From contig NZ_JABTEZ010000002.1 of the NCBI RefSeq assembly GCF_015711605.1, positions 1,798,001 to 1,862,000 of the forward strand: a DNA stretch of 64,000 bases. Direction: 5' to 3'. A program made the translations under genes and the position numbers. A model generated the notes under the pieces. That model searched no databases. It was not told where the DNA came from and saw only the letters and a program-made list of their open reading frames with translations. Positions 1 through 64,000 of this stretch are shown here, in pieces (within the stretch, counting starts at the first letter, position 1; every line of letters starts with the position of its first letter). The DNA comes from Planomonospora sp. ID67723 (GTDB taxonomy: Bacteria; Actinomycetota; Actinomycetes; Streptosporangiales; Streptosporangiaceae).

Positions 1-189
1 GACCTGGGTGAGGCGGGCGATGCGCTCGCCCACCATCCGCCCGGAGACCGCCAGGGCGTCGGGGCCGTTGCGGCGGGCGTCCAGTTCCCGCTGGGCCTGC
101 AGGCCCGGCTGCCCGGCCACGGCCTGCTCGACCTGCGGCAGGATGACGTGGGCGTGCACGTCGACGGTTCTCACACGTGGCGCGCTCAT
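1..189 (-). CDS. Amidohydrolase family protein (ACMSD-like), N-terminus only
   Basis: Only the first 63 codons lie in the window; the rest continues beyond base 1. The protein begins MSAPRVRTVDVHAHVILPQV. The D-V-H-A-H motif near residue 10 is the first metal-ligand motif of the amidohydrolase_2 family, whose members include aminocarboxymuconate-semialdehyde decarboxylase and related nonoxidative decarboxylases/hydrolases. The ATG overlaps the TGA of the upstream FAD monooxygenase (ATGA), so it is translationally coupled and is the distal gene of the operon starting at 3272. The family assignment rests on one motif plus context; the substrate is unknown. Confidence 0.75.
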   Translation of the reverse strand, partial: MSAPRVRTVDVHAHVILPQVEQAVAGQPGLQAQRELDARRNGPDALAVSGRMVGERIARLTQV

Positions 190-1313
190 GGACGCTGCGT
201 CACCATCGCGGCGATGCGGCCCATCAGACCGGGCACGTCGGCGTCCGGGACGGGGTTCAGCTGCCAGTCGGCCAGCTGCAGGGACGCCTCGACCACGGCC
301 TTCACGCGCTCGTACCGGCGGTCCATGAAGGCGTCGAACAGCGCCTGGTCGAGGCGGTCGGCGGCGAGCAGCAGCTCGGCGAGGACGGCGGCGTCCTCCA
401 GGCACTGGGCGGCGCCCTGGGCGAGGGTGGGCGGGCAGGCGTGCGCGGCGTCGCCGATCAGGACGACGCGGCCGCGGTTCCAGGGGCGGTCCACCAGCAG
501 CGACTCGAACCAGGTGTAGTTGATGCGGTCCGGATCCGTGATGTCGGCGCGGATCCCGTCCCAGGCGCCGCCGTACCCCTCGGCGAGGGCTCGCATGCGG
601 GCGGGCTTGTCGGCGTCGGCCACCGACTCGCGGGGCCGGGCCCTCTCCACCAGGTAGGCGTACATGCTGTCCTCGCTGGTGGGGCAGTAACCGGCGATGA
701 AGCACGGCCCGCCGTAGACCAGGTCGGTGCGCTCGACGTCCTCGGGGCGGCGGGTGTGGATGCGCCAGATGCCCATGCCGGTCGGCCGGGGGGCGGCCTC
801 GACGCCGATGAGCCCGCGGACCTTGGAGCGGATGCCGTCGGCGCCCACGACCAGGTCGTAGGTGCCGGCGGTCCCGTCGGACAACCGCGCCCGCACGCCG
901 TCGCCGGTGTCGGTGAGGGTCTCCACGGTCAGGCCGAGGCCGATCCTCGCACCGGACTCCCGTACGGCGTCGGCGAGGATCGCGGCCAGTTCGGGGCGGT
1001 TCATGCCGAGTGTCGCCGGCAGGTCGGCGCCGCCGGTGCGGGCGTCGGGGATCTCGGCGACCAGACGCCCGTCGGGGGTGCGGATCCCCAGGGAGCCGAA
1101 CGCGAAGCCCGCGGCGGCGACCCGGTCCCAGACGCCGAGGTCGCGCAGCACCCGCAGCGCGTTGCCCTGCAGTGTGATGCCCGAGCCGAGCGCGGTCAGC
1201 TCCGGCTTGAGCTCCGCGACGTCGACCGCGACGCCGCCGCGGGCGAGCAGGATCGCCAGGGCCGATCCGGCGGTGCCTCCGCCGACGATGAGGACGTTCC
1301 CTACGGCTGCCAT
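186..1313 (-). CDS. FAD-dependent aromatic monooxygenase
   Basis: 375-residue class A flavoprotein hydroxylase. Visible motifs are the N-terminal FAD-binding G-G-G-T-A-G (residues about 9-14), the DG motif V-V-G-A-D-G-I-R-S near residue 160, and the GD motif L-I-G-D-A-A-H-A near residue 285. This is the salicylate/3-hydroxybenzoate hydroxylase-like group, which uses NAD(P)H and O2 to hydroxylate aromatic rings. A longer reading frame extends upstream, but the ATG at 1313 gives MAAVGNVLIVGGG, the normal N-terminus, and has a GAGG ribosome site embedded in the end of the preceding gene. It ends in an ATGA overlap with the amidohydrolase. Its actual substrate cannot be read from sequence. Confidence 0.88.
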   Translation of the reverse strand: MAAVGNVLIVGGGTAGSALAILLARGGVAVDVAELKPELTALGSGITLQGNALRVLRDLGVWDRVAAAGFAFGSLGIRTPDGRLVAEIPDARTGGADLPATLGMNRPELAAILADAVRESGARIGLGLTVETLTDTGDGVRARLSDGTAGTYDLVVGADGIRSKVRGLIGVEAAPRPTGMGIWRIHTRRPEDVERTDLVYGGPCFIAGYCPTSEDSMYAYLVERARPRESVADADKPARMRALAEGYGGAWDGIRADITDPDRINYTWFESLLVDRPWNRGRVVLIGDAAHACPPTLAQGAAQCLEDAAVLAELLLAADRLDQALFDAFMDRRYERVKAVVEASLQLADWQLNPVPDADVPGLMGRIAAMVTQRP

Positions 1314-1320
1314 GGAGACC

Positions 1321-2283
1321 TCACTTGATGGCGATGGGGTTGACGGGGGAGCCGACCGCGCCGGTGACGGGCAGCGGGGCGGCGGTGAGGAGGAACTCGT
1401 GGACACCGTCGGCGGCGCAGTGCGCCGCGAGGGCGTCCAGGTCCCACATCTCGCCGATGAGCAGGCCGATGTGGGGGATGACGACCTGGTGCAGGGGCTG
1501 GAAGGCGTTCTCGAACTCGTTGGGCCGCACCTCGAAGCCCCAGGTGTCGGTGGCGACGGCGGCGATCTCGGTGCGGTGCAGCCAGCCCGCGGTGGTGAAC
1601 GACAGGCCGGGTGCGGGGCCGCCGGCGTAGTCGCCCCAGCCGTCGCGGCGGGCCCGGGTGAGCTGCCCGGTGCGCACGCACACGATGTCGCCGCGGCCGA
1701 CCGCGACGCCGTGCGCCCGCGCGGTGGCGGTCAGATGCTCCTCGGTGATCGCGAAGCCGTCCGGCAGCTCTCCCTCCTGCCCGAACACGCGGCCGACGTC
1801 GAGGAGGACGCCGCGGCCCGCGACGGGCGCGGCCAGGTGCTCGATTCCGGTGACAAGGTCGCCGAGGGAGGTGACGACCTTGTCCGCGGGGCGGCCGTTC
1901 CACGCCCTGCCGTGGTCGAAGATGTGGCCGAGGCCGTCCCATTGGGTGGAGCACTGCAGCGGCATGGCGATGACGTCGTCCGCGCCGCCGAACCCGTGCG
2001 GGAACCCCTGGCCGCCGTGGACGGCGTCCAGGCCGGTGTCGGTCATGGTGTGCACCGGGTTGGTACGGCGCCGCCAGCCCTTCTGCGGGCCGTCGGTGTC
2101 GAAACGCTGGGACAGCGAGAAGGGGATGCCCCGGCGGACCAGCGCCGCGGCCTCCCGGCGCTTGGCCTCGTCGATGAAGTTGACGGTGCCCAGCACGTCG
2201 TCGTCCCCCCAGCGGCCCCAGTTGGAGCACGCGGCGGCGGCTTCGGCGATGGCGCCCTCGGGATCGGTACGGTCGAGCATCAT
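1321..2283 (-). CDS. Cyclase family protein (kynurenine formamidase/isatin hydrolase-like)
   Basis: 320 residues, the length of the bacterial putative-cyclase family (PF04199 type), metal-dependent hydrolases that open amide or lactam bonds. The region Q-C-S-T-Q-W-D-G-L-G-H-I-F near residue 110 corresponds to the metal-binding H-x-G-T-H-x-D segment but is altered (S-T-Q-W-D), as in the long actinobacterial subgroup. There is a double ATG (2283 and 2280); the first overlaps the TGA of the fumarylacetoacetase-like gene. It is the second gene of a four-gene operon with a ring hydroxylase and a C-C hydrolase, which suggests that it hydrolyses a ring-derived intermediate. Function beyond hydrolase is inference. 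Confidence 0.82.
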   Translation of the reverse strand: MMLDRTDPEGAIAEAAAACSNWGRWGDDDVLGTVNFIDEAKRREAAALVRRGIPFSLSQRFDTDGPQKGWRRRTNPVHTMTDTGLDAVHGGQGFPHGFGGADDVIAMPLQCSTQWDGLGHIFDHGRAWNGRPADKVVTSLGDLVTGIEHLAAPVAGRGVLLDVGRVFGQEGELPDGFAITEEHLTATARAHGVAVGRGDIVCVRTGQLTRARRDGWGDYAGGPAPGLSFTTAGWLHRTEIAAVATDTWGFEVRPNEFENAFQPLHQVVIPHIGLLIGEMWDLDALAAHCAADGVHEFLLTAAPLPVTGAVGSPVNPIAIK

Positions 2284-3272
2284 GATCCCTCGGCGAGGCA
2301 GCGGTTGCGCTGGACGCCCAGGCCGGTGATCGTGCCCTCCATCACGTCACCGGCACGGAGGAGCCGGCCCCAGTGCATGCCGTTGCCGGCCGGGCTGCCG
2401 GTGAGCACCAGATCGCCGGGGAGCAGTTCCACGGTCTGCGAGACGTAGGACACCAGCCGCGCCACGTCGAAGATCATGTCCTTGGTGGACTCGTCCTGCA
2501 TGACCTCGCCGTTGAGCCTCAGCGTCACCTGCAGGTCACCGGGGTCGGCGACGAAGGCGGACGGCACCAGGTAGGGGCCGAGCGGGGTGAACGTCGGGGC
2601 GTTCTTGGCCCGCAGCCAGTCGGTGCCGATCTCCGGCATGTCGCGGCGGAACACCAGCTCGCGGGCCGTGAGGTCGTTGGCGATGGTGTAGGCGGCCACG
2701 TGCTCCAGCGCCCGCTCGGCCGGGACCCGGAAGGCCGGGCGGCCGATCACCGCGGCCAGCTCCAGCTCCCAGTCGGGCTTGGCGCACCAGCCGGGGATCA
2801 CCACGTCGTCGTAGGGGCCGGCGACCGAGGACGGCAGGCCGATGAACACGTACGGCTGGTCCTCGGCCGCTCGGCGGTCCATCATCGCCGCGACCTCCGC
2901 CCTCACCTGCTCGGCGGGGCGGCCGCCCTCGGGCTCGTGCGCGACCGCCAGGTCGATGACGTGGGTGCGGTAGTTGGCGCCCGACTGCAGGATCTGCCGG
3001 GGTTCGACGGGGGCGTGCACCCGCAGGTCCGCCAGCGGCAGCCACTCGCTCTCCGCCGATGCGGCGGCGGCGTGCAGCAGCGGCAGCGCGCTCTCCCACC
3101 GCTCCAGCAGTGTGCGGGTGGTGGGCTCGCCGGCGCCCGGTGCGCGGAGCGCGGGGACGGTGCGCAGGTCCAGGACCCGATCGCCGGTGACCAGACCGGG
3201 GAAGGCCGAGCCGTTCCCTGCGGAGAAGGTGCCGAGCGCGAACGGGCCGGCAAGAGACGGGGGTGTTTCCAC
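2280..3272 (-). CDS. Fumarylacetoacetate hydrolase family protein
   Basis: 330 residues with the FAH fold. An N-terminal extension is followed by I-L-Q-S-G-A-N-Y-R-T-H near residue 95, the acidic metal-site region P-D-W-E-L-E-L-A-A-V-I-G near 168, A-Y-T-I-A-N-D-L-T-A-R and the C-terminal G-D-L-V-L-T-G-S-P-A-G-N-G. The family hydrolyses or decarboxylates beta-diketo acids produced by ring cleavage. The GTG start at 3272 has a clear GGAGG 7 nt upstream, so this is the first gene of the operon. The ATGATG at its end couples it to the cyclase gene. Specific substrate unknown. Confidence 0.9.
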   Translation of the reverse strand: METPPSLAGPFALGTFSAGNGSAFPGLVTGDRVLDLRTVPALRAPGAGEPTTRTLLERWESALPLLHAAAASAESEWLPLADLRVHAPVEPRQILQSGANYRTHVIDLAVAHEPEGGRPAEQVRAEVAAMMDRRAAEDQPYVFIGLPSSVAGPYDDVVIPGWCAKPDWELELAAVIGRPAFRVPAERALEHVAAYTIANDLTARELVFRRDMPEIGTDWLRAKNAPTFTPLGPYLVPSAFVADPGDLQVTLRLNGEVMQDESTKDMIFDVARLVSYVSQTVELLPGDLVLTGSPAGNGMHWGRLLRAGDVMEGTITGLGVQRNRCLAEGS

Positions 3273-3514
3273 GATGTTTCCTCCCGGTGTGTGCCCCCAA
3301 CCTTGGGCTAATGGAACCGATCTGGGAAATTGATTCTTCAGATGCAGGTATCCACCGGGTGGATGGTTGGAGAAGGGCCTCGCGGACCTCTCCGGTCCGG
3401 CGGCGAGAGCGGGACGGGACCGTCGGCGGGTGGGTCCGTACCGTCCGGGCAGGCCGTCCGTCGCTGCGGACCGCCGGCCGGCCTCGGTTGCGGGGAGGCG
3501 GCCGAGCCGTGCCC
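3273..3514. promoter_or_regulatory. Upstream region of the aromatic operon, with a short palindrome
   Basis: The minus-strand operon must start transcription here. A 12-bp inverted repeat CCCAA-CC-TTGGG lies at 3296-3307, 24-35 bases upstream of the GTG, where a repressor or activator could bind. No regulator gene adjoins it and I cannot place convincing -35/-10 boxes. The rest of the stretch shows no gene. Confidence 0.35.
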
Positions 3515-4141
3515 TCAGCTCAGCAGCGGAGCCAGCGCCTCACGCAGATCCGCGGGTCCGCGGTAGGCGACACCGGTCATTCCCAGCTCGACCGCCGCGG
3601 CCACGTTCGGGGCCTGGTCGTCGACGAACAGGCAGCGGCCGACGGGAGCGCCCGCCTCCCGCGCGGCGGCATGGTAGATCCGCGGATCCGGCTTGGCCGC
3701 CCCCACCTGTGCGCTCGTGACCACCGCGTCGAAGGACCGGCTCAGGCCCGCCGACTCCAGAACGGCGTTGATCTGGAGGGTGGAGTTGGACACCAGCACG
3801 ACGGGCACCCGGGTCCGGGCCCGCCGCAGGAGTGTGACGACCTCCTCGTCGATCCGGCACTCCGCCTCGACGAACCCCCGGCTCAGCTCCCGGGCCCTCT
3901 CCTCCGAGCCGACCAGTGCGATGAGCTCGGCGGCGATCGACTCCGTCCACTGCTCGGCCGTGGTTCTCCCCAGAGCCGCCGGTACGGCCCGCTCCGGAGT
4001 GAAGGCGATCTTCTCCGTGGTGCCCGGCGCCAGCCCGCAGGAGCGTTCGCGCCGTTCGTGCCCGGTCAGGTCGACGTAGCCGATCACGTCGTAGAAGTCG
4101 CACAGCACCGCGTCGTACGGCAGGCGCCCCCCACCGCTCAT
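3515..4141 (-). CDS. HAD-superfamily hydrolase-like protein with altered motif I
   Basis: About 208 residues. HAD landmarks are motif II V-L-V-S-N-S-T (middle), motif III lysine in V-G-A-A-K-P-D-P-R-I-Y and motif IV C-L-F-V-D-D-Q-A-P-N-V. Motif I reads D-A-V-L-C-D-F-Y-D-V-I: the first aspartate is present, but the second, acid-base aspartate of DxD is replaced by Tyr, followed by D. Such changes occur in HAD proteins that are not simple phosphatases. The ATG at 4141 is preferred (GGGAG upstream); an in-frame GTG at 4150 is possible. The gene stands alone between two operons. Confidence 0.78.
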   Translation of the reverse strand: MSGGGRLPYDAVLCDFYDVIGYVDLTGHERRERSCGLAPGTTEKIAFTPERAVPAALGRTTAEQWTESIAAELIALVGSEERARELSRGFVEAECRIDEEVVTLLRRARTRVPVVLVSNSTLQINAVLESAGLSRSFDAVVTSAQVGAAKPDPRIYHAAAREAGAPVGRCLFVDDQAPNVAAAVELGMTGVAYRGPADLREALAPLLS

Positions 4142-4438
4142 GGTCGTCACTCCCGTCGGTTCGTCCGAGGCGGCCGAGAGTCCGGCGGGCGTCGCCGGCG
4201 CCCGCTCGACCTCCCGGGCTCGCCTGCCGTTCGCGGATCCCGATCGTGCCCGCGGTCATTGTCGTCCTCGGCGCGGGCTTCCGTCCACGACCGGCTTCGG
4301 GAACCCCGTTCGCTCTGCTGGGCGCCGTTCGTCCTGGAGGCGGGCCGCGAAACCTGGGGCCGGTGACTTGTGGTTCGTGTCACGAACTAATATGGTTCGT
4401 GACACGAACCAGATGTCGTCCTCATGGGAGCGAGCACA
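4142..4438. other. Intergenic region between HAD gene and the MarR module
   Basis: No gene is supported in this roughly 300-base stretch between divergent genes. Its proximal end holds the two MarR-type palindromes described separately; the rest is featureless high-GC sequence. Confidence 0.6.
4373..4409. promoter_or_regulatory. Two tandem MarR-type operators
   Basis: Two perfect 7-1-7 inverted repeats, GTTCGTG-T-CACGAAC at 4373-4387 and GTTCGTG-A-CACGAAC at 4395-4409, lie 29-66 bases before the ATG at 4439. Their centres (4380 and 4402) are 22 bp apart, two helical turns, so two dimers would bind the same face. A TAATAT (4388-4393) that could serve as a -10 box lies between them. A related copy precedes the MarR gene itself (6088-6102). 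Confidence 0.85.
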
Positions 4439-5545
4439 ATGGGTCACACGGTCGCAGTCATCGGTGGAGGTTACGGAGGCGCCGCCGTCGCCAAGGCGCT
4501 GGATCAGGACGCAGACGTCGTCCTCATCGAGCCCAAGGACGCTTTCGTCCAGAACGCGGTGTCTCTTCGAGCGCTGGTCCGGCCGGACTGGGCGGGCAAC
4601 CTGTTCTTCCCGTACGACGGGCTGCTCCAGCGCGGCAGGGTCATCCGCGAACGCGCGGTCTCGGTCGACTCCGGAGGGGTCGTCCTGGCGTCCGGCGGGC
4701 GCGTCGACGCCGACTACCTCGTTCTGGCCACCGGCTCCGGATATCCCTTCCCGTTCAAATTCGACACCGATCTGTCCAGTGAGGCGCGAGAGCGGCTCCT
4801 GGCCGTCCACGCCGAGCTGGCGGGCGCCGCCCGCGTGCTGATCGCCGGTGCGGGACCGGTCGGCTTGGAGCTGTCCGGCGAGATCAAGGCGGTCTGGCCG
4901 GACAAGCACGTCACCGTCGTCGACCCGACGCCGCTGCTGCTCCCCGGCTTCCATCCGCAGATGCGTGAAGACCTGCGTCGCCAACTCGGCGTGCTCGGCG
5001 TGGAGCTGCGGCTGGCCACCGCTCTGGGCGCGCAGCCGCCGACCGAGCCCGGCCGGGCGCAGCCCTTCACCGTGCCCTCCACCGGCGGAGAGATCTCCGC
5101 CGACATCTGGTTCCGCGCCCACGGTGTCAGCGTCGACAGCGACTACCTCGGTGACGGCCTGGCGGACGCACGCACGCCGGAGGGATATGTCCGGGTGACC
5201 GAGACCCTCAACGTCGAGGGCTACGGTCACGTCTACGCGGTCGGTGACATCACCGACGTCGCGGAGGCCAAGATGGCCGGGAACGCGATGCAGCATGCCG
5301 AGGTCGTGGCGAAGAACATCATCGCCCAGGTGCGCGGTGAACGGCCCGCGGCGGTCTACCGGCCGTCTCCCGTTCCCTTCGTACTGCTCCCGCTCGGGCC
5401 CGAGGGCGGTGTCGGCCAGCTGCCTTCCCCTGACGGGCCGGTCGTCCTGTCCGCGCGGGAGGTCGCCGAGTACAAGGGCTCGGACCTGTTCACCGGCCGG
5501 TTCGCGGACCTGTTCGGCGTGGGCGGCGCCCCCGCGGCCGCCTGA
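4439..5545 (+). CDS. NAD(P)/FAD-dependent oxidoreductase (FSP1/NDH-2-like)
   Basis: 368 residues. An N-terminal Rossmann FAD motif V-A-V-I-G-G-G-Y-G-G (residues 5-14), a second nucleotide-binding motif V-L-I-A-G-A-G-P-V-G-L-E-L near 140, and a C-terminal G-H-V-Y-A-V-G-D-I-T-D FAD motif make this a two-dinucleotide-binding flavoprotein of the AIF/FSP1/type II NADH dehydrogenase group. Such enzymes typically pass electrons from NAD(P)H to quinones or other acceptors. No redox-active CxxxxC is visible. The start at 4439 is chosen over 4424 because GGGAG lies 7-8 nt upstream. The operators before it imply control by the neighbouring MarR. Confidence 0.87.
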   Translation: MGHTVAVIGGGYGGAAVAKALDQDADVVLIEPKDAFVQNAVSLRALVRPDWAGNLFFPYDGLLQRGRVIRERAVSVDSGGVVLASGGRVDADYLVLATGSGYPFPFKFDTDLSSEARERLLAVHAELAGAARVLIAGAGPVGLELSGEIKAVWPDKHVTVVDPTPLLLPGFHPQMREDLRRQLGVLGVELRLATALGAQPPTEPGRAQPFTVPSTGGEISADIWFRAHGVSVDSDYLGDGLADARTPEGYVRVTETLNVEGYGHVYAVGDITDVAEAKMAGNAMQHAEVVAKNIIAQVRGERPAAVYRPSPVPFVLLPLGPEGGVGQLPSPDGPVVLSAREVAEYKGSDLFTGRFADLFGVGGAPAAA

Positions 5546-5586
5546 TCCTGCCCGTGCCGTGACAGGCCCGGCCCCCGCAGGAGCCG

Positions 5587-6066
5587 TCAGCGGCCGTGCG
5601 CGGAGGGCGCCGCCTCGTCCCGCCCGAGGAAGACCATCGGCACGTTGTTGTCCCGTACCACCCGGCTGAGCAGTTCGGTGAGCGTGGCGCGCTCCGCCTC
5701 GTCCAGGCCCGCCGGAAGCTCGTCGATCCGCCGGCAGGCTGCGGTGTAGAACGCCTCGGCCAGCTCGCCGCCTTGTTCGGTGAGCGTGACCTGAACCGCT
5801 CGCCGGTCTTTCCGGTCCGGCTCGCGCCGCACCAGGCCGCGCTGGGTGCTGCGGTTCACCAGCTCGGTGAGGCTGGACTTGGCCAGCCTCAGCACCGCGC
5901 CCAGCTCGCTCATCCCGTACGGCTGCGCCATCAGCACGCAGAGCAGCTGACCTTGCTGGGGGGTCAGCCCGTACTCCCGGGCCGCCTCGGCGTACACGGC
6001 GTTGACCAGGAAGGACGACCGCACCAACGCGGTCACGACCCCCCAGTTCTCCTCAGCCTTGCCCAT
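5587..6066 (-). CDS. MarR family transcriptional regulator
   Basis: 159 residues with the MarR winged helix. The recognition-helix region M-S-E-L-G-A-V-L-R-L-A-K-S-S-L-T-E-L-V-N-R-S (about 66-87) is followed by the wing L-V-R-R-E-P-D-R-K-D-R-R-A-V-Q-V-T-L-T, a hallmark of the family. It lies between the FAD/NAD oxidoreductase gene and a divergent F420/LLM oxidoreductase gene, both with copies of the same palindrome in their promoters. It is therefore most likely the repressor of both and of itself. The ligand is unknown; MarR proteins commonly sense phenolics or oxidants. Confidence 0.92.
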   Translation of the reverse strand: MGKAEENWGVVTALVRSSFLVNAVYAEAAREYGLTPQQGQLLCVLMAQPYGMSELGAVLRLAKSSLTELVNRSTQRGLVRREPDRKDRRAVQVTLTEQGGELAEAFYTAACRRIDELPAGLDEAERATLTELLSRVVRDNNVPMVFLGRDEAAPSAHGR

Positions 6067-6087
6067 CCGGCCAGGCTACCACGCATG

Positions 6088-6102
6088 GTTCGCCACACGA
6101 AC
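6088..6102. promoter_or_regulatory. MarR-type operator in the marR/LLM divergent promoter
   Basis: GTTCGCC-A-CACGAAC is the same palindrome as at 4373 and 4395, with an intact right arm and two changes in the left arm. It lies 22 bases upstream of the marR start and 24 bases upstream of the LLM gene start, so one site can serve both directions. A TATTTA (6103-6108) next to it could be the -10 for the plus-strand gene. Confidence 0.75.
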
Positions 6103-6125
6103 TATTTACACCATGGAGGGAAACC

Positions 6126-7040
6126 ATGACGACGCCACGACGGAAGACAATGTTCGGTGTCGGGATCTCGACCGCGGCCGACGCGGCGCCGCAGGCTCTC
6201 CGGCACGCGGCCCGGGCAGACCGCGCCGGGCTCGATCTGTTCACGGTCTCCGATCATCCCTATGTCGGCGGGCGCCTGGACGCCTACTCCATCGTGGGGA
6301 TGGCTCTCGGCCGCACCACCCGCATCTCGGGGCTGGTGAACGTCACGAACCTCCCGAGCCGCCCCGCACCCATGCTGGCGCGGACGGTCACCTCGCTGTC
6401 CGCCCTGTCCGGAGGCCGGATCGTGCTGGGTCTCGGCGCGGGCGGCCTGTGGGACGAGATCGCCAAACTGGGCGTCCCGCGGCTGGGGCCGGGCGCCGCG
6501 GTCCGCGCGCTGGGAGAGGCGATCACCCTGGTGCGGGCGCTGTCCGGCGGTGGCGACCCGGTGACCTTCGACGGCGAGTTCTACCAGGTCACAGACCTTG
6601 AACCCGCTCCGGCCCCGGCTCCGCCCGTGTGGACCGGCTCGGTCGGGCCGAAATCGCTGGCCGTCACCGGCCGGCTGGCCGACGGCTGGATCCCCGGACA
6701 CGCCGCGGACTGGCTCAGCCCTCGATACCGGACATCGCGTCCCGTCATCGACCGGGCGGCAGCCGATGCCGGCAGGGACCCCCGCGACGTCGCCACGATC
6801 TACAACATGCTCGGCGTCATCACCCCCACCCCGCTCGCCGCCACGCGCGACCGCGACGGCCGCTGGATCGGCGGCTCGGCCGAGCAGTGGGCCGAGGAGC
6901 TCACCAACGCGGTGCTGAAGCATGACGCGGCCGGTTTCATCTATTTCACGGCCGACGACACGGCCGCCGACGTCGCGCTCGGCCGCTGGGCGGAGGAGGT
7001 CGTCCCACGGGTCCGGGAGGCCGTGGCGGCCGGTTCCTGA
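6126..7040 (+). CDS. LLM class (F420-dependent type) oxidoreductase
   Basis: 304 residues with the luciferase-like TIM-barrel pattern: F-G-V-G-I-S near the start, L-D-L-F-T-V-S-D-H-P-Y, L-S-G-G-R-I-V-L-G-L-G-A-G-G and a late L-A-V-T-G-R-L-A-D-G-W-I. This is the actinobacterial group that mostly uses coenzyme F420 for hydride transfer; use of FMN cannot be excluded. A GGAGGGAAACC leader makes the ATG at 6126 secure. It shares a divergent promoter and operator with marR, so it is probably induced together with the FAD/NAD oxidoreductase at 4439. Substrate unknown. Confidence 0.87.
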   Translation: MTTPRRKTMFGVGISTAADAAPQALRHAARADRAGLDLFTVSDHPYVGGRLDAYSIVGMALGRTTRISGLVNVTNLPSRPAPMLARTVTSLSALSGGRIVLGLGAGGLWDEIAKLGVPRLGPGAAVRALGEAITLVRALSGGGDPVTFDGEFYQVTDLEPAPAPAPPVWTGSVGPKSLAVTGRLADGWIPGHAADWLSPRYRTSRPVIDRAAADAGRDPRDVATIYNMLGVITPTPLAATRDRDGRWIGGSAEQWAEELTNAVLKHDAAGFIYFTADDTAADVALGRWAEEVVPRVREAVAAGS

Positions 7041-7082
7041 CGGCCGAGGCCGCCCGGACGGTCATCCCCGGCTCCGGCCTCC

Positions 7083-7114
7083 CCCGACCGGGACCCGGCC
7101 GGGTCCCGGTCGGG
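7083..7114. terminator. Bidirectional terminator, perfect 32-bp palindrome
   Basis: The 16 bases 7083-7098 (CCCGACCGGGACCCGG) are followed immediately by their exact complement at 7099-7114, ending one base before the stop codon of the convergent gene at 7115. No U-tract is present, as is usual in high-GC actinobacteria. Confidence 0.75.
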
Positions 7115-7717
7115 TCACAGACCCGCCCACCTGGTGGTGGCCAGCAGGTCACGCAGACCCGTGGCACGCGTGTAGATCAGCGTCAGCAACTCGCCCTGCA
7201 GGCCGGGCGGCAGGTCCATGTCGATGAGGTTCTCGCAGGCGGCGTAGATCACGGTGATCGCACCGCGCAGATCGGCTGATATGCGCTGGCGCTCGTGTTC
7301 ACGCAGGCGTAGCCACCACTCGTCCAGATCGCTCCAGCCGGGCAGCAGGCCATCGCCGGCCGCGGCCGCCGCGAGGGCGGGTGGCGGCCCCTGCGTGGTC
7401 CCGGCCAGTTGCGCGGACGCCTCATAGCAGGGGCTGCACAGACGGTGGATCAGGCCGGTCGTGGTGTCGGTGCGCGCCGTACGGGCCCGTCGCCGACAGC
7501 ACGTCCGGTTGCTCAGGTTCACCGTGGTGCAGCTGAAGTGAGCGGCCGGCCGGCACTCGGCCAGGGTGATGCCGTGGTAGGCCGCCGCGGCGGCCAAGGC
7601 CTCACGGCCGTGGTCGCCCAGCCACATCCGGCCGCGGCGCAGCCGGTATGTCGCCCCTTGGCCGGGCAGGTCCCCCAGCCACAACACCCGCCCTCCGTGG
7701 CGGTCATGCAGTTCCAT
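7115..7717 (-). CDS. Hypothetical protein, Cys-containing central segment
   Basis: 200 residues, not recognised. It starts MELHDRHGGRVLWLGDLPGQG and ends in a helical segment (L-R-E-H-E-R-Q-R-I-S-A-D-L-R-G-A...). The centre holds H-F-S-C, R-T-C-C-R-R-R and L-C-S-P-C-Y, a spacing that could bind a metal. The ATG at 7717 has AAGGA upstream; the open frame runs much further upstream, but that part is the antisense shadow of the histidine kinase gene. Whether it is expressed is uncertain, but codon use looks genuine. Confidence 0.6.
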   Translation of the reverse strand: MELHDRHGGRVLWLGDLPGQGATYRLRRGRMWLGDHGREALAAAAAYHGITLAECRPAAHFSCTTVNLSNRTCCRRRARTARTDTTTGLIHRLCSPCYEASAQLAGTTQGPPPALAAAAAGDGLLPGWSDLDEWWLRLREHERQRISADLRGAITVIYAACENLIDMDLPPGLQGELLTLIYTRATGLRDLLATTRWAGL

Positions 7718-8059
7718 ACGCTTCCTTGCGCGTGACACTTCGAGGTGGACGGCACGGTCCAGACCGCGTCGATGGCATGTCTTCCATCGGCAGCCGGGGC
7801 GCCTTGCTGCAGGTAATCGCCGGGAAAGGACTCCGTCCCCTCCCGGCAGGCGCGGGACCGGCGATCGAGAACCCTCCGGCCCGGCCGGACCGTGCCGGTC
7901 GCCTCCGGGGCGCCCCTGCGGGACCGACGCCCGGCGACGCGGGACGTCTTCGGGAGCGCAGGACCGCGTCCGGGGGGCTGAGCCGGTGTCGCCGATGTCG
8001 GCGCCTACCGTTGAAGGAGGGGACGGGTGTGGATAACACCAGGTCAGGGGGATAAGACC
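7718..8059. other. Intergenic region without recognised features
   Basis: About 340 bases between divergent genes. It must contain the histidine-kinase promoter, but I find no clear -35/-10 pair, repeat or RNA structure. Open frames here overlap each other and lack ribosome sites. Confidence 0.5.
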
Positions 8060-11032
8060 GTGGTGACGACAGATCGCGTCCAGGACGCGTGGCGGATGCG
8101 GGCATTGCATGCCACCGGCCTGCTGGAGGCGCAGGAGGTGCCGCTGCTGGATCGGGTGACCGGGCTGGCGGTGCGGCTGGTGGATGCGCCGGTGGCGATG
8201 GTGTCGCTGATCACCCGAGATCGGCAGGTCGTCATCAGCGCGGCCGGGTCCGCCGGTTCCGGGCCGGTCCGCGACAGCTCCTTGTCGCAGTCCATGTGCC
8301 GGCAGATCGTGGCGACCGATGCCCCGCTCGTGGTGGCTGACGCGCGCGCCGATGCGCGGTGGCACGCCATCGACGCCGTGGGCGAGGGGCGGGTGACGGC
8401 CTATGCCGGGACGCCGCTGCGCACCGACGCAGGCCAGGTGCTGGGCGCGCTGTGTGTGATCGATCCCGAACCCCGGCAGTGGAGCGCCGAGCAGCTGAGG
8501 CTTCTGGACGACCTTGCCGCGATGGTGGAGGCGGAGATCGCCGCCCGGCTGGCCCGGGCCCGGGCGCAGGCGCAGGAGGCGCGCATGCGCACGGTGCTGG
8601 ACCAGCGCGCGGACGCGTTCGTGTGCGTCGACGCCACCGCGACGGTGACGGGATGGGACGGCGCGGCCGAGCGGGTGTTCGGCTGGACGGAGGCCGAGGC
8701 CGTCGGGCGGCCGGCCGGGGAGGTGCTGGTTCCCGAGCGGATGCGGGAGACCCTGGAGGAGGACGTGCGCCGGGTGCTCGGACGCGGCGCGGCGGCGCCC
8801 GCCGAGCGCCTGGAGCTGACCGGGGCCGACCGCGACGGGCGCGAGTTCCCCGCTGAGCTGGTGGTGCGGGCCGCCGTCGAGCACGGCGAGCCGGTCCTGC
8901 ACGCCTTGTTGCACGTCGCCGACGGCGAGCGGGCGGGCGAAGTGCCGTTGCAGGATCGGCAGGTGTTCCTGCAGGCGCTGCTGGACAATCTGGAGGTCGG
9001 GGTGGCCGCCTGCGACAGCGAGGGGCGGATCGTGCTGTTCAACCAGCCGCTGCGCGAGGACCCCCACCTCCTGCACCAGCCGGAGCACGTGTGCGACCTG
9101 GCGCCTTACGAGCTGTTCGCCGTGGACGAGCAGGTGACGCTGGACTACGAGCCGACACCGCTGAACTGCGAGCAGACACCGCTGGCACGAGCACTGGCCG
9201 GTGAGACGATCGACGGCAGGCACTACGGGGTGCGCACCCCGGCCGGCCTGCGCCGCTACCTGGTCAACGGCCGGCCGATCGAGGCCCCCGACGGCCGCCG
9301 CCTGGGCGCGGTGGCCGTCGTGCACGACATCACCGAACAGCATCGTGCCGAGGTGCTGCGTGACGCCCAGCACGCCGTGGCCAAGGCGCTGGCCGAGGCC
9401 GTCTCCAGCAGGCAGGCCGCCACCGGCGCGGTCGCCGCGGTCACCGAGGCACTGGGCTGGACCTGCGGAGAATACTGGCAGGCCGACCCCGACGGTGACG
9501 GCATCACCCGCATCGGCTCCTGGAGCACGCCGGGTCGGGACGTGTCGGCCTTCACCAGCGATGAGGAGATCAGCTTCAGGCCGGGACAGGGGCTGGCCGG
9601 GCTGGCCTGGACCACCGGCCGTGCGGTGTGGATCCCCGACCTGACGGCCGATCCGCGCGACTTCGTGCGCAAGCCGGCCGCGCTGCGGTCGGGACTGCGT
9701 GCCGCCATCGCCCTGCCGGTGCGCAGCGGTGAGAAGGTGCTGGGGGTGCTGGGCTTCTACGCCGACACCGTCCAGGAACCCGACGATGAGCTGGTCGACC
9801 TGCTCGACGGCGTCTGCGCGCACGTGGGCCGCTACACGGAGCGCCGCCGCGCCGAAGAGCTCGCCATGGCCCTGGCCGAGAGCCGCCGGCGCCTCGACCA
9901 GGTCGTCGCCCAGCTCAACGACGATGTGTGGAGCGTCGAGATCACCGCTGAAGGCGAGGCCCGGCCGGTGTATCTCAGCTCCACCGAGGGCGGCGTGGTC
10001 GGCGACCGGGTATCGGTCGGCAGCGGCGACATGATCGCCGTCATGGCCGATTACGTCCACCCCGACGACCGCAAGGCCTACATGGACTTCTGCACCACCC
10101 TCGTGAACGGCGCGCCGGCGCAGATCGAATGCCGCTTCGTCGACCTGCAGGGCGCCATGCGATGGATCTGGATCCGGGGAAGGCCACGCCGCGAAGGCGC
10201 GCGGTTGTTCGTCGACGGCGTCTCCACCGACATGACCGACCGCCGCCGCATGGAAGAGGAGCGTGAGCGCCTCCTCGCTCGGGAACAGCGGCAGGTACGG
10301 CGGCTGCGTGAGCTGGACGCGATGAAGGACGAGTTGATGGCGCTGGTCACCCACGAGCTGCGCAATCCCGTCAGCGCCATCCGCGGCTATGCCGAGATGC
10401 TGGCCGACGATGCGGACCTGACCGACGCCCAGCAGATGTTCGTCGACGTCATCGACCGCAAAAGCGCCCATCTGCAGCGCCTGGTCGACGACCTGCTGGA
10501 GCTGGCCCGCCTGGACGCCGGGCACATCGCCATCGATCTGCGGCTGGTCCACGTGACCCGGCTGGTGGGCCAGGCCGTCGACGACCACCGGCCCGCCGCC
10601 AAGGCCAAGAAGATCGATGTCATCACCGACCTGCCCGCCCGGCTGGCCGTCCACGCCGACCCGGTGCGGCTGCGCCAGGTGCTGGACAACCTGCTGTCGA
10701 ACGCGATCAAGTACACCCCCGAAGGCGGCACCGTCACCGTCACCGCCGCGTCCGCCGACCGCGACGGCGGGGGCGGGGGCGGCGACGGCGTCACCATCAC
10801 CGTCGCCGACACCGGCATCGGCATCCCGGCGGAGCAGTACGGGCAGCTGTTCTCCCGGTTCTTCCGCGCCTCCACCGCCAAGGAGGCCGGGATCAAGGGC
10901 ACCGGCCTGGGGCTGGCCATCACCCGCTCGATCGTCACCGCGCACGGCGGCACCGTCACCGCCGCGCCCCGTGACGGCGGCGGCACCGTCTTCACCGTGC
11001 GCCTGCCGGTGGATCCGCCGACGCAGAGCTGA
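8060..11032 (+). CDS. Multi-sensor histidine kinase (GAF-PAS-PAS-GAF-PAS-HisKA-HATPase)
   Basis: About 990 residues, without transmembrane segments, so a cytosolic sensor. Order: GAF (about 25-160); PAS with V-T-G-W-D-G-A-A-E-R-V-F-G-W (about 195-215); a second PAS-like region ending V-A-V-V-H-D-I-T-E-Q; a second GAF (about 445-600); a PAS/PAC near 620-735; HisKA with V-T-H-E-L-R-N-P (phospho-His, about 770); HATPase N box L-D-N-L-L-S-N-A-I-K-Y, G1 D-T-G-I-G-I and G2 G-T-G-L-G-L-A-I. The tandem GTG at 8060/8063 follows AGGGGGAT at the right distance and is chosen over GTG 8027. No response regulator is encoded in the same orientation next to it, so its partner is unknown. Confidence 0.93.
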   Translation: MVTTDRVQDAWRMRALHATGLLEAQEVPLLDRVTGLAVRLVDAPVAMVSLITRDRQVVISAAGSAGSGPVRDSSLSQSMCRQIVATDAPLVVADARADARWHAIDAVGEGRVTAYAGTPLRTDAGQVLGALCVIDPEPRQWSAEQLRLLDDLAAMVEAEIAARLARARAQAQEARMRTVLDQRADAFVCVDATATVTGWDGAAERVFGWTEAEAVGRPAGEVLVPERMRETLEEDVRRVLGRGAAAPAERLELTGADRDGREFPAELVVRAAVEHGEPVLHALLHVADGERAGEVPLQDRQVFLQALLDNLEVGVAACDSEGRIVLFNQPLREDPHLLHQPEHVCDLAPYELFAVDEQVTLDYEPTPLNCEQTPLARALAGETIDGRHYGVRTPAGLRRYLVNGRPIEAPDGRRLGAVAVVHDITEQHRAEVLRDAQHAVAKALAEAVSSRQAATGAVAAVTEALGWTCGEYWQADPDGDGITRIGSWSTPGRDVSAFTSDEEISFRPGQGLAGLAWTTGRAVWIPDLTADPRDFVRKPAALRSGLRAAIALPVRSGEKVLGVLGFYADTVQEPDDELVDLLDGVCAHVGRYTERRRAEELAMALAESRRRLDQVVAQLNDDVWSVEITAEGEARPVYLSSTEGGVVGDRVSVGSGDMIAVMADYVHPDDRKAYMDFCTTLVNGAPAQIECRFVDLQGAMRWIWIRGRPRREGARLFVDGVSTDMTDRRRMEEERERLLAREQRQVRRLRELDAMKDELMALVTHELRNPVSAIRGYAEMLADDADLTDAQQMFVDVIDRKSAHLQRLVDDLLELARLDAGHIAIDLRLVHVTRLVGQAVDDHRPAAKAKKIDVITDLPARLAVHADPVRLRQVLDNLLSNAIKYTPEGGTVTVTAASADRDGGGGGGDGVTITVADTGIGIPAEQYGQLFSRFFRASTAKEAGIKGTGLGLAITRSIVTAHGGTVTAAPRDGGGTVFTVRLPVDPPTQS

Positions 11033-11041
11033 ACGGACCCG

Positions 11042-11078
11042 CCGGCCGACGCCGGGGCGGCCCCGACGCCGCGGCCGG
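11042..11078. terminator. Probable terminator between convergent kinase and regulator genes
   Basis: Nested inverted repeats: CCGGCCG (11042-11048) pairs with CGGCCGG (11072-11078), and inside it CGGGG-CGG-CCCCG (11053-11065). They lie 10 bases after the kinase stop. Confidence 0.55.
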
Positions 11079-11121
11079 CCCGTGCGGCGCTGCCCGGTGC
11101 CCGGGGTCCGCCCCCGGGACG

Positions 11122-11763
11122 CTAACCGGTGTGCTCCATGTGGCCGGCGCTCCACGCCCATGCCGCGATGCCGACGCGATTGGCCGTGCGGGTCTTGCGC
11201 TGGATGTTGGCGATGTGTGTCTTGACCGTACCGGGGCTGATCATCAGTTCGGCGGCGATGTCGGCGTTCGTCCCGCCGCGCGCCACGAGCCGGGCGATCT
11301 CCAGCTCCCGGCCGGTCAGCGGCTCGGCGGGCGGCCGGCCGGAGGCTGCGGGGACGCGCAGGTGACGCAGGAGCCGGACAGTGATCTGCGGGCTGATCAG
11401 CGTGTCGCCGGCCATGGCCGCGCGGACCGCCTCAACGAGCAGCACAGGCCCCGACCGCTTCAACAGGAACCCGCAGGCGCCGTTGCGCAGCGCCGTATGG
11501 ACGTACTCGTCGAGGTCGAAGGTGGTCACCACGATCACCCGGGTCTCGGCCGCCAGAAGTCTGGTGACCTCCAGCCCGTCCAGGCGCGGCATTCGGATGT
11601 CGGCGAGCACCACGTCGGGGCGCAGGTGGCGGGCTTGTTCGAGCGCGCTTCGCCCGTCGGCGGCCTCGGCCACGACGGTCATGTCGGGCTGGGAGTCGAG
11701 GATGAGCCGAAAGCCGATCCGCACGTCCTCCTGGTCGTCGGCGATGAGGATCCGCGTGGTCAT
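11122..11763 (-). CDS. LuxR/NarL-type response regulator
   Basis: 213 residues. Receiver domain: acidic pair D-D-Q-E-D near residue 9, phospho-Asp in P-D-V-V-L-A-D-I-R-M-P near 55, V-T-T-F-D at 82-86 and K in L-L-K-R-S near 105. C-terminal LuxR helix-turn-helix L-T-G-R-E-L-E-I-A-R-L-V-A-R-G ... I-S-P-G-T-V-K-T-H-I-A-N-I. The ATG at 11763 has GGAGG 6-7 nt upstream. It lies 76 bases downstream of the sensor kinase gene at 11840-12892 on the same strand and is its obvious partner. Likely target: the paired repeats at 12927-12986. Confidence 0.94.
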   Translation of the reverse strand: MTTRILIADDQEDVRIGFRLILDSQPDMTVVAEAADGRSALEQARHLRPDVVLADIRMPRLDGLEVTRLLAAETRVIVVTTFDLDEYVHTALRNGACGFLLKRSGPVLLVEAVRAAMAGDTLISPQITVRLLRHLRVPAASGRPPAEPLTGRELEIARLVARGGTNADIAAELMISPGTVKTHIANIQRKTRTANRVGIAAWAWSAGHMEHTG

Positions 11764-11839
11764 GTCACCCTCCAGAGGGCCGGGGCCGGCGCGGCCGTGT
11801 CTTTGCGGGGAGAGCCGGAGGGGACGGGGTCCGGGGCCG

Positions 11840-12892
11840 TCACCGCGTGACCTCGGAGGCATCCGCGGCTTCGGGAGCCTGAGCGGGCAGCAGGGCGGTG
11901 ACATGCCATCCGGCCCGGGTGGGGCCCGACGAGAGCGAGCCGCCCAGCATGCCGGCCCGCTCGGCAAGCCCGGCCAGCCCGAACCCGCCTCTGCCGGCGG
12001 ATTCGGAACGCCCGCCACCGTCGTCGGCGACCCGCACCCGTACCGCCCGCCCTTCCGCGGTGACCTCGACCTCGACGAAAGTCGCCTGTCCGGCATGCCT
12101 GCGCACGTTGGTGAGCGCCTCGGTCACCACGCGGTAGACCGTGGCGGATGTCTCGCGGGACAGGTCGAGGCCGGGATCGACCCTGAGGCTCACCGGTGGT
12201 GAGAATCCGTCGACCAGCCCTTCCAGGCCCTCGACGCCCGGCAGCCGGCGGTCGAGGCCGGCGTCCGGTCGATCGTGGAGCATCTCCACGGTCCTGTCCA
12301 TGGAGGCCAGCGCCCGCAGGCCGGCCTCCTCGATGCGCCGCAGCGCGTCGGCCACCGCGGGGGGCAGCGGGCCGGGCACCATGCGAGCGGCCTGGGCCTG
12401 GACGAGCATCCCGCTGACGTCGTGGGCGACGTAGTCGTGCAGGTCGCGGGCGAGTGCGAGGCGCTGCGCCCGTTTGGCCTCGGTCACCGCGCGGCTCCGG
12501 GCCGTGTCCAGTGAGCGTGTGTACAGGCCCATCGCGGCGGCCGCGATCGCCAGGAGAGACCAGCCCGCGCAGCCGGTGACCATGAGCGACGGCTCGCCCG
12601 GCCACAGGACGCGCATGAGCACCAAGGCGACCGCGGCGCCCGGCAGCCCCGCCGCCGCGATCGCCCGGCGGCCCGGCACGCACCGGGCCGCCCGCAGGAC
12701 CAGCACGAGCAGCGCCAGCACCTCGACCATCAGCCACGCCACGCCGGCGGCCTGCCGTCCGAGCGGCGGGTGAACGGCGGTGACGACCAGGGACACCGCA
12801 CCGGCCGTCCCCGCCGCCTGGGCGAGGGGCACCCGCGGCACGAAAGCCGCGACCATCGCACCCAGCGCCGCGAGAGCCGCGATCACGTCCAT
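11840..12892 (-). CDS. Two-component sensor histidine kinase (HisKA_3/NarL type)
   Basis: 350 residues. The N-terminal 130 residues carry four or five hydrophobic segments (V-I-A-A-L-A-A-L-G-A-M-V-A, L-M-V-E-V-L-A-L-L-V-L-V-L and others), a membrane sensor with little extracellular sequence, as in DesK-like kinases. The phospho-acceptor segment is A-R-D-L-H-D-Y-V-A-H-D-V-S. The C-terminal ATPase has T-E-A-L-T-N-V-R-R-H-A (N box) and G-G-F-G-L-A-G-L-A-E-R-A (G2). It is the first gene of the kinase-regulator pair and is divergent from the membrane protein gene at 13022. The ATG at 12892 begins the sequence MDVIAALAALG. Confidence 0.93.
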   Translation of the reverse strand: MDVIAALAALGAMVAAFVPRVPLAQAAGTAGAVSLVVTAVHPPLGRQAAGVAWLMVEVLALLVLVLRAARCVPGRRAIAAAGLPGAAVALVLMRVLWPGEPSLMVTGCAGWSLLAIAAAAMGLYTRSLDTARSRAVTEAKRAQRLALARDLHDYVAHDVSGMLVQAQAARMVPGPLPPAVADALRRIEEAGLRALASMDRTVEMLHDRPDAGLDRRLPGVEGLEGLVDGFSPPVSLRVDPGLDLSRETSATVYRVVTEALTNVRRHAGQATFVEVEVTAEGRAVRVRVADDGGGRSESAGRGGFGLAGLAERAGMLGGSLSSGPTRAGWHVTALLPAQAPEAADASEVTR

Positions 12893-12926
12893 GCGATGGA
12901 CTCTAGGGGGAAGCGCCCGCGGGTGG

Positions 12927-12986
12927 ATCCGCCGAACGGCCGATCGGGCGGGGCGGCGGCCGTACCGGATCCGCCGGACGGCGGAT
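12927..12986. promoter_or_regulatory. Paired inverted repeats, probable response-regulator sites
   Basis: ATCCGCCG-AA-CGGCCGAT at 12927-12944 (one mismatch between arms) and ATCCGCCG-GA-CGGCGGAT at 12969-12986 (perfect) are two copies of the same 8-2-8 palindrome with centres 42 bp apart, four helical turns. They occupy the 129-bp divergent promoter between the sensor kinase and the membrane protein gene. This fits dimer sites for the NarL-type regulator encoded at 11122. Confidence 0.7.
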
Positions 12987-13021
12987 AGGCCGCAGGCCCG
13001 CCCCCGGCCAGGCTGGTCGCC

Positions 13022-14095
13022 ATGGACACGACAATCACCCAGGAGAAGGCCCGGTGGGCGCGGCGGGAGCGGTGGGCCCGGTGGGCGGCGCCCGCGGCGG
13101 GCGTGTGGTCGCTCGGGTACGGCGCGCTCGGACTCTGGTGGTCGCGTGGAGGGCCCGGCTTCCCCTTCGGGGAAGGCGACGTCCCCGACGCGCGGGCGGA
13201 ATCGTTCCTCGGCTCGGCGACCGCGGCGGGAACCGCTCCCGTCATCGCGGTCCTCGGAGCCGGGGGCGCGCTGCTGGCACCGCTGCTCGCTCTGGTACGG
13301 CCGCGCGGCGTGCTTCGCGCCCTGGCACTCGTCTCCGCGTGGAGCGCCGCCTTCACGCTGGTCGCACTCGTTCCCGACGCACGGGTTCTGCTCGCGCTGG
13401 CCTACGCGCCGATCTTCCTGGCCGGGGCGCCGTGGGGCTGGCCCGATGCGGACTACTTCGAGGTCGCGCTGCCGTGGCCGGTGCTGAACCTGCTGGTCTG
13501 CCTGGCCGGCGGAGTGCTGTGGGGAGCCGCGGCGCTGGCGTTCCAGCGGCGCACCCGTGGCGCCTGCGAGAGCTGCGGCCGGGTGGAGGGCCGGGCCCCC
13601 GGATGGGCGAGCCCTGCCTCGGCGGAGCGGTGGGGCCGCCGGGCGGCGTACGTCGCCTTCGCCGTGCCGCTGTTCTACGCCGTGGTGCGGTGGGCGTGGG
13701 CGCTGGGGATCCCGTTGCTGCTCTCCGAGCGGGACCTCGACGGGCTCCACCGAAGCGGGCTGGTCTGGGCGGGTGCGGCGCTGGCGACGCTGGCGGCGAT
13801 CGGAGGGGTTCTCGCACTCGGGCTGACGCAGCGCTGGGGGGAGATCTGGCCGCGCTGGGTGGTGGGGCTGGCCGGCAGGCGTGTGCCCCCCGCCTTCCCC
13901 GTCGTCTTCGCCTCGCTGGTCACGGCCGTGCTGGCGTCGGCCGGTGCCACGGCGGTGCGCATCACGGACTGGAGCGACCCGGCCGCCTGGCTGCTCAGCC
14001 CGATGGCGTACTGGCCCCTGTGGGCCGTCGCGCTCGGCGTCGCCACGCTGGGCTATCACCTGCGCAGGCGGGGGAGGTGCCGCCGGTGCGGATAG
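13022..14095 (+). CDS. Polytopic membrane protein of unknown function
   Basis: 357 residues with about eight hydrophobic segments, including V-I-A-V-L-G-A-G-G-A-L-L-A-P-L-L-A-L-V and L-L-A-L-A-Y-A-P-I-F-L-A-G. In the middle a cytosolic-looking C-E-S-C-G-R segment, and at the very C-terminus R-C-R-R-C-G, carry paired cysteines. I do not recognise the family. Its promoter holds the paired repeats shared with the divergent two-component system, so it is probably that system's main target. The ATG at 13022 lacks a strong ribosome site. Confidence 0.75.
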   Translation: MDTTITQEKARWARRERWARWAAPAAGVWSLGYGALGLWWSRGGPGFPFGEGDVPDARAESFLGSATAAGTAPVIAVLGAGGALLAPLLALVRPRGVLRALALVSAWSAAFTLVALVPDARVLLALAYAPIFLAGAPWGWPDADYFEVALPWPVLNLLVCLAGGVLWGAAALAFQRRTRGACESCGRVEGRAPGWASPASAERWGRRAAYVAFAVPLFYAVVRWAWALGIPLLLSERDLDGLHRSGLVWAGAALATLAAIGGVLALGLTQRWGEIWPRWVVGLAGRRVPPAFPVVFASLVTAVLASAGATAVRITDWSDPAAWLLSPMAYWPLWAVALGVATLGYHLRRRGRCRRCG

Positions 14096-14139
14096 CCTCC
14101 GCCCGCCGTCCGGACGTCCGCGGTGACGCGCCGGTGGGT

Positions 14140-15321
14140 CTACTGCATGATCAGCACTCGGGCCAGGCCGATCACGGCGGCGACGGCGATGAACCAGGCG
14201 GTGTTGAGTTTGGTGCGCCACTGCAGGAGAAGCGCGAGTACGGCCAGGCCGACGGTGAGCGGATCCACGAACGCCTCGCCCGCCAGCTCGATCGTCACCC
14301 CCGCCATCAAGGCCAGCGCGGTGGCGTTGACCCCGTCGAGGAACGCCGACGACCAGGCCCGGTCACGGATGCGGTCGACGACCCGGGTGAGCAGGCCGAC
14401 GAACACGAACGACGGTGCGAAGATCCCTACCGTGGCCAGCACGGCACCCGGAAGCCCGGCGACCACATAGCCGATGAAAGTGGCGGTGGTGAAGACCGGC
14501 CCGGGGGTGACCTGGCCGATGGAGATCGCGTCGAGCAACTGGTCTCCGGTGATCCAGCCGAGCCGTTCGACGAAGTCGCCCTCCAGGAACGCCAGGAGCA
14601 CGTAGCCGCTGCCGTAGAGCACCGATCCGATCTTCAGGAAGTTCAGGAAGAGCTGGGTCAGCTGGCCGCCCGTGGGATCGGGGAAGCGCGGATCGCCCAG
14701 GAGCGGCAGGAACAGGGCGGGCGCCCCGCCCCGGGGAAGCCAGCTCTCCCCGGTGCGCACCGCCATGACCAGGAGCCCCCCGGCCGCCAGCACGAGCAGC
14801 TCGTCGACTCCGAGCAGGTAGGCCGCCAGCGCCGCCGCCGCGACCAGGCCGGTCAGCCGGCCTTTGACCGCGGTCTTCAGCAGTCCGGCCAGCGCCCAGA
14901 CGACGATCGCCACGACCACGGGCTTGATCCCGTACAGCAGGCCTTCGGCGGCGGGCGTCCGGCCGTAGCGCGTGTACGCCCACGCCAGGGCCAGCACGAT
15001 GGCGAACGCGGGCAGGATGAAGCACACCCCCGCCGCGATCAGCCCGCGCCACCGGGCGCGTTCGTGGCCGAGGTGGATGGCCAGTTCGGTGGAGTTCGGT
15101 CCCGGGATCAGGTTGGTGGCGCCCATGAGGTCGACGAACCGTTCGTCGGAGACCCAGCCGCGCCGCCGTACCAGCTCGTCGCGCATCATCGCGGTGTGCG
15201 CCGCGGGCCCGCCGAAGCCGATCACGCCCAGCTTGAGGAAGATCCCGATCACCTCGGCCAGTGCCCTGCCCGGACGCGCGCCGCGATCCTCCTCGCGTGC
15301 TCCGCCGTACGAGCCGCCCAT
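14140..15321 (-). CDS. chrA: Chromate transporter family protein (ChrA), two-domain form
   Basis: About 393 residues with two homologous halves. The signature P-G-P-x-x-T appears as I-P-G-P-N-S-T-E-L-A-I in the first half and as V-T-P-G-P-V-F-T-T-A-T in the second, each preceded by an F-G-G-P or Y-G-S-G motif. This is the long-chain CHR family of inner-membrane transporters; some export chromate, but others transport unknown anions. The ATG at 15321 (MGGSYGGAREEDRG) is preferred over the upstream in-frame ATG because GGAGG lies 6 nt before it. It is transcribed alone, convergent with the membrane protein gene. Confidence 0.88.
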   Translation of the reverse strand: MGGSYGGAREEDRGARPGRALAEVIGIFLKLGVIGFGGPAAHTAMMRDELVRRRGWVSDERFVDLMGATNLIPGPNSTELAIHLGHERARWRGLIAAGVCFILPAFAIVLALAWAYTRYGRTPAAEGLLYGIKPVVVAIVVWALAGLLKTAVKGRLTGLVAAAALAAYLLGVDELLVLAAGGLLVMAVRTGESWLPRGGAPALFLPLLGDPRFPDPTGGQLTQLFLNFLKIGSVLYGSGYVLLAFLEGDFVERLGWITGDQLLDAISIGQVTPGPVFTTATFIGYVVAGLPGAVLATVGIFAPSFVFVGLLTRVVDRIRDRAWSSAFLDGVNATALALMAGVTIELAGEAFVDPLTVGLAVLALLLQWRTKLNTAWFIAVAAVIGLARVLIMQ

Positions 15322-15639
15322 CCGTGACCTCCAGCCGAATCCGTCAGGTGAGGCATTGTCGACCAGCCCGTTGAACGCGAGGTGAACGCCGGGGGCGGCG
15401 ACGATGACCGCCGCCGATCGCATCACCCGATGGCCCGGGTGAGCGGCACGGCCCCAGTGGCGATCAGCAGGTGGCGATCAGCAGGTGGCGATCAGCAGGT
15501 GGCGATCAGCAGCCCGGACGACGCTATCAGCGGATTCGCGCGAAGCCGCCTTCGCACAACCGCGCCGAGAGGCCGCCGGAGGCCCCGATGAAAGCTCGGA
15601 GCCTCCACGCTGACGACCCCGGCCGTCCCCGCGGGCTCG
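15322..15639. other. Intergenic region upstream of chrA
   Basis: About 320 bases with no supported gene. It contains the 4 x 14-bp tandem repeat at 15457-15512 and, presumably, the chrA promoter. No clear promoter boxes or RNA structure seen. Confidence 0.5.
15457..15512. repeat. Tandem repeat, four exact copies of 14 bp
   Basis: GTGGCGATCAGCAG is repeated four times without change or gap (15457, 15471, 15485, 15499). It lies 136 bases upstream of the chrA start codon and is noncoding as far as I can tell. The unit is too short and contiguous for CRISPR. It may be a slippage-prone minisatellite. Confidence 0.9.
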
Positions 15640-16248
15640 TTACGACGATTCCCCGCCGGGTTCGCCTCCGTCGCGCACGCGGGTTCCGGGGTGACCGGCC
15701 CGGACGCCCACCGCCGCGAGGCTGACCGTCCGGTCGATTCGGCGCCGCCTGGTCTCCGGTCTTTTCGCCGCCGCCACCCACTCCAGGATGAGCCGTTTCG
15801 AGGACGGCGGGAAACTCTGGAAGTTCGTGCGGGCGGCCTCGTTCCGATCGAGTGATTCCCGCAGGTCATCGGGTACGGTCGCGCTCTCCGCGTCCGGCAG
15901 GACCTGCCAGGTCCCGTTGGCCTTGGCCAGCTCGATCGATGCGTGGCCGTGCTCGGTCATCAGACCCTGCTCGATCATCTGCGCGGCGCGCCGCCGGTTC
16001 ACCCCGCTCCACCTGCTGCGCGGGTTGCGCGGGGTGAAGCGGAGTTGGGAGCTGTCGGCATCGCGTTTGCGCGCTTGGCTGTCGATCCATCCGTAGCACA
16101 GCGCGTGCTCGATCGCCTCGTGATACCGCAGGCTCGGCGTGCCGCTGTCCTTGTGATGGATGACCAGCCATACCTCCTTCTCGGACCGGCAGTTGCGTGC
16201 CAGCCACGCACGCCAGTCGGCGGTGGTGCTCGCGAAAAGGGTGTTCAC
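15640..16248 (-). CDS. YdeI/OmpD-associated family protein
   Basis: 202 residues. The N-terminal part D-W-R-A-W-L-A-R-N ... E-V-W-L-V-I-H-H-K and E-H-A-L-C-Y-G-W-I-D-S-Q-A-R-K, followed by F-T-P-R-N-P-R-S-R-W-S-G-V-N, is typical of the bacteriocin-protection/YdeI family. The C-terminal F-P-P-S-S-K-R-L-I-L-E-W-V-A-A-A-K-R-P-E segment is the usual end. Molecular function is not established. The GTG start overlaps the TGA of the small upstream frame (GTGA), so the two are translationally coupled. Confidence 0.85.
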   Translation of the reverse strand: MNTLFASTTADWRAWLARNCRSEKEVWLVIHHKDSGTPSLRYHEAIEHALCYGWIDSQARKRDADSSQLRFTPRNPRSRWSGVNRRRAAQMIEQGLMTEHGHASIELAKANGTWQVLPDAESATVPDDLRESLDRNEAARTNFQSFPPSSKRLILEWVAAAKRPETRRRRIDRTVSLAAVGVRAGHPGTRVRDGGEPGGESS

Positions 16249-16376
16249 GCCCCCGCCTCCGTCCGGCCGTGCGCGGCGAACCGGCTGTCGACGACGCCGG
16301 GCACCTCGGTGCGCCGGCTCCGGGCGGCCGTGAGGCCGCCGGCGAAGAAGCTGACGGTGGTGAGTCCTCGCAACAT
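16245..16376 (-). pseudogene. VOC/glyoxalase-family remnant (43 codons)
   Basis: A short frame with GGAAGG before its ATG encodes MLRGLTTVSFFAGGLTAARS, which closely matches the usual N-terminus of actinobacterial VOC (glyoxalase/dioxygenase-fold) proteins, then runs into R-R-T-E-V-P-G-V-V-D-S-R-F-A-A-H-G and stops. A full VOC protein is about 120-140 residues, so most of the gene appears deleted. The start region and the coupling to the next gene survive. VOC genes are common partners of WYL regulators such as the divergent gene at 16465. The remnant interpretation rests on about 20 residues. Confidence 0.55.
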
Positions 16377-16422
16377 CGGGGCTTCCTTCCTTCGGTCGGT
16401 GACAGCCACCATTCTCCGGTCT

Positions 16423-16447
16423 AAAGTGCTCATCAACTGATCACTTT
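16423..16447. promoter_or_regulatory. Operator-like inverted repeat before the WYL regulator
   Basis: AAAGTG-c-TCA, a 5-base spacer, then TGA-t-CACTTT form a 25-bp palindrome (one mismatch in each arm) in the 88-bp divergent promoter between the VOC remnant and the WYL regulator gene. It is much more A+T-rich than its surroundings. Probable autoregulatory site. Confidence 0.65.
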
Positions 16448-16464
16448 GTTGGAGAGCTGAAAGC

Positions 16465-17415
16465 ATGCGCGCTGACCGGCTCGTCGCCGCCCTCCTGCTC
16501 ATGCAGGCGCGTGGCCGGGTGACCGCCGCCGAGCTGGCCGCCGAGCTCGAGGTGTCCGTCGCCACCGCCCGCCGTGACCTGGAGGCGCTGTCCGCAGCGG
16601 GCATCCCGGTGTACCCGCAGCCCGGACGCGGCGGCGGCTGGTCGCTCGTCGGCGGCGCCCGCACCGACCTCAGCGGCCTGTCGGCGGCCGAGGCGCAGGC
16701 GTTGTTCCTGCTCGTCGGCCCGGCCGCAGCCGTCTCGGGCGAGGCCAAAGCGGCGCTGCGCAAGCTCGTACGGGCGCTGCCGCAGACCTTCCGGGCCGAC
16801 GCCGAGGCCGCCGCCGACGCCACAATGATCGACCCCACCCGGTGGGGTGAGCGCGATCGCCGCCGACCCGAGATCGTGGACCTGCTGCAGACCGCCGTGG
16901 TCCGCCGGAGGAAGGTCCGCCTGACCTACACCAGCGGTGCCCGGGAGCGGACCGAACGGCTGGTCGACCCGTGGGGCCTGGTCGACAAGGACGACATCTG
17001 GTACCTGCTCGCCGGCACCGAGAGAGGGCGGCGGACCTTCCGGGTCGACCGGATCGCCGAGGCCGAACCGACCGATCTGCCCGCCGAGCGCCCGGACGAC
17101 TTCACGCTCGCCACCGCGTGGAACGAGGTCGTCGGCGAGGTGGAGCAGCGGCGTTCACGCACCTGGGCGACTGTGATCATCGAGGCCAGGTTCGTGCCGG
17201 TGCTGCAGAACCAGTTCGGGCGGCACTGCCACACCGTCGGCGAGCTCGACCACGGCCGTGCGCGGGTCCGCCTCGCCGCCCCGACCCCGCTGGACATCGC
17301 CCGGAACCTCGCCGGCTGGGGCGCGATGGTCGAGGTGGTCGAACCGCCGTCCGTCCAGGCCGAGCTGGCGCGGATCGGCGCCGAGCTCTCCGGCCGCTAC
17401 TCCGGCCGGCACTAG
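16465..17415 (+). CDS. HTH/WYL-domain transcriptional regulator (YafY type)
   Basis: 316 residues. The N-terminal DeoR-like helix-turn-helix V-T-A-A-E-L-A-A-E-L-E-V-S-V-A-T-A-R-R-D-L (about 19-39) with its G-R-G-G-G-W wing is followed by a WYL domain with D-I-W-Y-L-L-A-G-T near residue 180 and R-T-F-R-V-D-R-I, then a C-terminal WCX extension. WYL regulators sense small ligands or nucleic acids. It is divergent from the VOC remnant/YdeI pair and has a palindrome in the shared promoter. GGAGAG precedes the ATG. Confidence 0.92.
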   Translation: MRADRLVAALLLMQARGRVTAAELAAELEVSVATARRDLEALSAAGIPVYPQPGRGGGWSLVGGARTDLSGLSAAEAQALFLLVGPAAAVSGEAKAALRKLVRALPQTFRADAEAAADATMIDPTRWGERDRRRPEIVDLLQTAVVRRRKVRLTYTSGARERTERLVDPWGLVDKDDIWYLLAGTERGRRTFRVDRIAEAEPTDLPAERPDDFTLATAWNEVVGEVEQRRSRTWATVIIEARFVPVLQNQFGRHCHTVGELDHGRARVRLAAPTPLDIARNLAGWGAMVEVVEPPSVQAELARIGAELSGRYSGRH

Positions 17416-17456
17416 CCGGACGCTCCTGGCCGGACCGGCGCCGTGGGCGCGCCCGC

Positions 17457-17726
17457 TCACTCCTCGGCGAGCTCGGCGAGGAGCTCCTGCCTGCGCTCGG
17501 CGGGCAGGAGGCGCCAGTCGACGTCGGCCAGCGCGCCCTCCATCGCCCACAGGGCATTGAGCGACAACCCCGGCACGGCGGCGTCCCGCAGCCGCCGGTA
17601 GACCTCCACCGCGCCGAGCTCGGCCAGCAGGCCGGCGTCGCGGACACCCACCTGCTCCAGCCACACCTCGCTCTTGGGGCCCAGGTTGCGCAGGTCGCGG
17701 ATCCTCACCCCGCTATTCTCCGGCAC
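17457..17726 (-). CDS. TfoX C-terminal domain protein
   Basis: 89 residues, essentially one domain: L-R-N-L-G-P-K-S-E-V-W-L-E-Q-V-G-V, E-L-G-A-V-E-V-Y-R-R-L and L-N-A-L-W-A-M-E-G-A-L. This matches the C-terminal domain of TfoX/Sxy, here free-standing, as is common in actinobacteria. Its role there is not known; TfoX itself regulates competence in gamma-proteobacteria. The start could be GTG 17726 or GTG 17708; the latter has GGAG 9 nt upstream. Confidence 0.85.
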   Translation of the reverse strand: MPENSGVRIRDLRNLGPKSEVWLEQVGVRDAGLLAELGAVEVYRRLRDAAVPGLSLNALWAMEGALADVDWRLLPAERRQELLAELAEE

Positions 17727-17921
17727 CGCGCTCCGCGGCGGTGCGGCGGGGACCGTGGTGAGGGGTCACGGGCGCGAGGGCGGGCCGGAAAGGGCGGCGC
17801 CGGCGCGGGGAAGGCCCGGGTGCCGCACCCCATCCTCGTAACTGGGAGGTAGCCGGCCCGCCCTGTTCTCCTGTTGTCTCATCCCGTCACCGAGCAACAC
17901 GAGTGACGGGAGGGAATGACA

Positions 17922-18812
17922 ATGACGACGACCAGACGGTCCCCGACCGCCCGCATGACGGCTGAGGCCGCCTGCGCGACCGCCGCGACGGCGTTTCTCG
18001 TCCTGGCCGGCCTGCCCGCTCAGGCCGACGCCACCGGCACCGCCGGAACGCGGGCGGCAACGGCGGGACCGAGCTTCCAGCTGCCGGTTCCCTGCGGTCA
18101 GCGATGGACGACGTCCACCCACGGCGGGCACGCCAACCAGTACATGGTCGACATGATCTCGCAGAGCGGCGCCACACACGGCACCGCCGTCCTCGCCTCC
18201 GCCGCCGGGCGGGTGACCACGTCGGCCTACTACAACGACGCGGGCAACACCGTCGTCATCGATCACGGCGGCGGCTGGGTGACCCGCTACCTGCACCTGG
18301 ACAGCAGGGCCGTCGGGGTCGGCACCACGGTCGGCCAGGGCCAGCGGATCGGCGCCGTCGGCAACTCGGGGACGTGGACCAGCGGATCGCACCTGCACTA
18401 CGAGCAGAAGCTGAACGGGGCGGTCGTCCAGGCCACCGTCAACGGGCACCTCATCCCTGTCAAGTGGTCGTACGGCCAGCACGCCGAGACCAGCAACAAC
18501 TGCGGTGGCGGGGGGAACAACCCGCCCCCCGCTCCCAGGAAGTACATGGTCGACATCCACTCGGCCGCGCCCGGGCACTCCTCTCCCGGCGGCACCCGCA
18601 CCGGGACCCTCAACAAGGGCACCGGCTACGTCTACTGCCGCACCCGGGGTCCCAAGGTCCAGGTCGGCGCCGACTACAACCACTGGTGGCTCAAGACCGA
18701 CCTCGACTCCGGCAACCCCTGGCGGAACCAGTGGGTCTCGGCCTACTACCTCTCCCGCTGGGGCAACGACCAGGCCAAGGACAACAGCGGCAACGACATC
18801 CGCGACTGCTGA
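17922..18812 (+). CDS. Secreted M23-family peptidase-like protein, copy 1
   Basis: 296 residues. An N-terminal signal peptide (A-C-A-T-A-A-T-A-F-L-V-L-A-G-L-P-A-Q-A) is followed by an M23 lysostaphin-type domain: first zinc ligands H and D in G-G-H-A-N-Q-Y-M-V-D, then V-I-D-H-G-G-G-W-V-T-R-Y-L-H-L and G-S-H-L-H-Y-E. A Gly/Pro linker leads to a C-terminal SH3-like domain of about 90 residues (K-Y-M-V-D-I-H-S-A-A ... D-I-R-D-C). Such proteins cut peptidoglycan cross-links. The second ATG (17922) is chosen because GGGAGGG ends 7 nt before it. The last 279 bases are identical to those of the next gene. Confidence 0.88.
   Translation: MTTTRRSPTARMTAEAACATAATAFLVLAGLPAQADATGTAGTRAATAGPSFQLPVPCGQRWTTSTHGGHANQYMVDMISQSGATHGTAVLASAAGRVTTSAYYNDAGNTVVIDHGGGWVTRYLHLDSRAVGVGTTVGQGQRIGAVGNSGTWTSGSHLHYEQKLNGAVVQATVNGHLIPVKWSYGQHAETSNNCGGGGNNPPPAPRKYMVDIHSAAPGHSSPGGTRTGTLNKGTGYVYCRTRGPKVQVGADYNHWWLKTDLDSGNPWRNQWVSAYYLSRWGNDQAKDNSGNDIRDC
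18534..18812 (+). repeat. 279-bp exact duplicate, first copy
   Basis: Bases 18534-18812 are identical to 19505-19783 (constant offset 971), covering the whole C-terminal SH3-like domain and the stop codon of both M23 genes. Identity ends abruptly on each side, while the upstream catalytic regions have diverged. Confidence 0.95.
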
Positions 18813-18835
18813 CTCCGACCTAAGGACCGATTCCC

Positions 18836-19783
18836 ATGACGACAGACAGATCACGGCGCATGCGACTGCTGCTGAGCATGGCGGGGCTGACCGTGCTGGC
18901 CGCGACCACGTTCCAGACGACCGGAGCCTCCGCGGCGTCCCCGCCCGCCCTGGGGTCCGCAGGAAAGTCCACCTCCGGGGCGGCGGCCCCCAGCCTGCAG
19001 CTGCCCTTCCCGTGTAACCAGCAGTGGAGGCTGGACAGCTGGGCGCACGCCCCCGCGCTCGACATGGTCAAGGAACCGAACCAGAGCGGCACCGAGGGCG
19101 CCGCACTCGTCGCCCCCGCTGCCGGAACCGTCAGCCAGTCCTACTGGCACAACAACGCGGGCAACGTGATCCAGATCAACCACGGCGGCGGCTGGTTCAC
19201 CACGTATCTGCACCTCCAGTCACGGGCCGTCGGCGTCGGTGCCGGGGTGCAGCAGGGCACCGTGATCGGCAAGGTGGGCAGAACGGGGCCGACCTCCAAC
19301 AACCATCCGCACCTGCACTTCGAGCTCGGGTACGACTCGAACGGGGACGGGCAGGCGTCCTGGGGCTTCTCGGGTGCCGAGCGGGTCAAGGCCGCCTTCA
19401 ACGGCGTCACGTACGGCAGCGGCAACAACCAGACTTTCCGCAACGTCACCAGCCGCAACAAGTGCGGCGGCAACGACGGGGGCGGCACCGGTTCCGGGCC
19501 GAACCCCAGGAAGTACATGGTCGACATCCACTCGGCCGCGCCCGGGCACTCCTCTCCCGGCGGCACCCGCACCGGGACCCTCAACAAGGGCACCGGCTAC
19601 GTCTACTGCCGCACCCGGGGTCCCAAGGTCCAGGTCGGCGCCGACTACAACCACTGGTGGCTCAAGACCGACCTCGACTCCGGCAACCCCTGGCGGAACC
19701 AGTGGGTCTCGGCCTACTACCTCTCCCGCTGGGGCAACGACCAGGCCAAGGACAACAGCGGCAACGACATCCGCGACTGCTGA
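18836..19783 (+). CDS. Secreted M23-family peptidase-like protein, copy 2
   Basis: 315 residues, tandem paralogue of the previous gene 23 bases downstream. A signal peptide (L-L-S-M-A-G-L-T-V-L-A-A-T-T-F) is followed by an M23-like domain with A-P-A-L-D-M-V-K, I-N-H-G-G-G-W-F-T-T-Y-L-H-L and H-P-H-L-H-F-E. The first zinc-ligand histidine of copy 1 is here in W-A-H-A-P-A-L-D. The C-terminal SH3-like domain is identical in DNA and protein to that of copy 1, whereas the catalytic domains differ clearly. The pair is probably one operon for extracellular wall remodelling. Confidence 0.88.
   Translation: MTTDRSRRMRLLLSMAGLTVLAATTFQTTGASAASPPALGSAGKSTSGAAAPSLQLPFPCNQQWRLDSWAHAPALDMVKEPNQSGTEGAALVAPAAGTVSQSYWHNNAGNVIQINHGGGWFTTYLHLQSRAVGVGAGVQQGTVIGKVGRTGPTSNNHPHLHFELGYDSNGDGQASWGFSGAERVKAAFNGVTYGSGNNQTFRNVTSRNKCGGNDGGGTGSGPNPRKYMVDIHSAAPGHSSPGGTRTGTLNKGTGYVYCRTRGPKVQVGADYNHWWLKTDLDSGNPWRNQWVSAYYLSRWGNDQAKDNSGNDIRDC
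19505..19783 (+). repeat. 279-bp exact duplicate, second copy
   Basis: Second copy of the repeat at 18534-18812, ending with the TGA of the second M23 gene. Absence of even synonymous changes points to recent conversion or duplication of this domain alone. Confidence 0.95.
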
Positions 19784-19804
19784 TCGGGGCGGCGACCGGG
19801 GAAG

Positions 19805-19840
19805 GGCGGGGGCGGCACCACCTCAGGTGCCGCCCCCGCC
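19805..19840. terminator. Strong bidirectional terminator
   Basis: A 15-bp perfect stem (19805-19819 with 19826-19840) and the six-base loop ACCTCA stand between the convergent M23 and FHA genes. Confidence 0.85.
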
Positions 19841-19848
19841 GCGTCGTG

Positions 19849-20580
19849 TCAGGCACCGGGCCGGGGAAGAAGGGCGAGATGCTCCCGCCGTACCAGGTCG
19901 AACCGGAGCGCGAGCGAGACCAGCGCCGCCCGCTGCCAGTCGGCCTTGCCCTCGTCGCCGTCCTGCCGGACCCGGAGTTTGCTGGCGGCCAGGTACTTGA
20001 TGTGGAAGGAGATCGCCGAGGGGGTGAGGCCGGATCCGGCGAGCCGATCGGTGATCTGCGGCACCGTCGGGATCACCGGCGACGACGGGTCGCGCAGGCG
20101 GGGCTCGCAGAGTGCGACGAGGACGAGGAAGTACTTGGCGGTCGGGTCGAGAGGGAAGGCCACGGATGTCTTGGTCCCCGAGGAGACGGACAGGGGGTCG
20201 AGGAAGGGATGGGCGGGGGCGAAGACGAGGAAGGAGGTGGCGCCCTCGTCGCTGGGAAGGATCACTCTGGCGAACTCGAACGGGACCGGCGCGTCGACCC
20301 GTCCCGGGACCACCTTGACGAACTCCCCGCCGCCCTCGGGGTTCTCCACGACGTAGGTGTGGGCCCGGCCCAGATTGGTGAGGGTCCAGTAGGTGTCGAC
20401 GGCGCGGATCCGGCCGGCGAGCCGGGACACCGCCGGGTGGTGGAGAACGATGTCCACCTCGATGTCGGGAGCCCCACGGCCGAAGGTGACGGCGTTGCCG
20501 GGGGTCAGCTCCCAGGAACGCAGGTCGGCTCCGTCGTCCGCCGCGTCTGTCTGGATCAGGACCGTTTCCACCTGCCGCAC
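19849..20580 (-). CDS. FHA-domain protein with C-terminal winged-helix-like region
   Basis: 243 residues. The N-terminal half shows the FHA pattern: V-T-F-G-R-G near residue 33, a variant serine loop H-H-P-A-V-S-R-L-A-G (usual I-S-R-x-H-A), then W-T-L-T-N-L-G-R near 66. FHA domains bind phosphothreonine. The C-terminal part (P-Q-I-T-D-R-L-A-G-S-G-L-T-P-S-A-I-S-F-H-I-K-Y-L) resembles a helix-turn-helix. The gene is divergent from a Ser/Thr kinase, and kinase-FHA neighbours are usually substrate or partner pairs in actinobacteria. A phospho-dependent DNA-binding role is inference. Confidence 0.75.
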   Translation of the reverse strand: MRQVETVLIQTDAADDGADLRSWELTPGNAVTFGRGAPDIEVDIVLHHPAVSRLAGRIRAVDTYWTLTNLGRAHTYVVENPEGGGEFVKVVPGRVDAPVPFEFARVILPSDEGATSFLVFAPAHPFLDPLSVSSGTKTSVAFPLDPTAKYFLVLVALCEPRLRDPSSPVIPTVPQITDRLAGSGLTPSAISFHIKYLAASKLRVRQDGDEGKADWQRAALVSLALRFDLVRREHLALLPRPGA

Positions 20581-20600
20581 CCTAGCCGCATATCGGAGCG

Positions 20601-20628
20601 TTGACGGACGATTCCGCAGTGTTGATAC
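20601..20628 (+). promoter_or_regulatory. Probable promoter of the Ser/Thr kinase gene
   Basis: TTGACG (20601-20606), 16 bases, then TGATAC (20623-20628) form a plausible vegetative promoter in the 103-bp divergent region. This would leave an untranslated leader of about 50 bases before the ATG at 20684. Confidence 0.5.
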
Positions 20629-20683
20629 TCATGGTGGCCAGGGGGAGCTTTGTTCCTATTCGCACCAGTGTTACAGGTTATGC

Positions 20684-22273
20684 ATGCACCAACCGACTTA
20701 TGCAGGGCGCTACCGCATCGACAGGCGTCTGGGCGAAGGCGGGTTCGCGACGGTGTGGCTGGGCCATGACGAGGAACTGCACGCGCCCGTCGCCATCAAG
20801 ATCCTCGCATCCCACTGGGCGGAACGGGAGGGCGTCAGGCAGCGCTTCTTCCAGGAGGCTCGGCTGCTCCGCCGGGTCGACTCCCACCTGCTGGTCCAGG
20901 TCTTCGACATCGGAGAACTCCCCGACGGCCGGCCGTACTTCGTCATGACCTACGCCGACCGGGGCACCCTTGAGGACAGGCTCGCCGAGGGCCCGCTTCC
21001 CCTCGGCGAGGTGCTGCGCGTGGCCGAGGCGGTGGCGTCCGGCCTCACCGCCCTGCACGCGACGGACGTCGTCCATCGCGACATCAAGCCCTCCAACGTG
21101 CTCGTCCACTCGCCGGCCAGCGGGGAGGACGGCGATCGGCTGCTCCTGTCCGACCTGGGCATCGCCAAGCGGTTCGCCGCCACCAACGGGCCCACGGCGG
21201 GGCTCGGCACCCCCGGGTACGCCGCCCCGGAGCAGCTGCCGCTGGGCCAGGGCCTCGACGCACGCACGGACGTCTACGGCCTGGGCGCACTCGTCTACCA
21301 CCTGATCTCCGGGCGGGTTCCGGCGCCGTACGGCGAGCAGGAGCGCCCGGAGGCGACGCGTCCGGAGATCCCCGCGGCGGTCGGCGACGTGGTGATGAAG
21401 GCGCTGGCCGCCGACCAGGAGACCCGCTGGCCGTCCGCGCGGGCGTTCGCGGACGCGCTCTCGGCCGCCGCGGAGCGCCGGGAGGCAGAGCCCGCACGGG
21501 GCGGCGGAGGGACGCGGACCGCCCGGGGCGGTGATGAGGCGCGGACCGCCCGGGGCGGTGATGAGGCGCGGACCGCCCGGGGCGGTGATGAGGCGCGGCC
21601 GGTCGCAGGCCGCACGCGGCACATCCCGAACCTCGTGGCGCCCTTCAGACGACACGCCCTCCTCGGTGGAGGCGTCCTGATCGCGGCCCTCGCGAGCGGC
21701 GCCCTGCTGCTGCGCGGTGCCGACCTGCCGGCCGGCGGCCCGGCCTCGTCCACCCCCTCCGGCCCGGCTGCCTCCTCCGCGACCGGGGCGCCGGCCGCGA
21801 CCGACCGCCACGCCCGTTGGCTCAACGTGCGCAGTGACGTTCCCGAGCGGTACCGCGACTTGATCGTTCAGGCGGGGCACACCTGCGACCTGCCCGGTCT
21901 CAGCCCCGCCTTCATCGCGGCCCTGCTCAAGGCCGAGAGCGGCTTCGACCCCGATCTGTCCGATCCCGAACGCGACGAGTACGGCATCGCGAGGTGGACG
22001 CCGCATGTGCTGCGGTTCTGGCAGCCGGGCGGTCGGAAGAACCCCGTGCCCGAGCCGCCGCTCTCGCCCGAGCTGTCCATCCCGGCGATGGGCCGGTTCT
22101 TCTGCAAGCTCGGACCGCAGATCGCCGAAGTGCCGGGCGACCCCGAGGCGAACCTGGTCGGCCTCTACCGCACCGGCGTCGACGTGGTGCGCGAGCACGG
22201 CGGTGTCCCGGGGGAGTGGCGCGAGCACGCCGCCCGGGTCAAGCGGTATCTCGACGACTACCGGCCGCGCTGA
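20684..22273 (+). CDS. Transmembrane Ser/Thr protein kinase with extracellular transglycosylase-like domain
   Basis: 529 residues. Kinase domain (about 8-265): L-G-E-G-G-F-A-T-V-W P-loop, V-A-I-K catalytic Lys, H-R-D-I-K-P-S-N loop, D-L-G in place of DFG, and G-T-P-G-Y-A-A-P-E. A basic linker contains three exact R-T-A-R-G-G-D-E-A repeats, then a single transmembrane helix (about 323-342, A-L-L-G-G-G-V-L-I-A-A-L). The external part has P-A-F-I-A-A-L-L-K-A-E-S-G-F-D-P-D-L-S, like the catalytic-Glu segment of soluble lytic transglycosylases, and no PASTA repeats. It may sense or act on peptidoglycan. The start at 20684 gives the canonical YRIDRRLGEGGF N-terminus. Confidence 0.9.
   Translation: MHQPTYAGRYRIDRRLGEGGFATVWLGHDEELHAPVAIKILASHWAEREGVRQRFFQEARLLRRVDSHLLVQVFDIGELPDGRPYFVMTYADRGTLEDRLAEGPLPLGEVLRVAEAVASGLTALHATDVVHRDIKPSNVLVHSPASGEDGDRLLLSDLGIAKRFAATNGPTAGLGTPGYAAPEQLPLGQGLDARTDVYGLGALVYHLISGRVPAPYGEQERPEATRPEIPAAVGDVVMKALAADQETRWPSARAFADALSAAAERREAEPARGGGGTRTARGGDEARTARGGDEARTARGGDEARPVAGRTRHIPNLVAPFRRHALLGGGVLIAALASGALLLRGADLPAGGPASSTPSGPAASSATGAPAATDRHARWLNVRSDVPERYRDLIVQAGHTCDLPGLSPAFIAALLKAESGFDPDLSDPERDEYGIARWTPHVLRFWQPGGRKNPVPEPPLSPELSIPAMGRFFCKLGPQIAEVPGDPEANLVGLYRTGVDVVREHGGVPGEWREHAARVKRYLDDYRPR
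21515..21595 (+). repeat. Intragenic tandem repeat, 3 x 27 bp
   Basis: Three identical 27-bp units (21515-21541, 21542-21568, 21569-21595) encode R-T-A-R-G-G-D-E-A in the juxtamembrane linker of the kinase. A degenerate unit precedes them. Each unit adds one Thr and alternating charge. Confidence 0.92.
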
Positions 22274-22315
22274 CGGCCGGCCAGGCTCCCGCGGGGCTTC
22301 GGTAGCGTCGAGGCC

Positions 22316-23167
22316 ATGCAGCTTCATGTGGGGTGCGCGATGTGGACGCACAAGCCGTGGCAGGGACGCCTCCTGCCTCACCCGCTCCCTCCGGGGGAGC
22401 GCCTGCGGGCCTACGCGACCTGGTGCAACGCGGTGGAGGGCAACACGACGTTCTACGCGACACCGGCGAGAAGCGCCGTGGAGTCGTGGGCGCGGCAGGT
22501 CGCCCCCGACTTCCGTCTCGTGGTCAAGCTGCCCAGAGCGATCACGCACGAGCGTCGTCTCACCGGCGCCGACGAGGAGCTCCGGTCGTTCCTGGAGGCG
22601 ATCGAGCCACTCGGCCCGCGGGCCCACGCCCTCTGGGTGCAGCTACCCGGGTCGTTCACTCCGGCCGACCTCGGCGTCCTGGCCGGTTTCCTCCGCAGGC
22701 TCCCCGCCGCGTACAGATACGCCGTCGAAGTGCGCCACCGAGCGTTCTTCGACGATGCGAGGTCGGAAGGGCTCCTCGAGAGGGTTCTCTCCGGTGCGGG
22801 GGCCGAGTGGATCCCGTTCGACACCACCGCGCTGTTCCAGAGCCCTCCGACCAGCGACGCGGAGCGGGAGGCGTGGACGAAGAAACCGCGGATGCCGCGC
22901 CGGTCGCGGGCGCTCACCGACCGCCCGATCGTCCGCTACCTCGGCCGGGACGACACGGCGCGTACGGTCGAGGGCTGGCAGCAGTGGATCGGCACCGTCA
23001 CCGGGTGGCTGCGAGAGGGCCGGTCGCCGACGGTGTTCATCCACACTCCCGACAACGCCGACGCGCTGACGCTGGCCCGCCGCTTCCACGACGACGTGCG
23101 GGCCTGCCTGCCGGAGGTCGAGCCGTTGCCCCAGCCGACGCCGGTCGAGCCGCTGACCCTCTTCTGA
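22316..23167 (+). CDS. DUF72 (YecE-like) protein
   Basis: 283 residues. It starts with L-H-V-G-C-A-M-W-T-H-K-P-W-Q-G and contains C-N-A-V-E-G-N-T-T-F-Y-A-T-P, F-R-L-V-V-K-L-P-R-A-I-T-H and Y-A-V-E-V-R-H-R-A-F-F, the standard DUF72 TIM-barrel landmarks. The biochemical function of the family is not settled. It is monocistronic, 42 bases after the kinase gene on the same strand. Confidence 0.92.
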   Translation: MQLHVGCAMWTHKPWQGRLLPHPLPPGERLRAYATWCNAVEGNTTFYATPARSAVESWARQVAPDFRLVVKLPRAITHERRLTGADEELRSFLEAIEPLGPRAHALWVQLPGSFTPADLGVLAGFLRRLPAAYRYAVEVRHRAFFDDARSEGLLERVLSGAGAEWIPFDTTALFQSPPTSDAEREAWTKKPRMPRRSRALTDRPIVRYLGRDDTARTVEGWQQWIGTVTGWLREGRSPTVFIHTPDNADALTLARRFHDDVRACLPEVEPLPQPTPVEPLTLF

Positions 23168-23199
23168 CCGGCCGGACCGCGCCGCGGTGGACGGCTTCG

Positions 23200-23237
23200 G
23201 GCTCGGCCGGGCACGGTCCGCCGGACCCGGCCGAGCC
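23200..23237. terminator. Bidirectional terminator
   Basis: A 12-bp perfect stem, GGCTCGGCCGGG (23200-23211) with its complement at 23226-23237, and a 14-base loop, between the convergent DUF72 and MBL genes. Confidence 0.7.
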
Positions 23238-23242
23238 GCCTT

Positions 23243-24106
23243 TCACGCCGACGGCGGGGCCGCCTGCGGGGCCCGGAGGAGGAAGCCGGTGCCCTGCCGG
23301 TGGACCGTTCCGGAGCGGGCGAGATGGGCGGCCAGGAAGATGCCGGAGCGGTCGGCGAGGTCGTCGAGCACGCGGCGGCGCGACCGTGCGGCCAGGGCGG
23401 GGTCGTCGCAGAGGGACGAGGAGACGTCGGGGCGGGCGAGTTGCAGGGGGTGGTGGACCAGGTCGCCCGCGATGACCGCGGTCCGGCCGCCGTCGGTGAT
23501 CTCCACGACGAGGTGGCCGGGGGTGTGCCCGGGGGCGGGCAGCAGCCGTACCCCCTCGTCGATCTCGTGGATCCCGGCGACCAGGTCGAGCAGGCCGGCG
23601 TCCCGCAGGGGCAGGACGCACTCGCCGACCCGGTCGGCATGCCGGACGCGGCCCGTGGTGAAGTGCTCGTACTCCGCCTCGGCCAGCAGATAGCGCGCGC
23701 GGGGGAAGGCCGGCTTCAGGTCCTCGGTGGTGTTCCAGCCGATGTGGTCGTGGTGGAGGTGGGTGTTGACGACGACGTCCACGGAGTCGGGTTCGATCCC
23801 GGCCTCCTCGAGGGTGGTCATCCACCGGGAGGTGAAGCCGGGGAAAGGCCCTTTCCTTCCCTGCTTGCCGCCGCCGAGACAGGTGTCGACCAGGATCGTG
23901 GTGCCGGCGCCGAGGACGGCGAAGCCGGTGACGACCATCGGTTCGCGCATTCCCCCGGCGGCCAGGAGCGGGGTCAGCTCCTCGGGGGGCAGGTCGGGGA
24001 ACAGCCGCTCGGGGGGCAGGACCTGTCCGGCCGCGTCGATCAGCGGGACGACGGTGCGCCGTCCGACCGCGACGGACGCCGGCTGGGGCGGGATGTGCAG
24101 GGACAC
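23243..24106 (-). CDS. MBL-fold metallo-hydrolase
   Basis: 287 residues with the metallo-beta-lactamase motif T-H-L-H-H-D-H-I-G-W near residue 115, P-A-P-G-H-T-P-G-H near 195, I-A-G-D-L-V-H-H near 215 and a late A-A-H-L metal ligand. The arrangement is that of the lactonase/general hydrolase branch. The GTG start has GAGGAG upstream. A CGAACA-N4-TGTTCG palindrome lies 32-47 bases upstream of the start, the same element as in front of the MFS/TetR operon at 46.5 kb, so it may belong to that TetR regulon. Confidence 0.9.
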   Translation of the reverse strand: MSLHIPPQPASVAVGRRTVVPLIDAAGQVLPPERLFPDLPPEELTPLLAAGGMREPMVVTGFAVLGAGTTILVDTCLGGGKQGRKGPFPGFTSRWMTTLEEAGIEPDSVDVVVNTHLHHDHIGWNTTEDLKPAFPRARYLLAEAEYEHFTTGRVRHADRVGECVLPLRDAGLLDLVAGIHEIDEGVRLLPAPGHTPGHLVVEITDGGRTAVIAGDLVHHPLQLARPDVSSSLCDDPALAARSRRRVLDDLADRSGIFLAAHLARSGTVHRQGTGFLLRAPQAAPPSA

Positions 24107-24137
24107 GGTCGGCTCCTCGGAGAGCGGGTTTCCATAT

Positions 24138-24153
24138 CGAACAGGAGTGTTCG
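24138..24153. promoter_or_regulatory. TetR-type operator before the MBL gene
   Basis: CGAACA-GGAG-TGTTCG is a perfect 6-4-6 inverted repeat, identical in its arms and spacing to the core of both palindromes at 46516-46531 and 46552-46567. It lies just upstream of the MBL-fold gene. Confidence 0.7.
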
Positions 24154-24378
24154 GAAAAGGAGGTACCGCCTGATGGGAGCGGGGGTCAACCGTCAGATGG
24201 GACGGTGCCGTTCACTACGGAACACTCGGGGAGCGTCTGTCCGGGAATCCGCGGCCCGTGCCCGGGGCTGTGAGCGGATCTCGTCCTCCGGCGTCCTGCA
24301 CGGCTCGCCGGATGCGGCGGACCCGGCGGCGAGCCGTTGCACGAGATCCTCCGTCCTGCGGTGAGGCGGCCGGCGGGG
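24154..24378. other. Intergenic region, no certain gene
   Basis: An AAGGAGG stands 9 bases before an ATG at 24173 that opens a 63-codon frame (to 24364) with no recognisable domain and an Arg/Ser-rich composition. It may be a degraded gene or chance. Nothing else is supported here. Confidence 0.35.
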
Positions 24379-25020
24379 TCAGTGGTGGTAGGCGTGGACG
24401 ACCGCGTGGCCCTTGCCCCGGCCGATGATCCACTTGTTGACCGGGGTGGTGACGAGGAAGGCCACGAGGAAGGCGAAGGCCAGCGCGCCCCAGAACAGGC
24501 CGGTGGCCAGGCCGGCGTCCATGGCGCCGGGGATGACCAGCATGACGCCGTTGTCGACGATCTCCATGACGATGATGGAGACGGTGTCCGCGGCGAGAGC
24601 GAGCTTGATCGCGGTGCCCCAGCTCACCCCGGCGCGGCGCAGCGGGATCAGGGTGAGCAGGTAGCCGAAGAAGAAGGCCAGCGCCACGGCCAGGACGATG
24701 GTGGGCGCGGTGGCCCAGCCCAGCGCGGTGCCGATGACCAGCCCGAGGACCTCTCCGATGGCGCAGCCGGTGAGGCAGTGCAGGGTGGCGGAGGCGGCCA
24801 TCCGCCAGGTCGTCCTGGCGGGGTGGCCCGCGTGCGCGTGGCCGCCATGGTCCTCACGGCTTTCGTGCTGCCCGTGCTCACCGTGGTGTTCCCGCGGCTC
24901 GTGCCCTTCGTGCCGGGCGCTCTCCTCGTGGTCGTCCGGGCCGTGGTGCGTTTCGTGGCGGTGGTGGTCGTGGGAGCCGTGGTGTCCTTCGTGCCGGGTT
25001 CGGTCGGCGGGTCCGGTCAT
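24379..25020 (-). CDS. DUF4396 membrane protein with His-rich N-terminus
   Basis: 213 residues. The first 65 are extremely rich in His, Asp and Glu (H-E-G-H-H-G-S-H-D-H-H-R-H-E-T-H-H), a likely metal-binding tail. Then come four hydrophobic helices with C-L-T-G-C-A-I-G-E-V-L-G and D-T-V-S-I-I-V-M-E-I-V-D-N, as in DUF4396 proteins, and a C-terminal H-A-V-V-H-A-Y-H-H. AAGGAG precedes the ATG. The promoter carries a CsoR-type operator, so copper-responsive expression and a role in copper handling are likely, although transport has not been shown for the family. Confidence 0.85.
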   Translation of the reverse strand: MTGPADRTRHEGHHGSHDHHRHETHHGPDDHEESARHEGHEPREHHGEHGQHESREDHGGHAHAGHPARTTWRMAASATLHCLTGCAIGEVLGLVIGTALGWATAPTIVLAVALAFFFGYLLTLIPLRRAGVSWGTAIKLALAADTVSIIVMEIVDNGVMLVIPGAMDAGLATGLFWGALAFAFLVAFLVTTPVNKWIIGRGKGHAVVHAYHH

Positions 25021-25060
25021 CGTGCTCTCCTTGTCGATCGGTCGGGGTGACACCTCTGAC

Positions 25061-25083
25061 GATATACCCCTGGGGGGTATATC
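25061..25083. promoter_or_regulatory. CsoR-type (copper) operator
   Basis: A 23-bp inverted repeat GATATACCC-CTGGG-GGGTATATC, 41-63 bases upstream of the DUF4396 start. A/T-flanked C-run and G-run arms are the known pattern of CsoR/RcnR-family operators. No csoR gene occurs in the window, so the repressor must be encoded elsewhere. Confidence 0.75.
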
Positions 25084-25226
25084 GCAACCGGCTCCCCGGC
25101 GTCTCGCGGCTGTCGCCGCGAATCCGGAGGACCCGTTTGCGGGCCGGGTGCCGAGGCCGCCGCCCGGGCGGGATCTTCGGTCCCGTCGGCACGGGGACTG
25201 TCGGGTGGTTCCGCTAGGTTTCCGGC

Positions 25227-25622
25227 ATGACGATTCGTCCCACGGACCGATGGCGCAAGCGCATCGAAACAGAGGCACAGCAGATCGCCGCGGGCGAGCT
25301 GGCCGCGAGCGAGGCATATTACGCCGCGCGTTACGGCGATGCGGTCACCCCTGCCGAGGAGGCCTTCCGCGTTTTCGAGGAGGAGCTGAAGACCCTCGCC
25401 ACCGCCTCGGACGACCACGTGTTCGCCGCCGTCGAGCGCGTGGCGGTGGCGCTGAACACGATCGACGCCGAGTGCGGCGTCGGCTTCGACACCCTCGACC
25501 GGGAGGATCTGTGCGACTACATCGACGCCTCCCTGTCCGGGGCGGGGATCGATGTGGACGCGCTGGCCGCACGCCGCGGCATCGGCCGGGCGGAGATCAC
25601 CGACGAGTGGCGTGACTGGTGA
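25227..25622 (+). CDS. Hypothetical acidic protein
   Basis: 131 residues, not recognised. Acidic and helical: A-S-E-A-Y-Y-A-A-R-Y-G-D-A-V-T-P-A-E-E-A-F, then a central E-R-V-A-V-A-L-N-T-I-D and a C-terminal D-E-W-R-D-W. No signal peptide or membrane segment. The ATG at 25227 follows TAGGTTTCCGGC with a weak ribosome site. It is isolated between the DUF4396 promoter and a terminator. Confidence 0.65.
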   Translation: MTIRPTDRWRKRIETEAQQIAAGELAASEAYYAARYGDAVTPAEEAFRVFEEELKTLATASDDHVFAAVERVAVALNTIDAECGVGFDTLDREDLCDYIDASLSGAGIDVDALAARRGIGRAEITDEWRDW

Positions 25623-25648
25623 CGCCGTGACGACCTGACCGGTCGCGT

Positions 25649-25681
25649 CCGGTACGGCCCGCGCGGCGCGGGCCGTACCGG
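25649..25681. terminator. Strong bidirectional terminator
   Basis: A 15-bp perfect stem (25649-25663 with 25667-25681) and a CGG loop, between the convergent hypothetical gene and the pectinase gene. Confidence 0.85.
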
Positions 25682-25698
25682 ACGTCGGCGCCGGTTCC

Positions 25699-27960
25699 TC
25701 AGCCGATGCGCCCGGCTCCCGCCCGCGCGGGGACGAGACCGCGCAGCGCATGGGCGGGGTGGACCTGGGTGAACAGGGTGGGCGTCCAGCCCGCGTCGGA
25801 GCCGAGGGCGGCGCCGTTGGCGGCGTTGTAGGCGGCGACCGGGTCGGCGGGCCTGCCGTCGACCAGGTTGTCCCTGGCGGTGGCCGCGGTGCCTTTCAGG
25901 ACCGACAGCACCTTCCCGGCCGGGATGCCGTCGAAGGCGTTGGCCTGCGCGTAGACCTGCGAGCCGTAGCCCACGCCGATGCTGTACTGGTAGATGTCCG
26001 AACCGGTGTAGTAGTTGTTGTACACGTGCACCTGGCCGAATCGCACCCGCGGGGTCCGCTGGCCCAGGCCCTCGAAGTGGTTGTGGTGCAGCGTCACCTT
26101 GAGCTTGTCGGCCTCGCCGTACCTGGTGGGGTTGTCGGTGTTGCCGATCAGCGTCACCTTGTCGTGGTTGCTCATGTGGTTCCACGACAGAGTCACGTAG
26201 TTCGAGCCGCGCACCACGTCCAGCAGCCCGTCGTGGACCTGGTACGGCCGGCCGAAGTAGAGCGGCTGGCCGGAGTCGGGGTTGTCGCCGTCGCTGAGGA
26301 AGTTGTGGTCCAGCCACACGTGCGTGGAGCCGGAGACCTCGACGTTGTCGAAGGAGGCGTTCCACGCGCCGTCCTCGCCGTCGGTCGGGTCCCACTGCGG
26401 GAAGCAGTCGGAGGTGTCGGTGATGGTGAGGTTGCGGACGATGACGTTGTCGGCGTTGGTGATCCGGATGCCGAAGCTCTTCAGCGCGGCGTCGGGACCC
26501 AGCCCGACCAGGGTGACGTTGGAGCCGAGGGTGACGGTGACGTGTTGCGCCATCTTCTCGTAGGACGCCTTGCGCGCCTCCTCCAGCGGGCCTGAGGGGA
26601 CCTTGTCCCTGCCCCAGACCGCCGGGTCGTAGGCGGCGAGATAGGCCTGGAGGCTGTAGCCGTCCACCGCGTAGCTCGCGCAGGTGAGCGGGTTGCCCGC
26701 GTCGTCGGTGTCGGCGTCGACGGCGCCCTTCACATAGATGATCTTCGGGGTGTTGTCGGCGGGGTCCCCGATCGCGGCGAGCAGCTGCGCCCGGGTGGAG
26801 ACGATGTGGATGTCCTCGGGGCGGGCGGCCGAGCCGCCGGTGGTGCCGGTGCCCGCGGCGGCCCAGCCGTCGTTCTTCGGGAGCACCTGGCGGCCGGGTT
26901 GGTGGTCGGAGCCGGTGGGGAAGCTGCGGAAGGGGTCCCAGCCGTCCTGGCCCCTCAGGTAGTCCTCCGGATCGAACTGCCTGGCCTGCTCCCTGGTCAG
27001 CTGCGGCCGGTCGCCGTTGACGGCTGCGCCCGGACCGCGGTTGAGGTACTCCGAGAGCCGGGCCTCCCGCCAGTTCAGACCGGACATGTCGGTCCAGGGC
27101 GCGTCCTTGAACTGCTGGCCGAGCCAGGACTCGCGGACCAGGACCTGGCCCCGGGCCGTGGCCGAACCGCCGGCCGGCCACGGACGGCCCAGGTGGAAGG
27201 TCTTGGCGGGGGCGTCGCTGACCAGGTGGCTGCGGTAGATCAGGAAGCCGTAGGGGTTGGACAGTTCGGTGCTGGCGGCGGTGACGTACCCGTTGTTGTC
27301 GGTGCTGCCGCGGTCGAGGGCCTTGAGCACGCAGTTGTGGAACACCGCGGTGGCCCGGCCGAAGATGAAGTCGACGTCACCTTCGACGTAGCAGTTGCGG
27401 AAGTACTGCCGGGCCACGGTGGTGGCGGAGGAGGTGTTGGCGTAGAGGGTGTCCTGGTTGCCGATGAACCGGACGTTCTCGTAGACCTGCCGGTCACCGG
27501 TGGTCCGTACGGCCACGGCCTGGCTGTTGCCCTTGGCGGCCTCGTCGTAGGAGTTCTCGAAGGTGAGGTTGCGGGCGGTGAAGTCGGGCGCGCTGATCGC
27601 GTAGGAGGCGCTGCCCGAGGTGCCGTAGGTCCCGGAGCCGTCGGGCTTCGGGGCGGAGGCGGCGGCGTCGAAGGTGAGCACGACCTTGCTCGGGTCGCGG
27701 GTGGCGCCGACCAGCGAGATGTACGGCTTGTCGGCGGGGATGACCACCTGCTGCTTGTAGGTGCCCTCGCGGACCAGGACGGTGACCGGCCTGGCGTTGC
27801 CGGAGGGGACGGCGTTGATCGCGTCCTGCACGGTCCTGTGGTCGCCGGAGCCGTCGGCCGCGACCACGATGGTGGCGGGAGGCGGGGTGGCGGAGACGGC
27901 CGGGGCGGCCGTCGCGATGATCGTGAGAGCGATCACCGGGGGGAGTGTCAGAAGTCGCAT
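25699..27960 (-). CDS. Secreted bifunctional pectinesterase-pectate lyase
   Basis: About 753 residues. A signal peptide (L-L-T-L-P-P-V-I-A-L-T-I-I-A-T-A-A-P-A-V-S-A) is followed by a CE8 pectin methylesterase domain (about 30-340) with all signatures: S-Q-A-V-A, N-Q-D-T-L-Y, D-F-I-F-G and L-G-R-P-W. A linker leads to a PL1 pectate lyase domain (about 385-735) with V-W-L-D-H-N-F-L-S-D-G and H-H-N-H-F-E-G-L-G-Q-R-T-P-R-V-R, including the R-x-P-x-x-R motif. The enzyme would demethylate pectin and cleave the product. The ATG at 27960 has AAGG upstream. The promoter has two LacI-type operators (27981, 28056) shared with the galacturonate operon. Confidence 0.93.
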   Translation of the reverse strand: MRLLTLPPVIALTIIATAAPAVSATPPPATIVVAADGSGDHRTVQDAINAVPSGNARPVTVLVREGTYKQQVVIPADKPYISLVGATRDPSKVVLTFDAAASAPKPDGSGTYGTSGSASYAISAPDFTARNLTFENSYDEAAKGNSQAVAVRTTGDRQVYENVRFIGNQDTLYANTSSATTVARQYFRNCYVEGDVDFIFGRATAVFHNCVLKALDRGSTDNNGYVTAASTELSNPYGFLIYRSHLVSDAPAKTFHLGRPWPAGGSATARGQVLVRESWLGQQFKDAPWTDMSGLNWREARLSEYLNRGPGAAVNGDRPQLTREQARQFDPEDYLRGQDGWDPFRSFPTGSDHQPGRQVLPKNDGWAAAGTGTTGGSAARPEDIHIVSTRAQLLAAIGDPADNTPKIIYVKGAVDADTDDAGNPLTCASYAVDGYSLQAYLAAYDPAVWGRDKVPSGPLEEARKASYEKMAQHVTVTLGSNVTLVGLGPDAALKSFGIRITNADNVIVRNLTITDTSDCFPQWDPTDGEDGAWNASFDNVEVSGSTHVWLDHNFLSDGDNPDSGQPLYFGRPYQVHDGLLDVVRGSNYVTLSWNHMSNHDKVTLIGNTDNPTRYGEADKLKVTLHHNHFEGLGQRTPRVRFGQVHVYNNYYTGSDIYQYSIGVGYGSQVYAQANAFDGIPAGKVLSVLKGTAATARDNLVDGRPADPVAAYNAANGAALGSDAGWTPTLFTQVHPAHALRGLVPARAGAGRIG

Positions 27961-27980
27961 GTGCAACCTTGAGGGGAAGC

Positions 27981-27994
27981 GGCAATCGGTTGTA
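27981..27994. promoter_or_regulatory. LacI-type operator, pectinase proximal
   Basis: Read on the minus strand, TACAACCGATTGCC matches the locus consensus TGCAACCGNTTGCA at 12 of the 13 defined... positions other than 2 and 14. It lies between a TTGACG -35-like box (28022-28027) and the start codon. Confidence 0.65.
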
Positions 27995-28055
27995 TGAAAC
28001 GCTGACGTAATCCCGCATTAACGTCAATACCCACTAGAAAATCACGGGTCATTCC

Positions 28056-28069
28056 TGCAATCGATTGCA
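28056..28069. promoter_or_regulatory. LacI-type operator, pectinase distal (perfect palindrome)
   Basis: TGCAATCGATTGCA, extending to a perfect 16-bp palindrome at 28055-28070, 95 bases upstream of the pectinase start. This is the most symmetrical member of the operator set found across 28-37.7 kb. Confidence 0.8.
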
Positions 28070-28157
28070 GTTCATGGCGGAATCGGGGCATGCCTGCGGC
28101 CCCGGGGACGGGGAGGCCCACCGGGGCCGCGGAAGTGGGACGGGACGAGGGTGAAAG

Positions 28158-28177
28158 GGCGGCGGGGAAGCGCCGCC
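28158..28177 (-). terminator. Terminator of the galacturonate operon
   Basis: GGCGGCG-GGGAAG-CGCCGCC, 13 bases after the stop of the acetylesterase/dehydrogenase gene. A second, larger inverted repeat (10-bp stem) follows at 28096-28130. Together they separate the operon from the pectinase promoter. Confidence 0.65.
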
Positions 28178-28190
28178 GGGGCGGGAAGGG

Positions 28191-30353
28191 TCAGGGCAGG
28201 GTGAGCATCCCGTTCAGGCGGCGGGGGAGCCGCCACGGGTTGTCGTCCCGCAGCGCCTCGGGCAGCAGGTGCGCGGGGCAGTTCTGGTAGACGACCGGCC
28301 GCAGGAACCGGAAGATCGCCGCGGTGCCGACCGAGGTGGTCGACGGCTCGGTGGTCGCCGGGTACGGACCGCCGTGCTGCTGCGCCCAGCCGACCGCGAC
28401 CCCGGTCGGATAGGCGTCGAAGACCAGCCGCCCGGCCCGGTCCCGCATCACCGTCATGATCCGGGCGGCGAGCTTCTCCTCCTCGGGCTCGCTGTGCAGG
28501 GTCGCGGTCAGGTTGCCGGGGGTGGCGGCCAGGGCATGGAGCAGCTCGTCCTCGTCGCCGTAGGTGAGCACGACGGTCATCGGCCCGAAGCACTCCTCCA
28601 GCAGCAGCTCGGAGGCGTTCAGCGCGGAGACGGGCCCGGTCAGCAGCCGGGCCGTCACCTGCCGCTCGCCGCCGACCTGCCCGGTGGCCGCCACGCGCAC
28701 GCCCGGGATGACCTCCCGCTCGCCCGCGCCCGTCGTGAAGCTCTCCCGGATGCCGTCGCCGAGCAGCACCTGCGGGTCCAGCTCGGTGAAGTGCCGCGCC
28801 ATCTCCTCGACCAGCGCGCCGTCCGCCGGGGCCAGGACCAGCCCCGGCTTGACGCAGAACTGCCCCGCGCCCAGCGTCGCCGAGGCCACCAGCCCCGCCG
28901 CGATCTCCTCGGTACGGCGGGCCGCCGCGCCGGGGGTGACGACGAGTGGGTTGAGGCTGCCCAACTCGCCGTAGAACGGGATCGGCTCGGGACGGGCCTT
29001 GGCGATGTCGTACAGGAAGCGCCCGCCGGGAATCGACCCTGTGAACCCGACCGCCTTGACCAGCGGATTCCTGACCAGCGCGACGCCCGCCTCACGGCCG
29101 TGGACGAGCTGGACGACCTCGGCGGGGAAACCCGCGCCGCGGGCGCCCTCCTGCAGCGCGGCCAGGGTCAGCTCGGAGGTCTCCGGATGCAGCGAATGGG
29201 CCTTGACGATGACCGGGCAGCCCGCGGCCAGGGCGCTGGCGGTGTCGCCGCCCCCGACGCTGAAGGCGAAGGGGAAGTTGCTGGCGGAGAAGACGCCGAC
29301 CACGCCGAGCGGGACGTTCATCCGTCGCAGGTCGGGCTTGACCCCGTCGGCGGCGTCCAGCCGCACGTCGAGGAAGGAGCCCTCGCGCAGCGCCTCGGCG
29401 AACAGCCGGAGCTGGCCGCTGGTCCGGGCGACCTCGCCGGTCAGGCGGGGCGGGCCGAGCGCGGTCTCGGCGTCGGCGGCGGCGACCAGGTCGTCCACCC
29501 GCGCGTCCAGCGCGTCGGCCATGGCCTCCAGCAGGGCGGCCCGCCCCGGCGGCCCGGAGACGTCCAGAAGGGGGAGCAGCGCCTCGGCCTCGCGGCAGGC
29601 GCGGCCGACCTCCTCCGGGCTGGTGGAGGCGTACTCGTGGCGGCGCTCGCCCGAGCGGGCGTCGATGCTCCAGACAGGCATGACCGGTCTCCAATCCATG
29701 AGGTCGGGGTCGGGCGTCCTGACCGCCCGGGGGAGCAGGTCGCCGGCGGCTTCCAGCAGCAGCCTGGCCACCTCGACCGCGCCGCGCGCGGTGAAGTGGG
29801 TGTCGTCGGCGCTGCCGCGCGGGTAGTTGGGGTGCGGGTCGAGCCAGAGGAACAGCTCCCTGGTCGCCTCCGGGCCGAGCTCCCGCCAGCGCCGCAGGCT
29901 GGCGGCCTGCAGATCGACCAGCGGTACCGCCTCGGCGGCGGCCAGGTCCCGCATCGCGCCGGGGTAGCGGCCGTGTGTGCCCTCCGTGCCGCAGGTGCGC
30001 CGTTCGACGGAGGTGACCAGCACGGGGCGGGCGCCCCGTTCCCGGGCCCCGTGCACGTAGCGGCGCAGGAATTCCTGGTAACCGCCGTACGGCGGGGCGA
30101 AGCGGCCCTGCTCGTGCTTGCCGTCGTTGTGGCCGAAACAGACCAGCAGGACGTCGCCGGGGCCGAGGGCGGACATGATCCGCTCGTACATCCCCAGCCG
30201 CTCGACCGAGGTGCGCGCACTGGCGCCGGGGACGGCCTCGTTGACGACGGGCACGTCCCAGAAGAGCGGAAGCGCCTGCCCCCAGCCGGCCTGCGGCGCG
30301 AGCGTGACCGGGTAGGTGGCAGCGGTGGAGTCTCCCGCGACGAACACCCTCAC
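28191..30353 (-). CDS. Rhamnogalacturonan acetylesterase-like domain fused to 2-oxoglutarate semialdehyde dehydrogenase
   Basis: One uninterrupted 720-residue frame. Residues 1-224 form an SGNH/GDSL domain: V-F-V-A-G-D-S-T-A-A, C-F-G-H-N-D and D-D-T-H-F-T-A-R-G, as in rhamnogalacturonan acetylesterases. From residue 225 (MPVWSIDARSGE) a complete aldehyde dehydrogenase follows, with F-S-A-S-N-F-P-F-A-F-S, catalytic Glu in E-L-G-S-L-N-P and Cys in G-A-G-Q-F-C-V-K-P-G, the pattern of 2,5-dioxovalerate dehydrogenases. An internal ATG at 29681 with GGAG upstream could also start the dehydrogenase alone. The GTG at 30353 overlaps the preceding stop (GTGA). It is the last gene of the operon. Confidence 0.85.
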   Translation of the reverse strand: MRVFVAGDSTAATYPVTLAPQAGWGQALPLFWDVPVVNEAVPGASARTSVERLGMYERIMSALGPGDVLLVCFGHNDGKHEQGRFAPPYGGYQEFLRRYVHGARERGARPVLVTSVERRTCGTEGTHGRYPGAMRDLAAAEAVPLVDLQAASLRRWRELGPEATRELFLWLDPHPNYPRGSADDTHFTARGAVEVARLLLEAAGDLLPRAVRTPDPDLMDWRPVMPVWSIDARSGERRHEYASTSPEEVGRACREAEALLPLLDVSGPPGRAALLEAMADALDARVDDLVAAADAETALGPPRLTGEVARTSGQLRLFAEALREGSFLDVRLDAADGVKPDLRRMNVPLGVVGVFSASNFPFAFSVGGGDTASALAAGCPVIVKAHSLHPETSELTLAALQEGARGAGFPAEVVQLVHGREAGVALVRNPLVKAVGFTGSIPGGRFLYDIAKARPEPIPFYGELGSLNPLVVTPGAAARRTEEIAAGLVASATLGAGQFCVKPGLVLAPADGALVEEMARHFTELDPQVLLGDGIRESFTTGAGEREVIPGVRVAATGQVGGERQVTARLLTGPVSALNASELLLEECFGPMTVVLTYGDEDELLHALAATPGNLTATLHSEPEEEKLAARIMTVMRDRAGRLVFDAYPTGVAVGWAQQHGGPYPATTEPSTTSVGTAAIFRFLRPVVYQNCPAHLLPEALRDDNPWRLPRRLNGMLTLP

Positions 30354-32362
30354 GACGCCGCCTCCGTCCCCGCCGCCGCGGCCCCTGCCAGCTCCGCGGC
30401 GACGGCCCTGCCGAGCCGCCCGTCCGCCACGACCGTCACCACCCGCCGCCGCAGCGTGTCCGCGACGGCCAGCGGCCGGTCCCAGGCCAGCGCGGGGCCG
30501 ACGCCGGGATACTCGGCCACGCGCACGAACCACGGGTCCACGTGCCCGACCTGGACGAAGACCAGACTCCAGGCGTCCGAGACCAGCGCCAGCCAGGGGG
30601 AGCGGCTGCCGTGCACGTCCCGCTCGCCCTCGGCCTCGCCGGTGAACACGGCCGGCCCCGCCGCGCCCGCGGGCGCGCGCCAGAAGAATCCGCCGTACCC
30701 GGCACCCGGCCGCCCCTTGCACGCCGAGCTCCTGATCTCCAGCGGCTCGCGCACGGTGAGCGCGAAGGCGAAGTCCAGCGCCCAGGCGCCCATCGGCGCG
30801 TCCGCCGGCAGCGGCCTGGCCAGCACGGTCCGCTCCTCGCGGGCGACGGCCGCGCCGCCGGGGCCGAGCCAGGTCAACTCCTCGCGGAACCCGCCCTCGA
30901 TCTCGGTGAAGGCGTCGTGACGCTGGCATCCGTGGTCGTCCAGCCAGACCGGGCCCCGGCCGCGGACGAAGGTCCGGCCGCCCCAGAAGTTCACCCCGCC
31001 GACGTCCGCTATGGCCAGGCCGGCGCCCAGGTGGTGGACGTGGTCGGCGGGGCGGAACTCGGTCACCTCCGCGCCGCCGAGGGTCCGCACCGGGTGGAGG
31101 TACGGCCGCGGCGCGTCGGTCACCGGCAGGTCGGGCCGCCACACGTAGGAGGCGACCGCCGCCCCGCCCACCTGCAGCTCCCGGGCGGCCGCCTCGTCCG
31201 CCTCCAGCTCTCGCGCGGACGACTCACCCGCTCCGGACTCCCGCGTGACCGCCCAGGCCGCGTCCAGCTCAGAGAACAGGGCCAGCCGCTCGGCGCTGCG
31301 GTCCGTCAGCTCCCGGACGCCGGGCAGCTCGCGCCGGTCGGGATGGATCACCTGATGCCCGTCGGCGATCGGCAGCGGGTCGGGCGCCAGCCGTACCGCC
31401 TCGAGGAACTCCATGAAGGCGCCGGTGCGGGCCAGCGGCACCAGCAGCTCCGCGCCGGTCCTGACGTGCGCGACCAGGTTCTCCAGCAGGTTCGCCCGGG
31501 GGTGGACGGCGCCGTCGAGGTCGTCGGTGGTGTAGGTCAGCCGGGCCGTGCCCGCCGAGCCGTGCACGATGAGGTACGGTTCGGTCCGTCCCGTCGCGCA
31601 CAGCGTCACGGCCACAGTGATCACCCGGCCGTCCGCCAGGCGGATCCTGGCGGAGGCGGTGTCGTCGGCCTCGATGGGGTTGGCGTGGAACAGCTCCAGC
31701 TCGACCGAGGCGATCGCGCCGCGCTCCTCGGCGCCGGCGACCGCCAGGGCGGTGGCCGTGGCGTGCGCGAACGGATTGGTCAGCGCGCCGTCGACCACGT
31801 CCCGTCCGTCCAGCCGCCGCCGGCCCGACCAGGCCGAGCGGGTGAAGTAGTCGGCGGGCCGCTCCCAGGCACCCGCCACCCCGATGCCGCGGATCTCGCC
31901 GAGCTCGCCGGAGGCGATCAGCTTGCGCAGCGCGGGGACCGCGGCGGAGCCGAGGCTCTGGAAGCCGACCTGACAGGCCAGCCCGCTCTCCGTGACCGCC
32001 GCGGCGATCCGCTCGAAGTCGGCCAGCGACGACGCGGGGGGCTTCTCCAGCAGCAGGTGCGAGCCCGCGCGCAGCGCGGTCACGGCGAGGTCGGCGTGGG
32101 TGTTGATGGGCGTGCACAGGATGGTGATCTCCGCGCCCGTGCGCTCGATCAACCCGGCCAGGCCGTCGGGGCGCGCCTGCTCGGGAGCGCCGAGGCCGTG
32201 CAGCCGGTCCTCCTCCACCGGACGCACATCGCAGACGCCGACCAGCTCGACCAGCCCGCGCCCCGCCAGCCCGCGCAGGTTCTCCAGATGCGAGCGGCCG
32301 TGGCCGTACGCGCCCGCGAGCACGACCCTGGTCACCCGGTCACCGGTCGTGCCCTCGGTCAT
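30350..32362 (-). CDS. Gfo/Idh/MocA oxidoreductase fused to a DUF6807 domain
   Basis: About 670 residues. The N-terminal part is a NAD-binding Gfo/Idh/MocA domain: V-V-L-A-G-A-Y-G-H-G, I-L-C-T-P-I-N-T-H and L-L-L-E-K-P-P-A, with the EKP catalytic-Lys motif. From about residue 390 to the end it matches DUF6807 (PmoA-like): R-P-Y-L-H-P-V-R-T-L-G-G, D-H-V-H-H-L-G and W-L-D-D-H-G. Fusions of these two occur in actinobacterial sugar clusters. Probably acts on a sugar or sugar-acid derivative; substrate unknown. The ATG at 32362 has GGAG 8 nt upstream; ATG 32386 is an alternative overlapping the previous gene. Confidence 0.85.
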   Translation of the reverse strand: MTEGTTGDRVTRVVLAGAYGHGRSHLENLRGLAGRGLVELVGVCDVRPVEEDRLHGLGAPEQARPDGLAGLIERTGAEITILCTPINTHADLAVTALRAGSHLLLEKPPASSLADFERIAAAVTESGLACQVGFQSLGSAAVPALRKLIASGELGEIRGIGVAGAWERPADYFTRSAWSGRRRLDGRDVVDGALTNPFAHATATALAVAGAEERGAIASVELELFHANPIEADDTASARIRLADGRVITVAVTLCATGRTEPYLIVHGSAGTARLTYTTDDLDGAVHPRANLLENLVAHVRTGAELLVPLARTGAFMEFLEAVRLAPDPLPIADGHQVIHPDRRELPGVRELTDRSAERLALFSELDAAWAVTRESGAGESSARELEADEAAARELQVGGAAVASYVWRPDLPVTDAPRPYLHPVRTLGGAEVTEFRPADHVHHLGAGLAIADVGGVNFWGGRTFVRGRGPVWLDDHGCQRHDAFTEIEGGFREELTWLGPGGAAVAREERTVLARPLPADAPMGAWALDFAFALTVREPLEIRSSACKGRPGAGYGGFFWRAPAGAAGPAVFTGEAEGERDVHGSRSPWLALVSDAWSLVFVQVGHVDPWFVRVAEYPGVGPALAWDRPLAVADTLRRRVVTVVADGRLGRAVAAELAGAAAAGTEAAS

Positions 32363-32376
32363 GCCTTCTTCTCCGG

Positions 32377-33438
32377 TCACGTCCATGCCAGCCCCAGTCC
32401 GGCATTGCCCGCCGAGCGCAGCCGGGCGTCCCCGACCTCCACCGGGTACGGCTCGGCCAGCAGACCCAGGTCGGCCAGCGAGGCGTCCTCGACCAGCTCC
32501 ACCATGACCGGGTGGTGCAGCGTCAGGGCCAGCTGGCCCGACAGCTCGGTCAGCAGGTGCGGGTAGACCGGGACGTCGAAGGCGCGGGCCAGCTCGGCGA
32601 TGCGCAGGAACGGGGTGATCCCGCCGACCCTGACCACGTTGGGCTGGACCACGTCGCACGCGCCCGCGACGAGCAGGTCGCGGAAGCCGTGGACGGTGTA
32701 GACGTTCTCGCCCACCGCGACCGGCACGCCGATGCTGCGCCGCAGCTCCACGTGGGCGGCGACGTCGTCGGCGGGCAGCGGCTCCTCGATCCAGTGCAGG
32801 CCGTAGGGCTCCAGCGCCGCGATGGCGCGGCGGGCGCGGTGCAGGTCCCAGCGCTGGTTGGCGTCGATCATCAGGATCGTGCCGGGGCCGACGGCCTCGC
32901 GGACCGCGGCGACCCGCTCGACGTCCTCGGCAAGGTCGGGTCTGCCCACCTTGATCTTGACGGCCGGGTAGCCCGCGGCGCTCCAGCGCCCGGCCTGCTC
33001 GACCAGTTCCTCCAGCGAGTAGTGCAGATTGACGCCGCTGCCGTACACCGGGACGCTCTCCCGGCGCGGTCCGAGCACGTCCACCAGGGACGACTCCCCG
33101 CAGCGCAGGTCCCACAGCGCCAGGTCGACCCCGGCCATCGCGACCGTGGTGAGCCCGCCGCGCCCGGCCTCGCTCAGGTGCGTGCGCAACCGGTCCCACA
33201 CCAGCTCAGGGTGGGCCGGGCCGCCGATCAGCGCCTCGCGGATGTCGTTGTCCAGCAGCGCCTGCACGGCTCTCGCGCCGATCTGCGGGGTCCAGGAGAA
33301 ACCGGTGCCGATCCGCCCGTCCTCCAGCATGACCTCGCACACGATCACGTGGTTGCAGGGCACGTCCTCGCCCCACGGACGGCGCAGCGGCGCCGAGCGC
33401 AGGGTGGTCCTCAGGTCCTTGATGATGCCGGTGGTCAT
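32377..33438 (-). CDS. Enolase-superfamily sugar-acid dehydratase/cycloisomerase (MR group)
   Basis: 353 residues of the mandelate racemase/muconate lactonising family. Visible are the K-x-K motif V-K-I-K-V-G near residue 165, metal ligands D-A-N-Q-R-W, W-I-E-E-P-L and V-G-E-N-V-Y, and the His in V-Y-P-H-L-L-T-E that places it in the MR subgroup. Next to uronate dehydrogenase and KdgD the expected step is galactarate or galactarolactone to 3-deoxy-2-keto-hexarate, so galactarate dehydratase or galactarolactone cycloisomerase. The two cannot be told apart from sequence alone. The start overlaps the KdgD stop (ATGA). Confidence 0.85.
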   Translation of the reverse strand: MTTGIIKDLRTTLRSAPLRRPWGEDVPCNHVIVCEVMLEDGRIGTGFSWTPQIGARAVQALLDNDIREALIGGPAHPELVWDRLRTHLSEAGRGGLTTVAMAGVDLALWDLRCGESSLVDVLGPRRESVPVYGSGVNLHYSLEELVEQAGRWSAAGYPAVKIKVGRPDLAEDVERVAAVREAVGPGTILMIDANQRWDLHRARRAIAALEPYGLHWIEEPLPADDVAAHVELRRSIGVPVAVGENVYTVHGFRDLLVAGACDVVQPNVVRVGGITPFLRIAELARAFDVPVYPHLLTELSGQLALTLHHPVMVELVEDASLADLGLLAEPYPVEVGDARLRSAGNAGLGLAWT

Positions 33439-34310
33439 TCGGACACCAGGGCGAGGCCGTTCTTGATGAGCCCGTCGAGCTCGGCCAGGTGCTCGGGGGT
33501 GAGGTCGGTCAGCGGGGCCCGGACCGGCCCGACGTCCAGGCCGCGCAGCCGCAGTCCGGCCTTCACCAGGGAGACGGCGTACCCCGGCGCCTTGCTGCGC
33601 AGCTCGACCAGCGGCGCGTAGAACTCCGTCAGCAGCCGGTCGTGGCCGTTGAAGTACGCGATGGCGATCTCGGGAGCGAAGGCGAACACGGCCGAGGAGT
33701 ACAGCTCCACGCCGAGGCCGCGGTAGGCGGGCATGGTGAGCTCGGCGGTCGGCAGGCCGTTGAAGAAGGTGAAGTCCGGGCCGATCTCCCGCCGGACCGC
33801 CAGCACGATGCGCTGCATCAGGTCGATGTCGCCCACGCCGTCCTTCAGGCCGATCACGCCGGGGATGCGGGCGAGCTCCACCACCGAGGCCGGGTCGAGC
33901 ACCACGGAGCCGCGCTGGTAGACGATCACCGGCAGCTCCGCGGCGATCGCGCGTACGTACTCGGCGAAACCGGCCCTGGTGCCCTGCGTGAGGTAGGGCG
34001 GCATGAGCAGCAGGCCGTCGGCGCCCGCCTCGCGGGCCGTACGGGCCTGCTCGAGGGCGGCGCCGAGCGGACCGCCCGCGCCCGCCAGCACCGGCACCTC
34101 GCCCTGGACCGCCTTGGCCGCCACCTGCACGGCCCTGGCGTGCTCGCCCTGCGACAACGCGGAGAACTCCCCCGTGCCGCAGGCCACGAAGACGGCACCC
34201 GGGCCGTGCGCGAGGCCCTGGCGGATGTGCTCGGCCAGCACGTCCTCGGCCAGCGCGCCCTCACCGTCGAAGGGGGTCACGGGGAAGAACAGGACTCCGC
34301 TGAGATTCAT
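33435..34310 (-). CDS. kdgD: 5-dehydro-4-deoxyglucarate dehydratase
   Basis: 291 residues, DapA/NAL aldolase superfamily. The start L-S-G-V-L-F-F-P-V-T-P-F and V-A-C-G-T-G-E-F-S-A-L-S are characteristic of KdgD. The Schiff-base Lys is in G-V-I-G-L-K-D-G-V-G-D and the Tyr in P-V-I-V-Y-Q-R-G. It converts 5-keto-4-deoxyglucarate to 2-oxoglutarate semialdehyde with loss of water and CO2. The ATG at 34310 (GGGAG 8 nt upstream) is preferred over the in-frame TTG at 34316. It lies between the uronate dehydrogenase and enolase genes, in pathway order. Confidence 0.92.
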   Translation of the reverse strand: MNLSGVLFFPVTPFDGEGALAEDVLAEHIRQGLAHGPGAVFVACGTGEFSALSQGEHARAVQVAAKAVQGEVPVLAGAGGPLGAALEQARTAREAGADGLLLMPPYLTQGTRAGFAEYVRAIAAELPVIVYQRGSVVLDPASVVELARIPGVIGLKDGVGDIDLMQRIVLAVRREIGPDFTFFNGLPTAELTMPAYRGLGVELYSSAVFAFAPEIAIAYFNGHDRLLTEFYAPLVELRSKAPGYAVSLVKAGLRLRGLDVGPVRAPLTDLTPEHLAELDGLIKNGLALVSE

Positions 34311-34353
34311 CGTCAATGCTCCCTTGAGGAACTCGTCTTCGAAAAAGATCGTC

Positions 34354-35235
34354 TTAGGAAAGTTCGGTGCGCCAGCTGCGCTTGGCCTGCCAGCCGAGCA
34401 TCCGCTCGGCCTTGGCGGAGGAGAATGCGGGGGCGCTGCCGGTGAGGGCGGAGGCGAAGTCCGCGGTGGAGGGGATGACCCGCGGCAGCAGCTCCGACAG
34501 CGGCTCGCGGGCCAGCGCGTCGGCGGCCCCGGCGAAGAAGACCTCGCCGTTGGGCAGGCCGGGGAGCCGGTCGAGCAGGATGAGCAGCAGATCGGCCGCG
34601 TCGCGGGCGTCGATGTAGTTGAACAGCGAGACTCCGGCGATGTCCGGCCGGTCCAGCCGCTCGGTCACCGTGTGCCCCGACTGGGTCGGCGCCCCCTCCC
34701 ACTCCTCCGGCGCGATCACGAAGCAGGGCCGCACCGCCGCCAGTTTCGTCTCCGCGGTGCGCGCGAAGGACCGCATCGTCTCTTCGGCGACCAGCTTGGA
34801 CAGGTTGTAGGCGTTCCACGGCCGGGCCGGGTGGTCCTCGTCGATGGGCAGGTAGGCGGGGGCCCAGCCGCCCGGCGAGCCGTACCCGATGACGGTCGGG
34901 CTGCTGGCCACGATCACCTTGCCCACGCCCAGCGCCACCGCCGCGTCGCAGACGTTGAAGGCCAGCTGGGTGTTGGTGCGGAAGGTCACCTGGTCGCTGT
35001 GGCTGAACGGGGTGGCGATGGCGGCCAGGTGCACCACGGCGTCCGGCCGGAAGCGCGCGATCACCTCGTACGCCTCGCCGAGGTCGGTCAGGTCGGCGGG
35101 GAGGCTGGCGGCCGCGTCGGCGGGGGTGCCCGGCGCCCGGTCCACGCCGATCACCTCGTGCCCCGCCGCGGCGAGCGCGGACACGACGCTGCGCCCGAGG
35201 CGCCCGGCGCTCCCGGTGACAAGAGTTCTGCTCAC
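34354..35235 (-). CDS. udh: Uronate dehydrogenase-like NAD-dependent epimerase/dehydratase
   Basis: 293 residues, extended SDR fold. T-G-S-A-G-R-L-G-R NAD-binding motif (about 7-15), H-L-A-A-I-A-T-P-F near 66, active-site Tyr and Lys in Y-N-L-S-K. Length and position at the head of an enolase-KdgD-semialdehyde dehydrogenase operon match bacterial uronate dehydrogenase, which oxidises galacturonate or glucuronate to the aldarolactone. Epimerase activity cannot be excluded by motifs alone. The GTG at 35235 has AAGGGA 9 nt upstream. A LacI-type operator covers its promoter. Confidence 0.85.
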   Translation of the reverse strand: MSRTLVTGSAGRLGRSVVSALAAAGHEVIGVDRAPGTPADAAASLPADLTDLGEAYEVIARFRPDAVVHLAAIATPFSHSDQVTFRTNTQLAFNVCDAAVALGVGKVIVASSPTVIGYGSPGGWAPAYLPIDEDHPARPWNAYNLSKLVAEETMRSFARTAETKLAAVRPCFVIAPEEWEGAPTQSGHTVTERLDRPDIAGVSLFNYIDARDAADLLLILLDRLPGLPNGEVFFAGAADALAREPLSELLPRVIPSTADFASALTGSAPAFSSAKAERMLGWQAKRSWRTELS

Positions 35236-35277
35236 GGGTGTCTTTCCCTTCTGGCAGCCGCCAGGAACCCCTGGGGC

Positions 35278-35324
35278 TGCAACCAGTTGCACTGAACAGT
35301 GTCGTCATCTGGCTGAAACGTCAA
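35278..35324 (-). promoter_or_regulatory. Promoter and operator of the galacturonate operon
   Basis: On the minus strand, TTGACG (35324-35319) and, after 17 bases, CACTGT (35301-35296) can serve as -35/-10. The 14-bp palindrome TGCAACCAGTTGCA (35278-35291) sits directly over the expected transcription start, the classic place for repression. Confidence 0.65.
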
Positions 35325-35387
35325 GGGGGCAATTTGCCATGCGCCTGTGACCAGGGGGATCGTTGACATCTCTTGATCGGCCCGCTC

Positions 35388-35401
35388 CGCAACCGGTCGC
35401 A
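35388..35401. promoter_or_regulatory. LacI-type operator between udh and lacI1
   Basis: CGCAACCGGTCGCA differs from the consensus TGCAACCGNTTGCA at positions 1 and 10. It is central in the 249-bp divergent region. Confidence 0.55.
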
Positions 35402-35439
35402 GTACCACGCGCATCACCCCTGGTGACGTCTGGTAGAGG

Positions 35440-35453
35440 CACAACCGTTTGCG
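35440..35453. promoter_or_regulatory. LacI-type operator before lacI1
   Basis: CACAACCGTTTGCG, another member of the set, lies 31 bases before the lacI1 start codon and suggests autoregulation. Confidence 0.6.
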
Positions 35454-35473
35454 TTACGGTGCGCCGGAGCGCG

Positions 35474-36049
35474 GGAGGTGTGCCATGGCGGTGACGATCA
35501 GGGATGTGGCGCGGGCGTCGGGGGTGCATGTCTCGACGGTGTCGCGGACGTTTTCGGCGCCGCATCTGGTGAATGCGGAGACGCGGAACCGGGTGCTGGC
35601 GGTGGCGGAGGGGTTGGGGTATCGGCCGAATCGGGCGGCGCGGGCGTTGACGACGGGGCGGACGCACAATCTGGGGTTGATCGTGGCGGATATCGCCAAT
35701 CCGTTCTTTCCTCCGTTGATCAAGGCGGCGCAGGCGCAGGCGCGGGAGCGGGATTATCACGTGTTCGTGGCCGATACCGATGAGGATCCGGTGTTGGAGC
35801 AGGAGTTGATCGAGATGTTGTGCAAGCAGGTGGACGGGGTGTTGTTGTGCAGTCCGCGGTTGTCGAACCGGGTGATCGAGCGGCTTCGGGCGCAGGTGCC
35901 GTTTGTGGTGGTGAACCGTCGGGTGAAGGGGTTGGCGACGGTGTTGATGGATGTGGGTCAGGGGGTGCGGGCGGCGGTGGGTCATCTGGCGGGGTTGGGT
36001 CATCGGCGGGTGGCGTTGTTGTCGGGGCCGGCCGGCTCGTGGACCAGCG
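35474..36049 (+). repeat. 576-bp exact duplicate, lacI1 copy
   Basis: Identical base for base to 43432-44007 (offset 7958). It covers the ribosome site, start codon and first 188 codons of lacI1. It is G/T-skewed with many TTG and GTG codons, unlike the C-ending codons of its neighbours. Two further identical tracts with the same offset occur downstream (36180-36295 and 36313-36374). Confidence 0.95.
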
Positions 36050-36474
36050 GAGAGATCCGTGAGTCCGCGGCCGAGCGGGCCGCCGACCTCGGCCTGGAGC
36101 TGACCGTGCTGGGCCCGAACGCCCCGACCGAGCAGGGCGGGCTGGCGGCGGCCGGGGCCGTGGCGGCTGCGGGGGTGACCGGGGTGTTGTGCTACAACGA
36201 CCTGGTCGCGCTGGGCCTGATCGAGGGGCTGCGTGAGCGCGGTCTGGACGTGCCCGGCGACGTGAGTGTGATCGGCGTCGACGACAGCCTGCCGGGCCGC
36301 CTCAGCCGGCCAAAGCTGACGACGATCACGATGCCGACCGCGGCCGCCGGGCGGATGGCGGTCGACCTGCTGCTAGCCTCCGTCGCCGCGGGCGAGGCGG
36401 CCCCGCGCACCACCGCCAGGCTGGAGACCAGCCTGGTGATCAGAGAATCGACGCAGAGAGCGAGTTCACCGTGA
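35485..36474 (+). CDS. LacI family transcriptional regulator 1
   Basis: 329 residues. The helix-turn-helix V-T-I-R-D-V-A-R-A-S-G-V-H-V-S-T-V-S-R-T-F-S is followed by the hinge Y-R-P-N-R-A-A-R-A-L and a periplasmic-binding-like effector domain. Residues 1-188 are identical to those of LacI 2 (43443), while about 189-232 differ completely (R-E-S-A-A-E-R-A-A-D-L-G-L-E-L here), so both should bind the same operator with different inducer specificity. The ATG at 35485 has GGGAGG upstream. The gene overlaps the epimerase gene (GTGA). Operators at 35388 and 35440 precede it. Confidence 0.93.
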   Translation: MAVTIRDVARASGVHVSTVSRTFSAPHLVNAETRNRVLAVAEGLGYRPNRAARALTTGRTHNLGLIVADIANPFFPPLIKAAQAQARERDYHVFVADTDEDPVLEQELIEMLCKQVDGVLLCSPRLSNRVIERLRAQVPFVVVNRRVKGLATVLMDVGQGVRAAVGHLAGLGHRRVALLSGPAGSWTSGEIRESAAERAADLGLELTVLGPNAPTEQGGLAAAGAVAAAGVTGVLCYNDLVALGLIEGLRERGLDVPGDVSVIGVDDSLPGRLSRPKLTTITMPTAAAGRMAVDLLLASVAAGEAAPRTTARLETSLVIRESTQRASSP

Positions 36475-37427
36475 GATTTGGATCCACACCCGCCGGAGAC
36501 GCCGTGGACCGGCACGTCCTGTCGAACGGCCGGATGCGCGTAGGGATCCTGACCCTCGGCGCGATCGTCCAGTCGGTCGAGCTGCCCGACGGGACCGACG
36601 TCGTCCTCGGCCTGCCCACCGTGGCCGACTACCTGACGCGCAGCCGCTACTTCGGGGCCCTGGTCGGCCGGTACGGCAACCGCATCGCGGGCGGTCGTTT
36701 CACCCTCGACGGCACCCCCTACCAGCTGCCCCTCAACGACAAGGGCAACAGCCTGCACGGTGGCGAGACCGGGTTCGACAAGCGGATCTGGCAGGCGGAA
36801 TCGGACGGCGAGCGGGCCGTCCGGCTGACCTACGTCAGCAAAGACGGCGAGGAGGGGTATCCGGGCACTCTCACCGCGTCGGTCACCTACACCCTCACCG
36901 ACCGCGACGAGCTGCACATCGGCTACCACGCCACCACCGACGCGCCCACCGTGCTCAACCTGACCAACCACTCCTACTTCAACCTCGCCGGCTCGGGCGA
37001 CGTGCTCGGGCACGTCGTCACCATCGAGGCCGACCGGTACCTGCCGGTCGACGAGCGCAAGATCCCCCTCCCCGGAGAGCCCGTGCCGGTGGCGGGCACG
37101 CCGTACGACTTCACCGGGCCGACGGCGGTGGGCGCGCGGCTCGAGGGCTGCTACGACCACTGCTACGTGCTGCGCCCCGGCGGGGTGATGCGCGTGGAGG
37201 AGCCGGTGAGCGGCCGGGCGATGGAGGTGACGACCACCGAGCCGGGGGTCCAGTTCTACACCGGGCACATGCTGGACGGCGTCGCCACGCCGTACGGCAG
37301 GTACGCCGGGCTGTGCCTGGAGACCCAGCACTTCCCGGACTCGCCGAACCGTCCGGACTTCCCCTCCACCGTGCTCAGGCCGGGGCAGGAGCATGTCTCG
37401 ACGACCACCTACCGGTTCGTGAGCTGA
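36471..37427 (+). CDS. galM: Aldose 1-epimerase (galactose mutarotase family)
   Basis: 318 residues with G-N-R-I-A-G-G-R-F, L-P-L-N-D-K-G-N-S-L-H-G-G near residue 95, T-N-H-S-Y-F-N-L near 165 (catalytic His) and a late C-L-E-T-Q-H-F-P-D-S-P-N (catalytic Glu). It interconverts alpha and beta anomers of aldoses. Next to uronate dehydrogenase, which acts on one anomer, it could speed galacturonate or galactose use. The GTG start overlaps the lacI1 stop, so both are co-transcribed. Confidence 0.92.
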   Translation: MRFGSTPAGDAVDRHVLSNGRMRVGILTLGAIVQSVELPDGTDVVLGLPTVADYLTRSRYFGALVGRYGNRIAGGRFTLDGTPYQLPLNDKGNSLHGGETGFDKRIWQAESDGERAVRLTYVSKDGEEGYPGTLTASVTYTLTDRDELHIGYHATTDAPTVLNLTNHSYFNLAGSGDVLGHVVTIEADRYLPVDERKIPLPGEPVPVAGTPYDFTGPTAVGARLEGCYDHCYVLRPGGVMRVEEPVSGRAMEVTTTEPGVQFYTGHMLDGVATPYGRYAGLCLETQHFPDSPNRPDFPSTVLRPGQEHVSTTTYRFVS

Positions 37428-37743
37428 CCCAGGCGCGTCCATATCGGGGAAACGCGCCGTGACCGGTGTTTCCGGGACCGGCGCGGTCCTCGGTCATCGA
37501 GTGCGCAAGCCAATCATCCCATGACCCTATATATGGCCTTACGACTGCAACCGCTTGTAGCAACAAAGCCGGATCTGGAAAATTGTTTACCCGGCGCACA
37601 CCTGCCTGTAACTGATCTAGCTGCGGAAACAGGGTTAGCGATATATCGGTAACAGCTATGTAACGCCTGCAAAGGGTTGACGTAACTTTCTCCGGCGCTA
37701 TAGGAAAGCGCCATCCAATCACGTCACATCGGGAGGTCCCGTG
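37428..37743. promoter_or_regulatory. ABC-importer promoter region with two LacI-type sites
   Basis: A 316-bp, relatively A+T-rich region. TTGACG (37677-37682), a 16-base spacer and TATAGG (37699-37704) form a good vegetative promoter. Operator TGCAACCGCTTGTA is at 37546-37559, and a weaker copy TGCAAAGGGTTGAC (37668-37681) overlaps the -35 box. The spacing of about 122 bp would allow looping between two LacI dimers. No gene is seen. Confidence 0.7.
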
Positions 37744-37803
37744 ATGACGACCGAATCAAGAGATGTCGGAACCCAGTCCTCTCAGGGGTTCCGCCGTGGT
37801 TGA
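37744..37803 (+). CDS. Upstream leader ORF of the ABC importer operon (19 aa)
   Basis: A strong GGGAGG precedes GTG/ATG at 37741/37744. The frame reads MTTESRDVGTQSSQGFRRG and stops at 37801-37803, five bases past the first base of the permease GTG (37796). Ribosomes ending here could re-initiate on the permease start, whose own AGGGG lies inside the leader. The peptide itself resembles nothing known; a translational-coupling role is inference. Confidence 0.5.
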   Translation: MTTESRDVGTQSSQGFRRG

Positions 37804-38773
37804 TTCTCTGTCGCTGAAGTCCGAGGTCGCGGCTCCCGCCCCTGCTCCCGCTCCCAAGCGCGGGCGTGGGCGCCCCCGGCCCACCGTCCGCTCCCGCCGT
37901 GAGGCGTGGACGGCCCACCTGTTCCTCGCCCCGTGGTTCCTCGGCCTGTTCCTGATCACGGTCGGCCCCATCGTGGCATCGCTCTACCTGTCCTTCACCG
38001 ACTACAGCCTCCTCGACGAGGCCAAATGGGTCGGGCTGGACAACTACGTCAAGATGTTCACCGAGGACCCGCGGTTCTGGGCCTCGCTGAAGGTCACCAC
38101 GATCTACGTGGTCGTCTCGGTGCCGCTCCAGCTCGGCTTCGCCCTCGCCCTGGCCCTGCTGCTGGACCGCGGACTGCGGGGCCTGTCGTTCTACCGGTCG
38201 ATCTACTACCTGCCCTCGCTGCTGGGCGGCAGCGTGGCGATCGCCATCCTCTGGCGGAAGATCTTCGGCGCGGACGGCCTGGTCAACGCGGTGCTCGCGC
38301 TGTTCGGCATCCAGGGCACCAGCTACGTCAACAACCCCGACACCGCGCTGGGCACCCTGATCCTGCTGCACGTCTGGACGTTCGGCGCCCCGATGGTCAT
38401 CTTCCTGGCCGGCCTGCGGCAGATCCCGAGCAGCTACTACGAGGCCGCCTCGATCGACGGCGCGGGAGCCGTCCAGCAGTTCAGGTCGGTCACGTTGCCG
38501 CTGCTCACGCCGATCATCTTCTTCAACCTCGTGCTCGAAGTGATCAAGTCGTTCCAGTCGTTCACCCAGTCGTTCATCGTGAGCAACGGCACGGGCGGCC
38601 CGAGCGACTCCACCCTCTTCTACACGCTCTACCTCTACTCGAAGGGGTTCAAGGAGTACGAGATGGGCTACGCCTCGGCGATGGCCTGGGTGCTCGTGAT
38701 CATCATTGCCGGCCTGACCGGGGTCAACTTCCTCGCGTCCAAGTATTGGGTCTTCTATGGCGACAGCAAATAG
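37796..38773 (+). CDS. ABC sugar transporter permease 1 (MalF type)
   Basis: About 325 residues. A Pro/Ala/Arg-rich cytosolic N-terminus leads into six transmembrane helices (A-H-L-F-L-A-P-W-F-L-G-L-F-L-I is the first). The EAA loop Y-Y-E-A-A-S-I-D-G-A-G-A-V-Q-Q-F contacts the ATPase. With the next two genes it forms a carbohydrate importer of the CUT1 type. No ATPase is encoded here, as usual in actinobacteria, which share MsiK. The GTG at 37796 with AGGGG 7 nt upstream is preferred; ATG 37763 is possible. Confidence 0.9.
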   Translation: MVDSLSLKSEVAAPAPAPAPKRGRGRPRPTVRSRREAWTAHLFLAPWFLGLFLITVGPIVASLYLSFTDYSLLDEAKWVGLDNYVKMFTEDPRFWASLKVTTIYVVVSVPLQLGFALALALLLDRGLRGLSFYRSIYYLPSLLGGSVAIAILWRKIFGADGLVNAVLALFGIQGTSYVNNPDTALGTLILLHVWTFGAPMVIFLAGLRQIPSSYYEAASIDGAGAVQQFRSVTLPLLTPIIFFNLVLEVIKSFQSFTQSFIVSNGTGGPSDSTLFYTLYLYSKGFKEYEMGYASAMAWVLVIIIAGLTGVNFLASKYWVFYGDSK

Positions 38774-39620
38774 CCGGAATCCGGTCCTGTACCGGCGCCG
38801 CGTCTCCAGGGGTGCCAAGCACCTGATGCTGATCGGCTTCGGCCTGGTCATGCTCTACCCGCTGCTGTGGATGGTCTCCAGCTCCCTCAAGCCGGAGGAG
38901 CTGATCTTCCGGGAGCCGGGTCTGCTCCCCAGCACGATCACCTTCGACAACTACACCGAGGGCTGGAACGAGCTCGCCCATCCGTTCGGCTACTACCTGT
39001 GGAACTCGGCGGTCATCACGGCGCTGTCGGTCGTCGGAAACCTGGTCGCCTGCTCGCTGGCCGCCTACTCCTTCGCCCGGCTGAACTTCCCCCTGAAGAA
39101 GCTCTGGTTCGCGCTCATGCTCGGCACGATCATGCTGCCGTTCCACGTGGTGATCGTGCCGCAGTACATCATGTTCTCCCAGCTGGACATGATCAACACG
39201 ATCTGGCCGCTGATCCTGCCGAAGTTCCTGGCCCACGACTCGTTCTTCATCTTCCTGATGGTCCAGTTCATCCGGACCCTCCCGCGGGAGCTCGACGAGG
39301 CCGCCGCGATCGACGGCGCCGGGTACTGGCGCACGTTCTTCCGCGTCATCCTCCCGCTCTGCACCCCCGCGCTGGCCACCACGGCGATCTTCACGTTCAT
39401 CTGGACGTGGAACGACTTCTTCAGCCAGCTGCTCTACCTGAACAACCCCGACAACTTCACCGTCCCGGTGGCGCTGCGCACCTTCCTGGACTCCACCGGT
39501 GAGTCGTCGTGGGGGCCGATGTTCGCCATGTCGATCATCGCGCTCGGGCCGATCTTCGGATTCTTCCTGGCCGGCCAGAAGTACCTGATCCGTGGCATGG
39601 CGACCACGGGTCTCAAGTAG
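38757..39620 (+). CDS. ABC sugar transporter permease 2 (MalG type)
   Basis: 287 residues with six transmembrane helices and the EAA loop L-D-E-A-A-A-I-D-G-A-G-Y-W-R-T-F-F. The N-terminal S-S-S-L-K-P region and C-terminal G-Q-K-Y-L-I-R-G-M-A-T-T-G-L-K are typical of MalG-like subunits. The start overlaps the permease 1 gene by 17 bases, so expression is coupled. Partner of the binding protein at 39666. Confidence 0.92.
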   Translation: MATANSRNPVLYRRRVSRGAKHLMLIGFGLVMLYPLLWMVSSSLKPEELIFREPGLLPSTITFDNYTEGWNELAHPFGYYLWNSAVITALSVVGNLVACSLAAYSFARLNFPLKKLWFALMLGTIMLPFHVVIVPQYIMFSQLDMINTIWPLILPKFLAHDSFFIFLMVQFIRTLPRELDEAAAIDGAGYWRTFFRVILPLCTPALATTAIFTFIWTWNDFFSQLLYLNNPDNFTVPVALRTFLDSTGESSWGPMFAMSIIALGPIFGFFLAGQKYLIRGMATTGLK

Positions 39621-39665
39621 TCCTCTTCAACCCCCCTGAGAACGAACAAGAGGAAGGACCGAGAG

Positions 39666-40937
39666 ATGCGCTCTCTCAAGACGGCGGCCCTGCTCGCGGC
39701 GGCCGCGATGACCCTGGCGGCCTGCGGCAGCGGCGACGGCGGCACCGCCGAAGGCGACGGCAAGGTCAAGCTGCGCTTCTCCTACTGGGGCTCCGACGCC
39801 CGGCAGAAGCTCACCGAGCAGGCGATCGCGGCGTTCGAGAAGAAGAACCCGACCATCGACGTGGTCGGCGAGTTCTCCGACTGGCCGAGCTACTACGAGT
39901 CGCTGGCCACCAAGGTGGCGGCCAACGACGCGCCCGACGTCATGACCCTGGAGATCCGCGGCCTGGCCGAGTACGCGGGCCGCGGCGCCCTCGCCGATCT
40001 CACCGGCAAGGTCAACGTCGCCGACCTCGACCAGCAGGTGCTCTCCACCGGCAGCTTCGGCGGCAAGCAGTACGCCATCCCCACCGGCGTCAACGTCATG
40101 GGAGTGATCGTCAACAAGGCCGTCCTCGACAAGGCGGGCGAGGAGCTCCCGGACGACAAGACCTGGACCTGGGACGACTACATCAAGCTCTCCGAGAAGA
40201 TCACCAAGGCCGGGGACGGTTCGACCTTCGGTACGGAGTACACCTTCAACCAGGTGTACCTGTCCATGTTCGCCGCGCAGCGCGGGGAGAAGTTCTACAA
40301 CAACGGCAAGATCGGCGTCACCCCCGAGACGATCAAGGCCTGGTGGGCGAACTTCGACCAGCTGATCAAGACCAAGGGCTCGCCCGACGCCGCGAAGATG
40401 GCCGAGATCGCCGCCGCCGGCGTGGAGCAGTCGCTGATCGGCACCAACAAGGGCGCGCTCGGCATGTGGTGGAGCAACCAGCTCGGCACCCTGAGCAAGG
40501 TGTCCGGCTCCGAGCTGACCATGCTCCGCCTCCCCAAGGCGGAGGGAGCCTCCACCCACGGCATGTTCCTCCAGCCCGCCATGCACTGGACCGCCTCCAG
40601 CAAGACCGAGCACCCGGCCGAGGCCCAGAAGTTCATCGACTACCTGGTCAACGACCCCGAGGCCGCCGGCATCCTGCTCAGCGACCGCGGTCTGCCGATC
40701 AACTCCAAGGTCCTCGCCACGGTCAAGGACAAGCTGCCCCCGGCCGACCAGCAGGTCTTGGCCTTCGTCGACTCGATCAAGAGCGAGCTGGCCACGGCGG
40801 AGGTCCCGCCGAAGGGCGGCTCGAAGATGGAGGACATCGTCCGGCGCTACTCCGAGGCGGTGACCTCCGGCCAGCAGAGCGCCGACGACGCGGCCACCGA
40901 GCTCCTCAACGCGGCCAACGCGGCCATCGCCGGCTGA
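39666..40937 (+). CDS. ABC sugar transporter substrate-binding lipoprotein
   Basis: 423 residues. A lipoprotein signal peptide with lipobox L-A-A-C (K-T-A-A-L-L-A-A-A-A-M-T-L-A-A-C) is followed by a family 1 extracellular binding protein: L-R-F-S-Y-W-G-S-D, A-F-E-K-K-N-P-T-I-D-V, P-D-V-M-T-L-E and W-T-W-D-D-Y. The pectin context points to galacturonate, oligogalacturonate or a side-chain sugar as ligand, but this is not proved. AGGA precedes the ATG. Confidence 0.92.
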   Translation: MRSLKTAALLAAAAMTLAACGSGDGGTAEGDGKVKLRFSYWGSDARQKLTEQAIAAFEKKNPTIDVVGEFSDWPSYYESLATKVAANDAPDVMTLEIRGLAEYAGRGALADLTGKVNVADLDQQVLSTGSFGGKQYAIPTGVNVMGVIVNKAVLDKAGEELPDDKTWTWDDYIKLSEKITKAGDGSTFGTEYTFNQVYLSMFAAQRGEKFYNNGKIGVTPETIKAWWANFDQLIKTKGSPDAAKMAEIAAAGVEQSLIGTNKGALGMWWSNQLGTLSKVSGSELTMLRLPKAEGASTHGMFLQPAMHWTASSKTEHPAEAQKFIDYLVNDPEAAGILLSDRGLPINSKVLATVKDKLPPADQQVLAFVDSIKSELATAEVPPKGGSKMEDIVRRYSEAVTSGQQSADDAATELLNAANAAIAG

Positions 40938-40964
40938 CCGCCACCGGGGAGACACCCTAAGACT

Positions 40965-41003
40965 GCCGTACGGCTCGTTGCGGGAGCGCGCGAGCCGTAC
41001 GGC
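40965..41003 (+). terminator. Intercistronic hairpin after the binding-protein gene
   Basis: A 13-bp perfect stem (GCCGTACGGCTCG, 40965-40977, with its complement at 40991-41003) and a 13-base loop, between the binding-protein gene and the oxidoreductase gene of the same operon. It could be a partial terminator or an RNA-stabilising element that keeps binding-protein mRNA abundant. Confidence 0.7.
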
Positions 41004-41022
41004 GCACCATCGGGGAGAAGAG

Positions 41023-42309
41023 ATGAGATACGCATTCGTCGGGCTCGGCCACCGCGCCCAGATGTACGTCGACGCGCTGCTCGGCGACTGGCGGGACACC
41101 GGCACCGTCGTCGCCCTGTGCGACGCCAACCGGACCCGCATGGACTTCTACGCCGAGCGGATCGGCGCGCCGGTGCCCTGCTTCGCGCCGGACGACTTCG
41201 AGAAGATGCTCGAACTGTGCGACGCGGTGGTCGTCGCCACCGTGGACGCCACGCACGCCCACTACGTCGTCGCGGCGCTGGAGGCGGGCAAGCGCGTCAT
41301 CGTGGAGAAGCCGCTGACGACCGACGCCGAGGGGTGCGCCGCGATCGCCGCCGCCGCCGAGCGGAGCACCGGCTCCCTGGTCGTCACCTTCAACTACCGC
41401 TACTCGCCCCGCAACTCCGCGGTCCGCCGCCTCATCATGGACGGCGCGATCGGCGAGATCACCTCCGTGCACTTCGACTGGGCGCTGGACACCATCCACG
41501 GCGCCGACTACTTCCGCCGCTGGCACCGCGACAAGGCCAGCTCCGGAGGCCTGCTGGTGCACAAGTCCACCCACCACTTCGACCTGGTCAACTGGTGGCT
41601 GGCGGCCACGGCGGAGAGCGTGTACGCCCAGGGAGACCTGCGCTTCTACGGCGCGGAGAACGCCAAGGCCCGCGGCCTCGACCCGCGGCCCGAGCGCGGC
41701 CAGGGCGCACCGGGCCTCGGCACCGACCCGTTCATCCTGGACATCTCCGCCGACCCCCGGCTCAAGCGCCTCTACCTGGACGCCGAGCACGAGGACGGCT
41801 ACATCCGCGACCAGGACGTCTTCGCCGAGGGCGTCACCATCGAGGACAACATGGCGGTCCTGGTCCGTTACGACAACCGGGCTGTGCTCACCTACTCGCT
41901 CAACGCGCACGCGCCCTACGAGGGCTACCGTGTCGTCTTCAACGGCACCGGCGGGCGGATCGAACTGGAGGTGTGCGAGCGGGCCTGGACTCCGCCGCAC
42001 GCAGCGATCGACCCGACCGCGGCCTCCAAGGAGCACGCGGCGGGCGCCTGGGAGAAGCTCACCCTGCACCAGCACTGGCAGGAGGCCCGGGAGATCCCGA
42101 TCGAGCAGGGCGAGGGCGGTCACGGCGGCGGCGACCGGCTGCTGCTGGACGACGTCTTCCGCGGGCCCGGCGACGACCCGCTGGCCCGGCAGGCCGGCTA
42201 CCTCGACGGGATCCGCAGCGTCATGGTCGGAGCCTCGGCCAACGAGTCCATCCGTACCGGCCGGCCCGTCCACCTGACCGACGGCGGCACCCGCATGTCG
42301 GACCGCTGA
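41023..42309 (+). CDS. Gfo/Idh/MocA family oxidoreductase
   Basis: 428 residues. NAD-binding N-terminus R-Y-A-F-V-G-L-G-H-R-A (about 2-12), then V-V-V-A-T-V-D-A-T-H, V-I-V-E-K-P-L-T and the C-terminal substrate domain with F-N-Y-R-Y-S-P-R-N and H-K-S-T-H-H-F-D-L-V-N-W. These enzymes act on sugars, inositols or glycosides. GGGGAG lies upstream of the ATG at 41023, which is chosen over the longer frame. It is third in the importer operon, so it probably handles an imported sugar or glycoside. Confidence 0.9.
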   Translation: MRYAFVGLGHRAQMYVDALLGDWRDTGTVVALCDANRTRMDFYAERIGAPVPCFAPDDFEKMLELCDAVVVATVDATHAHYVVAALEAGKRVIVEKPLTTDAEGCAAIAAAAERSTGSLVVTFNYRYSPRNSAVRRLIMDGAIGEITSVHFDWALDTIHGADYFRRWHRDKASSGGLLVHKSTHHFDLVNWWLAATAESVYAQGDLRFYGAENAKARGLDPRPERGQGAPGLGTDPFILDISADPRLKRLYLDAEHEDGYIRDQDVFAEGVTIEDNMAVLVRYDNRAVLTYSLNAHAPYEGYRVVFNGTGGRIELEVCERAWTPPHAAIDPTAASKEHAAGAWEKLTLHQHWQEAREIPIEQGEGGHGGGDRLLLDDVFRGPGDDPLARQAGYLDGIRSVMVGASANESIRTGRPVHLTDGGTRMSDR

Positions 42310-42312
42310 GTC

Positions 42313-43452
42313 GTGCCGTCCGACTCCGCTTCTGCCGGAGAGCCGCGCCGCCTGCGGCACCTCGGAGAGTTCTCCGCTCTCGCCGGGATCGCCGCGGCGC
42401 AGCGCGGGTTGTTCCCCCCGCCCGGTCCCGGGCTGCGCGAGCGGGCACGCGACCTGCTGGGCGTCCTCGAGCTGACCGCGGCGGACGTGCGCACCGAGCG
42501 GACCTGGAAGGCGGGCGAGCTGTCCGGGGAGGAGGTCTCCTGGGACGTCGGGTTCGGCCCCAGGACCCGCGCCTACGTGCTGCGCCCCCGCGAGGCGGGC
42601 GACGCGGTGCTGCCGGGAGTCCTCGCGCTGCACTGCCACGCCGGGATGAAGTGGGCGGGCAAGGAGAAGATCGCCGACGGCCCGGAAGGCCACTCCGCCG
42701 AAGTGGCCCGGCTGCGGACCGCGCTCTACGACGGCAGGGCCTGGGCCGGGGAACTGGCCGCGCGCGGGTTCACCGTACTGGTGCCCGACGTGCTGGGCTG
42801 GGGCAGCCGCAGGATCCCGCTCGCCGACATGCCGGAGAACGTGCGCGGGAACCCCGAGCCCGGGGTGGGTGAGGCCGACCGCTACGACGCCGCGGCCGCC
42901 CGGCACGAGCACGTGCTGGCCAAGTACTGCACCGTGCTCGGCACCTCGTACGCGGGCGTCGTCGCGGGTGAGGACCTGGCCGCGGCCGCCTATCTGCGTT
43001 CCCGCCCCGACACCGGGCCCGTCGGCTGCGCCGGGCTGTCCGGCGGCGGCCTGCGCGCGGCCCTGCTCGGCGCCTTCGATCCCGGCATGGCGGCGGTCGC
43101 CGTGATCGCGATGGTCTCCTCCTACCGTGACCTGCTGGACGGGTACGTCGCGAGTCACACCTGGATGTTGTACCCTCCGGGCCTGTCAAGGCTGTGCGAC
43201 CTGCCCGACCTGGTGGCCTGCGCGGCCCCCCGGCCGTTGCTGGTCTGGTACGGCGAGCGCGACGCGATCCTTCCGGCGGACGGGATGCGTCGTGCCCATG
43301 CGATGATCACGGCACATTACCGGCGGGCCCCGGCGGGCTACACGGGCGTGTTCGCCGACACGGGGCACTGCTTCGGCATCCCGGCTCAGGAGCGGGTCTT
43401 CGGCTGGCTCGCCCGCCACTTGAGAGCAGATGGAGGTGTGCCATGGCGGTGA
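42313..43452 (+). CDS. Alpha/beta-hydrolase (acetyl xylan esterase/dienelactone hydrolase-like)
   Basis: 379 residues with a long N-terminal extension. The core shows V-L-A-L-H-C-H-A-G, G-F-T-V-L-V-P-D-V-L-G-W-G, the nucleophile elbow C-A-G-L-S-G-G-G, V-W-Y-G-E-R-D-A-I-L-P (Asp) and D-T-G-H-C-F-G-I (His). No signal peptide, so cytosolic. The context suggests deacylation of an imported pectin fragment. The GTG is three bases after the previous stop and the end overlaps the lacI2 start by 10 bases. Confidence 0.82.
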   Translation: MPSDSASAGEPRRLRHLGEFSALAGIAAAQRGLFPPPGPGLRERARDLLGVLELTAADVRTERTWKAGELSGEEVSWDVGFGPRTRAYVLRPREAGDAVLPGVLALHCHAGMKWAGKEKIADGPEGHSAEVARLRTALYDGRAWAGELAARGFTVLVPDVLGWGSRRIPLADMPENVRGNPEPGVGEADRYDAAAARHEHVLAKYCTVLGTSYAGVVAGEDLAAAAYLRSRPDTGPVGCAGLSGGGLRAALLGAFDPGMAAVAVIAMVSSYRDLLDGYVASHTWMLYPPGLSRLCDLPDLVACAAPRPLLVWYGERDAILPADGMRRAHAMITAHYRRAPAGYTGVFADTGHCFGIPAQERVFGWLARHLRADGGVPWR

Positions 43453-44007
43453 CGATCAGGGATGTGGCGCGGGCGTCGGGGGTGCATGTCTCGACGGTGT
43501 CGCGGACGTTTTCGGCGCCGCATCTGGTGAATGCGGAGACGCGGAACCGGGTGCTGGCGGTGGCGGAGGGGTTGGGGTATCGGCCGAATCGGGCGGCGCG
43601 GGCGTTGACGACGGGGCGGACGCACAATCTGGGGTTGATCGTGGCGGATATCGCCAATCCGTTCTTTCCTCCGTTGATCAAGGCGGCGCAGGCGCAGGCG
43701 CGGGAGCGGGATTATCACGTGTTCGTGGCCGATACCGATGAGGATCCGGTGTTGGAGCAGGAGTTGATCGAGATGTTGTGCAAGCAGGTGGACGGGGTGT
43801 TGTTGTGCAGTCCGCGGTTGTCGAACCGGGTGATCGAGCGGCTTCGGGCGCAGGTGCCGTTTGTGGTGGTGAACCGTCGGGTGAAGGGGTTGGCGACGGT
43901 GTTGATGGATGTGGGTCAGGGGGTGCGGGCGGCGGTGGGTCATCTGGCGGGGTTGGGTCATCGGCGGGTGGCGTTGTTGTCGGGGCCGGCCGGCTCGTGG
44001 ACCAGCG
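43432..44007 (+). repeat. 576-bp exact duplicate, lacI2 copy
   Basis: Second copy of 35474-36049. Both boundaries are sharp: the base before the ribosome site and the base after codon 188 differ between copies. In this copy the tract begins inside the end of the esterase gene. Confidence 0.95.
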
Positions 44008-44462
44008 AGGAGATGCACGCCGCCGCCACCGCCGCCGCGGCCGAGTTCGGCGTCGAGCTGATGCTCCAGGGCCCGAACGAGCCGAACGAGCAGGGCGGGC
44101 TGGCGGCGGCGTCCGCGGTCGCCGGGTCGGGGGTGAGCGGGGTGTTGTGCTACAACGACCTGGTCGCGCTGGGCCTGATCGAGGGGCTGCGTGAGCGCGG
44201 TCTGGACGTGCCCGGCGACGTGAGTGTGATCGGCGTCGACGACAGCCTGCCGGCCCGGTTGAACAGGCCGAAGCTGACGACGATCACGATGCCGACCGCG
44301 GCCGCCGGGCGGATGGCGGTCGACCTGCTGCTGGCGGCCGTCAACGCCGGGGACTCGGAGACGCCGGCGCTGGCCCGGCTGGAGACCAACCTCGTCGTGC
44401 GCGAGTCCACCGGGGCGGTGGATCGGGTCGCCGGTGCGGCCCAGCCGAGCCTGCGCGGGTAA
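43443..44462 (+). CDS. LacI family transcriptional regulator 2
   Basis: 339 residues. The DNA-binding domain and the first half of the effector domain (1-188) are identical to LacI 1. The following segment (E-E-M-H-A-A-A-T-A-A-A-A-E-F-G-V-E-L) is unique, then shared blocks resume (G-V-L-C-Y-N-D-L-V-A-L-G). The last 15 residues are an unshared tail. It is the last gene of the importer operon. Same operator, different ligand pocket is the natural reading; heterodimers with LacI 1 are possible. Confidence 0.92.
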   Translation: MAVTIRDVARASGVHVSTVSRTFSAPHLVNAETRNRVLAVAEGLGYRPNRAARALTTGRTHNLGLIVADIANPFFPPLIKAAQAQARERDYHVFVADTDEDPVLEQELIEMLCKQVDGVLLCSPRLSNRVIERLRAQVPFVVVNRRVKGLATVLMDVGQGVRAAVGHLAGLGHRRVALLSGPAGSWTSEEMHAAATAAAAEFGVELMLQGPNEPNEQGGLAAASAVAGSGVSGVLCYNDLVALGLIEGLRERGLDVPGDVSVIGVDDSLPARLNRPKLTTITMPTAAAGRMAVDLLLAAVNAGDSETPALARLETNLVVRESTGAVDRVAGAAQPSLRG

Positions 44463-44468
44463 CGGGCG

Positions 44469-44483
44469 GCACCCGCCGGGTGC
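44469..44483. terminator. Short hairpin between convergent genes
   Basis: GCACCC-GCC-GGGTGC, five bases before the stop codon of the convergent SMP-30-like gene. Confidence 0.5.
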
Positions 44484-44487
44484 TACG

Positions 44488-45477
44488 TCAGTGCTTCCGC
44501 AGGGTGAAGGTGTCGGTGGTGATGCCGGCGAACAGCAGGTCCAGCCGGCCGCTCAGCACGTGGACCGACCCGTCGGGCCGCACGGCGGCGGTGGTCGGGG
44601 CCTGGTCGGGCCAGGCCCGCTCGCCGGTCACCGTGGCGCGTGACCAGCCGGCCGAGGGCCGGACGGTGAAGACCGCGTCGGTCCCGGACGCGGCGACCTT
44701 GTTGGTCACCACCACCAGTGAGCCGTCGCGCCGCAGCACGATGCCGTCGGCGCCGGGCAGCGCCCGGTCGAGCCGAACCTGCCGCAGCGCGCCGGGCCGT
44801 CGCACCGGGACCCGCCACAGCGTGCCGTCGTCGTATTTGCCGATCAGCAGGTGCCCGTCCCGCCAGGCGATGCCGTTGGCGCCGAAGCCGTCGCCGCCGC
44901 TGAGCCGCCGGTCACGCAGGAGGACCGAGGCCTCGCCCCGCGTCGGGACCCGGTAGACGATGGGCGCGAAGGAGTCGGTGACGTACACCGTGCCGTCGGG
45001 CGCGACCGCCAGGTCGTTGGCGAAGTGCCGCGCGCTGTCGCCGGCGACCTCGGCGAGATCGACGTAGCCGGTCCGCCGGCCCGACGCCAGGTCGTAGATC
45101 CCCAGGCCGGCGAGGCGCCCCTGGGTGCCGGGGGAGGTCCGCACGCCCATTCCGGGGTCGGCATTGGCGACCAGGAGCCTGCGCCGGGCGGCGTCCACCT
45201 GGATGCCGATGGCGGAGATCAGCGCCGGGTCGTCCACCAGAGTGCGGACCGAGCCGTCCGGCCGCACGACCGACACGGTCCCGTGCCGCAGGGAGCTGAC
45301 GAGGTAGGCGCCGCGGGTCGGGTCGTAGGCCACGCCCTCCGGGTGCAGGCTCGGCGCCCGGCCCTCGATGACGTCGGGCGTGGCGGCCGAGGCCGCCGGC
45401 GCCGGGGCGAGGACGGACGCGAGGGCCGCCGCGGTCAGGATGGTCTTCAACCGGCGCCGGGCAGAGATGCTGGGCAC
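44488..45477 (-). CDS. Secreted SMP-30/gluconolactonase-like beta-propeller protein
   Basis: About 329 residues. A signal peptide (L-K-T-I-L-T-A-A-A-L-A-S-V-L-A-P-A-P-A-A-S-A) is followed by a six-bladed propeller pattern: H-P-E-G-V-A-Y-D-P-T, F-A-N-D-L-A-V-A-P-D-G-T-V-Y-V-T-D-S and F-G-A-N-G-I-A-W-R-D-G. This is the SMP-30/LRE family; members include lactonases, but many secreted ones have unknown roles. The GTG at 45477 has AAAGGA upstream. It is divergent from the XRE regulator gene and not obviously part of the pectin locus. Confidence 0.82.
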   Translation of the reverse strand: MPSISARRRLKTILTAAALASVLAPAPAASAATPDVIEGRAPSLHPEGVAYDPTRGAYLVSSLRHGTVSVVRPDGSVRTLVDDPALISAIGIQVDAARRRLLVANADPGMGVRTSPGTQGRLAGLGIYDLASGRRTGYVDLAEVAGDSARHFANDLAVAPDGTVYVTDSFAPIVYRVPTRGEASVLLRDRRLSGGDGFGANGIAWRDGHLLIGKYDDGTLWRVPVRRPGALRQVRLDRALPGADGIVLRRDGSLVVVTNKVAASGTDAVFTVRPSAGWSRATVTGERAWPDQAPTTAAVRPDGSVHVLSGRLDLLFAGITTDTFTLRKH

Positions 45478-45586
45478 GAGATGTCCTTTCGTTCCAGATC
45501 GGAGGTCGTGTGACCACCCTGGCCGCCGCGCGCGGGGGCTGACAGATCCCCTCGATACTGTTAGTGCGACTACCAGGGAGCCGCGG

Positions 45587-46501
45587 ATGAACGAGGTGCG
45601 CCGGACGGCGCCGGTGGGCGAGGTGCGCCGGACGGCGCCGGTGGGCGAGGTGCGCCGGACGGCGCCGGTGGAGGAGGTGCGCCGGACGGCGCTGGCGAAC
45701 TTCCTGCGGACGCGGCGCGCCGGGCTGACACCGCAGGAGGTGGGCCTGGCGCCGGGGTTGCGCCGCCGGGCGCCCGGGTTGCGCCGGGAGGAGGTGGCGC
45801 TGCTGTCGGGTGTGGGGATCACCTGGTACACCTGGCTGGAGCAGGGCCGTGACATCAACCCGTCGCCGGAGGTGCTCGCGGCCATCGCGCGGACCCTCAG
45901 GCTCGACGACGCGGCGACGGGCTACCTGTTCCGCATGGCGGGGCAGCAGCCGCCGGAGGGGCCGGCGGGATCGGGCGATGTGTCCGGGCACCTGCTGGAT
46001 CTGATCCACGCCCAGGACCCCGCCCCCGCCGTCATCATGGACGGCTGCTGGGACCTGCGCGCCTGGAACGCCGCCGCCGACGCGCTCTACCGCTACTCCG
46101 ACCAGTCCCCGGAGGACCGCAACGTCGCCTGGCTGATGTTCGCCTCCCCGGACATCCGCGTGTTCACGGTGGGCTGGGAGCACCATGCCCGGCGGATGCT
46201 GGGGGAGCTGAGGGAGAGCTTCGCGCGCCGCCCCGACGAGCGGATGGCCCGCCTGCTGGCGCGGTTGCGCGGGCGGTTCCCGGAGGCGGACGCCTGGCTC
46301 GACGAGCGTGAGGTCAGCCGCCGGGCCGGCGGCATCACCAAGGAGATCCGGCACCCCGAGGCGGGCACGCTGCTGCTGAACCAGATCGTCCTCCACCCCG
46401 CGGAGGCCCCGGATCTGCAGGTGGTGATCCTCCAGCCGCTTGCCGGGACGCCGACGGACCTCCGCCTCGCCGGTCTGGCGGCGCCGCGGTCCCGGCGCTA
46501 G
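45587..46501 (+). CDS. XRE-family regulator with MmyB-like ligand domain
   Basis: 304 residues. After an N-terminal repeat (E-V-R-R-T-A-P-V-G three times and a fourth partial) comes L-A-N-F-L-R-T-R-R-A-G-L-T-P, R-R-A-P-G-L-R-R-E-E-V-A-L-L-S-G-V-G-I-T-W-Y-T-W-L-E-Q-G-R. This is the classic helix-turn-helix of the actinobacterial regulators often divergent from dehydrogenases or transporters. The C-terminal part has the MmyB-type ligand-binding domain (W-N-A-A-A-D-A-L, L-N-Q-I-V-L-H-P). GGGAG lies 6 nt before the ATG. Confidence 0.9.
   Translation: MNEVRRTAPVGEVRRTAPVGEVRRTAPVEEVRRTALANFLRTRRAGLTPQEVGLAPGLRRRAPGLRREEVALLSGVGITWYTWLEQGRDINPSPEVLAAIARTLRLDDAATGYLFRMAGQQPPEGPAGSGDVSGHLLDLIHAQDPAPAVIMDGCWDLRAWNAAADALYRYSDQSPEDRNVAWLMFASPDIRVFTVGWEHHARRMLGELRESFARRPDERMARLLARLRGRFPEADAWLDEREVSRRAGGITKEIRHPEAGTLLLNQIVLHPAEAPDLQVVILQPLAGTPTDLRLAGLAAPRSRR
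45593..45694 (+). repeat. Intragenic tandem repeat, 27-bp unit
   Basis: Three 27-bp units (45593, 45620, 45647) and a partial fourth (45674-45694) encode E-V-R-R-T-A-P-V-G/E at the N-terminus of the XRE regulator. The last unit grades into the normal start of the family (E-V-R-R-T-A-L-A-N-F-L), so the repeat is an in-frame expansion of the native N-terminus. Confidence 0.9.
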
Positions 46502-46514
46502 ACCGCGAAACAGT

Positions 46515-46532
46515 CCGAACACTTCTGTTCGG
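46515..46532. promoter_or_regulatory. TetR-type operator O1 of the MFS operon
   Basis: CCGAACA-CTTC-TGTTCGG, a perfect 7-4-7 inverted repeat, 36 bp centre to centre from the larger palindrome downstream. Same core as the site before the MBL gene at 24138. Confidence 0.82.
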
Positions 46533-46541
46533 TTTATGTTA

Positions 46542-46577
46542 CCTTCTAACCCGAACACATCTGTTCGGGTTAGAAGG
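46542..46577. promoter_or_regulatory. 36-bp palindrome O2 overlapping the MFS ribosome site
   Basis: Arms of 16 bases (46542-46557 and 46562-46577) are perfectly complementary around CATC. The core CCGAACA-CATC-TGTTCGG is the shared TetR operator. The outer part contains TTCTAAC and its complement. The right arm ends in AGAAGG, part of the AAGGAG ribosome site of the MFS gene. In RNA it would fold into a 16-bp hairpin covering that site. Confidence 0.85.
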
Positions 46578-46585
46578 AGATCCTT

Positions 46586-48022
46586 GTGGCTCACTCCACG
46601 GCTCATCCCGAGGCGACCCCTCACCACCCCCCGGCCGGCTCCCGCCGCTGGCCGGCCCTGGCCGTACTGTGCCTCGCGCAGTTCATGGTGATCCTCGACA
46701 TCACTGTGGTGAACATCGCCCTGCCCGCCGTCGGCGCCGACCTGTCCCTCGACCGGTCCGCCGCGACCTGGGTCGTCACCGCCTACACGCTCTGCTTCGG
46801 CGGCCTGATGCTGCTCGGCGGCCGGCTGTCGGACCTGTACGGCCGCCGCCGGATCTTCCTGGCGGGCCTGGTCGTGTTCACACTGGCCTCGCTGGTGGCG
46901 GGCCTGACCGGCTCCGGCCCGGTGCTCATCGCCGCGCGGGCCGCCCAGGGCGCGGGCGCCGCGCTGCTGTCGCCGTCGGCGCTGTCGATCGTGACCACCA
47001 CCTTCCACGGTCCCGAGCGGCACCGCGCACTCGGCGTGTGGGCGGCGATCGGCGGAGGTGGCGCGGCCGCGGGCGTCCTGATCGGCGGAGTGCTCACCTC
47101 GGGTCCCGGCTGGCAGTGGGTGTTCTTCGTCAACGTCCCGGTCGGCGTGCTTGTCGCCGCGGTACTGCCCCGCCTGGTGGCCGCGGGTCCGGCGACGGCC
47201 TCCGGCGGACGCCTGGACCTGCCCGGCGCGGCACTGGTCACCGCGGCGACGGCGGCGGCCGTCTACGGCCTGGTCCGGGCCGGGGACACCGGCTGGAGCG
47301 ATCCGTGGACCCTTGCCGCGCTGGGCGCCGGGCTGGTCCTGGCCGGGGTCTTCGCCGCGGTCGAGCGGCGTGCTCCGGCGCCGCTGGTCCGGCTCGAACT
47401 GCTCGCCCGGCGCCCGGTCGTCGCCGGCAACGTCGTCATGCTGGCCGCGTCCGGGCTGCTGCTGGCGGCCTTCTTCCTCACCTCCCAGTACCTGCAGCGC
47501 GTCGCGGGCCTGTCCGCCCTGGAGACCGGCCTGGCGTTCCTGCCGGTGGCCGTCGCCACGGTGATCGGCGCCCACCTCGGCGCCCGCCTGGTCGTCCGGG
47601 TCGGCGGCCGGGTCGTCGCCGTCCTCGCCTTCGCTCTCACCGCCGCCGGGATGGCGCTGCTGTCGCGCCTGCCGGTACGGCCCGACGTGCTGGTCGACGT
47701 GGAGCCCGGGTTCGCGCTGGCCGCCCTGGGACTCGGCGCCGCGTTCGTCACCGCCACCACCACCGCCATGGCCCACGTCGCCCGCCACGAGGCCGGTGTC
47801 GTGTCGGGGCTGGTCAACACCGGACACGAGCTGGGGGCCGGCCTCGGCGTCGCGGTCATCTCCACCCTCGCCGCGACCGGTGTCGGCGCCGCGCAGGCCG
47901 GCGGATTCGCCGACGCCTACCGGGCGGCGGCGATCGGCGCGGCCGCCGTCGCGGTGATCGCCGCGGTGGTCCTGCCCAAGGGACGGCCTCCGGCGACCGA
48001 CGGTCCGATCTTCGCCCACTGA
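46586..48022 (+). CDS. MFS drug-efflux transporter (DHA2 family, 14-TM)
   Basis: 478 residues with about 14 hydrophobic helices. Motif D1 L-D-I-T-V-V-N-I-A-L-P, motif A G-G-R-L-S-D-L-Y-G-R-R-R-I-F and motif C-like G-V-W-A-A-I-G-G-G-G-A-A-A-G-V-L-I-G-G identify a DHA2 multidrug exporter using proton-motive force. The GTG at 46586 follows AAGGAGA. It is co-transcribed with the TetR gene 20 bases downstream and controlled by the palindromes upstream. Natural substrate unknown. Confidence 0.93.
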   Translation: MAHSTAHPEATPHHPPAGSRRWPALAVLCLAQFMVILDITVVNIALPAVGADLSLDRSAATWVVTAYTLCFGGLMLLGGRLSDLYGRRRIFLAGLVVFTLASLVAGLTGSGPVLIAARAAQGAGAALLSPSALSIVTTTFHGPERHRALGVWAAIGGGGAAAGVLIGGVLTSGPGWQWVFFVNVPVGVLVAAVLPRLVAAGPATASGGRLDLPGAALVTAATAAAVYGLVRAGDTGWSDPWTLAALGAGLVLAGVFAAVERRAPAPLVRLELLARRPVVAGNVVMLAASGLLLAAFFLTSQYLQRVAGLSALETGLAFLPVAVATVIGAHLGARLVVRVGGRVVAVLAFALTAAGMALLSRLPVRPDVLVDVEPGFALAALGLGAAFVTATTTAMAHVARHEAGVVSGLVNTGHELGAGLGVAVISTLAATGVGAAQAGGFADAYRAAAIGAAAVAVIAAVVLPKGRPPATDGPIFAH

Positions 48023-48042
48023 GCAGGCCGTACGCTTGCCCC

Positions 48043-48663
48043 ATGGCCACCGACCACACCGGCGTCGTCCCCGGCGCCGGCTCCCGCACCCGGCGCCGGG
48101 CCGATGCCGAGCGGAGCATCACCGCCATCGTCGAAGCCGCTCTCGTCGCCTTCCGCAGCGACGCCGACGCCACCATGGCCGACATCGCCCGCACCGCCGG
48201 AGTCGGCCGGGTCACCCTCTACAGCCACTTCCCCTCCCGGGAGGAGCTGCTCGAAGAGGTGATGGCTCGCGCCATCGAGGACGTGCGCGCCGTCCTGGCG
48301 GCCGTCCCGGTGGAGGGCCCGCCCGCCAGGGATGCGCTGGCCGGGGTGGTCCGCTCGTGCTGGCAGGTCCTGGACCGCTACCGGAGTCTGCACGCCGCGG
48401 CCGTCCGCGTCCTCGGCCCGGAGCGCATGCGTGCCCGGCACGACGAGCCGCTGGCCACCATCGGCGCGCTGGTCGAGCGGGGGCAGCACGACGGCACCAT
48501 CCGCGCCGACCTCCCGCGCGACTGGCTGGTCGCCACCGTCTACAGCCTCCTGCACGCCGCCGCCTCCGAGACCGAGGCCGGCAGGCTCTCCCCGGGCGAC
48601 GCCGCGGGCGTCCTGGAGGCGACGGTGGTCTCCGCGCTCTCTCCGGCCCCGGCCGCCGGGTGA
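48043..48663 (+). CDS. TetR family transcriptional regulator
   Basis: 206 residues. The N-terminal helix-turn-helix is I-T-A-I-V-E-A-A-L-V-A-F ... M-A-D-I-A-R-T-A-G-V-G-R-V-T-L-Y-S-H-F-P-S-R-E-E-L-L. The C-terminal part is the usual helical ligand-binding domain. It is second in the MFS operon, so it probably represses its own operon through the CGAACA-N4-TGTTCG sites, and perhaps the MBL gene 22 kb away through the matching site. Confidence 0.92.
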   Translation: MATDHTGVVPGAGSRTRRRADAERSITAIVEAALVAFRSDADATMADIARTAGVGRVTLYSHFPSREELLEEVMARAIEDVRAVLAAVPVEGPPARDALAGVVRSCWQVLDRYRSLHAAAVRVLGPERMRARHDEPLATIGALVERGQHDGTIRADLPRDWLVATVYSLLHAAASETEAGRLSPGDAAGVLEATVVSALSPAPAAG

Positions 48664-48860
48664 GATCCGGGCCGCCTCCCGCGCCCGGTGATCCGGGCCC
48701 GCGGCCGGACGCAGGGCCGAAGGTCCTGCCGGGAGGCGTCCTCCGATCCGGGTCCCGCCGTCCCCTTCGCTGATCCACCGAGCCCGTGGAAGACGGCGTT
48801 CCCCCGCCTGAGTGCGGGGAGCGACTCCGATCATATTTCATGCAAAGCCAGTAGGTAATG
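48664..48860. other. Intergenic region after tetR
   Basis: No gene supported. The distal part turns A+T-rich (around 48825-48860) just before the promoter of the sulfur operon. Confidence 0.5.
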
Positions 48861-48889
48861 TTGACTTTGTGACGGCAGGGTCGTAGGTT
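48861..48889 (+). promoter_or_regulatory. Vegetative promoter of the sulfur operon
   Basis: TTGACT (48861-48866), exactly 17 bases, TAGGTT (48884-48889). The expected start point falls at about 48896, the first base of the leader-peptide ATG, so the leader would be translated without a 5' untranslated region. Confidence 0.75.
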
Positions 48890-48895
48890 CGAGTC

Positions 48896-48970
48896 ATGAG
48901 ACAGGGGCTTTACCTGACCCGACGCCCGCACGTGGACTTCTGCCACGTCGCCAGCGCGCAGTGTCGTTGA
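48896..48970 (+). CDS. Cysteine-containing leader peptide of the sulfur operon (24 aa)
   Basis: The frame encodes MRQGLYLTRRPHVDFCHVAS followed by A-Q-C-R and a stop. L-T-R-R-x-H-V-D-x-x-R/H-x-x-S-A-x-C is the conserved signature of the short leader peptides found upstream of actinobacterial sulfur-assimilation operons, with Cys codons near the end. The ATG coincides with the predicted transcription start. Ribosome stalling at Cys codons (TGC 48941, TGT 48962) when Cys-tRNA is scarce would control downstream genes. The mechanism is inference; the motif match is direct. Confidence 0.8.
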   Translation: MRQGLYLTRRPHVDFCHVASAQCR

Positions 48971-49155
48971 TCGCGGATCTCTGACGTTCCCCACCCGGTG
49001 AAGGCGCGGCCGGTGACCCGCCGCGCCCGGGCTCTCCCGCCTCGCGTGGCCGACGGCGTCCACGTCCCCTTCGCGAAATCGTTCCCCCGGCATGCTCCGC
49101 CCGCGGCACGGCGCCGCGCAGGCATGCCCTTTCTTCCTGCACGAGGACTACTTCC
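48971..49155 (+). promoter_or_regulatory. Leader region between leader peptide and SsuA-like gene
   Basis: A 185-base untranslated stretch with competing short repeats. CGTGG at 48931 (inside the leader ORF) can pair with CCACG at 48943, and a second CGTGG/CCACG pair occurs around 49044-49063. GGCATGC/GCATGCC repeats flank 49089-49129. Alternative folding fits attenuation, but no single terminator is evident. Confidence 0.45.
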
Positions 49156-50175
49156 GTGATCAGAACCAGGCACATCTTCGCCTCCGTCCTGCTGGCCTTC
49201 TCTCTGGCCGCCTGCGGCTCCGCCTCCGGAGCCGCCAAGCCCGGAGGGCTCGAGGTGACCGAGCTGCGTTACCAGGGCGGCGTCGGCGCCGTCACCTTCC
49301 CCGAGCTGGCCGAGCATCTGGGCTACCTCGGTGACATCAAGCTCAAGTGGGTCGGCAACACCATCTCCGGCCCGCAGGACATCCAGTCGGCCGCCACCGG
49401 TCAGACCGACTTCGGCGGCGCCTTCAACGGCGCCATCGTCAAGCTCGCCGCCGCCAAGGCGCCGATCAAGGCCGTGGTCGGCTACTACGGAAGCGACGAG
49501 GACAGCTTCATCGGCTACTACGTCGCGGACGGGTCGCCGATCACGGGGCCCCGCGACCTGATCGGCAAGAAGATCGGGGTCAACACCCTCGGCGCCCACC
49601 TGGAAGCCGTGCTCAAGGAGTACCTCAAGCGCGGCGGCCTCACCCCGGAGGAGATCGGCAAGGTCGAGCTGGTCGTCGTGCCGCCGGTCAACACCGAGCA
49701 GGCCCTGCGCCAGGGCCAGATCGACGTGGCCGCGCTGTCGGGCGTCCTGCGCGACAAGGCCCTGGAGCGCGGTGGCATCCACCCCCTGTTCAAGGACATC
49801 GACCTGTTCGGCTCCTTCACGGCGGGCAGCATCGTGCTCCGCCAGGACTTCATCGCGCGCAACCCCAACACGACCAAGAAGTTCGTCGAGGCCTTCGCCA
49901 AGGCCGTCGAATGGACCCAGACCCACTCCCGCGAGGAGGTGATCGCCACGTACAAGGAGATCATCGCCAAGCGCGGGCGCAACGAGGACGCCGCGACCGT
50001 CGGCTTCTGGAAGAGCAGCGGCGTGCACGGCAAGGGCGGCGTGATCGACGCCAAGGAGTTCCAGACCTGGGTCGACTGGCTGGAGCGCGAGGGCGAGATC
50101 AGAGCCGGCCAGGTCAAGGCGTCCGACCTCTACACCAACGAGTTCAACCCCTTCGCCTCCGGGAGCACCTCGTGA
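49156..50175 (+). CDS. SsuA/TauA-like ABC transporter substrate-binding lipoprotein
   Basis: 339 residues. Lipobox L-A-A-C after F-A-S-V-L-L-A-F-S. Then the NMT1/SsuA pattern: L-R-Y-Q-G-G-V-G-A-V-T-F-P-E-L-A-E-H-L-G-Y, A-T-G-Q-T-D-F-G-G-A-F, and L-I-G-K-K-I-G-V-N-T-L-G-A-H. It should bind a sulfonate or another organosulfur compound outside the membrane. First structural gene of a six-gene operon; its stop overlaps the ATPase start (GTGA). Confidence 0.88.
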   Translation: MIRTRHIFASVLLAFSLAACGSASGAAKPGGLEVTELRYQGGVGAVTFPELAEHLGYLGDIKLKWVGNTISGPQDIQSAATGQTDFGGAFNGAIVKLAAAKAPIKAVVGYYGSDEDSFIGYYVADGSPITGPRDLIGKKIGVNTLGAHLEAVLKEYLKRGGLTPEEIGKVELVVVPPVNTEQALRQGQIDVAALSGVLRDKALERGGIHPLFKDIDLFGSFTAGSIVLRQDFIARNPNTTKKFVEAFAKAVEWTQTHSREEVIATYKEIIAKRGRNEDAATVGFWKSSGVHGKGGVIDAKEFQTWVDWLEREGEIRAGQVKASDLYTNEFNPFASGSTS

Positions 50176-51101
50176 GCCTGCACACCGCCGAACAGAGCGT
50201 CGCCGGCCGGGCCGTCCCCGGGCAGGAGGACCTCGCGGGGAGCACCGCCGGGCGATCCGCCGTTCCCGTCCCCGAGGCCGCCGGATCCGGGCGCCGCGCC
50301 GCGGGCCCGCCGAAAATCGCGATCCGGGACGTCGGCAAGGTCTTCCGGGTCAGGGGAGCCGACCGGCCGTTCACCGCGGTCGAGGGCATCGACCTCGACG
50401 TGCGCGAGGGGGAGTTCCTCACCCTGGTCGGGCCGAGCGGCTGCGGCAAATCCACCCTGCTCGACCTGGTCGCCGGTCTCACCGCCCCGACCACCGGGCG
50501 CATCCTCATCGACGGCAGGGAGATCACCGGCCCCGGTCTGGACCGGGGAATCGTCTTCCAGCAGTACGCCCTGTTCCCGTGGCGCACGGCGCTGGACAAC
50601 ATCGCCTTCGGGCTGGAGGCCAAGGCCGTACCGAAGAAGGAGCGGCAGGATCGGGCCCGGCACTACCTGGACCTGGTCGGGCTGGACGGCTTCGGGCAGC
50701 GGTACCCGCACGAGCTGTCGGGCGGCATGCGCCAGCGCGTGGCCATCGCCCGCAGCCTGGCCTTCGACCCGGACGTGCTGCTGATGGACGAGCCGTTCGC
50801 CGCGCTGGACGCCCAGACCCGTGAGTCGTTGCAGGAGGAGCTGCTGCGCATCTGGGAGAAGACGAACAAGACCGTCGTGTTCATCACCCACGGCATCGAC
50901 GAAGCCGTCTACCTGGGACAGCGGGTCGCGGTGATGACCTCCAGGCCCGGCCGGATCAAGCAGGTCCTCGACGTGGCGTTCGACTCGCGCGAGGGCGACC
51001 TGCGCGCGGACCCGCGCTTCGGCGAGTACCGCCACCACATCTGGACCCTGCTGCGCGACGAGGTCGCCGTGGCCCAGGAACAGGAGCGGACCATTGGCTG
51101 A
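50172..51101 (+). CDS. SsuB-type ABC transporter ATPase
   Basis: 309 residues. A low-complexity N-terminal extension of about 45 residues is followed by a full nucleotide-binding domain: Walker A G-P-S-G-C-G-K-S-T, Q loop V-F-Q-Q-Y-A-L-F-P-W, signature L-S-G-G-M-R-Q-R, Walker B V-L-L-M-D-E-P-F and H-loop I-T-H-G-I-D-E-A. F-P-W-R after the Q loop is typical of nitrate/sulfonate/taurine ATPases. The start GTG is set by the overlap with the binding-protein stop. Confidence 0.93.
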   Translation: MSLHTAEQSVAGRAVPGQEDLAGSTAGRSAVPVPEAAGSGRRAAGPPKIAIRDVGKVFRVRGADRPFTAVEGIDLDVREGEFLTLVGPSGCGKSTLLDLVAGLTAPTTGRILIDGREITGPGLDRGIVFQQYALFPWRTALDNIAFGLEAKAVPKKERQDRARHYLDLVGLDGFGQRYPHELSGGMRQRVAIARSLAFDPDVLLMDEPFAALDAQTRESLQEELLRIWEKTNKTVVFITHGIDEAVYLGQRVAVMTSRPGRIKQVLDVAFDSREGDLRADPRFGEYRHHIWTLLRDEVAVAQEQERTIG

Positions 51102-52008
51102 CACTCTCACCGCGTCCGGGGCCCAGGCTCCCGGAGGCGAACCCCCCCGGGCAACGGCCCCGGGGGCCGGGGCCGCGCGGGGCGACGCGCCCACCGCCGA
51201 CGACAGGGCCACCAACTTCTTCAAGGTCACGGGAAGGACGCGAACTCCGGCGGTGCCGCGGCTGGCCGCGGCGGCCAACCGGTCGCTGGCGATCGTGCTG
51301 CTGGCCGGCGCCTGGGAGGCGCTGCCCCGCACCGGAGCGGTCGACCCGGTGTTCGTGCCGCCGTTGTCGGAGGTCCTGCTCGCCTGGTACGACCTGCTGC
51401 TCGGCGGGCAGCTGCCGGAACACTTCCAGGCCTCACTGCTCCGGTCCCTGTCCGGGTTCGGCCTGGCCATCGCGCTGGCCATCCCGCTCGGCCTGGCCAT
51501 CGGCTGGTACCGGCCGCTCGCCGACTTCCTCAGCCCGGTGCTGGAGCTGTTCCGCAACACCTCGGCCGTGGCCCTGCTGCCGGTCTTCATCCTGATCTTC
51601 GGCCTGGGGGAGACCTCGAAGATCGTCTTCGTGTTCTACGCCTGCGCCTGGCCGATCCTGCTGAACACCGTCAGCGGCGTCAAGACCGTGGAACCGCTGC
51701 TGATCAAGTCGGCCCGGTCCATGGGCCTCGGCCCGTTCAGGCTGTTCCAGAAGGTGATCCTCCCGGCGGCCGTACCGACCATCTTCACCGGCATCCGGCT
51801 GGCGGGCGCCTACTCCATCCTCGTACTGATCTTCGCCGAGATGGTCGGGGCCAAGGCCGGGCTCGGCTACCTCATCCAGGACGCGCAGTTCAGCTTCCGC
51901 ATCCCCGACATGTACGCCGGGATCATCACGATCTCCGCCCTCGGCCTGCTGTTCAACCTGCTCCTGCTCAGCGTGGAGCGCCGCTTCTCGACGTGGAGGA
52001 CCACCTGA
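51094..52008 (+). CDS. SsuC-type ABC transporter permease
   Basis: 304 residues. A Gly/Ala/Pro-rich N-terminus of about 60 residues precedes six transmembrane helices. The EAA-type loop L-I-K-S-A-R-S-M-G-L-G-P-F-R-L-F-Q-K-V-I-L-P and the ending I-S-A-L-G-L-L-F-N-L-L-L-L match the SsuC/TauC family. The TTG start at 51094 has GGAGCGG upstream and overlaps the ATPase gene by 8 bases; the stop overlaps the next start (TGATG). Confidence 0.9.
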   Translation: MADTLTASGAQAPGGEPPRATAPGAGAARGDAPTADDRATNFFKVTGRTRTPAVPRLAAAANRSLAIVLLAGAWEALPRTGAVDPVFVPPLSEVLLAWYDLLLGGQLPEHFQASLLRSLSGFGLAIALAIPLGLAIGWYRPLADFLSPVLELFRNTSAVALLPVFILIFGLGETSKIVFVFYACAWPILLNTVSGVKTVEPLLIKSARSMGLGPFRLFQKVILPAAVPTIFTGIRLAGAYSILVLIFAEMVGAKAGLGYLIQDAQFSFRIPDMYAGIITISALGLLFNLLLLSVERRFSTWRTT

Positions 52009-53357
52009 TGCCCACCCGCACGCTGCACCTGAACGCCTTCCTCATGGGCGTCGGCCACCACGAGGCGGCCTGGCGCCATCCGCGCACCGAGCCCGCCCGG
52101 CTGAGCGACGTCCGGCACTACCAGCAGCTGGCCCGGATCGCCGAGCGCGGCCGGCTCGACTCGCTCTTCCTCGCCGACGGCCTCGCCCTGCAGGGCGACG
52201 TCCGGCACAACGCGCTCGGCGGGCTCGAACCCCTCACGCTGCTGTCGGCACTGGCCGCGGTCACCGACCACATCGGCCTGATCGCGACCGTCTCCACCAC
52301 CTACAACGAACCGTTCCACGTGGCCCGCAAGTTCGCCTCACTGGACCACATCAGCGGCGGCCGGGCCGGATGGAACATCGTCACCTCCGCCGGAGAGGCC
52401 GAGGCGCGCAACTTCGGCGTCGAACGCCCCGCGCACGCCGACCGCTACGCCAGGGCCACCGAGTTCCTGGAGGTGGTCACCAAGCTCTGGGACAGCTGGG
52501 AGGACGACGCCGTCGTCGGCGACCGCCGAACGGGCGTCTACGCCGACACCGGGAAGATCCACGCCCTCGACCACGACGGGGTCCACTTCCGGGTCCGCGG
52601 CCCGCTGAACACCTCCCGCCCGCCGCAGGGGCACCCGCTCCTGGTGCAGGCAGGTTCCTCGGAGGACGGCAAGGAGTTCGCCGCCCGGCATGCCGAGGCC
52701 GTCTTCACCGCCCAGCAGACCCTGGCCGAGGGGCAGGAGTTCTACGCCGATCTCAAGGGCCGGCTGGCCCGGTACGGCAGGCACGAGGACGAGCTGCTGA
52801 TCCTGCCCGGCATCTCCCCGATCATCGGTTCCACCGAGCGGGAGGCGCTCCGGCTGGAGAAGGAGCTGGAGGATCTCATCATCCCCGCGTACGGCCTGGC
52901 CCAGCTCTCGCACATGGTCGGCATCGAACTGTCGCACGACGCGCTGGACCGGCCGCTGCCCGACGTCTCGGCCGAGACGGAGGGAGCGCAGAGCCGCCGC
53001 AAGCTGGTCATCGACCTCGCCCGCCGGGAGAACCTCACCGTCCGGCAGCTCCTCGCCCGCCTGGCGGGCGGGCGGGGGCACCGGGTCGTGGCCGGCACGC
53101 CCGAGCAGATCGCCGACGAGATCCAGGTCTGGTTCACCGGGGGCGCGGCCGACGGGTTCAACATCATGCCGCCGGTCCTGCCCGGCGGCCTGGAGGACTT
53201 CGTCGAGCACGTCGTGCCGGAACTGCAGATCAGGGGCCTGTTCCGGACCGAGTACGAGGGCCGGACCCTGCGCGAGAACTACGGCCTGGCCCGGCCCGCC
53301 TCCCGCCACGCGCGGCCCGTGGCGGCCGGGCGGCTCGACGCGGCGGTGGTCTCGTGA
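52008..53357 (+). CDS. LLM flavin-dependent monooxygenase (NtaA/SnaA/DszA family)
   Basis: 449 residues, the usual size of the FMNH2-dependent NtaA/SnaA/DszA group. Visible are R-L-D-S-L-F-L-A-D-G-L-A, S-T-T-Y-N-E-P-F-H-V-A-R-K-F-A-S-L-D-H, G-R-A-G-W-N-I-V-T-S and P-L-L-V-Q-A-G-S-S-E-D-G. Coupled to an SsuABC-type importer and two flavin reductases, it probably cleaves C-S bonds of an imported organosulfur compound (sulfone, sulfonate or thiophene-derived). The preferred ATG at 52008 overlaps the permease stop. Confidence 0.9.
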   Translation: MPTRTLHLNAFLMGVGHHEAAWRHPRTEPARLSDVRHYQQLARIAERGRLDSLFLADGLALQGDVRHNALGGLEPLTLLSALAAVTDHIGLIATVSTTYNEPFHVARKFASLDHISGGRAGWNIVTSAGEAEARNFGVERPAHADRYARATEFLEVVTKLWDSWEDDAVVGDRRTGVYADTGKIHALDHDGVHFRVRGPLNTSRPPQGHPLLVQAGSSEDGKEFAARHAEAVFTAQQTLAEGQEFYADLKGRLARYGRHEDELLILPGISPIIGSTEREALRLEKELEDLIIPAYGLAQLSHMVGIELSHDALDRPLPDVSAETEGAQSRRKLVIDLARRENLTVRQLLARLAGGRGHRVVAGTPEQIADEIQVWFTGGAADGFNIMPPVLPGGLEDFVEHVVPELQIRGLFRTEYEGRTLRENYGLARPASRHARPVAAGRLDAAVVS

Positions 53358-53926
53358 GCATCCCGGTGACCGGCGGCCGGCGGCGGCCGGGCGGCCCGCC
53401 GACGGGCTCCCTCGTCGCACTGGTCGGAAACCCCCGCGCGGACTCCAGGACACGGGCCGTGGCCGTGGCCGCGGCCGAGGAGGTCGGGCGGCGGATCGGA
53501 CACGACGGGCCCCCCGAGGTGGTGGACCTGTCGGCGCTGGGACCGCACCTGCTGACGCCCGGCCCGTCCGCAGGCGTGGAGGTGGCACTGGAACTGGTCG
53601 CGGGGGCCGACGTGCTCGTGGTGGCCAGCCCCACCTACAAGGCCACCTATACCGGCCTGCTCAAGGTGTTCCTCGACCGGCTCCCCGGCGGCGCGCTGGC
53701 CGGGACCGTGGCACTGCCGCTGCTGGTCATGGGCGATCCCCGGCACGCCCTGGCCGTCGAGCTCCATCTCCGGCCCGTCCTGGTCGAGCTCGGCGCCCAC
53801 GTGCCCACCCCCGGGCTGGCGCTGCCGGAATCCGAGCTCCCCGATCTCGGCCGGGCGCTCACGCGGTGGGCCGACCGGATCGCCCCGCAGGCGGCCGCGG
53901 TGATCAGGGAAGGAGCGGGAACATGA
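53354..53926 (+). CDS. NAD(P)H-dependent FMN reductase (SsuE/MsuE-like)
   Basis: 190 residues of the flavodoxin-like reductase fold: V-A-L-V-G-N-P-R-A-D-S-R-T near residue 21, D-V-L-V-V-A-S-P-T-Y-K-A-T-Y-T-G-L-L-K near 90 and L-P-L-L-V-M-G-D. It supplies reduced FMN to the monooxygenase. The GTG overlaps the previous stop and its own stop overlaps the next ATG, so all are coupled. Confidence 0.88.
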   Translation: MSIPVTGGRRRPGGPPTGSLVALVGNPRADSRTRAVAVAAAEEVGRRIGHDGPPEVVDLSALGPHLLTPGPSAGVEVALELVAGADVLVVASPTYKATYTGLLKVFLDRLPGGALAGTVALPLLVMGDPRHALAVELHLRPVLVELGAHVPTPGLALPESELPDLGRALTRWADRIAPQAAAVIREGAGT

Positions 53927-54489
53927 CGGAGACCCTCCCGGCCGACCTGCGGGGCCTGCCCGCGGAGCACGGTGCCGGCCGGTCCTCGGACGACGGTGCG
54001 GGCCGGTCCGTGGACGGCGGCGCCTTCCGGCAGGCCCTGGCCGTGCACGCCGCGGGCGTCGTCGTGGTCACCGCGCAGAGCCAGGGCGTGCCCGTCGGGC
54101 TGACCGCGACCTCGTTCTCCTCGGTCAGCCTGGACCCGCCCCTGGTCTCCTTCTACGTCGACCGGGGCTCCTCCACCTGGCCCTGGCTGCGTCAGGCCGA
54201 CCACTTCGCGGTCAACATCCTGGCCAGCGACCAGGCCGAGCTGGCCGCGCGCTTCGCCAGCAAGGGCCTCGACCGGTTCGCCGCCCCCACCCGGTGGCGT
54301 CCCGGTCCGCTCGGGGCGCCGCTGCTGGAGGACGTTTCCGCGCACCTGGTCTGCCTGCCGTACGAGACGGCCGACGTGGGCGACCACGTCCTGGTCGTGG
54401 GCCTGGTCGCCGAGGCGGCCGTGCGCGGCCCGGGCCGTCCCCTGCTGTACCACCGGGGTCGTTTCGGCCGGTTCATCGCCCACCCCTGA
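53923..54489 (+). CDS. Flavin reductase domain protein
   Basis: 188 residues. Core A-A-G-V-V-V-V-T-A, P-V-G-L-T-A-T-S-F-S-S-V-S-L-D-P-P-L-V-S-F (flavin binding), H-F-A-V-N-I-L-A, and L-L-Y-H-R-G-R-F at the end: the HpaC/DszD-type flavin reductase family. This is a second, unrelated reductase in the same operon, which may indicate two flavin-dependent steps or redundancy. AGGAGCGG precedes the ATG, which overlaps the previous stop. Confidence 0.9.
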   Translation: MTETLPADLRGLPAEHGAGRSSDDGAGRSVDGGAFRQALAVHAAGVVVVTAQSQGVPVGLTATSFSSVSLDPPLVSFYVDRGSSTWPWLRQADHFAVNILASDQAELAARFASKGLDRFAAPTRWRPGPLGAPLLEDVSAHLVCLPYETADVGDHVLVVGLVAEAAVRGPGRPLLYHRGRFGRFIAHP

Positions 54490-54523
54490 CCGGGCGCACC
54501 GGCCGGGGCGGGGGCGGGCGCCC

Positions 54524-54560
54524 GCCGGGGAGGCGGCTCTTGACGAGCCGCCTCCCCGGC
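54524..54560 (+). terminator. Terminator of the sulfur operon
   Basis: A 16-bp perfect stem (54524-54539 with 54545-54560) and the loop TTGAC, 34 bases after the flavin reductase stop. Confidence 0.88.
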
Positions 54561-54646
54561 GATCCGCGCCGGGCATCGGTCCGTCTCCCCGTTCCGGTTC
54601 CAGGAGCGGTCGTGTCTCCGAGACGGCCGCGAAGTACGATCGTTCA

Positions 54647-55183
54647 ATGACCGAAATGACCGAAACCTCGCCCGGCTGGCTCACTCCCGACGAGCTGGAG
54701 GCGACGCGCGCGCGGATGCCGATCCTCTACATCGACGCCGTGCCCGTGCGGGTCGACGAGGCCGGAGTGGTCACGCGGGTCGGCCTGCTGCTGCGCATCG
54801 GATCGGGCGGGAAGGTCAGCCGCGCCCTCGTGTCCGGGCGGGTGCTCCACCATGAACGCGTCCGCGACGCGCTCATGCGCCATCTGGAGAAGGACCTCGG
54901 CCCCGTGGCGCTGCCCCAGGTTCCGGCCTCTCCGCAGCCGTTCACCATCGCCGAGTACTTTCCGACGCAGGGCGTGACGCCGTACCACGACCCCCGGCAG
55001 CACGCGGTCTCGCTGGCGTACGTCGTCCCGGTCGCGGGGGACTGCCGCCCCCGCCAGGACGCCCTCGACCTCGTCTGGTTCACCCCGCAGGAGGCCGCGT
55101 CGCCGCTGGTGCAGCAGGAGATGACCGGCGGGCAGGGCGTCCTGCTGAAGCAGGCCCTCGCGCACGTCGGCTGCCTTCCCTGA
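54647..55183 (+). CDS. DUF4916 Nudix-like protein
   Basis: 178 residues. I-L-Y-I-D-A-V-P-V-R-V-D near residue 25 and the segment G-R-V-L-H-H-E-R-V-R-D-A-L-M-R-H-L-E-K-D (about 64-83) correspond to a Nudix box with altered residues (usual G-x5-E-x7-R-E-x2-E-E). That is typical of the actinobacterial DUF4916 group. Phosphohydrolase activity is therefore uncertain. Monocistronic, convergent with the dioxygenase gene. Confidence 0.8.
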   Translation: MTEMTETSPGWLTPDELEATRARMPILYIDAVPVRVDEAGVVTRVGLLLRIGSGGKVSRALVSGRVLHHERVRDALMRHLEKDLGPVALPQVPASPQPFTIAEYFPTQGVTPYHDPRQHAVSLAYVVPVAGDCRPRQDALDLVWFTPQEAASPLVQQEMTGGQGVLLKQALAHVGCLP

Positions 55184-55219
55184 CGCCCCGGGCGGTGCCG
55201 CAGGGCCGCGACCGGGTTC

Positions 55220-55243
55220 CGGAGCGGGGGCGCCCCCGCTCCG
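55220..55243. terminator. Bidirectional terminator, 24-bp palindrome
   Basis: CGGAGCGGGGG followed by CG and its complement; perfect self-complementarity over 55220-55243, between convergent genes. Confidence 0.75.
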
Positions 55244-55273
55244 CCCGCGGCCGGCGGCCTCGCCCGGGGCCCG

Positions 55274-56161
55274 TCACGCGTCGCCCATCACCAGGCCTTC
55301 GATGGTGTGCTTCTGCACGATCGGGCGGAGTTCGCCGACCACCGGGCAGGGCAGATGGTCGCGCACCTGCGGCGGCAGGCTCTCCCAGTAGCCGTGGGTG
55401 ACGGCCATGTCGTGGCGGGCGGCGTTGCCCGCGCCCGGGGCGTCGACGCCCAGGACGAGCACGGGGCGTGCCTTGGCGGAGCGATTGGCCGTGCCCCGGT
55501 GGATCGTCAGCGCGGAGCGGGCCGAGATGTCGCCTCGCCGGGGATATTTGCGCACGGCGCGCTCGCGGTATCGCGGGTACGCGTCTCTGGGCGGGAACAT
55601 GCCGTGCTCGAACGGCGTGCCGTCGTCCCACTGCGTGCCGGGGGCGATCTCGAACGGTCCCATGTCGGGTTCGGTGTCCACGGCGGTGAGATTGAAGGCC
55701 AGCGAGGTGAGCCGGCGGTGCGCCCGGGTCTCCTCGGGCATGGGGAAGTCGCGGTGCCAGGGCTGGTCGACCGCCCCGGCCAGCGGAACGTCGAAGCCCA
55801 GCTCGACGATCTCGTAGCGGGGGCCGAGCACCGCCGCACAGACCGCGGTGACCCACGGATGGGTGACCAGATCGACGAAGCCGCGCATCTGCTCGGGGTG
55901 GATCTCCACGTAGTAGCGGTTCGGGCCGCGTCCCACCGCGCCGCCCGGCCGGGAGAGCGCCTCGTGGAAGGCGACGTCGATGTCATGCGCCATCCGGTCG
56001 GCCCACGCGACGCCGAAGGCGCCCTGGCGGGCGGTGATCCCCTCGCGGTGAAGCTGCTCGACCGCGGTCGCCACGACCGCCTCGTCCACGTGCGCGTCCC
56101 GCCATGCCGCCGGCTCCCGCCGGGATGTCCCCGCAGGCGCGGGGCGGATCGTCTCCGTCAT
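55274..56161 (-). CDS. Phytanoyl-CoA dioxygenase family protein
   Basis: 295 residues. Iron ligands W-H-R-D-F (HxD, about 153-157) and a distal H in A-L-T-I-H-R-G-T-A-N with R in A-R-P-V-L-V-L-G for 2-oxoglutarate binding. This is the Fe(II)/2-oxoglutarate PhyH-type hydroxylase fold; bacterial members hydroxylate diverse small molecules. It is divergent from a LacI regulator and shares its operator region, so it is probably induced by the compound it degrades, perhaps sugar-linked. Confidence 0.87.
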   Translation of the reverse strand: MTETIRPAPAGTSRREPAAWRDAHVDEAVVATAVEQLHREGITARQGAFGVAWADRMAHDIDVAFHEALSRPGGAVGRGPNRYYVEIHPEQMRGFVDLVTHPWVTAVCAAVLGPRYEIVELGFDVPLAGAVDQPWHRDFPMPEETRAHRRLTSLAFNLTAVDTEPDMGPFEIAPGTQWDDGTPFEHGMFPPRDAYPRYRERAVRKYPRRGDISARSALTIHRGTANRSAKARPVLVLGVDAPGAGNAARHDMAVTHGYWESLPPQVRDHLPCPVVGELRPIVQKHTIEGLVMGDA

Positions 56162-56197
56162 GAACCTCGGCCTCCTCGTTGTGTGGTTTCCTTATGT

Positions 56198-56221
56198 TGC
56201 AACGTTGCATGCAGCGTTGCA
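56198..56221. promoter_or_regulatory. Two abutting LacI-type operators
   Basis: TGCAACGTTGCA (56198-56209, perfect palindrome) is followed without a gap by TGCAGCGTTGCA (56210-56221, one arm change). The pair lies 37-60 bases upstream of the PhyH start, in the divergent region with the LacI gene. The half-sites resemble those of the pectin locus but with a 2-bp instead of 4-bp centre. Confidence 0.8.
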
Positions 56222-56321
56222 ACAGAGGCCTCCTGGACAGGGAGGGCGAGGTGCACGAACATCTGGTGCCGGGCCGGTGCGGCGACTCCGGACGAGATAC
56301 GCGGACACGGAGGACGGGACG

Positions 56322-57377
56322 GTGGGCGCGAGCCTGAAGGACGTGGCGGCGCGGGCGGGAGTGTCCGTGCGCACGGTGTCGAATGTCGTCAACGACTTCC
56401 CGCTGGTCGCCCCGGAGACCCGCCGGCGCGTGCAGCAGGCGCTGGAGGAGCTCCAGTACCGGCCCAACGCGGCGGCGCGGCGACTGCGCGCGGGCCGGTC
56501 CGGGCTGATCGGGCTGGTCATCCCGGAGATCGACTCGCCGTACTTCGGGGAGCTCGCCTCCCTGTTGGTCCAGTCGGCGCAGGAGTACGGCTGGACGCTG
56601 CTGGTCGACCAGACCAACGGCGACCCCGAGCACGAACGCCGGCTGCTCGACGGCCTGCCGGGGCAGATCGTCGACGGCCTGATCACGAGCCCCTGGAGCC
56701 TGTCGCCCGCGGATCTGCAGCGGCGCGCCGACGCCGTACCGCTGGTCCTGCTCGGCGAGCAGGACGCCGCCGGGCTGATCGACCACGTGAGCGTGGACTC
56801 CGTCCAGGCCGCCGCCGAGGCCACCGGGCACCTGATCGGCCTGGGCCGCCGCCGGATCGCGGCGATCGGCGTGCAGCCGGATCTGACCAACGGCACGGCG
56901 CAGCAGCGGGTGACCGGATACCGGCAGGCGCTACGCGCGGCGGGATTCCCCCACGACCCGGCGCTGGAGGTGCCGGTGACCACCCTGCACCGGGCCGAGG
57001 GCGCGCGGGCCATGCGCCGGCTGCTGGACGGAGGCCATGCCCCGGACGCGGTCTTCTGCTTCAGCGACCAGCTCGCGCTGGGAGCGCTGCGGGCGGCGCT
57101 GGAACACGGTCTCACCGTGCCGCGGGACCTGGCGGTGTGCGGGTTCGACGACATCGAGGACGGCAGGTACGCCACTCCGTCGCTGACCACCGTGGCCCCG
57201 GACAAGGCTGAGATCGCCAGACAGGCCCTCGCCTGCCTGGCCGATCGGTTGCGGCGGCCGGCGTCCGGCGCGGCGGTCCGGGACGAGTCGGCGGCTCGGG
57301 GGGACGCGCCGCCGGCGCGCAGGATCGTGGTCGCCCACCGGCTGGTGGTCCGCGAGAGCACGGCCGGGCGTTCGTGA
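56322..57377 (+). CDS. LacI family transcriptional regulator 3
   Basis: About 351 residues. HTH S-L-K-D-V-A-A-R-A-G-V-S-V-R-T-V-S-N-V-V-N (about 4-24), hinge Y-R-P-N-A-A-A-R-R-L-R, effector domain with L-I-G-L-V-I-P-E-I-D-S-P-Y-F and V-C-G-F-D-D-I-E-D-G-R-Y-A-T-P-S-L-T-T-V. The GTG at 56322 has GGAGGA about 8 nt upstream; the frame is open further upstream but the protein start fits here. Divergent from PhyH and expected to bind the abutting operators at 56198. Confidence 0.9.
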   Translation: MGASLKDVAARAGVSVRTVSNVVNDFPLVAPETRRRVQQALEELQYRPNAAARRLRAGRSGLIGLVIPEIDSPYFGELASLLVQSAQEYGWTLLVDQTNGDPEHERRLLDGLPGQIVDGLITSPWSLSPADLQRRADAVPLVLLGEQDAAGLIDHVSVDSVQAAAEATGHLIGLGRRRIAAIGVQPDLTNGTAQQRVTGYRQALRAAGFPHDPALEVPVTTLHRAEGARAMRRLLDGGHAPDAVFCFSDQLALGALRAALEHGLTVPRDLAVCGFDDIEDGRYATPSLTTVAPDKAEIARQALACLADRLRRPASGAAVRDESAARGDAPPARRIVVAHRLVVRESTAGRS

Positions 57378-57405
57378 TCACACCGTCGGACCGGCCCCGG
57401 CCGGC

Positions 57406-57422
57406 GGACCCGGGACGGGTCC
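57406..57422. terminator. Short terminator hairpin
   Basis: GGACCCG-GGA-CGGGTCC between the convergent LacI and STAS genes. Confidence 0.5.
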
Positions 57423-57429
57423 CGGCACG

Positions 57430-57807
57430 CTACGGGGAGGACGCCTGACGCAGTGCCTCGGCGGTGCTGGCGTGGGTCTCGAACGCGTTGCGCAGACCGG
57501 TGATGCTCAGCACCCGGGCCACCACGTCGGAGATCTCGCTGAGCATGAAGCGCATCCCGGCCTGCTGGCTGCGTTTCATCGTCGAGAGGAGCTCGCCCAG
57601 GCCTATCGAGTCGCAGAAGCCCAGCTCGCTCATGTCGATGATCATCGCACGGGTGCCGGGCCGGCCCCAGAAGGGCCGGAGCTGGTCGCGCAGGACCGGC
57701 GCGGAGCGCAGGTCCAGCTCCCCGCTGAGGTGGGCGACGACCACGCCTTCGTGTTCGGTGAACGAGACGGTGAACGCCGGGCCACGAGCAGGGTCGAACA
57801 GCATCAC
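57430..57807 (-). CDS. STAS-domain protein (anti-sigma factor antagonist type)
   Basis: About 125 residues, a single STAS domain: V-A-H-L-S-G-E-L-D-L-R-S-A, then I-I-D-M-S-E-L-G-F-C-D-S-I-G-L-G-E-L-L with the phosphorylatable Ser in D-S-I-G-L. Such proteins are switched by a serine kinase and bind anti-sigma factors. No kinase or sigma factor is encoded beside it. The start is uncertain: GTG 57807 or ATG 57804, both behind AGGA; a longer frame begins at 57840. Confidence 0.87.
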   Translation of the reverse strand: MMLFDPARGPAFTVSFTEHEGVVVAHLSGELDLRSAPVLRDQLRPFWGRPGTRAMIIDMSELGFCDSIGLGELLSTMKRSQQAGMRFMLSEISDVVARVLSITGLRNAFETHASTAEALRQASSP

Positions 57808-58030
57808 GGGATGTCCTAGCCGTGGGTGAGAACAATTCACCTTTTTCTACCAGTGATCACCGCGGGAGAGCGCCTCCGAGCGCGAGGAATTCTCGCCGCC
57901 GGCGCCTGTTCTCACCGAAAGGCGGCTCCCGGTCACCGCCGGTCACGGTGCGCCGGGACGGGCGCCGACTACGGCGCCGAACCGGGGGTAGGAGGCCGGT
58001 CCGCACGGCGGGAGACGGGAGAGACGAGAG

Positions 58031-59668
58031 ATGGCCGCAGGAGACGGGACCGGATCGCAGGCGGGCCGGTTGCGCGCCGTGGCCCGTGAGGTGTTCGGCT
58101 GGCAGGGGCTGCGGACCGGCCAGCTGGAGGCCATGACCCATCTGATGGGCGGCGGCGACGCGCTCGTGGTCATGCCGACCGGCGGCGGCAAGTCGGCCGT
58201 CTACCAGGTGCCCGCCCAACTGCTGGACGGCCCGACGGTGGTCGTCTCGCCGCTGATCGCCCTGCAGCGTGACCAGGTCGCCGGACTCGCGGAGGCCGAC
58301 GCGGGCGGAGCGGTCGCGGTCAACTCCGCCCAGCCCGGTGCGGAGGCCTCGCTGGAGGCGGTGCGTGCCGGTCGCACCGAATTCGTGTTCCTGGCCCCCG
58401 AACAGCTGGCCAGACCCGAGACGGTGGAGCGGCTGCGGGCCGCGCGCCCCTCGCTGATCGCCGTCGACGAGGCGCATTGCGTGTCCGCCTGGGGCCATGA
58501 TTTCCGCCCCGACTACCTGCGGCTCGGTCACGTGATCGAGCGGCTGGGCCACCCTCCGGTGGTGGCGCTGACCGCCACGGCGACTCCTTCGGTGCGCGAG
58601 GAGATCACGGCCGTCCTGGGGCTGCGGAACGTGCGCCAGGTGGTGCGGGGATTCGACCGGCCCAACCTCGAGCTCCAGGTGCGCCGCTTCGTCACCGGGG
58701 ACGAGCTGCGGCGGGAGCTGGTGGCCGAGGCCGCCTCCAGATCCGGACTCGGGCTGGTCTACGTCGCCACCCGCCGGGCCGCCGAGGAGTACGCCGCCGC
58801 GCTGTGCGAGCAGGGCCGCCGGGCCGAGCCGTACCACGCCGGGATGAAGGCGGCCGACCGGCACCGCGTCCACGAGGCGTTCCGCGGCGGCGCGCTGGAC
58901 GTCGCCGTGGCGACCTCGGCGTTCGGCATGGGGATCGACAAACCCGATGTGCGGTTCGTGCTGCACGCCGCTCCACCGGAGTCGCCGGACTCCTACTACC
59001 AGGAGATCGGCAGGGCCGGGCGGGACGGCGGTCCGGCCGCCGCGGTGCTGTTCTACCGGCCCGAGGAACTGGGGCTGCGCAGGTTCTTCGCCGCGGGGCG
59101 GGCCGACGAGGAACTCCTGCTGCGGGCCGCGACACTGCTGCGCGAGCACGGAGGCACGGTCCCGGCCCGGGAACTGCGCGAGACGCTGGGCGTCGGCGCC
59201 ACCCGGCTGACCCGGGTGGTGAACCTCCTGGAGCGGGCCGGCGCCGTGGCGGTCACCGGCCGGGGGCACCTGCGCTGGACCGCCGGCGGTCCTGACCCCG
59301 AGCAGGCCGTCGAGCGGGCCGTGGAACTGGAGGAGAGCCGCCGCCGCGTCGACGCCTCCCGCATCGAGATGATGCGCGGTTACGCCGAGACCACCGGCTG
59401 CCGGCGCCGGTTCCTGCTGGAGTACTTCGGCGAGCCGTACGAGCGGGTCTGCGGGCACTGCGACACCTGCCGGGCCGGTGAGGCCGAGGCTCCCGGCGAC
59501 GACGGCGGCCCCTTCGCCATGCACGCCCGGGTGCGGCACAGCGAATGGGGCCCGGGCATGGTGATGAGCCGGGAGAGCGACCGCGTCACCGTGCTGTTCG
59601 AGGAGGTCGGCTACAAGACGCTGCTGCTGGAGGCCGTCGAGCGGGAGAACCTGCTGGTGGGAGCCTGA
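58031..59668 (+). CDS. RecQ family ATP-dependent DNA helicase
   Basis: 545 residues. Helicase motifs: I P-T-G-G-G-K-S (about 50-56), Ia V-V-S-P-L-I-A-L, II D-E-A-H-C-V-S-A-W-G-H-D-F-R (RecQ aromatic loop), III L-T-A-T-A-T, V A-T-S-A-F-G-M-G-I-D-K-P, VI Q-E-I-G-R-A-G-R-D-G. The RQC-type zinc region C-R-R-R-F-L-L-E-Y-F-G-E ... C-G-H-C-D-T-C follows. The tail (about 495-545) resembles a small beta domain (V-R-H-S-E-W-G-P-G-M-V) found in actinobacterial RecQ-like proteins in place of HRDC. Acts in recombination and repair. Confidence 0.93.
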   Translation: MAAGDGTGSQAGRLRAVAREVFGWQGLRTGQLEAMTHLMGGGDALVVMPTGGGKSAVYQVPAQLLDGPTVVVSPLIALQRDQVAGLAEADAGGAVAVNSAQPGAEASLEAVRAGRTEFVFLAPEQLARPETVERLRAARPSLIAVDEAHCVSAWGHDFRPDYLRLGHVIERLGHPPVVALTATATPSVREEITAVLGLRNVRQVVRGFDRPNLELQVRRFVTGDELRRELVAEAASRSGLGLVYVATRRAAEEYAAALCEQGRRAEPYHAGMKAADRHRVHEAFRGGALDVAVATSAFGMGIDKPDVRFVLHAAPPESPDSYYQEIGRAGRDGGPAAAVLFYRPEELGLRRFFAAGRADEELLLRAATLLREHGGTVPARELRETLGVGATRLTRVVNLLERAGAVAVTGRGHLRWTAGGPDPEQAVERAVELEESRRRVDASRIEMMRGYAETTGCRRRFLLEYFGEPYERVCGHCDTCRAGEAEAPGDDGGPFAMHARVRHSEWGPGMVMSRESDRVTVLFEEVGYKTLLLEAVERENLLVGA

Positions 59669-59678
59669 ACCGCCTGAA

Positions 59679-59698
59679 CCGCCCGGCTCGCCGGGCGG
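59679..59698 (+). terminator. Terminator after recQ
   Basis: CCGCCCGG-CTCG-CCGGGCGG, ten bases after the stop codon. Confidence 0.7.
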
Positions 59699-59733
59699 AC
59701 CGGGCGGCCGCGCCCCGGCCGCCGACCGGCACA

Positions 59734-60156
59734 ATGAGGGGCATGTCCCGACGCAGCTCACGATCCCAAGCGCTCCCTGCCCCCGCCGCCTCGTGCCCGT
59801 GCGGGCTTCCTTCGCCGTACCGGGACTGCTGCGGGCGGCTGCACCGGGGGGAGGGCGCCGCGCCCACCGCCGAGCTGCTCATGCGCTCGCGGTTCAGCGC
59901 GTTCAGCGTCGGTGACGAGGGATACCTCCTGCGCACCTGGCACCCGGCCACGCGCCCGCCGCGCGTCGACCTCGACAGGGCGACGCGGTGGGTGCGCCTG
60001 GAGGTCCTCGAGACCACCGGCGGAAGCACCTTCCACACCGAGGGCACCGTCCGCTTCCGTGCCCACTACGTCGATCGCGGGAGCGCGGGGCACATGGAGG
60101 AGCACAGCCGCTTCGTCCGGCACGAGGGCGACTGGGTCTACGTGGGAGCGCTGTAG
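59734..60156 (+). CDS. YchJ-like SEC-C motif protein
   Basis: About 140 residues. The N-terminal zinc-binding segment S-C-P-C-G-L-P-S-P-Y-R-D-C-C-G-R-L-H and the body L-M-R-S-R-F-S-A-F-S-V-G-D-E-G-Y-L-L-R-T-W-H-P identify the UPF0225/YchJ family (NTF2-like fold plus SEC-C). Function unknown. The start is either ATG 59734 or 59743; the GAGGGG between them is too close to serve the second. Confidence 0.85.
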   Translation: MRGMSRRSSRSQALPAPAASCPCGLPSPYRDCCGRLHRGEGAAPTAELLMRSRFSAFSVGDEGYLLRTWHPATRPPRVDLDRATRWVRLEVLETTGGSTFHTEGTVRFRAHYVDRGSAGHMEEHSRFVRHEGDWVYVGAL

Positions 60157-60199
60157 GGAACGGGACGGCCCGGCCCGGATTTGGTACCCTCGAGGTCAA

Positions 60200-60243
60200 G
60201 GCCGAGAGGCGCTGCAACGGGCCCAAGCCCGCCACGCTCGGCC
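60200..60243 (+). promoter_or_regulatory. SAH (S-adenosylhomocysteine) riboswitch
   Basis: P1 GGCCGAG (60200-60206) pairs with CTCGGCC (60237-60243) and encloses AGGCGCTGCAAC, GGGC-CCAA-GCCC and GCCACG. The conserved core GAGG-x-GCTGCAAC ... GCC-x-x-GCTCGG is that of the SAH riboswitch known upstream of S-adenosylhomocysteine recycling genes. It precedes metH, whose product turns homocysteine, derived from SAH, into methionine. Ligand binding normally switches expression on. Confidence 0.9.
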
Positions 60244-60263
60244 TGCTCCGTTCTGAAAGGGCG

Positions 60264-60279
60264 CCTCCGACAACGGAGG
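60264..60279 (+). promoter_or_regulatory. Ribosome-site sequestering hairpin of metH
   Basis: CCTCCG-ACAA-CGGAGG: the 3' arm contains GGAGG (60275-60279), which lies 7 nt before the GTG start at 60287. The hairpin would hide the ribosome site, and the SAH riboswitch 20 bases upstream is placed to open it. Translational control is inferred from geometry. Confidence 0.75.
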
Positions 60280-60286
60280 TGGCCAG

Positions 60287-64000
<3,714 letters not shown>

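Follow-up and report, generated by a model that had tools for sequence, protein, structure and literature searches.

Repressors of the LacI/GalR family bind palindromic operators with a central CG. Within this family, GalR and GalS of Escherichia coli are isorepressors that have diverged over their whole length. The two LacI-family proteins of Planomonospora sp. ID67723 described here, LacI-A and LacI-B, resemble GalR/GalS in that they probably share operators and serve one sugar pathway; they differ in that their DNA-reading halves are identical, apparently as a result of gene conversion. In engineered LacI/GalR chimeras, one DNA-binding domain combined with several ligand-binding domains has been described to yield AND, NOT and NOR logic at a single operator (PMC13056197). 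LacI-A and LacI-B likewise have one DNA reader and probably two sensors. Unlike the chimeras, the pair is natural and seemingly made by conversion, and its shared part includes the N-subdomain; same-operator logic is only conceivable for it. Such a pair would represent a natural route to an arrangement, one DNA reader with separate sensors, that synthetic biologists build by hand.

Two further precedents concern the DNA itself. In concerted evolution of the tufA/tufB type, paralogues within a genome are described as closer to each other than to their orthologues, silent sites included (PMC6053082). This is also true of the LacI-A/LacI-B pair, which differs from tufA/tufB in being mainly half-homogenised, in keeping a class-specific patch and in the strong skew of its converted half. 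GRINS are described as repeated coding DNA longer than 500 bp, with more than 80% identity and intense GC and TA skew, associated with recoding and gene conversion and commonest in Actinobacteria (PMC10394414, PMC9899208); a working definition is a region of at least 500 bp that is more than 80% identical to another (PMC9899208). The LacI tract is like GRINS in being repeated, skewed on both axes, recoded and, by all indications, gene-converted. It is unlike GRINS in belonging to a repressor pair, in having two copies only and in being open to comparison between species that have it paired without skew, paired with skew or with the partner lost. GRINS are mostly known from giant many-module polyketide synthases (PKS; antibiotic-making genes), in which cause is difficult to tell from effect; the abstract of the original 2021 description reportedly mentions other gene families as well. 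To our knowledge, whether conversion precedes skew in GRINS is an open question. The LacI pair presents the signature with only two copies and a single operon, and allows comparison between genera according to pairing and skew state.

Two LacI-family genes at the ends of an apparent operon

The window analysed is a 64,000-nt stretch of the Planomonospora sp. ID67723 genome (NZ_JABTEZ010000002.1, 1,798,001-1,862,000), and all positions are those of the window. LacI-A (35485..36474, plus strand, 329 aa) opens and LacI-B (43443..44462, plus strand, 339 aa) closes an operon deduced from gene order; the start of LacI-B overlaps the 3' end of the gene before it. A Pfam scan of LacI-A placed the LacI HTH and Peripla_BP_3 profiles (PF00356 and PF13377) above cut-off, and LacI-B, placed via its identity over codons 1-188, has the same over that part, which assigns both to the LacI/GalR family. 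The closest solved sequences are those of CcpA. Between the two genes, all on the plus strand, lie an aldose 1-epimerase gene (36471..37427, profile match), the genes for the binding protein and two permeases of a sugar ABC transporter (37763..40937; the second permease was read by eye from its frame) and those for a Gfo/Idh/MocA oxidoreductase and a probable esterase (40978..43452), the latter with no match in Pfam and a single weak NCBIfam match under cut-off.

Three genes lie on the minus strand. The one divergent from LacI-A (34354..35292) encodes, by family match, a member of the NAD-dependent epimerase/dehydratase family, probably a uronate dehydrogenase to judge from the neighbouring genes. 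The product of 33435..34316 belongs to the 5-dehydro-4-deoxyglucarate dehydratase subfamily (NF002958, 383.6 bits, cut-off 278) and does not reach the narrower model TIGR03249 (297 versus the 374 needed). That of 32377..33438 belongs to the mandelate racemase/enolase family, its top model, talarate/galactarate dehydratase, remaining under its cut-off. Two paralogous LacI-family repressors thus appear to flank a single sugar-acid operon as its first and last gene.

A 576-bp identical tract shared by the two genes

As the first-pass annotation had reported, 35474..36049 (LacI-A) and 43432..44007 (LacI-B), both on the plus strand, are identical at 576 of 576 bases, at an offset of 7958. Identical runs of 24, 116, 62 and 12 bases follow at the same offset, of which the annotation had named the second (36180..36295, partner 44138-44253) and the third (36313..36374, partner 44271-44332). 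Its statement that the tract starts just before the ribosome site needed refining: the tract begins 11 bases 5' of the ATG and therefore contains the ribosome-binding site. Searched at the DNA level, the 8.34-Mb genome contains the tract at these two sites only. When differences over codons 1-188 were simulated with the protein fixed and codons sampled from the skewed usage of the tract itself, 51 were expected (minimum 34 in 1000 draws); none is seen, and chance and protein conservation are therefore excluded as sources of the 576-bp identity.

Gene conversion in related genomes

The LacI-A/LacI-B pair was found in at least 6 of 341 genomes of the family: that of the window and those of Nonomuraea dietziae, G138, N. 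soli, G001 and G197, the last five with the same gene order around it. The distribution is patchy among genera. Five relatives with the operon in view have LacI-B only (the operon of L046 is just partly in view), and G311 carries a decayed A copy. Apart from G311 and the genomes that have the pair, the best family match listed for the tract is 85% identical.

An assembly artefact, either a 5' half duplicated in silico or a collapse of diverged copies, would account for the exactness of the 576-base identity, and the draft assemblies of G001 and G197 do break within both copies of the repeat; this is nevertheless very improbable, as the assembly has 9 contigs with both copies of the window in unique flanks, the odd codon usage is common to several species, and in N. 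dietziae and G138, which hold both copies, these differ at 10 and 11 of the 564 sites of codons 1-188, which refutes collapse in these two relatives.

In the window, N. dietziae and G138, 54 sites within codons 1-188 sort by species and none by gene class, the corresponding numbers for codons 189-310 being 28 and 8, and 53 substitutions are found in both copies of a single species and nowhere else. A tree of the 5' DNA groups the copies by genome (support 100/97 for N. dietziae, 97/93 for G138 and 99/97 for N. soli; the window's copies are identical), and a tree of the 3' DNA unites the four A copies (100/99). AU tests reject, for the 5' DNA, a clade of the three non-window A copies (p 8e-8) and, for the 3' DNA, every one of the four pairings within a genome (p 0.0006-0.022), the 3' halves sorting by gene class; for the A copies at the protein level, the 5' half gives a borderline value (p 0.062).

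Comparison of the orthologous loci, the check proposed with the first-pass annotation, shows that paralogues are repeatedly closer than orthologues at silent sites, which indicates concerted evolution. Altogether, these comparisons strongly support recurrent gene conversion between the copies. Of the two sources originally offered for the identity, conversion or selection at the DNA level, the former is strongly supported, extended to relatives, and the latter lacks support. Without any conversion, selection acting on the protein or on the 5' half as DNA or RNA could maintain likeness in a DNA-binding half that is strongly conserved family-wide; but protein conservation predicts 51-57 differences on average (minima 34-41) where 0-11 are seen, and both copies gain substitutions together within species, with the 54:0 split described above, so that this explanation is hardly credible. 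A single, recent pasting of the 5' half with no continuing conversion would suffice for the window alone. The 53 substitutions confined to both copies of one species require repeated exchange, however, and the 3' A class is common to all four species tested; we regard a one-time event as highly unlikely. The closest approach to normal divergence of the two genes over 188 codons, which would argue against conversion, is seen in N. soli: identity between its 5' halves is 82% overall and 61% at third positions, but its copies still pair in the tree. Because this pair is unskewed and its 5' identity only 82%, its conversion was presumably old or weak.

A GRINS-like skew in the converted half

Third positions of codons 1-188 in the window comprise 0% A, 13% C, 73% G and 14% T, as opposed to 50-61% C in the five neighbouring genes measured, and leucine is encoded by TTG in 15 of 20 codons; the two 3' halves together use this codon in 3 of 38. 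The tract is thus indeed G/T-skewed and TTG-rich, unlike its neighbours, as first described. GC skew reaches 0.37 and TA skew 0.24 over the LacI-A tract. In the converted half of skewed pairs, third-position C is 8-13% and T 14-20%, and the bias stops where identity stops.

Identity above 80% over at least 500 bp is found in the window, N. dietziae and G138, and not in N. soli; G001 and G197 are only partly readable. The stretches exceeding 80% identity in these three pairs have GC skews of 0.29-0.31 and TA skews of 0.17-0.21. Over the 5' part, TA skew is 0.20 in the window, 0.24 in G138 and 0.27 in N. dietziae, and GC skew passes the stricter criterion in all three, the window's TA skew (0.20-0.24) lying below the stricter 25% figure of the second GRINS paper. 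All three fully readable skewed pairs satisfy the definition of one paper, and N. soli does not. Association with gene conversion is likewise observed (trees, AU tests, site sorting); the assembly-line PKS context typical of GRINS is replaced by LacI regulators in a catabolic operon. Our reading is that the regulator pair contains a "GRINS-like" element, a name chosen because there is no PKS context, although taking PKS as a defining trait is a matter of wording. The first-pass annotation had not named the match to GRINS.

Five of the six pairs are skewed, two of them (G197 and G001) seen only in part and equally skewed where readable; the N. soli pair is not. The five B-only relatives show no skew over codons 1-188, with third-position G about 60% and T near 0. 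Over codons 117-188, B-only skews come near threshold in L046 (0.18/0.21), L037 (0.19/0.15) and L035 (0.15/0.15). In the genome of the window, none of 27 other LacI entries (26 distinct genes) is skewed, their third-position C being 46-64%. Across 454 kb of this genome, both skews exceed 0.2 at four places, two of which are the LacI tracts, and among repeats of at least 300 bp both exceed 0.15 only in the LacI pair. An inverted repeat of 78% identity in the same genome reaches 0.21/0.15. In a background sample of 81 sources totalling 1.63 Mb (78 loci, L140, L141 and the window), both skews exceed 0.2 in 26 other loci, usually outside listed repeats, L081 being an exception.

The tract might alternatively be ordinary foreign DNA carrying its donor's codon usage and spread by conversion, with a skew unrelated to conversion. 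The abruptness of the skew, which ends at the tract end, the patchy distribution of the pair among genera and the partial skew of some B-only relatives over codons 117-188 would all fit. Against this, the tract protein nests in the local B-type family; in genus g44 skew marks the paired G197 and is much weaker in L036 and L042, which are B-only; in genus g40 it is seen in two of three pairs and is absent from L038, again B-only; and the best listed match outside the paired genomes and G311 is the 85% one. We consider a foreign origin of the skew unlikely.

Among sites with T in all N. dietziae and G138 copies, 9 have C in G311 against T in the window and none shows the opposite, 8 have C in both and 19 T in both. 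Provided that G311 is the window's sister, and only then, this pattern would reflect decay of the skew. The claim is tentative, since the flanking genes that suggest this relationship (83/86, not strong) are contradicted by the 5' tree, which sets G311 outside (98/98). A G-quadruplex was considered as the trigger of conversion and rejected: a single coding-strand motif occupies the same place in the window, G311 and two B-only relatives (L036 and L042), N. dietziae, G138 and N. soli have none, and shuffling the codon order of the window's 5' half gave such a motif in 245 of 1000 cases.

Candidate operators and sensors

Three operator-like palindromes lie on the plus strand ahead of LacI-A: TGCAACCAGTTGCA at the start of the divergent gene (35278..35291, 3 mismatches), CGCAACCGGTCGCA (35388..35401, 2 mismatches) and CACAACCGTTTGCG just 5' of LacI-A (35440..35453, 2 mismatches). 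The first two have the same sequence in 5/5 syntenic loci, and a version of the third is present in all five. No such site was found within 200 bp upstream of LacI-B in any of these loci. Of 75 other homologues, 59 have operator-like sites in the 250 bp that precede them, compared with 1 among 75 random stretches. Taken by itself, the window contains the pattern at three mismatches no more often than chance would give. The earlier suggestion that both repressors address the same operators gains indirect support from the identical DNA-binding domain and the conserved candidate palindromes.

Codons 189-232 (36049..36180 in LacI-A, 44007..44138 in LacI-B, both plus strand), initially called unrelated, prove on sequence comparison to be diverged homologues (70.5% DNA and 54.5% protein identity), and the 24-base identical run (36129-36152) sits within them. 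Most of the difference is held by codons 189-209, which differ between A and B in all five pairs readable there. A structure model of LacI-A (mean pLDDT 78), applied solely to secondary structure near the patch, places a helix at 186-201 and a strand at 205-209 around it; from the contacts of PurR and LacI, we take the patch to adjoin the ligand site. Residue 189 is G in 5/5 A copies read and E in 7/7 B copies of the paired genomes and G311; B-only relatives have E in four cases, D in L038 and Q in L046. Fixed differences between four A and five B copies are limited to positions 189, 310 and 325. Protein identity of the patch is 62-80% between orthologues of one class, and in G138 the A and B patches are 75% alike. 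Different sensors, as first proposed, are plausible on this evidence, but the patch changes fast even among orthologues, and it may perhaps be merely too diverged for conversion.

LacI-A and LacI-B might instead be redundant isorepressors that respond to the same ligand, the pair serving as a dosage or autoregulation device. The three fixed positions would agree with this, as would the decayed A copy of G311 and the presence of B alone in five relatives with the operon in view; the class-specific patch by the presumed ligand site, kept beside strongly converted DNA in five readable pairs, would not. We view redundancy as a serious possibility that falls somewhat short of probable.

The reading that we favour, and consider likely as a whole, combines recurrent conversion, a GRINS-like converted half and one DNA reader with two probably different sensors. 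Comparison shows the 5' halves (ribosome site, DNA-binding domain and N-subdomain) to be repeatedly homogenised by ectopic conversion between copies 8 kb apart, and conversion mostly halts at the short patch past codon 188, leaving it A- or B-type in all five readable pairs. The converted half has become GRINS-like as synonymous codons moved to G wherever this was possible and, at sites that allow C or T, largely to T, resulting in intense GC and TA skew on the coding strand. As a guess, the skew could originate in strand-asymmetric loss of C from the non-template strand exposed in transcription or conversion, and then be copied between the genes. Both repressors would read the same candidate operators before the operon and answer different, or differently tuned, ligands; the operon would open fully only once both are released. 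Mixed LacI-A/LacI-B dimers, as first suggested, would be structurally likely.

Much more tentative, and rather doubtful, is the idea that the locus exemplifies a natural generator of multi-input repressors, in which a self-homogenising skewed tract supplies a common DNA reader next to a protected patch that leaves the two sensors free to diverge. Skew would need a partner: conversion would come first (N. soli), then skew (five pairs), then, after loss of a copy, decay first of the T bias and later of the G bias (G311, followed by the B-only relatives). If true, conversion would precede skew in GRINS-like elements.

Two minor observations concern the tract and its genome. Long reverse-strand frames, considered as a possible antisense protein, run over the tract, as expected given the absence of A-ending codons, and the genome contains 16 ketosynthase matches.

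Two LacI-family genes with an identical 5' half

The two LacI-family repressor genes of the window, LacI-A (35485-36474) and LacI-B (43443-44462), have in common a tract (35474-36049 and 43432-44007) that comprises the ribosome-binding site and codons 1-188 of both. The exact repeat described in the first-pass annotation holds throughout, with identity at 576 of 576 positions. The same annotation called codons 189 to about 232 unrelated, with likeness resuming downstream; the likeness does resume, in identical runs of 24, 116, 62 and 12 bases, and the difference is uneven, being concentrated in codons 189-209. A search of the genome found no further copy of the tract, and the next-nearest LacI relative there is 39% identical.

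Judged from gene order, LacI-A is the first and LacI-B the last gene of an apparent operon, and between them lie genes for an aldose epimerase, a sugar ABC transporter, a Gfo/Idh oxidoreductase and a probable esterase. The divergent genes encode, among others, a member of the 5-dehydro-4-deoxyglucarate dehydratase subfamily and an enolase-superfamily protein that most resembles galactarate dehydratase. For the locus as a whole we infer a uronate or galactarate pathway. Near these genes, a single long frame on the minus strand (25699-27966) joins, as read by eye, a pectinesterase-like to a pectate lyase-like part. A 27-bp tandem repeat (45582-45716) lies close to the start of a helix-turn-helix-like frame, also read by eye.

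Distribution of the pair

In a scan of named genomes, from which the best 78 of 359 candidate loci were retained, both genes were found in the same order in Nonomuraea dietziae and N. soli (two of the 78). A protein search of 341 Streptosporangiaceae genomes, 141 of which gave a match, added genome G138; DNA searches identified as paired G001 and G197, whose assemblies break inside both LacI copies, the contig ends having 95 and 60 identical bases in common. The pair is present in at least six of the 341 genomes, a lower bound because drafts may conceal pairs and few candidates (6 and 2 in the family searches) were scored per genome. Genome G311 has the operon with LacI-B intact and LacI-A decayed; the remnant (about 2576-2981 of its locus, L141) lies between the divergent gene and the aldose epimerase and matches LacI-A piecemeal. 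Five loci (L035, L036, L037, L038 and L042) have the operon in view with LacI-B alone; at L046 LacI-B is present and the contig stops short of the expected place of LacI-A. At the Planomonospora locus L035, a second fragment (12220-12507), 1.25 kb beyond the gene, matches the 3' end of LacI at about 70% identity (residues 246-334).

Gene conversion between the copies

Over codons 1-188, LacI-A and LacI-B are 100% identical in the window, 98.2% in N. dietziae and 98.0% in G138, and the window is 90-92% identical to the other two genomes. Among these three genomes, 54 sites in this half sort by species and none by gene class. Codons 189-310 have 28 species-sorted and 8 class-sorted sites; conversion thus enters the 3' half too, patchwise. 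Over codons 189-232, A copies are usually nearest to A and B copies to B; exceptions exist, the clearest being G138, whose two copies are 81% alike there. The two halves give conflicting DNA trees. In AU tests, a clade of the A copies is rejected on 5' DNA, and so is a clade of each within-genome pair on 3' DNA; on 5' protein, the test of the A clade is borderline (p 0.062). The 54:0 site ratio, the conflicting trees and the DNA rejections together strongly support gene conversion, one of the two explanations offered at first pass. The comparison of related loci for concerted evolution, also suggested then, agrees for the window, N. dietziae and G138; support is weakest in N. soli, where the 5' halves are 82% identical yet still pair in the DNA tree (99/97).

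Codon bias of the converted tract

The G/T skew and abundant TTG codons noted earlier were confirmed. Third positions of codons 1-188 in the window, N. dietziae and G138 have 8-13% C, 68-73% G and 14-20% T: four-fold sites have moved to G and C/T sites for the most part to T, and leucine has shifted to TTG. Past codon 188, C is back at 41-47%. Among 80 homologous genes in the best 78 loci, C is this low only in the two of N. dietziae (8 and 10%), the remaining 78 having 29-61%; in 27 additional LacI rows from the window's genome, representing 26 distinct genes, it is 46-64% (another locus, which gave no match, was dropped). The 3' part of the tract, as far as it can be read in G197, is about as skewed there as in the window (GC/TA skews 0.40/0.39 vs 0.43/0.44); the same holds for the readable ends of G001 (0.32/0.29 and 0.33/0.33 over codons 1-32; 0.52/0.52 over B codons 153-188). 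L036 and L042, B-only loci from the genus of G197, lack the T bias and have a weaker G bias. Skews in that 3' part are 0.19/0.13 in L036, 0.22/0.14 in L042, 0.15/0.15 in L035, 0.19/0.15 in L037 and 0.18/0.21 in L046; over codons 1-188, none of these five has a TA skew above 0.04.

Very strong double skews also occur at Nonomuraea loci L105 (5201-6750), L095 (1251-4100) and L081 (2851-4250), with maxima of 0.43/0.72, 0.41/0.61 and 0.58/0.62; only the last overlaps a listed repeat. Direct repeats spaced by 276 bp, about 74-84% alike, are found at many Nonomuraea loci (e.g. L054 12318-14544, L056, L089, L091), and a similar array lies on contig C2 of the window's assembly (1953.5-1955.5 kb).

Relation to GRINS

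GRINS are repeated, intensely skewed stretches of coding DNA, described mostly in polyketide synthases. By the working figures of one paper (at least 500 bp, >80% identity, both skews >0.15; PMC9899208), the three fully readable skewed pairs (window, N. dietziae, G138) count as GRINS and the N. soli pair does not; at the 25% skew given in another (cf. PMC10394414), TA skew passes in N. dietziae only. The pair is unskewed in N. soli and skewed in five genomes (two readable only in part). G311, with its decayed partner, has a weaker T bias; LacI-B alone has a moderate G bias in L035, L036, L037, L042 and L046 (operon partly out of view in the last) and little bias in L038. These states fit an order of conversion, then skew, then decay of skew once the partner is lost, the genomes being few and the placement of G311 uncertain. 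According to the abstract of the original paper, GRINS have reportedly been found in several gene families; the kind is therefore known, and the LacI pair adds a new case of unusual clarity. Among the matches listed for literature on GRINS and on gene conversion between LacI or regulator paralogues, there is no report of GRINS-type conversion in a regulator pair (related papers: PMC10394414, PMC9899208, PMC11907408, PMC6053082, PMC11915812, PMC13056197).

Candidate operators and sensors

In 5/5 syntenic loci, three CGCAACCGGTTGCG-type palindromes are found at the divergent gene or in the interval from it to LacI-A; the 200 bp upstream of LacI-B hold none in any of these loci. With up to two mismatches, such a palindrome occurs within 250 bp upstream of 59 of 75 other homologues vs 1 of 75 random stretches (L033 and L034 rows, from N. 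dietziae and N. soli, and homologues too near a contig start excluded). In the window alone, the pattern with three mismatches is not above chance (11 seen vs 9.2 expected); the weight of the palindromes comes from their conservation among relatives. The DNA reader resides in the shared 5' half, and, given these conserved palindromes, the two repressors probably bind the same candidate sites and regulate both the operon and one another. The earlier claim of common operators has indirect support.

In a structure model, the divergent patch falls on helix 186-201 and strand 205-209, and the start of this helix presumably sits by the ligand, as in LacI/PurR structures. Residue 189 is G in each of the five A copies that could be read there, and seven B copies have E at this position (window, N. 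dietziae, G138, N. soli, G197, G311 and G001); the B-only relatives vary, four having E, L038 D and L046 Q. The chances that LacI-A and LacI-B respond to different ligands are close to even. On our reading, two sensors share one reader, which would make an AND-like arrangement such as engineered LacI chimeras have produced (PMC13056197).
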